This document shows positions 1 through 27,411 of a DNA stretch of 27,411 bases, one piece after another. Position numbers and translations under genes: made by a program. Numbering within the stretch: position 1 is the first letter of the stretch; every line of letters begins with the position of its first letter. The notes under the pieces are model-generated. The model was given only the letters and a program-made list of their open reading frames with translations, was not told the origin of the DNA and did not search any database. The stretch lies in assembly GCF_000003605.2 (NCBI RefSeq), contig NW_003120933.1, positions 62,505 to 89,915 on the forward strand. Reading direction: 5' to 3'. This DNA comes from Saccoglossus kowalevskii. Lineage: Eukaryota > Hemichordata > Enteropneusta > Harrimaniidae.

Positions 1-112
1 AATCTCCCCACCCATTTAAAAAAAACAAACACCGACACAATAACACGCGTAGTAGAATTCATAATCAATACAAGTAGTTCTTTTATATTTCATATGAACA
101 AAATATTCCCTC

Positions 113-219
113 AAAATAGTTTTCGGTGATTATTTTCGACTACTTGAAAACTACTAGATCAATTACTTTGATACTTGATACAGATGGATAGACCCCTTGT
201 CAGATTTATTCATTTTGTG
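113..219 (-). repeat. Old copy of the tandem-repeat unit found at 7085-7420
   Basis: Read on the minus strand, this stretch aligns with the unit at about 7151-7245. The 21 bases at 133-153 are an exact reverse complement of those near 7223-7243, and the flanks agree in order (CACAAAATGAATAAATCTGA against CACGAAATGATCAAATCTGA). It shows the unit is dispersed, not only local. Confidence 0.65.
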
Positions 220-2215
220 ATGGCATCTTCAATTCTCCATTTTCACAAAATATTTTTGTACTGGGTCCCATTATTTACATGCACGACTACCACTTTCCCA
301 TTATAGGAGTAAACACGGACTTTATTAAAAACAAAGGAAAATAAAACAATTGCCACAGATGGCAGTTAATAACCATTGGGGGGGGGGGGGGTTGAAATTC
401 AACGTAAAAACAGGACAAAGATCACAGCATCAAAATGGGGTCAAAAAATTGCATGAATTTGCTAAACTTATTTGCAAGGCAATCTGGCCGTCGACATTAT
501 CACACAGAAAACCTAAAGTGCTTGGGGCTATACGTGGTCAGCAGAAATATTGAATTTGAGAATTTTTCGAAAAACTGTGGGCTCTCATAAAACAGTCAAC
601 AGTCTCTCAACACCCGGTTGGGAAACCCCAATACTTTTGGCTCACTGCGCATTTCGCAATCGTCAAATTGTTTATTCGTTAATGTGAACGCAAGCCTTTT
701 TGGCGAGTAACATAAAATTAGCATACAGGAGCCTTCTCGATTCACATCTGTGCACGTGTTTACACTTTGTTTTGATTTTTGCTACAATGTGAGAGGGGGT
801 ACATTATTTACTGAAAAGTACGTAAACTATGGGGATTTTGTAGATTTCGACAAGTGATATCGTATCGATTGGAACAATATATTAAAAGAGGGACCAGAAT
901 ATGTTGCTGCTGAAAGTGAACAGTCGCGACAACTTTCGTGAAATGTCTTCCTCTGTATTTACTAACATTTAATACTATGCAAAGAAATACAAGAATAATT
1001 GACAGGTTGGCTGGCAATTTTATTATGAATTCTAGAAGTGTACACAATTGAACAATCCTGTCAAATACAGTGGCTAAACACACATCACAGAAATTTACCC
1101 CCATTTCCCCCTCCCCAAAGTTTTTCTTTAATCGTATATATAGTAGGAAATAATCTGAATGGAATCGTTTCAAGTACTAGAATCTCCTTATTACACCAAT
1201 TACATGGGAGGTTGAAGCCATTACAAAAACAAGGGGGTGATAAGACAATTGTCCAACCACACATTTATAAAATGTCTGGTTTCTTCCAACACTGTCTGAG
1301 GTCATACAAAATTTGTTGTTGATATAAATTATTTCACAAAGGTGGGTCAGTATATTGGAAATGGAGAGTTAGACGCTGGGAATATTTTTCTTCTAGCATG
1401 CCCCAAGAACTGCACATAACATACCATACCATACTACATATACGCCACACTCATAAATAAATACAACACTTAATACCATCTCAGCTTCTTGCACATAGTG
1501 TATTGCCTGGCAAAACAGCAAAAATAGATTTCATATAAAATATTTTTTTTAAATAATTTGCACTCTTGTTCAATTCGCATAAAGGATGTTTAAAAATATA
1601 CAAGAGATGTTAGTCTGATAAAAAGTATTAAAATTAGTTTTAAAAAGATTCTATTCTTTCCTTATAATAGAAGTTTCCTGATGTATTGTACACACTCATG
1701 CTTGTACTAAGCCACACTCATACTGGTGTACAGTTCTTGGGCATGGGACGAAGTTATTAAAATGTCTCTACACGATTCAGATCTAAAATAAGCGACATTT
1801 TAATCCAATATGAAGTAAACAACAGGGCATGGTATTTTTTTACGAAAATGGAAACTGGGAAAGTATACACATGATGTGCCATTTTATTTCAACAGACTTG
1901 AACACTGCCCTCAAAATTCATTATTGCAAAAACAAAAGTAGTGATAATTATTGTATTTAACATGTGTTGAAAATCTTATTAATTATAACTTGCATCGGTT
2001 TGTACTGGACGAGAGAAATCTTTATACCAGACTGAACTTCTTGTAGCATGAAAGATGTGACTCAGACATGTAATATGCATAATGACATTTAAGTCAGGTA
2101 CAAGCTGCTTGGTTATGTTGAAAAATTTCATTAAAAATGTTTTTACAAAGAGTGAATGAAACCTGACCAGTTATGATGTAATGAATGTACACTTAAAAAA
2201 TGCTACATCTATATT
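220..2215. other. Non-coding, downstream of modular-repeat gene
   Basis: No convincing exon on either strand. It holds a run of 12 G at about 378-391, a short ACATACCAT/ACC array near 1418-1434, an inverted-repeat pair at 1397-1745, and probably the end of the minus gene's 3' UTR. The open frames near 808-1322 have no protein-like composition. Confidence 0.5.
1397..1745. repeat. Inverted-repeat pair, possible foldback element
   Basis: CATGCCCCAAGAACTG at 1397-1412 and CAGTTCTTGGGCATG at 1731-1745 are reverse complements with one base missing. Both arms are followed inwards by CACACTCAT-type words. No clear target duplication is seen. Confidence 0.35.
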
Positions 2216-2221
2216 TTTATT
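2216..2221 (-). promoter_or_regulatory. Candidate polyadenylation signal AATAAA
   Basis: TTTATT on the plus strand reads AATAAA on the minus strand, about 155 bases past the stop codon of the modular-repeat gene. Further TTTATT copies occur to the left (for example near 1884), so the 3' UTR may be longer. Confidence 0.3.
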
Positions 2222-2374
2222 TGAATGTGACAAAGTAACATAAAAAAACTATATAAAACAGTAAACAAATAATACTACAAAGAACTCTTTAAAAAGGAAT
2301 TAAAAGTCTTAACATATCAAATTTTGTTTTGGCTAAAAAGTAGAGTTTCTAGACAGGTAGCCATATTTGATATT

Positions 2375-2452
2375 TTAGGATTCCTGCACTTGTTCTTTTT
2401 GTTCAACTTCTCCGTTGCTTGTTTTTTGACGTTTGACGAATTCTTCACCTTC
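2375..2452 (-). CDS. Exon 5 of modular-repeat gene (stop codon)
   Basis: 25 codons then TAA, after a CTACTTGCAG acceptor. It starts EGEEFVKRQK, the last E-G half-motif, here with V for L and no trailing glycine, and finishes in a polar Q/E-rich tail. The 3' untranslated region continues leftward. Confidence 0.85.
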   Translation of the reverse strand, partial: EGEEFVKRQKTSNGEVEQKEQVQES

Positions 2453-5400
2453 CTGCAAGTAGAAAATAGAAATTGGTCATTATAATTATTTCACATTTCA
2501 AGATAAACTGATGTACCACCGGCAATATTTCAATGATCAAAAAATTTTTTAAATCAATTCTATTGGAGATGAGTTTCTTTCTAATAAGAGCATACATTTT
2601 AGTTTACAGAGGCCTAAAACAGTGGCAGATTTTAAATACATGAATACATTAGTGTATACAATTTAAAAAAAAAAAAAAAAAATAATCACCACCATACCAA
2701 TAAATGCTTAAATTTGGTGAAATAGGATCGTTAATTATCAGAAAATGTCAGAATAGACCAATTACAAATTAATAGCATCTTAGAGGAAGACTTTAATAGA
2801 TTACCTTAACTGTTTCTGCCATAGTATGGGTTCTTTTTAAAGCTTTTGCTTCTTCATCTTCTGCCTCAGCATCATCTTTCTTTTCTGCAGATGCATCAAA
2901 TCCTTCTCTTTCTAAGAATGCTTTTCCCTCCTCCGCTGTGGCCACCATGGTACCAGTTCGTGTCACTGTTGGCTTCTCTTCTTCATTAGCGGCCGACTCA
3001 TCTTTTTCTGCTTTTTCAGTTACATCAATAGCATCAGTAACAGCTTTAGTTTCTGACCGAGTCCCACTAATTACAACATCCCCAAGGAATTCTTTCCCTT
3101 CCTACAAAAATAAGTGAATTACATAATAAATTTCTACAAAAATGTTTACTACCTGATGTTTTGGGGATTGAATGATTTATGGGACAAAACGGACTGGCCA
3201 TTTATTACGCCCAAGTCAGTTTTTGTATTTATAGCCATGGTATTTGTGATGTGTCGGGTTTGATATGGGTCCCCACAGCGACGGATATACAATGTGATTA
3301 TAAAATATATTGACACCAGATTTGAACATGCGCTACGTGACAATCATAGGACTTTAATTCAAAGGAAGAAATTTCAAATGAACTACAAATTATTGATCTT
3401 TTTGGAAGACAAAGTCCCATCAAATAAATTAGTGAAAAACTGAACTTGAACTGGTTTCCACGGAAACAATGACTGAATTTCCCCATAGCATCAAAGCTCT
3501 ACTGGTATTAAAATTGGTCAAAATATTCACAATACAGATTCAATAACTAATAAAACTACTGATTTTCAAAATCGCCAGTCACAGGGAATAATTCTGTATC
3601 AAATGTGTGTTGGCCACATCTATCTTTAAAAGCATTGCATTACTGTTGAATCAGTGAATGCGCAATATAGGAAAATCAAATCCTGATAATAAACCGTACC
3701 TTTGCCGTTTCAACCATTGTGGAATCTCTCTGTATTTTTGGTTTCTCCTCTTCTGTGATTTTCTCAATTTCTTTTTGTTGTCCCCTAGTTTTTGCACTTT
3801 CATCTGGTTTACCCTGGGTTTCAAGGAAAGCTTCTCCTTCCTGTAAGCAGAGAAATAACGAGATTAACAAAAATATACAAGATTGTGTTTACCAAACCAA
3901 GAACCATGTGGGAATGACCCAGTTACTGAAAACTATGTACATTTGTAGGATTATTGAATACCCAACCAAAATGACCATGTCAGCTTATTTTTCTCTTAGT
4001 GAGAACCGATTGGTGTTGAAATGGCTGACGCAGACAGCAAGAACTCAGTAGGATCAACTATCCTACAGCTTCATTTATCAAGATATTGCTGTGATGTGCT
4101 ACATGTGGACACTTCCTTAAAGGGGCACTTCCAGTTAAGCCTAATCTCACAACAAATTTACTTTCTTGATTAAAGTTACAATGGATAACAAAAGATAGAT
4201 TAACTTTGTAAACTTAAACAGTAGTGTCCCATCATTCTTTGGTGCAATCCCTGGGCTTGGAAGGTTCCCCTTTAAGGCAGTATGGAGGCATTCAAGTGTT
4301 GCATGGGGGTGCTGTTCATGAAGGTAAAACTGTTTGTGATGCCAATTTTAACATGTGATATATAGTGCTGTTCATGAAGTAGAGTCAGAAGAAGCAGCTT
4401 ACAAGACTACCTGCTTGGCTATCGTCAGACTAATCAGCGAGCAGCTGACAGGGTTTTTTTTTTGCCTTGTATTTATGCTTAAACTCAACCGCTGAAATAT
4501 GCTAACCAATCATACAATACATAATTTCCAGATGTAATAGACCTAGTAGAATAGATGTCAACTATTCCCGAGGGCGGAGCTATGTCACAGAACGCTCTAT
4601 GTTGCTATGACGCGCACCACTGTACCATGTATTTCTATGGGGTTTACATGAGTTGCTGTGGAATGCCGGTCGAAGATCCGGTGAAAACAGCTACAGTCGA
4701 GAAGACAACACAAACTCAACTTTGAAGCAACAACAAAATTGATATACGTTGCATATGCAGGGATAATATTGTTACACTGTTCAGGAGGGTCTCAATAACT
4801 ATCCCAAAGTGACATTTGCTGAGAGATTTTGGTCATTTTGTTTTCACCATGATGGATGCCAGGTGGTGAAACTCCACGGATGTTTGTTCCCGAGAATAGG
4901 AACAACTAAACTGATAGTAGTAAATTTGGTAGTGCACAGATAAATAAGCTTAGGACCCCTTGCAGTATACATTGGTGTTTACCGCATTTCAATTGTGCAA
5001 TGAAGCAAATGTTCACTAAATTTTGCCTTGTGCGAAACACTCACGAATAAGCCCCGAAGTCACGAAGCATATTATCTTACAGTGGTGACCCAGATTTACA
5101 TTTCTTAATATCAACACCAGCTGAAACAGCCATCTGACTGAGTTTCTGTCAATGATCACGTCTAAATAGTTGGCATACTTGTCCATTGGTCACTATGACA
5201 ACATCAAACCCCACACAGTTCAATGCTTCATCCAAATGATTAGAGCTATTAAATCCATGCCGTTTAACCAGCTTGCACAACTGTTCATGCCAAAATATTG
5301 ATTGTGATCAAAGTTTAGGATTTTTGACTAATTTAACTAACTACGTTGTTGTGACAAAATGAATAATCATAACTATTCAATAAATTAAATTAAATGAGGA

Positions 5401-8400
5401 GAGGAGAGGAGGAGGAGAGGAGAGGAGAGAATAACCCAAGTCTATTATTTGTATAATAAAGTCAATAGTCCATTAAAAATGTTACAATGTATCAAGTATT
5501 AATAGTACTGACATGAACTGCTCTTATCCTGCATAGCAGAAACATGTGTGATAATTTAGCATCTCTCAGTGGCAATGATATCTGGGCAGTAAGATTACTC
5601 TCGGTCATAAAATTTTAGTTTATAATATATATATTTAGCATATAGAAAAACAGATTTACATATCACTAACAGAAACACACAAAAACGCATTTATTATATG
5701 CTGAATTATAATATGAGGTTATTACGAGGATACACGAGTATGCACGAAGACAGAACAGCTGTATTATACATCTTTTCCTTTCAAGGATACATCATGGGAA
5801 TGCTGAAATCCAAAATGCTTAGAACAGAATCAGCGAACTTCTTTGTGTGGAGTCTGGTCAAACCTTGATGGCAGCCATGTTTGTTTTTATTAGAGAACGC
5901 TTACGCGCGTAATCATTCCATATTTGGAATTCGCATTTACTAATATGGTAGGATGAAAACACCCCGCTAACTACTGCAAAATTACGACACGCTGTAACTT
6001 ATGGCGTTACGGTGACAGATGTATAATAATAGTATTTATTTGCTTGTGCATCCAATAGAGTACATGTGTTTTAATAACAGTTTGACAAGATTTCAAGCAA
6101 GCATGTGCTTTTATTGAACCTGGCAGTGTACTGAGAAGGAGAACACAATTGCAAATTATTTTGTGGGATAAGCAGTGTTCCTTGTAAGCCGATGATTTGA
6201 AGTGGCACTGAACGAAGATTTGTGGTGACGCAATTAGGCGCGTTAATTCACTGGTGTATCATCAAGCTTTAAACTTTGTAATTTGGCGAGTGAAATTCAT
6301 AGTTTTATAACACAAGTATAAAAATGAGGTAAATCAAAAGCTGCATTTTTTTGTTGCCCCCAGTTACCTATAAAGTCATACACAACTTTATTTGTTTTCT
6401 AGAAGGCTGACCACCCCAGCAGTCAACAAGTCGACTCGACTTGTATATGGAAATTTCATTATCACACAAGATTCCCAGTAAATCACCACTGTTAGCAGGC
6501 ACATTGATAATTAACATGCAGATAACCTACCACAATAGCTTTGACTAACTAATTAAATGGTTTTAGGTACAAATGAGTTCTAGATTACGGATCACATAAA
6601 AAATTTAAGCTGCAGACTATGATCAAAATTAGGCATAAAATTCATCATGCCTGTTTATTTTGTAAGTTGTGAAAAATGTTGACATGCATTTTTGAGTAGA
6701 GCTGTGCATCTCCAATGGGTCAAAGGTCGCCATTAGGGTTTATAGTGTCCAGATGTTGAATGAAATGGCTGAATGTACAAGTTATTTTAGTATCTGCATC
6801 ACATTCTGTTTAACCCTTTGAGCACCATCTACAAAATTATTTTGTAGTCTGCTCTGTTCCACATGATATATTAATAAAAATTTACAAACCTTTTGATCAA
6901 AAACTCAAAGCAATACCTTAAACTGTAAGGTGCAAAATTACATAACGAAATTTTGTGATATTTTTACAAAATGTGAAAATATTTGCACTGAATCTTGGAC
7001 AGGAACTAGCAGCCTGTCGGCTGAGATAGCTCTGCTGTTATCAATGCACATTGCAATTAAAGAACAGAAGATATCATTCGAAAACTAGACTTTTTATAAT
7101 TTTTTATCAAAAATATTCATTAAAATTAGATAATTGAAGAACAAAATCATCACGAAATGATCAAATCTGAGAGAGGTCCACATGTAGTACCTAGATATGT
7201 AGTATCAAAGCAATTGGACTTGCGGTTTTCAAGTAGTCGAAAATAGCATTTTTAACCAAAAAGGACAAAAAATATTCGCTATAAATAAGACAATTTAACA
7301 TATCCACACGAAATGAACAAATCTGAGAGAGAACCACCCAAGGTACCTTCCTAGAAAGTTTCATGGCTATACAGTTTGTGGTTTTTAAGAAGAAGTCGAA
7401 AATGTAAAGTTGATGACAGCAACGACGAACTCCGGAGGACAATCAGTAGTACTATAAGCTGCGCTCGACTTCGTCGACGGCGGAGCTAAAAATATCTGGC
7501 ATTTAAAGGCTAGAGCTAACTTTATATAACGCCATTTGTTCGACTACCAGAGAACCATTCTTTGCCGATAGCTCAAAATCATTTTTTAGGAGAAAATGTT
7601 ATTTCTGTTCATTCTAAATCTCTCAAACACAATGGTGGCTTTACACAGAAATGCTACGCTTCCAAAAAACATAGTTTATTCTGTATTTGTTCTATTAGAA
7701 GCACATACACTCCAATAGAAATGTATAGATTAAAAATTTCATTTACTGTGATAGTCATTACACCTTTAAGTGCCAAGGTCAACTGTTTGCACTAAGATTT
7801 GACAGGAAAAATATGGCACTCAAAAGTTAAAACACTAGTTATGGAATCAGTACAAAATACTCACAATTCTCTTAAAGTTTTAATTTAACCAAATTCCGCA
7901 TTTTGAGAAGAAAAAATAAATATACAGCATGTTAATTTTTCCAGCTACTTAGCTTGGAGAGCACACTGCATTTAACAATAGGTGATTTTCAGTTTACCTT
8001 GGTACGGACAGAAATGTCTGTGACAAAGATCAAACGATTTGATTCTGAATTTATGTTTCTGTTTTTCATAAGCTCAATATCGTAGTGGCGATCCTTGAGA
8101 GGAGAATATTGCATTGAGATACCATTACTTTATCGAAATTATGCATAGGACATTAAGCGTGGAAATACCCCCAAAATAGTTTACGTTTAACCAACCACTG
8201 CGCTATATTTGAAAACCACTGCGACCTTTGTTTGTCCCGTTTTTTTTGTCCAATTTTAATGCATAATACGGTATGTCTCTCAATCAATGGGAAAGTAATC
8301 TATTAGCATAATCTGTGTTTACATTTTGAGTGCTCATTTAACAATAACTTAAAAAAGCGAAATCAAGCCCTCTAACATTCTTCTGCACTTGTTGGAATAA

Positions 8401-11400
8401 AAACAGAAAATTATAATAATTCTCAAAGCATTATGATCTACTTACAAGAACCGGAATTTTATTATAGTTTTAATACTTATACTAGCTGCCATATACCATT
8501 GATAAAAGAATTAATTAAATACATCAAAACAGCATATACGACAAGAAAACAATATTATCAATGTTAAACAAAAACTCACGGAAATGTAATATTTTAATTT
8601 TTATCTTCAAGTACCAGTATATTTCTTTACTGTATCTTTATGATAAGTATAGTTTTAGTTTTTTAGAATAGTTTGTTATACCTTTATTACATTTGTATTC
8701 ACCTAAATTGAAATTCTTTCAATATGGTTGTAATAAAGAATTATCTTATCTCATAGTGACTCTATCCAGTCGCTGACAACTCAGAAATAGGGAACTTAAG
8801 TTAAATTTGGTGTTTCTTCTCAGAGATGAATCAAACCGCAATAGGAAGATAAAGGATTCTGAGTGATAGCATCCTAGATAAATTAATAGCATAGCCTGTG
8901 TCATAAAACAATGCTTGATCAGGTTTGGGATTCAAATTGGTGTCAATATTAGGACGTGCACACAAACACAAAAACATCAAAATTCTCAAATGTCACAATC
9001 TTAAAATATTTCAGAATTTTGGGGTCAAAATCATACGTTATTTCGTTAATTAGACTGTAGGGGCAATTTAACAGCAAGAGGTTACTTCTGACTTCAAAAA
9101 ACAACAAAAAAACACCACTGGGATGTGTATTGTAAAATCTGCGTTAGAAGCTGTGGCTTCTATTAAAATGGTACAATGCAACTACGGGGATGTGGCTTCT
9201 ATTGGAGCATCTACACATGAGAGAAATGGTGAATGTTTGGTGCGACTTCTATTAGAGATGCGGCTCCTAATACAGATTTTACAGTATTCATTAATATCAC
9301 TACATTATTAGAAGACTTAAAACTAAATTTTATTTTAGAGACTGAAAGAATCGTGTCTATGCATACTAAATATATTGATTGGCGTACTACACAGTGTATC
9401 GAGTTACACAGCTAGTCAGGAAAAAAAACCTACTCAGTTGTTGATTTTATCTTAATATGCTATGAGTCACCATACCTCACACCCATATCAGTAACAATAC
9501 GCAGTTAGGAAGACTTGTGTCATGTTAATATATTAAGTCGAAGAGACGGTGACAAAAAGCAGATGATTATAAAGGCCCCATGTAGTTTATAATGTACACT
9601 AATAACGGAAATCATTTGCTTTCGAATCAAGTTTCCTATAAACAGCTCCCAAAAGAGTTTTGGTCAAACCGACACTTGATAACGCTGATATATACGACTA
9701 TGAATATCACAACATCAACTTTATGCTAATATTACAAATATAAATTGAGTGAACGACAAACTAGAAATACAAATATACCACCAAAAAAAGATTAACGATC
9801 TAACTACAAAAAGGTAAGGGTGTCCAGATGATGCTATTACATATATAGTTAAGGAGACTCGCATGATTATCAACATACAGCTAAGTAGACCTGCATGATG
9901 CAGTTGAGAGAATCAAGATCAGTGCAAATAGACGCAATTATCAATAATTTCAATTTGCTGTTTGATTTACATCACCATCTCCCAAACAAATATAGGAAGT
10001 CATAACTTCCTGCTTTTTAAGAGAAACGAATGTCAACAATAGCATCAATATGAATAAAATTACTGTAGAATACCTGATTTGTGCTAGAATTAATTTTTGC
10101 TAAAAATGATTTTTGGTTGTTTTGTTTAGAATTTATTTTCACCGATTTTTGATGAGTTGAATGTGAAATATAGGAAAAAAAAAGGATATTCGCTGGATTT
10201 TATTTTCACTGAAACATCCCTTCTGCGAAAATCAATTCCAAGCGAAAATAAAGTATTCTACAGTAATTTTATTTTCTGTTGCTGAAGTAGAGTTGGGTTT
10301 TGAAATTCCCGCACTCCATAACCAAATGTTCTACCATAAATCAAGATGTATTGACCCTCCATATTCATGCTTTGATGTATTTAATGGCACTTCTGATTAC
10401 AAAATGTTATGATGAAAGTTAATGACAGTGTCTTTGTGAATATTTTAAGATTACACAGCTCATGGAAAAATTGTCTCTTGTGAAACAGTATGTACAAGTG
10501 AGTGAGAACTCTGCGTTTACTAAAAGCAGTTTAAAGTAGTTGATAAATACTACCGTGCTCTGAAACTTGTGTAGCTATATCGGCAAGAAGAATAACTTTT
10601 TATTTACAGGTACGCAGAAAGTGCAGAAAACTCACTGCATACAAAAGAGAGCCAACATTGGTTTACATCACACTTATTACAAATAAAATTTCACCAGCCA
10701 ATCAGGTAATAAGATGCAGCAGTTGGATGTTTGTTAATTCTCACCTTCACTGTCCCCTTAATTGTTAAATCTCGTGCAACTTTTGGTTTTACCACCTCTT
10801 TATTGTCTTCCTCCTCCTCCCCGTCTTTGACCAACCCTTGCATTTTTAGTAACTCGTCTTCTCCCGAGTCTTTTAAAAATTGTATACCCTCCTACCAACC
10901 GACGGAAACAATTCAGGGAACAAACAGAGTCATGCATTATCAACATGCAATACAGAACATGGAAATTAGTAATAATCGTGTTTCCATGGCAAAAGCGATG
11001 TAAGAGGGAAATTGAATTTGTTTTTATCTGATTTTTCAATGGTTTTCAGTGCAAGAAATTGACGAAAACCTCTATATCTATCTTCATCATTACTTAGGTT
11101 AAAGGTCAAAAAAATGGTAGCCATTTGATTGTTGGTTATTTACTCACTATTATATCAATTAGAGATGTATAGAGTACATAACCAAATACAAATATTATTA
11201 TGCACATAGGTGATATAGGACAGACATCCATGGCCATGGTTGTAAACTTTGGTTTTAAACTTTAGCTTTAAATCACCACAAACCCTGCATTGTGTTGTGT
11301 TCGATATGGGTCTCGTGCACACTGCACTTCCACTGTGGCATTTTAATACATATAATAAACAGAAGATTTCATTTCGAAGTCAAGTGAGAATTATAGCAAT

Positions 11401-14400
11401 TTGTATTTTGCAAGCATGTGCATCATAGCAAGCATAGACGCACATGAATTTACAGCGAGCATAACAAGCAAGAAATTTAAGAAATTAGAAAAGATTTGCA
11501 CATCACAAAAGTTGTTGTGACCACAGTTTAAATACCATATGTGGTCTATCAAAGTACATCTTCAATAGGGACACATGTAAGCCAACCATTATATTTTAAA
11601 ATTTAATTTATTACGGCTATAGACATGCATATTATGTTATTTATTACATAACTAATTAAGTAAATGTAGTACATCTATGTACTGTTATCTACAGGTTAAC
11701 TTATTGACTAGTAAAATTAGTGAAAAAATACAACAAACCAGGTACTAAAATAGGCATTTATTATCCCCTCTCGGAATTACAGTACACCTTAACTTATCAA
11801 TAATTGTTAATATGTAAACAGTTATCAATTAACTAGTGCCTAGGGATTCTAAAACAATTATGCTAAACTACCGTAACAGTGATGTATATTTATGTAGGCA
11901 TCCAGTGCTGGTATAGACTGCACAGTCATAACTCCAGACAGAAAATGACCTGATTGCTAACATATCAATGTTAGGAAGTAAATAGAATTACAAAAGGGTA
12001 GACCAGGGCAATGTTTACCCACCCACAACTTCCACTGAATCAACAGGAACTACATAGTTAATAAGGTAAATTATTGTTAAATACTTGTAGTGAAATACAG
12101 ATCCTGTGCAGTTAGTAATATATTTTAAACATTTAAATAAAACTTGTACTGCACTTCAGACCCTTTGGAGTTAATGTTAGTTGATATAAAACTTTTGTAC
12201 ATGTATACTTAATATCTATATTCAATTTGTATTGTAGGAACTATACAGTTAATAAGGTGATATTTCCCAACATTTATATAAAATTATTCTTTAGGTAATA
12301 GCCACTTATTAATAATGTATGATTTACATTTAGAAATTCATGGTTTTAATTAATATCAGTTAATTTTTAAATTAGAAGATGAGGTATCATTCATTTTAAG
12401 TTACAAGTATAATGTACAGAGAGATTGCAAAGCGGAAAAAAAAACACATTTCTGGTCAGCATGTGTTCACAACAGAATAGCGAATTACATACCCTTTGTG
12501 CAACGTCAAATATTTTAGCCCCCCCCCCCCAAAAAAAAAATCCAGAAATTTGTTAAGGTCAGTTTCTCTAATGCACAAAGATGTACCTGGGTTGATGACC
12601 GGATAATGACACAGATGATTGAGATGGTACGGCTGCCGTTCAGCGGTACAAATTCAAGTCAGTGTCCTGCATAGAATATACAAAATTACAACTTTTTTTT
12701 CTAATAACAAAGCAAAGAAAGTTTTCATAGAAATCCAGTGTGCTGAGTATATTGGTCGTACATAAATCGGAAATGGGGTTTATTTAAAATTGCTTCAAAA
12801 TTTCAATTACCCTTTTAAAATCTACCTAATATGCAAATTAGGTAATTAATATGCAAAGATTGGAACTAGAAACTAATCAGGCCATTCAGGTATCAAGTTT
12901 CATTGAAATTTGCAAGGTAGTTCTGAAGAAAAAGTGAAAAAATTTAAATTGGTTAATAACTATGCAGATGAGTGCTTTAATATGCACGGATTTCAACAAC
13001 AAAATTAACCAGGTCTGTGCATTACCCAACAACATATATATACTAAGTTTCATTAAAATCTGCTGAATGGTAATTATGAAATATGCAAATTAAGTGATGA
13101 ATAAGCACATTTGCCACAAGAAAATCATCAGTTCTGTGCATTAATTCCAGTTTCATTTAAATCTGATAATTGCTTCTGGAGATGTCAGTGGGCACACTAA
13201 TCACAAAGACTCCCATTGTGTGCTTTACACACAAGAGTAAAAAACGCAAGAAGAACAATTATTTTCTTCTAGTCACACACACTTTATTATTACTAAAATT
13301 AAATAATGCATTGCAGCAGTCTAAAAAGATAAAATACCTGTATTATACATAATTTAAGATTCATTTCAAATCAAATAGTTGTGAGAATAGACTTTTCTCA
13401 ACTTGCACAGCACACAAATATGTTCCAAGGAGGGAGTTTTTTTTTATATTGCTTGGAATCATGTAAGATTTTATAAGTCTCATCTTATTACATGTCAGAC
13501 AATAATTGAGTAAAAAAAACATGTTTTGGCACATATGGTATGTCAATGAATGTACACAACACAACTGTCTATACTATTTGACTGGATAATATTTATCCCT
13601 GAGAAATACAATGAACAAACTGAATGTTCAAATAAAACATGCTCCACCCTTTGGTTGTTGCCCAATCCATTGAGGGGGGGATGGGTGGGTTGGTAGTTGC
13701 AGGGGTGTCATGAGAAGAAGGGCGTTAGAATCATTGGAAGAGAGCATGATCTAATTGAAGTACATAATAAATACAGTACACAGATGACAATCCAAACAAG
13801 TTAAAACTTAAACTTCTCAACATGCAAATTAGTTCATCCACAGTCCCTCCATCTTTTTATAAACTGCTCACCCCCCTCAACATGAATGGTGCGTCCTTGA
13901 GTGTGTACACTACTGCCTCCTATTGTGTATACTATTGTGTATATTTGAACATCTTGGTTGCTTCTGAATTACTATATTTTTTTCCCATCATAACTATAAA
14001 TTTGGTAATTACTTAAAAGGTTTTAATCTCACTATTCTCGCTGATAAGGAAAATTAATAAATTAAATTCATGTTAACAATAAATGAAAAACCATGGAACT
14101 CATTGTTTACCCCGGCAAATATGTGAACTCGAAGGGTGGTGGTTGAGCGCTGCGCATGTACAACATTTGTGTTGATAACATTGTTTTTGCCACAGTCCAA
14201 TGCGTTGTTCTTCTTCGAAAATCACAAGTATAAGATTTGACCTGGGCGCGACTTGCACGAATTACCGTTTGTAGTGACTCCTTCGATACATTTCAGTCAC
14301 CTAAAAAAATACCTAATTGAGACTTGGTAACGCCTCAGTTTGTATTCGTTGATCTGCGCAAAGGTCAAAGTCGCCATCTTTGTTTATACGACCCCATATA

Positions 14401-17400
14401 TCTTGCACATGCGTGGTGCGACGACTCTTGCACTTTAAAAACTATATATTCACAATATAAAAATAATGACATTAAAAGCAAGTAAAAATTAATGGTACTG
14501 ACATTTTAATGTTTACATTTTCCAAAAAAGTGTATAATAATAGAATGATTACGATAATAGATGAACTAAATTTTCTGAAAAATATCAAACAATGGAAACA
14601 TAAAACACAGATACGGTAGTTTCTAAAACTAAAATTATAATGTCCTGTTATAATTTTGAGCATCATTTTACAGTGTTTAATGTGATAAAACTAAATCATG
14701 GGTGCAGCTGGCAAGGATAATAGTGTTGAGGTTACTAGGTATTAAATACAACCCAGTTTCACACCTGGGAATCTGATACAGTAATTTTAGTAGCAAAATG
14801 GGCATTTCATTATTTCATACAAATATATTTTTCTGTGATAACATTTTAAAATCATCTCAAGATTTTTTTTGTCAGTCTGAGAAAACAAACTTTTTTTTTT
14901 TTAAATATGTCTTATTAGACAAGCAAAATTATTTATGGTACAAAAGCATCACCTGTTACCCTGTATCTCGTTAATTAAAATACTTTGCTACTGGTGTTAA
15001 TTCACAGGTAAGGGGTCAAAATCATGACAAAGTCATTTTGATGTTAATCGTTTCAAATATCGGCAACAAGTTGTTGATATGCATACAAGTACTTTATATG
15101 AACTTTGGAAGTGGATGTTCTCAGCACCCCTAAAGTAATGTATTAAACTAAAATACTTTTTTTTGTTATATTTAAGTTAATTTTATTTCTTTTCAAAATA
15201 ACAAATACACATAGGCCATGGTGGGTTAGGGATGTTGGATATTTGTGCTATGCAGAAAGCTTTTAAAATTAACTAGGTTAAAAGGTATTTGTCACCATAT
15301 TGTCATCCATAGAAACGGTTCCTAGATCTTTATTTAAAACCACTTGGGGGAGAATTAATTTTTAGATGCAACTTCTCAATAAACGCACTACATATTAAAT
15401 TACCACAGTTTTATTGGGAAAAGCTAAATGTATGGAGTAATGTTATACAGTACGAGTTTATTTTCCCTGCATACGAGATTATATGGAATAATAAAAACAC
15501 TCTTATTCAAACTAAAAGTATATTTTATTCAGATTTAAAGGATCTAGGAATTGTTTATATAGTTGACATCTTTAATGAGGAGGATACGGTTAAAAATTGG
15601 AATGACTTAAATTCATTGGGTTTAAACCGCATTCAGTTTCTACGATGGCAGGGTCTCATTGCGGCTATCCCTAAAGACTGGAAAATAAGTAGACCAGTTG
15701 TTGTGCGGCCAGATCCTCCAATCAGTGTATATGGTCGAAAGCAAATGATTAATCTCTCTAACTGTACCCCAAAATTCAGCCATAAACTCATCTCTTCCGA
15801 TTTTTTTTTATTATTCCATCTAGTCAGTCCTTCTTTAGAGACTTGTTGGGGGTAGAAACTGGATGGGATTTTTTCTCTTCAATGCCATTTCTTGTTACAA
15901 TTTGCAGTACTCTTCGTGAATTTCAATGGAAATTAAACCTTAACATCTTGTACACAAATGCTATGCTATATCACTTTCAATCACCTTTAGTTATTTCTGA
16001 CATGTGTACATTTTGCCATAACTTTAGTGAAACTCTGATTCATCTCTTTTGTGACTGGCATGTGGTGCAAGATATTTGGACAAGGTTTTATGATCACTGG
16101 GGTCAACTTTTGCAGTGCCCCCGGCCACTTTCAGCAAAACAGATTCTCCATGGTGATGAAAGTTTTTCGCACCTTTTGAACCATTTAACTATTATCTTTA
16201 AAAAATACATCTATACAAGCAAAATGAAAAAATAATTACCATCCTTTGTTGCCATTAAAGCTGAAATTAGTTATATAAGAAAGATAGAAAATATGATTTC
16301 CATAAGAAGAAACACCATGTTTCTGTTTCTAGAAAAATGGGCCAATTTTGCACTATAAGACAACGTCACTTTATGTTTTGGTGGTGAACCAGTTAGTGTG
16401 TACAGCCTTTTTCTTTTCTTGTCTGTGTATTTGTTATTTTGAACTAAAATACTTTCTGTTTGGTTGTAATTAACATACGAGAGGAGACGTCTATTAATGT
16501 AATTATTTTATTTTCAGCCTGAAAAGATTTTGGCAGCAGACAATACGGAATAAATGACCCTGCATAAAATAGCATAAAATTCTCAATTTGTATTACACAA
16601 AACCTGACTTATTCTAACAGTAGGCCATTCAGGGTCGGTGTACAAATGAACTTCTTTTGACCGTAGAAGTTCCCCCACAAAGCAGAGTTTTAATTTACAA
16701 GGAAGTCAAACCAACAGTTTGTTGAACACTGCTTGAAGAGTCAGAGGTACCAAGGGAAACAATTAAATTATTGGGTGTTAATAGGTTTGGACAACGCCTT
16801 TAGTTTAATTAGCGCAACAGTTGTAAAAACATTAATTACGTTAACAGTTAGACAATCATTAATTGGTGCGTTACCATATACTTCGACCCCCATACAGTTA
16901 GTCAATGAAAATTCGAAACTTTTCAAGGTGCGATTTTCTTGATTATAAATCAACCTATCAACAAAATAGTTTTTCCCTGTTGTAGCACATGTTCTTAACT
17001 ATCAAATTTCGCGTGCAACCTTGTAAAAATAGCGCGCTTATGTATTATTAGGTTGTAGTATGCCACCGGTACGAGACGGGCGGTGATCAAATTTCTCAGT
17101 AAACTGACCTAAACAAAGGGCATGGACAGTGCCACGGAACGAATGACCGAGACGATCCGGCAAAAGGCAGTAATGTGTTTAGTGGAGATACTAAAATTAT
17201 GTCCATTTTGAGAGAGTGCATTAGTTATATGCGCAATAGTTGCTAGTGATTGCGCGAGAGTTTGCGTTAAGCTATGAGCGGATGTTTTCCAGCCCAAACT
17301 TGTAGAAATCTGGTAGCGTCCCCTGTACTAGCATGTAGCACAATGGGCAAGCAACGGAGAAACAGCGAAATTTGTGCAAGATTTACGTAAAAAAACCGCC

Positions 17401-17683
17401 TCGAATAGCGCAGACCGGGAACAGCATGGGAAATGCATATATAATGTCACTATTTGTGAAAACGAGAATAGTATGCGATGCTTATAAGCAAAGAAATCGC
17501 CGGTACATCCAGCTTACTCCCTTCAGCCTGGCCATCCATTTTGAAAACAACAAGAACAAAGCACGAAACGAAAGCAGAAGCGAAATAGCTTGCAAATTTT
17601 GCGATATTTAAGCAACCAAAACATACCTGTGCTGTAACTTTCATGGTAGAATCGCGTGTAAGCTGTGGTTGTTCCTCTGCCAT
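2375..17683 (-). CDS. Acidic modular-repeat protein, five exons, unrecognised family
   Basis: Spliced minus-strand gene joining 17683-17627, 10891-10745, 3840-3700, 3101-2805 and 2452-2375 (19, 49, 47, 99 and 25 residues; 239 in total, then TAA). All four introns are GT-AG and phase 0. Five copies of one motif are visible: a basic half of the form [LVI]-x-R-[DT]-x-T-[MI]-x-x-T-[AV]-[KQE], then E-G-x-x-F-[LV], usually x-x-x-G. Four copies are cut by an intron exactly before E-G; the fourth is uninterrupted inside exon 4. The linkers are rich in E, K and D, and three end in a K-P or A-K step before the next basic half. There is no signal peptide, membrane segment or cysteine cluster, so a soluble, largely disordered protein is likely. 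The start codon has A at -3 and G at +4. Function is unknown; I cannot name a family. Further modules could be hidden in the two introns of about 7 kb. Confidence 0.85.
2453..2804 (-). other. Intron 4 of modular-repeat gene
   Basis: 352 bases with GT-AG ends on the minus strand. Contains an A-homopolymer near 2666-2683 and nothing else recognisable. Confidence 0.7.
2805..3101 (-). CDS. Exon 4 of modular-repeat gene (double module)
   Basis: 99 codons, phase 0 at both ends (TTTGTAG acceptor, GTAATC donor). It starts EGKEFLGDVV, runs through an acidic linker, then contains a whole motif, VTRTGTMVATAE followed by EGKAFLEREG, with no intron between the halves. It ends with the basic half LKRTHTMAETVK. 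It is about twice the size of exons 2 and 3, as expected if two module exons fused by precise loss of the intervening intron, or if the intron was never gained here. Confidence 0.9.
3102..3699 (-). other. Intron 3 of modular-repeat gene
   Basis: 598 bases with GT-AG ends on the minus strand. The small open frames inside it look non-coding and no repeat was recognised. Confidence 0.7.
3700..3840 (-). CDS. Exon 3 of modular-repeat gene
   Basis: 47 codons, phase 0 at both ends, with TTACAG acceptor and GTACGG donor. It opens EGEAFLETQG, passes through a charged linker ending E-E-E-K-P-K, and closes with the basic half IQRDSTMVETAK. With exon 2 it best shows the one-module-per-exon plan. The plus-strand open frames over this exon are shadows. 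Confidence 0.88.
4121..4271. mobile_element. Short TTAA-flanked MITE
   Basis: 151-bp element bounded by TTAA on both sides (4117-4120 and 4272-4275). Termini are AGGGGCACTTCC and the imperfect complement GGAAGGTTCCCCT. TTAA duplications are typical of piggyBac-type transposition, although the terminal AGGGG is not the usual CCY start. It has no coding capacity. Confidence 0.55.
4276..5080. other. Intronic stretch without gene
   Basis: Inside intron 2 of the minus gene. A phrase containing GCTGTTCATGAAG occurs twice (near 4310 and 4366), and there is a CpG-richer patch at about 4565-4700. No exon is supported. Confidence 0.4.
5090..5325 (-). pseudogene. Possible degraded coding fragment, unrecognised
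   Basis: On the minus strand a frame of about 50 codons reads with a protein-like composition (HEQLCKLVKRHGFNSSNHLD, then a hydrophobic G-F-D-V-V-I-V stretch) up to a TGA at about 5156. It continues in frame past the stop for about 20 codons. No family is recognised. It could be a transposon or retrocopy remnant, or chance. Confidence 0.2.
5395..5432 (+). repeat. Purine-only GAGGA simple repeat
   Basis: An uninterrupted run of G and A built from GAGGAGAGGA words, about 38 bp long. Simple-sequence tract in an intron. Confidence 0.85.
5433..6809. other. Intronic stretch without gene
   Basis: AT-rich, no exon seen. Short words resembling known-style repeat edges occur, for example GGTCAAAGGTCGCCAT near 6719, which recurs almost unchanged near 14363. 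Confidence 0.4.
6814..7826. mobile_element. piggyBac-like non-autonomous element, about 1 kb
   Basis: TTAA (6810-6813) is followed by CCCTTTGAGCACCAT. At the other end ATGGCACTCAAAAG (7813-7826) is followed by TTAA (7827-7830). The ends are imperfect inverted repeats starting CCC/CTT, as in piggyBac-family elements, and TTAA is the family's target duplication. There is no transposase frame. The interior carries a tandem repeat (7085-7420) and a CG-rich tail near 7425-7490. Confidence 0.6.
7085..7420 (+). repeat. Tandem repeat, about 156-bp period, inside the TTAA element
   Basis: CACGAAATGATCAAATCTGA at 7151 recurs as CACGAAATGAACAAATCTGA at 7307. Each unit then has a GGTACC/AGTACC segment and a GGTTTT-(C/T)AAG-AGTCGAAAAT segment. 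About two full units are present, plus a partial third at the left. A dispersed copy lies at 113-219. Confidence 0.65.
7998..8093 (-). CDS. Possible cassette exon of modular-repeat gene (tentative)
   Basis: An open stretch of exactly 32 codons on the minus strand, preceded by a pyrimidine-rich acceptor (TTCTCCTCTCAAG) and followed by a GTAAAC donor, phase 0 at both ends. The reading begins DRHYDIELMK and ends in V-R-T-K. It lies in the intron between exons 2 and 3 and would keep frame if included. It does not carry the E-G-x-x-F-L motif, and inclusion would separate the two halves of copy 2. It could equally be chance or a transposon remnant, since a piggyBac-like element ends 170 bp away. 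Confidence 0.22.
8094..10060. other. Intronic stretch, mostly featureless
   Basis: No exon is supported. Near 9153-9272 the phrase GTGGCTTCTATTA recurs three to four times in degraded form at irregular spacing, a decayed minisatellite. The two small open frames over it are not protein-like. Confidence 0.4.
10063..10263 (-). mobile_element. TA-flanked MITE, copy 1
   Basis: 201-bp element with CTGTAGAATAC at one end and GTATTCTACAG at the other, flanked by TA. Read on the minus strand it matches copies 2 and 3 over their left halves (CTTTATTTTCGCTTGGAATT, AATAAAATCCAGCGAATAT). The long inverted termini and TA duplication suggest a Tc1/mariner-type non-autonomous element. Confidence 0.75.
10745..10891 (-). 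CDS. Exon 2 of modular-repeat gene
   Basis: 49 codons between a TAG acceptor and a GTGAG donor, phase 0 at both ends. It starts EGIQFLKDSG, has a Glu-rich linker with four consecutive glutamates, and ends with the basic half VARDLTIKGTVK. Here the usual T-M is T-I, and the T-A-K is T-V-K, making this the most divergent basic half. A plus-strand open frame over the same bases is a shadow. Confidence 0.85.
10892..12045. other. Intron 1 of modular-repeat gene, right of exon 2, featureless part
   Basis: AT-rich with no coding signal or recognisable repeat. Scanning the minus strand for the E-G-x-x-F and T-M-x-x-T-A-K patterns with splice sites found nothing by eye. Confidence 0.4.
12046..12290 (+). 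repeat. Decayed tandem repeat with AGTTAATAAGGT starts
   Basis: GGAACTACATAGTTAATAAG at 12046 recurs as GGAACTATACAGTTAATAAG about 192 bp later. Between them AGTTAGTAATAT and AGTTAATGTTAG mark further degraded starts, each followed by a TTTA-ATAAAAC word. Unit length is roughly 55-80 bp. Confidence 0.45.
12830..13185 (+). repeat. Tandem repeat of about 125 bp carrying ATGCAAAT words
   Basis: Three diverged units start near 12830, 12960 and 13082. Each has ATGCA(A/G)AT, then usually a second ATATGCA-like word, then a phrase ending in (C/T)AAGTTTCATT-AAATCTGC. Its clean order suggests a dispersed intronic repeat with internal duplication. Confidence 0.55.
13190..14099. other. Intronic stretch without gene
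   Basis: AT-rich, no exon or repeat recognised except a G-rich patch near 13672-13700. Confidence 0.4.
14100..14420. other. CpG-richer island with a YY1-like word
   Basis: This stretch has noticeably more CG dinucleotides than its surroundings. On the minus strand 14370-14380 reads AAGATGGCGAC, close to the YY1 core. The longer phrase GGTCAAAG(G)TCGCCAT is shared with 6719-6734, so repeat origin is possible. No exon is attached. Confidence 0.3.
15211..16358 (+). pseudogene. Dead L1/Tx1-type LINE, 3' end of ORF2
   Basis: Frame 1 reads HGGLGMLDICAMQKAFKIN, then stop, VKRYLSPYCHP, then stop, KRFLDLYLKPLGGELIFRCN and onward to 15855, a typical region after the reverse transcriptase domain. Both stops are TAG (15274, 15310) where the family has tryptophan. 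A frameshift near 15800-15850, around a T run, moves the frame. From 15843 the other frame carries a zf-RVT-type C-x-x-C-x(8)-H-x(3)-C cluster, an in-frame TAA at 16233, then a further LINE-like tail to TAA at 16356. The element is 5'-truncated and non-functional. Confidence 0.8.
16359..17626. other. Intron 1 of modular-repeat gene near its first exon
   Basis: No exon is seen. Base composition becomes more CG-rich from about 17000 towards exon 1, as is common near a promoter. Confidence 0.4.
17627..17683 (-). CDS. Exon 1 of modular-repeat gene (start codon)
   Basis: Encodes MAEEQPQLTRDSTMKVTAQ and ends phase 0 at a GTATGT donor. It carries the first basic half-motif (R-D-S-T-M-x-x-T-A-Q); the matching E-G half is the start of exon 2. 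The next visible exon lies about 6.7 kb away. Confidence 0.85.
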
Positions 17684-17960
17684 TGTGAAAATATATGTAC
17701 TGTTACAAACAACCGATAAATTGGAGGAAAATTCGCTATAAAATAGTAGCTTGTTGTCTGTAAATCTGACAACTAAAGGTCATGTGGCCACCTGCTTTAT
17801 TGTTAATTCATACAGTCATGTGACTAAATATAGCAATGTGATTGGTTAGAATGGCTTCCTTCTGGGTTTTCATTGGCTTCTTTAAAAAATGGGCGTGATA
17901 TCTTTTCGCGGTATTTATATACACTAATCATGCTGCCTGTCTCGCTTAAAAAAATGGGGG
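17684..17960 (-). promoter_or_regulatory. Probable promoter and 5' UTR of modular-repeat gene
   Basis: Upstream of the minus-strand ATG there are two CCAAT boxes read on the minus strand (ATTGG at 17841-17845 and 17872-17876), two TCATGTG E-box-like sites (17780-17786 and within 17815-17824, GTCATGTGAC), and a TATATAAA on the minus strand at 17914-17921. The TATA lies farther upstream than the CCAAT boxes, so it is probably not the working one. The transcription start is not resolved. Confidence 0.35.
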
Positions 17961-19098
17961 GAAATTTGTCGTTTGGACAGTAAACACATTGAACTGAAAG
18001 AAACTGAGGCTGAAATATTAATTGACGGTTACATTTATTTGTGAAGGCGTAAGTTGCTCTAACAATTTGGAGACTTTTTCTGTTTAATTTGTAATTTGCA
18101 TACCGTAAGAGGAAGTGTCACTATATGTTTACGCGTCTAGTCGTACAGTGCTGACGTCACTGACATCTCATTAACATCAGTTCCGCAACTCCATCCGGGT
18201 CTCGGCTACTTTATTATGCGTTTTATACTGCCTATGTGCCAGGGGTAGTCAGAACCGAGATAGGGATAAATTATTTCAATTCCAGCAAGTAATTTATATT
18301 TCTGTCCATCTTCACACAATTCTGCGTTGAGACAATATAGCAAACAGAAGTAATCCACTCCGCTAGCATCGTATCTGTACCACATGGAGTTGAAGTAACT
18401 TAAGCGAATTTTGATAAAAAAAAATTAAACCAAAAAAAAAACCTGTGTTTTTTTTTCTATCCGCACCCGAAGTCTTTTCACGGAGCCCCTTACTCCTATG
18501 TGTGAATGACCTTTATGTGTGTAATCAAGGATTTAAATTTGTATAAAGTGGGGGAGTTGTAAATCTATAACGTAAACACCAAATAAACGGTCTTGGTTAC
18601 ATAGGAAGAGTATGGAGGTAAAAAGAGAGCAAGAATCTAAAAAATGGGGTGGGTGGGTGTTTAGTGAGAAAAAGAGAAGACAATTTAACAAGAATTTCAC
18701 TCAAGTTATTCCAACTCCCTGTGTTGTCTCAATAAAACTAAATTATTAACATTTGTTACGTATATTTTAACATACAGCATCTGATTTTTAACTCCTATTT
18801 AGTTTCGTTTGCGGTATTTCTTTATTACTTTTGTGAGTAAGTTTTTTTTTTCTTTCTTTTTTTTTATTACGGTGCAATATAAATTATTATTATTCTATTG
18901 AGTAGTACGTCTAACATTAAACATTCGGGTTAAATTGGAAATATTTATAATATAACTATAATACTAGAATTATTTATATAATAAATAAACAACGGTTTCA
19001 TACGTTAAAAGCTAACATGAATATTCTTGTTGTGTAATTTATTCATGTGCTACGCCCGCCTGCGTCACGATAGGGGTTTTGAGGGCGCTGTCTTGTTT
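17961..19098. other. Intergenic stretch between the divergent genes
   Basis: No coding signal. Holds the CRE-like palindrome at 18152, A and T homopolymers near 18415-18455 and 18842-18866, and an AT-rich belt at 18870-19020 before the CG-richer plus-gene promoter. Confidence 0.45.
18152..18159. promoter_or_regulatory. CRE-like palindrome TGACGTCA
   Basis: A perfect CREB/ATF consensus palindrome lies in the intergenic stretch between the two divergent genes, about 1 kb upstream of the likely plus-gene first exon. Binding is inferred only from the match. Confidence 0.3.
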
Positions 19099-19106
19099 AG
19101 CTCACG

Positions 19107-19121
19107 GTTTCTATTGACAAC
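19107..19121 (+). promoter_or_regulatory. X-box match 1 (RFX site) within an inverted repeat
   Basis: GTTTCT-ATT-GACAAC fits the RFX consensus RYYNYY-N(1-3)-RRNRAC. It is framed by a perfect 8-bp inverted repeat, AGCTCACG (19099-19106) and CGTGAGCT (19121-19128); the final C of the X-box is shared with the right arm. It lies about 90 bp upstream of the donor of the presumed first exon of the ODAD1-family gene. RFX factors drive many ciliary genes through such sites. Confidence 0.5.
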
Positions 19122-19129
19122 GTGAGCTG

Positions 19130-19211
19130 AAGGACGGGGAAAACATTCAGCCATTATTCTCTGTGATCGTTGCCGTTAGGAACTTAAAAGCCAAGGCTTC
19201 TCAGAATATTT
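19130..19211 (+). other. Probable non-coding first exon of ODAD1-family gene
   Basis: The stretch ends at a strong GTAAGT donor (19212) just downstream of the X-box matches. It contains no ATG in frame with the coding exons. The coding exon at 21720 is preceded by a TTTCAG acceptor at 21680-21685, which requires an upstream exon. The 5' boundary is a guess. Confidence 0.45.
19169..19183 (+). promoter_or_regulatory. X-box match 2 (RFX site)
   Basis: GTTGCC-GTT-AGGAAC fits RYYNYY-N3-RRNRAC. It starts 62 bp after the start of the first match and 29 bp before the donor at 19212. Depending on the transcription start it may fall inside the first exon. Confidence 0.45.
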
Positions 19212-19771
19212 GTAAGTACTCGACCATTTTGTCATTTTTTGTAGTTTGATGATGAATTTTGTGAACCAGACTTGTATACTTATGACGCCTGTTTAGAAAT
19301 TGTTCAGTGATAGTGTATGGATTTTCGATGTAGACTGCCTTGTTGGTGACTGATGTTTTATTTACTTTTTAATTTTAGTTACAAATCATCACATTCAACT
19401 TGTTCAATTAGTTTACTTTATGCAGCATTATTCAATAAACGATAATTGTCAATCAGAACACAAGCATTCTAAATGTCACAAGGTCGACGAATATTCGAAT
19501 TTCCAAATCTCGCCGAGTTGAGAATGCGAACACATTATTTGCAGCTCGTTCCCGGCAGTACGCCACCATTTTGCCCCATCTTCTATAACTAACGGTAATG
19601 CAATTATTATGATTCAAAGATTTGGTTGAAACAAAAGTCATAATGAAATTGTGCCACATCACTCCTCTAACCATATATGGTCTATGCTCTAATTTGACAA
19701 CACTGGAAATATCATCAGCATGAATACTGATTTCATACTGAATTATATTATATTATCATGTAGCGTTAATA
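19212..19771 (+). other. 5' UTR intron of ODAD1-family gene, left part
   Basis: Begins with GTAAGT. No coding exon seen; the minus-strand open frame at 19453-19674 lacks family-like features. Confidence 0.4.
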
Positions 19772-19979
19772 CTGTAGAATACTTTATTTTCGCTTGGAAT
19801 TTATTTTCGCTATTTTCGCTGAAAGGATGATTCCGTAAAAATAAAATCCAGCGAATATACCTTTTCCCCTATATTTCACTTTCAACTTGTCAAAAATCTA
19901 TGAAAATAAATTCCATATAAAACACCCAAAATGTCTTTTCAGCGAAAATTAATTCTAGCTATAATAAAGTATTTCACAG
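19772..19979 (+). mobile_element. TA-flanked MITE, copy 2
   Basis: 208-bp copy, the best preserved: CTGTAGAATACTTTATTTTC at the left and AATAAAGTATTTCACAG at the right, TA on both sides. Extended inverted termini of about 40 bp (TTTCGCT-GGAATT against AATTCTAGC). Lies in the 5' UTR intron of the ODAD1-family gene. Confidence 0.8.
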
Positions 19980-21091
19980 TAGTATAGATTGATGTAATAT
20001 CAAAATTACCATATATATGTCAATACTGTATACTCGAATGTGATCAATGTGCAAGTCTATGGGGGCTTTTATGCGCTGAGGAAAGTGCAGTGAAACCTTG
20101 GGTAACACAATGAGTGTTACAATGTATACTATAGTTTACTTTACTCTATGCAGCCTTTCTAATTTTCAGTGTATGAACACATTACATTTTTTAGAAATGC
20201 TGTGATCTGAATGTGATGTCAGCAAAAATTAGTTAATTCATTGTTTAGTTGTTTGACACCTAGATATCCCATGGTCGAAAACACCACATACACCTATATG
20301 ATGGAATATGTCAGTAATGAAATATTCATCTTAAAACTACAAAAATATAGTCCATTATAGGGTACTACTTTCTAAATCATAGCGGAAGATGTATTGACTT
20401 ACACAATATACTAATAACAGGAATGAAAGGGTTACAACTTTGTATACATAAAAAATCATGCAGAAATCAACTGTGATCTCTAGGTGGTAGAATACTATCA
20501 ATTTTTAATGTAACTGGTAACAAGATGCCCCATGCATATTTTAGCATTTTAAGAGCAGTATTCATTTCAGGTGATTTTGCAACATGGTAAAAACACATTC
20601 TGCCTGATACTCAAACATCGAGAGTGAGCATTTTGGAAGCCAAAATTTTCGGAGTTAACCCATATAGTCGCTGAAGTTGATAGAATCATTTCATCATACA
20701 TTGTATGTGCACCATTTTGAGTTATAGCACTACCGGTATCAGTCAGTTTCTGTGCAAAATTGAGGGGTTGATTTCCAGCTTGCGCAATTTGTTCACTGGT
20801 TTCCCTGGTCCTGGCATTCTGATGAGCTATCAAAATGTGTATGGTGAAATGACCCCCCCCCCCCTCCCATGCACACAAAATTGGAATGTTTTTACCTCAG
20901 AGCATGCAAATTTCTAAGGTAACAATGGAACAATTTTATTGTGCAATCAAGTTCAGATGTACATTTGTAGGCTTGATTGGCCAATACTAGGTTTTTTGAC
21001 CACCCCCTCACCTTTATTGTAACTTTGGCAGATCATGTTCTGCAAGTGTGCCCTCTCTGGTGATTCAACGTCTCATCTCATTCCATTTTAT
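19980..21091 (+). other. 5' UTR intron of ODAD1-family gene, middle part
   Basis: No exon supported. A C-homopolymer lies near 20852-20863. The minus-strand frame of 103 codons at 20567-20878 reads plausibly in its centre but has no recognised homologue and no splice logic. Confidence 0.35.
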
Positions 21092-21314
21092 GTTCACCAC
21101 TAGTTCCCTTTTTTCGTCACAAATTCAAAAAATAGTTCATTTTATAGTCTGCACTTTCCTTCAAAAGATTGAGACCAAAATAGGCAAATTTTTTGTGTAA
21201 AAACTGAAAAGTGACTCAAATTTTGTCTGTTTGCTCCAAAAGTAGGATTCATTTCCAGAAATATTGCAGAAGATTGCAGACAAATTTTGGCAAGAAATTC
21301 TGGTGGTGAAAGGG
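21092..21314. mobile_element. Remnant of a TTAA-ended element
   Basis: Right end CTGGTGGTGAAAGGG is followed by TTAA (21315-21318), so on the minus strand it reads TTAA-CCCTTTCACCACC, a piggyBac-like terminus. GTTCACCACTAG at 21092 is a matching but decayed left arm. No coding capacity. Confidence 0.4.
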
Positions 21315-21685
21315 TTAAATACTCTATGCTAAGCCAACTATGCTATGGCATATGTTTAGGGGCATATGATATCTATGTAGTACCAAGATCAAATATATTT
21401 CACTGTAAATCATACACAGCTTTGTAGGGGAATATGTTCACATAAATGTTGCAGAACTATGGGTTTGAGTTTGAGTTACTGGCAGTTAGACAAAATATAT
21501 ATTGTGCCACATATTTCAAAATAAAGTTGTAACTAAATGTACAAAATATTCAGGAACTGCATTACGTAGCTAATAAATCAGAAGATGCAAAGTTGACGCT
21601 TGTATCTTATGACAATCATCGTAAACATCTAGAATTGTTTCGTTATGTTATAAATGATTCCTATTGATTGCCTATTTACTTTCAG

Positions 21686-21792
21686 GACATTTTAGAGCCT
21701 TTAACTACACAGTAACAAAATGCCACGTGGAGGACCTCGTTCGGCTAGTCGTCGATCTGACACTAGTGAAGCTGATGCAGATCAGCAGCTTG
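21686..21792 (+). CDS. ODAD1-family exon 2: 5' UTR end and first 24 codons
   Basis: Begins after a TTTCAG acceptor with 34 bases of leader; the ATG is at 21720. Encodes MPRGGPRSASRRSDTSEADA and four further residues, then a GTAAGT donor, phase 1. No earlier in-frame ATG lies within this exon. Confidence 0.85.
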
Positions 21793-24700
21793 GTAAGTTG
21801 TTGTACTATAGATAGTAGACAGATATCGAAACTCTTACTCTAATATCTATCTTAATATCTCAATAAAAAATTTATTCAATAAAAGTATTAAATTTATTTG
21901 CTTCATTAGAAGGACATCTCTATTAGAAGTATGTGTAAGATGGAAGAGTAGTTTATTTTTGCTTAGAAATGCATTCACGTAAAACAGTTGGCTTGTTCCT
22001 GTTATTCCAAATTTGTTATCAAGTAATTAAAATTCATAGAAATTTTAAAAGAAAATGCCATAAAAAATTAGCTCCTATGTTACTTGTAAAGGACACTTAA
22101 AATATTGAAGTGAGCACATGAGATTCTAATAGTTGCAAACACGGTAAGAATAATATGATGGTATGTTCCAGATAAATTGTTTATACTAGAATGAGTTATT
22201 TGTATGTCAGTGTTTGTACTACCTGCCCGTACACTTAATTAAGATGGGTAATTTTGTCAAGCTAGTAAAAAATAAAAAACTTACATGCCCTGGGATCTGG
22301 TAAAATTTTGTCGTGGTTTGCTTCAATTAAAATTATGAAAATGCATTTTTTTAGTTTCTCACTTTGAATGTAAAGTTCTTAGATCTAGATGAAAATAATG
22401 ACCAAAGAAACATCGATATCATTCAGGTCATTGTGGTCACTGTGTACTGGTAACATTCTGACAGGACTGGTGAAATTTGAAAATTAACTGCTCTGGTGTC
22501 TAGTATATAATTTTGATAAATTTCAAACACTGTAAATGTTATCTTGTTTGTTTCAGCTGAGACTGAGTTGGCTAAATTACAACGTCAGTACCGTATCATG
22601 GAAGGTGATCGTAATGCATACAACATTGAATCACAGGACATGATTCGTAGACAACTGTAAGTGTGTTTATATTATTTAATGTACTCTACAGAGATGCACT
22701 AGTAGAGTGCCAAATCCACAATATATGTACCCAACAAATCCCTCAGATATGGGAGTTGCATTTTATTTTTAGATATGACTTTCCATCTGTAGTTCCTCTC
22801 TATCCTAATTATTGTTGTACAGATGTTAAACTGATATAAACAAAAACAGAATAGCGTGACTGTTTCCCTGTACATACCGACAATGGGAATTCTTGTTATG
22901 CATGTACCAACATTGTTGTATTGTAATTCACATGACGTGTGAAATTAGAAACCTTGTAACAGAGATGAGACATGGCTGTAAATAACAAAACACAATGGCA
23001 GTATTAATTACTTGTATGGACAGACTTGTCTGTCCTCGGCTGTATTTGCAAATTGGCTTGTTTAACATGCACCCAACTTTGTTGCTTATATTTATTTACC
23101 ATTTTATTTATATATTCTCTTCTACATTGTCAGTATACTGCCCTCTATGCCTTATTTTTGCAAAATTGTCTCCATGAGCCAGTGGATCCCAGTTTATTAT
23201 AAAATTGAAATGGGCAATCTGAGAAATATTCTGAAATTTCATTAATTTTATATTTGATTACACCTGATTCATAGTAGTTTTTGAGATGAAATCACAAGTC
23301 TTAATGTTATATTTAAAAATGAGTCAACATATCTTTCTTAAAGATTCACATTTCTCATTACATGTATCTTGATAAAACAAATCCATTCGATTTAGCGACA
23401 CTCGCATTACTTTGGTTTTTTCTAAAAAAACAAAATGCATCTTTGTATTGTACATGAATTGGCATGAATCATATTTTCAAAGTCTATTTGCTGATTTTCT
23501 TTAATGAAAATGTCTTCTTAATTGAAATTTTCTAGCGATCTGCAAAACATTCCAAATTCACATTTTGTATTAATGTAACCAAAAATTCCATAATGGTGGT
23601 TTGCTCCTAGAATTGATTTATTATGGTTATAAATGCGGCATGGATTTATACTGGGTTTTTGAAATAACTCTTTGAACTCCAAGGTTATCTTTTGTCACCT
23701 TTTGCAAAATGATTTCATAATCATGAAGAAATTATCCCGAAATGCATATAAATAGTGCAGCTAAATTTTGGTGAAAAAATGATGACAATCAAAAGATTAA
23801 TAGGTATTACTTTGCAGGGCTGAGATCAAGAAGTTGGAAGGAGAAAAGAAAGAATTGAATAAAGATCTGACCTTATCTGAAAGTAACAGCAATACGTCAA
23901 AGGATGAAAATAATATCATGAAGTTGCAAGCACTTTGTGAAGAAAGAGGTTTGGCAGATCTATTTTTTATCTCAAAACATTGCAAGAAAAAGTGTATATA
24001 TACATACCCCCGGTAATATAGTTATAATTATGTTCTACTTATGTGTATAGATTGTCTTGACCACCATGAAGTGACCTCAGGGAAACAGACACCGTGTAGC
24101 ACCCTCGGTGTAGCAACCACAGTGTTGGGGCTGTGTTTCTCTGGGCATGATAACAAATTGTACTATTTGCTAATGTGAAAAAAGTTCTGAATCTAACTTG
24201 GGTACAAAAACTGACCTCAAGACTAATGATATTAACTTCTTCTTCTTTGGTTTATTTTTAATTAAGCTACCCCACTTTAAACTTTTTGTACCTATATTTG
24301 AGAAAACAACACAAAATTGCCAGGCTTTGAATGAGATTTCAAAAAAAATCAGAACTTTGCAAATATTTGTAATGTAAACAACTTTAAAACATGATTTATG
24401 ACACTCATATCTGCAAAGCAGTGTTATAACCAAGAAAAAATAAAGAAAAATAAAAAAAATGTCTCTACCTACCGGTACTTACTTTAAGAAGCATGTCATA
24501 GGAAACACAATTTTTTTTTATTTGGCTCTATAGGAACCTTTTTTGATTATTTGTTACATTTTTAAAGTTTGTATCTTCATAAAATTATGTCCTGTCATTC
24601 AAAATGAGGAGATTATTTTTATATGGTACTGTAAACTACTTTATTTCTCTTGGAATTTATTTTAACTGAGGGAATGATTCAGTGAAAATAAAATCCAGCG

Positions 24701-27309
24701 AATATACCTTTTTACCGTTTTTCTTATATTTTACATTCAACTCAACAAAAATAAGTAAAATACAAAAACCCAAAAAATCTTTTCTGTGAAAATTAATTCA
24801 AACCTTAAATAAAGTAATTTACAGTATTGAGTATTTGCTCTACTAAAAGTGCAACTCTGGTAGTAGTACCGGTAAACGTACCAGCAGTTGCATGTATTGT
24901 ACTGGTATACTGGTAAAACAATATGGATGGATGTGTTACCATGGTTATATATATATATATATACACTTGTATCATAGATGACTATGAAAGGCTGATAAAT
25001 GAGGAGAAAGAGAAGCAGAGGGAGATCGATACTAAGACGAGAGAAGGTGAACGAGAATTGAAATCCCAGCATAAAAACATGGGTGGTGTGCATGCAAGTG
25101 CAGCTCATACTAAGCAAACTATGAAGAACATACAAGTATTGGAGAACAGACTAGATAAGGTAATTTGGGTTTCTGGAATTCTTCTTAAATTTCCGTTAAT
25201 AGTCAGATGATGTTTTGTTCTACCCATGCATGCTTATCTTTCTCAATTTTCGGCTTATTAAATGATCATCTAATTCCAAAAGATTCACACAAGCTTATTT
25301 GCCATATTTGGCTTTTGGTGTTATGTGAATTCATTTAACTAACATTAGTCTTCAGAGAAACCACTGTCAAAAAAATCCTACACATTGACCTTTGTAATCA
25401 AGCATGCACAAGCCTGGAACATGATAGACCAATTATGGCATAGACTATAATGAGAGTAATTCGTTGCTAAGGATGAAATAAATGGTTGCCACATATACCT
25501 GGGTTGTATGTGGGTCTATTGCAGAGTCAGTGTGAAGCTACCCACAAGATTGTGCCCGATTGATTGGCTTTCCAACCTCAACCCTAAACACTCGAACCAA
25601 TCAGAAAGCAGCTTGTTTATTGTCAGGATGTTTCAAAATACCAAATTCTGCCTTGTGCAAAATTCAATGTATTCAAATGCACACCATTGCAATGACCATC
25701 GCACTTTAAAATTATTCATGTTATTTGTCTGTTTACCCAGGCCAAGTAATAGTTCCACTAATGACATACATGTACCACAAGAATTTCTCCCTATGGTAAA
25801 TCTCATTGTGAAGTACAGAATATTCAGTGAATTTTGTTTTACGTTTCAATTATAATAAATAAAGTTTACCGTGTTTCAATATTTTATAGGCAAACAGAAA
25901 GTTCAATCAGATGTTGACGCGGAATGCTGAGCTCCGTGAAGAGATTGATAGCTTGCGTGTTGAGAGAGCACGTTTTGAAGGAATTCGCAAGAAACTAGAG
26001 AAGGTACGTTGAGTATTATTTCTTTTTTTTTTTGGTCTCTGTACAAGACATACCTGACAAGTTATAATGACCTTTGACATGCTTTGTTTAGAGGCTATCA
26101 GTTTGATTTGTGATAGAATAATAATAATTTTAGTTCTGATGTGTGCCTCAGCTAGTTTGTATGTTACTGTACTGAGTGGGACAAATTATACAATACATAC
26201 TTGACTAAAACAAATGTTTTTGATTTTTCTTGACTGCCGAACATCCAGGTGTGTGTAACATTGAATAACAAATCAATGAAATGCTAGTGATTATATTCTT
26301 GCTGAAATCATGTTCATATCAGGCCACATTTCTAAACAATGCAAACAAGTATTGGTGTTGATATGCTAAATTTTATCTCCGCTTTAAGGCAGCGTAATGT
26401 AAATTATCTATTTGTGCTTCATTCATGGATTTCCTCAGCACATAAAAGCCCCAGGGATTCCACATCTAAGTTGAGAAGTGTGATGTCAATCATGGTAGAA
26501 AATTGGAAATACCATTGTTAATGATTTCTGTAAAAGTGCACTCATTTTTTAATGTATTTAGGTTTTGGACCAAGAATCATGTTTTTTGTCCAAAAATCAA
26601 ATTTGTTGACAATCACATTTCTCATCATTTAGGAACGCCAAGATTTACGCAACGATATCGGCAAGGTTATTGACGAATCCACCACGGCATACGACCAGCG
26701 TGATGAAGCCCAAGCTAAAATGATACTGTTGAAAGAGAAGGCTGATAAGGATATGTCGCAGCATAATGCTGAGATGAAAGAGCTACAACGTATTATTGAT
26801 CATGATCGCAAACTTCGTGAGTTCATGATGATTAAGAGTAAAGAAAGGGAAGAGGATGAGTACCTGAGAGCAATCCGACAGAAAAAAGGTGAGTAACCCT
26901 CATGTTCTCTCTAAACAGCGGCCCCTTGTGGTAAAAAAATTGTGTGGTGAGACAAACTATGGATTTATTGTTGGCTGGGATATTAAGAAGAATTTAAATT
27001 CAGTTTTGTCTATTGCATCATGGGAAAAGGCTGACAGCAAATACAGTATATTCATTATCAAGCTAAAAAAAAAAATTCTTTGAAGCACAATATCTTGAAA
27101 ACCCTGCATTAGTTGCATTATTTTCAGCCTACCCCATGTTTCTTATCGTCTTATAACCGTTTTTGTTTACGTAGAATCTGAAGAAGCCGAGCGTAAACGC
27201 AAACAACGTCAAGAAGATTCCATTGAGGCATATGAAGAGGCATTTGAAAGGATTAAAGAAATCACCGATGAAGAAGATTTGGATAAACTGGTCAACAAAT
27301 TCATTGAAG
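21720..27309 (+). CDS. Outer dynein arm docking complex subunit, ODAD1/CCDC114-CCDC63 family (3' end outside window)
   Basis: Seven coding exons: 21720-21792, 22557-22656, 23818-23948, 24978-25159, 25890-26003, 26633-26888 and 27175-27309. Phases run 1, 2, 1, 0, 0, 1, 1, giving 330 codons plus one base with no stop. The last donor is GTACTA, so the gene continues to the right. After a Ser/Arg-rich N-terminus the product is nearly all charged coiled coil. Family hallmarks include LAKLQRQYRIMEGDR (residues ~61-75), NAELREEIDSLR (174-185) with R-x-R-F-E and K-K-L-E-K after it, and a late YEEAFERI segment. In animals and Chlamydomonas (DC2/ODA1) these proteins pair with ODAD3/DC1 on the axoneme doublet and anchor outer dynein arms. 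Whether it is the direct ODAD1 or CCDC63 orthologue cannot be settled here. Confidence 0.92.
21793..22556 (+). other. Coding-region intron 1 of ODAD1-family gene
   Basis: GT-AG, 764 bases, AT-rich, nothing recognised inside. Confidence 0.7.
22557..22656 (+). CDS. ODAD1-family coding exon (residues ~25-58)
   Basis: Begins after TTTCAG and ends at GTAAGT in phase 2. Carries the most recognisable family segment, ending with IESQDMIRRQL once joined to the next exon. Confidence 0.92.
22657..23817 (+). other. Coding-region intron 2 of ODAD1-family gene
   Basis: GT-AG, 1161 bases. The short open frame near 22995 is not protein-like; no repeat recognised. Confidence 0.7.
23818..23948 (+). CDS. ODAD1-family coding exon (residues ~58-102)
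   Basis: Starts after TTTGCAG and continues AEIKKLEGEKKELNKDLTLS. It ends in phase 1 at a weak donor, GTTTGG, chosen because reading on runs into the intron while splicing there restores D-Y-E-R-L from the next exon, as expected for the family. Confidence 0.85.
24629..24824 (+). mobile_element. TA-flanked MITE, copy 3
   Basis: 196-bp copy with CTGTAAACTACTTTATTTC and AATAAAGTAATTTACAG termini and TA on both sides. It shares AATAAAATCCAGCGAATATA with copy 2. Lies in intron 3 of the coding region, about 150 bp before the next exon. Confidence 0.78.
24946..24963 (+). repeat. (TA)n microsatellite beside a splice acceptor
   Basis: About nine TA units end 14 bp before the acceptor of the exon at 24978. 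The tract replaces the usual pyrimidine run there. Confidence 0.85.
24978..25159 (+). CDS. ODAD1-family coding exon (residues ~102-162)
   Basis: Starts after an unusual acceptor, ATCATAG, directly behind a (TA)n tract with few pyrimidines; ends at GTAATT in phase 0. Encodes a charged helix, then MGGVHASAAHTKQTMKNIQV and LENRLDK. Confidence 0.9.
25160..25889 (+). other. Coding-region intron 4 of ODAD1-family gene
   Basis: GT-AG, 730 bases. Contains a short inverted pair (TGATTGG near 25561 and CCAATCA near 25595) in a stretch that may be an old repeat. Confidence 0.7.
25890..26003 (+). CDS. ODAD1-family coding exon (residues 163-200)
   Basis: 38 codons, phase 0 at both ends, TTATAG acceptor and GTACGT donor. 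Holds the conserved block that starts ANRKFNQMLTRNAELREEI and ends K-K-L-E-K. Confidence 0.93.
26004..26632 (+). other. Coding-region intron 5 of ODAD1-family gene
   Basis: GT-AG, 629 bases, no feature recognised. The following intron (26889-27174) is also plain apart from a short A run near 27066. Confidence 0.7.
26633..26888 (+). CDS. ODAD1-family coding exon (residues 201-286)
   Basis: Starts after CATTTAG and ends at GTGAGT in phase 1. Continuous coiled coil including AYDQRDEAQAKM and ELQRIIDHDRKLREFM. Confidence 0.93.
27175..27309 (+). CDS. ODAD1-family coding exon (residues 286-330), last in window
   Basis: Starts after TTTACGTAG and ends at GTACTA in phase 1. Lys/Arg/Glu-rich, then SIEAYEEAFERIKEITDEED and LDKLVNKFIE. 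The remainder of the gene lies beyond the right edge. Confidence 0.9.
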
Positions 27310-27411
27310 GTACTAACGTAGAATGCGATTGATATATTCCTGAATAACTAAACAGTCATTTGAAATTCATTATGCTCAGATATAATATGCGCATAACTAA
27401 TTGAGACTGTT

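Follow-up and report, generated by a model that had tools for sequence, protein, structure and literature searches.

A five-module repeat gene of Saccoglossus kowalevskii in which phase-0 introns lie between the halves of the repeated motif

A gene in the hemichordate Saccoglossus kowalevskii raises the question of how a short protein motif came to be repeated five times and cut by four introns at one and the same codon boundary, and what such a protein might do. The window, that is, the whole stretch of DNA analysed here, spans 27,411 nucleotides of contig NW_003120933.1 (positions 62,505 to 89,915), and the gene occupies its minus strand from 17683 to 2375. Each of the five coding exons has a length divisible by three, the four introns are GT-AG, and every junction is in phase 0. 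The splicing was deduced from splice signals and frame, and on this reading the gene would be laid out as follows.

17627..17683, minus strand: exon 1, 57 nt (19 codons), start codon ATG and left half of module 1 (PQLTRDSTMKVTAQ), ending at a phase-0 GT donor
10892..17626, minus strand: intron 1, 6735 nt, phase 0, divides module 1; contains a plus-strand LINE-like fragment
10745..10891, minus strand: exon 2, 147 nt (49 codons), right half of module 1, acidic linker (net -6) and left half of module 2; AG acceptor and GT donor, phase 0-0
3841..10744, minus strand: intron 2, 6904 nt, phase 0, divides module 2; contains a palindromic repeat element
3700..3840, minus strand: exon 3, 141 nt (47 codons), right half of module 2, linker (net -1) and left half of module 3
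3102..3699, minus strand: intron 3, 598 nt, phase 0, divides module 3
2805..3101, minus strand: exon 4, 297 nt (99 codons), two units long, with the right half of module 3, a linker (net -5), the whole of module 4, a linker (net -8) and the left half of module 5
2907..2972, minus strand: module 4, the sole unsplit copy, inside exon 4
2453..2804, minus strand: intron 4, 352 nt, phase 0, divides module 5
2375..2452, minus strand: exon 5, 78 nt (25 codons and stop), right half of module 5 and the C-terminal tail

The conceptual product has 239 amino acids, of which 62 are D or E and 39 are K or R, while Cys, Trp and Tyr are all absent. Recomputation reproduced the exon coordinates, phase and product length given in an earlier, sequence-only reading, as well as its statement that the internal exons (2, 3 and 4) are made of whole codons. 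A search for paired TTTATT motifs gave no help in placing the poly(A) site of this gene.

The repeated module has the consensus [LIV]-x-R-[DT]-x-T-[MI]-x-x-T-[AV]-[KQE] / E-G-x-x-F-[LV], where the slash, here and below, separates the two halves, and occurs five times in the product.

Module 1: PQLTRDSTMKVTAQ / EGIQFLKD, split by an intron at the slash
Module 2: PKVARDLTIKGTVK / EGEAFLET, split by an intron at the slash
Module 3: PKIQRDSTMVETAK / EGKEFLGD, split by an intron at the slash
Module 4: PTVTRTGTMVATAE / EGKAFLER, without an intron
Module 5: KALKRTHTMAETVK / EGEEFVKR, split by an intron at the slash

These 22-residue modules aligned without gaps, with R5, T8, T12, E15, G16 and F19 identical in all five, and the similarity among them is far beyond chance. 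When each module in turn was left out and compared with a profile of the remaining four, the scores ranged from 42.5 to 55.5, a level reached by 0 of 3,000 shuffled products in each of the five tests. Six-frame scans of the whole window placed the five known left halves on top (at least 30.6; next 15.2) and likewise the five known right halves, with a smaller gap (at least 23.6; next 18.4). The alignment, shuffles and scan thus bear out the five copies claimed earlier, with some corrections to how they had been described. The left half given as R-[DT]-x-T-M-x-x-T-A-K stands overall, but copy 2 has T-I and the last residue is K, Q or E; it had also been called basic, which does not extend to copy 4, whose left half is net neutral by hand count. 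Similarly, the right half E-G-x-x-F-L stands except that copy 5 ends in F-V. The linkers had been described as acidic, and all four between modules are net negative (-6, -1, -5 and -8), the exon 3 linker by only one charge. No sixth copy was found in the window by six-frame profile scan. The best extra match, a stray right half GGEQFIKR (13875-13852), was rejected, as it had no partner left half among the matches. The introns were also scanned for phase-0 exons bordered by AG and GT that begin with E/D-G and finish with R-x-x-[ST], which returned only the known exons and trimmed versions of them.

Residues at four columns, position 3 (aliphatic), 5 (R), 8 (T) and 9 (M or I), make up a Phi-x-R-x-x-T-Phi pattern in all five modules. 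Shuffled products contained a mean of 0.044 such sites and a maximum of 3 (20,000 shuffles), versus one in each of the five modules; because the modules share descent, the five sites represent one conserved origin. The shorter form Phi-x-R-x-x-[ST] falls at T13, T62, T109, T166 and T208, covering the five modules, and at T225 outside them. CaMKI substrates are described as Phi-X-R-X-X-(S/T)-X-X-X-Phi (PMC12043318) and CAMK2D substrates as (R/K)-X-X-(S/T)-X-(D/E) (PMC10783575). All five modules share with the former the Phi at -5, the R at -3 and the T at 0, but have T at +4, where the CaMKI motif wants a hydrophobic residue. The CAMK2D motif wants an acidic residue at +2, where the modules have K, K, V, V and A, and CAMK2 as the specific kinase was rejected on this residue. 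Because the first part of these motifs is present and the +4 or +2 residue is not, a basic-residue-directed kinase acting on the modules is plausible, with none nameable. AlphaFold2, run on exon 4 alone from one sequence, returned a poor model (mean pLDDT 60.1, pTM 0.24) in which, of its ten-residue blocks, only 51-60 and 61-70, corresponding to module 4, averaged above 70 (77 and 75). The model has a helix at residues 56-65 (AEEGKAFLER) that spans the module 4 junction, a single weak prediction in support of a helix across the module junction. The amphipathicity of the helix is marginal, its mean hydrophobic moment being reached by 280 of 5,000 column permutations.

Our best explanation, held with middling confidence, is that this gene encodes a highly charged, probably mostly disordered linear-motif protein with five modules that grew by duplication of a symmetric exon. 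Exon-to-exon splicing would complete each motif, and each module would be an independent docking site. The threonine in [LIV]-x-R-x-x-T-[MI] would suit a basic-residue-directed (CAMK-group-like) kinase and would mark where a short helix begins; this helix, T-x-x-T-A-K-E-G-x-x-F-L, would fold on a partner. Phosphorylation would tune the binding of a module, and the number of modules, whether fixed or altered by exon skipping, would set avidity. The gene anatomy, the repeats, the intron phase and the frame-safe exon subsets are established by the analysis, whereas we infer the disorder, the kinase site, the binding partner and the isoforms of this protein.

Motif completion by splicing had been claimed for four copies, and coordinates and phase agree: in four of the five a phase-0 intron lies exactly between the halves. 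The corresponding intron-free place in module 4, between 2931 and 2930, reads GAG/GAG. Exons 2, 3 and 4 are whole-codon repeat exons with equal end phases, as in an exon-modular repeat architecture. When subsets of these exons were placed computationally between exons 1 and 5, all eight were in frame without internal stops and yielded 1 to 5 whole motifs in 44 to 239 amino acids, the shortest being exons 1 and 5 alone (44 amino acids). The suggestion that exons could be skipped without breaking the motif thus holds for every computed combination, and isoforms differing in module number are only a possibility. Taken as a whole, the earlier interpretation is plausible on the strength of the layout.

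Such an architecture is of a known kind, because insect multirepeat beta-thymosin genes share this layout and have reported exon skipping. The cockroach gene Pa-THY is reported to have four exons of 114 bp and introns of 2311 to 7658 bp, with exon skipping that leads to 3, 4 or 5 repeats (PMC6801668), and one form of silkworm BmTHY is without exon 3 (PMC4608725). By our own count, the 114 bp exons correspond to 38 codons, or about one repeat each. The features in common with the repeat gene are a short repeated motif, whole-codon internal exons, up to five repeats and, for the cockroach, long introns. The differences are that profiles find no sequence relation, that the unit is 38 amino acids versus 42 to 57 here, and that isoforms are reported for the insects whereas the present gene was read from DNA. 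Titin PEVK exons offer a second comparison (PMC6469411): there too a charged, repeat-like region is coded by many short exons, its length varies between species and some exons occur in part of the transcripts. The present protein differs from PEVK in having no PEVK/PPAK composition (by eye), in being much smaller, and in having a sharp conserved motif that straddles the junction.

Whether the exon symmetry is put to use is a separate matter. Splicing could be constitutive, with five fixed modules and a phase pattern that is simply left over from the growth of the gene, and we consider the chances of this to be about even. The introns contain no extra or alternative module exon in our scans of the window, as this reading would have it, but the insect multirepeat beta-thymosins, the nearest known layout, are reported to skip such exons. 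Because it concerns use and not origin, constitutive splicing is compatible with the history proposed in our best explanation.

That history would begin with one symmetric phase 0-0 exon comprising the end of a motif, an acidic linker and the beginning of the next motif. Old duplications of this exon would have enlarged the gene to five modules, and the precise loss of one intron would later have fused two units to give exon 4. Pairs of modules share 41 to 59% amino-acid identity and 50 to 65% nucleotide identity, and the latter values suggest that the duplications are old. Exon duplication, which had been proposed as the mode of growth, accounts most simply for the codon boundary that the four introns share, but parallel insertion of introns also fits, and we infer the duplication history rather than observe it. 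The main rival is that the repeat came first, by tandem duplication within one exon, and that introns were inserted later at recurring AG/G sites, with copy 4 receiving none. AG/G is a typical proto-splice site, and all five module junctions, that of the unsplit copy 4 included, read AG/GA; the GAG/GAG of copy 4 is compatible with precise intron loss or with absence of insertion. The very unequal intron lengths (6735, 6904, 598 and 352 nt) also suit late insertion, as does the scan for traces of duplication in the introns (seed 12, minimum length 30), which found none, and no repeat common to the introns at exon flanks; over the whole gene it gave one direct and one inverted pair, neither at exon flanks. 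Against this, late insertion requires four independent events at the same codon boundary and in the same phase, whereas duplication requires one old intron and one loss, and we regard late insertion as rather unlikely.

To which family the duplicated module belongs was addressed with several libraries. The whole product matched 0 families in Pfam (E up to 10) and 0 in NCBIfam (E up to 1). Pfam scans of single exons gave one sub-threshold match each for exon 3 (E 0.11) and exon 4 (E 9.2) and none for exon 2. PDB matches by sequence (best E 0.058) and by module profile (best E 5.9) were rejected as chance, so that the earlier statement that the family was not recognised agrees with the lack of a credible match in Pfam, NCBIfam and PDB sequences. 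Exons 4, 3 and 2 each matched only themselves in the source genome (572 Mb). These searches were of low sensitivity: the sister exons did not appear among their results, so that paralogues of about 45% identity would escape them. Exon 4 had 20 pattern matches in viral contigs and 252 in bacterial and archaeal genome contigs, none of them confirmed; little was expected here because of what these collections contain, viral contigs, bacteria and archaea. A literature search for the motif strings found no paper. The repeat protein is unmatched in the libraries searched, and its exon layout is itself already known from other repeat proteins.

The resemblance of module 5 to the LKKTET region prompted a test of membership of the beta-thymosins. 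The gene could then encode a very diverged beta-thymosin/WH2 protein whose [LIV]-x-R-[DT]-x-T stretch is the actin-binding LKKT core. The module-5 piece (LKRTHT...) aligned with thymosin beta-4 without gaps over 38 residues at a score reached by 5 of 3,000 shuffles, and its scores against thymosin beta-9 and one ciboulot repeat were reached by 34 and 7 of 3,000; two other ciboulot repeats, at 1310 and 303, did not stand out. The full product scored 51 against beta-4 and 44 against beta-9 (10 and 25 of 400 shuffles), values identical to those of the module-5 piece, and exons 1 and 5 alone would be about thymosin size. The four pieces that hold modules 1 to 4, linkers included, did not stand out, on the other hand, nor did the exon 1 and 5 product: 120 to 385 of 400 shuffles reached the scores. 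The loose pattern [LIVM][KR][KR][TV] occurs once, as LKRT in module 5, and the other four modules lack it, so that the LKKT[EV] core is not present. Thymosins have an aromatic N-terminal helix, which by eye is missing from the repeat protein. Neither Thymosin nor WH2 was matched in Pfam at E up to 10; for PF01290 this holds for the product, for exons 2, 3 and 4 and for exons 1 and 5, and the positive control, thymosin beta-4, did match that profile (2.4e-23). A home-made thymosin profile (beta-4, beta-9 and three ciboulot repeats) gave the product 1.1 bits with all filters off. Elsewhere in the source genome, on contigs other than this one, lie two thymosin-like exons, one canonical (E 1.4e-12) and one degenerate (E 0.00107), with phase-1 donors after TLPTKE or TLPTQK by eye (L008 and L009; next exons not located), unlike the phase 0 between K/Q/E and EG seen here. 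Because the profiles fail and the genome's own thymosin-like donors are phase 1 and elsewhere in the repeat, the beta-thymosin (PF01290) identity was rejected, the gene was not filed as a thymosin, and we consider this origin highly improbable. The degenerate exon lies at 1430-1620 of L009 (28.4 bits); its core reads FEKQDLRKVQTHVHNTLPTQK, and its phase-1 donor is, by eye, the same.

A bolder version of our best explanation, growth by symmetric-exon duplication of a linear-motif protein, is that the gene represents an unnamed animal family in which splice junctions write nearly every motif and the choice of symmetric exons sets the valency and the count of phospho-tunable helices. The range would run from a 44-amino-acid single-site form to a 239-amino-acid five-site form; we consider this reading distinctly unlikely. 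Should the junction be conserved in relatives and isoforms exist, the gene would offer a clean case in which to ask how multivalent linear-motif proteins are built by exon duplication and how splicing sets their valency. Otherwise it is one more repeat protein without a name, and its exon layout is ordinary.

Other features were observed in the window. A divergent neighbour gene lies at about 22560-27330 on the plus strand, with coiled-coil exons that, once joined by eye, hit the ODAD1 central coiled coil of Pfam (PF21773, E 9.2e-54); it presumably encodes an outer dynein arm docking complex protein of the ODAD1/CCDC63 group. Upstream of these exons, the pattern GTYNYYNNNRRNRAC, which we take to be an RFX X-box-like consensus, occurs twice (19107-19121 and 19169-19183), with starts 62 bases apart. 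The position of these sites would fit a ciliary promoter. The number of matches to the pattern in the window (3 versus 1.51 expected) is not significant, because 18 of 100 shuffles contain at least 3. Within intron 1, a plus-strand LINE-like remnant at 15313-16235 matches zf-RVT weakly (PF13966, E 0.0093), falling short of the curated cut-off. Finally, a palindromic element with TACTGTAGAATAC-like ends, which looks like a MITE, was present at 10053-10273, 19770-19981 and 24627-24713, with copies as much as 98% alike, in inverted orientation, over 41 nt.
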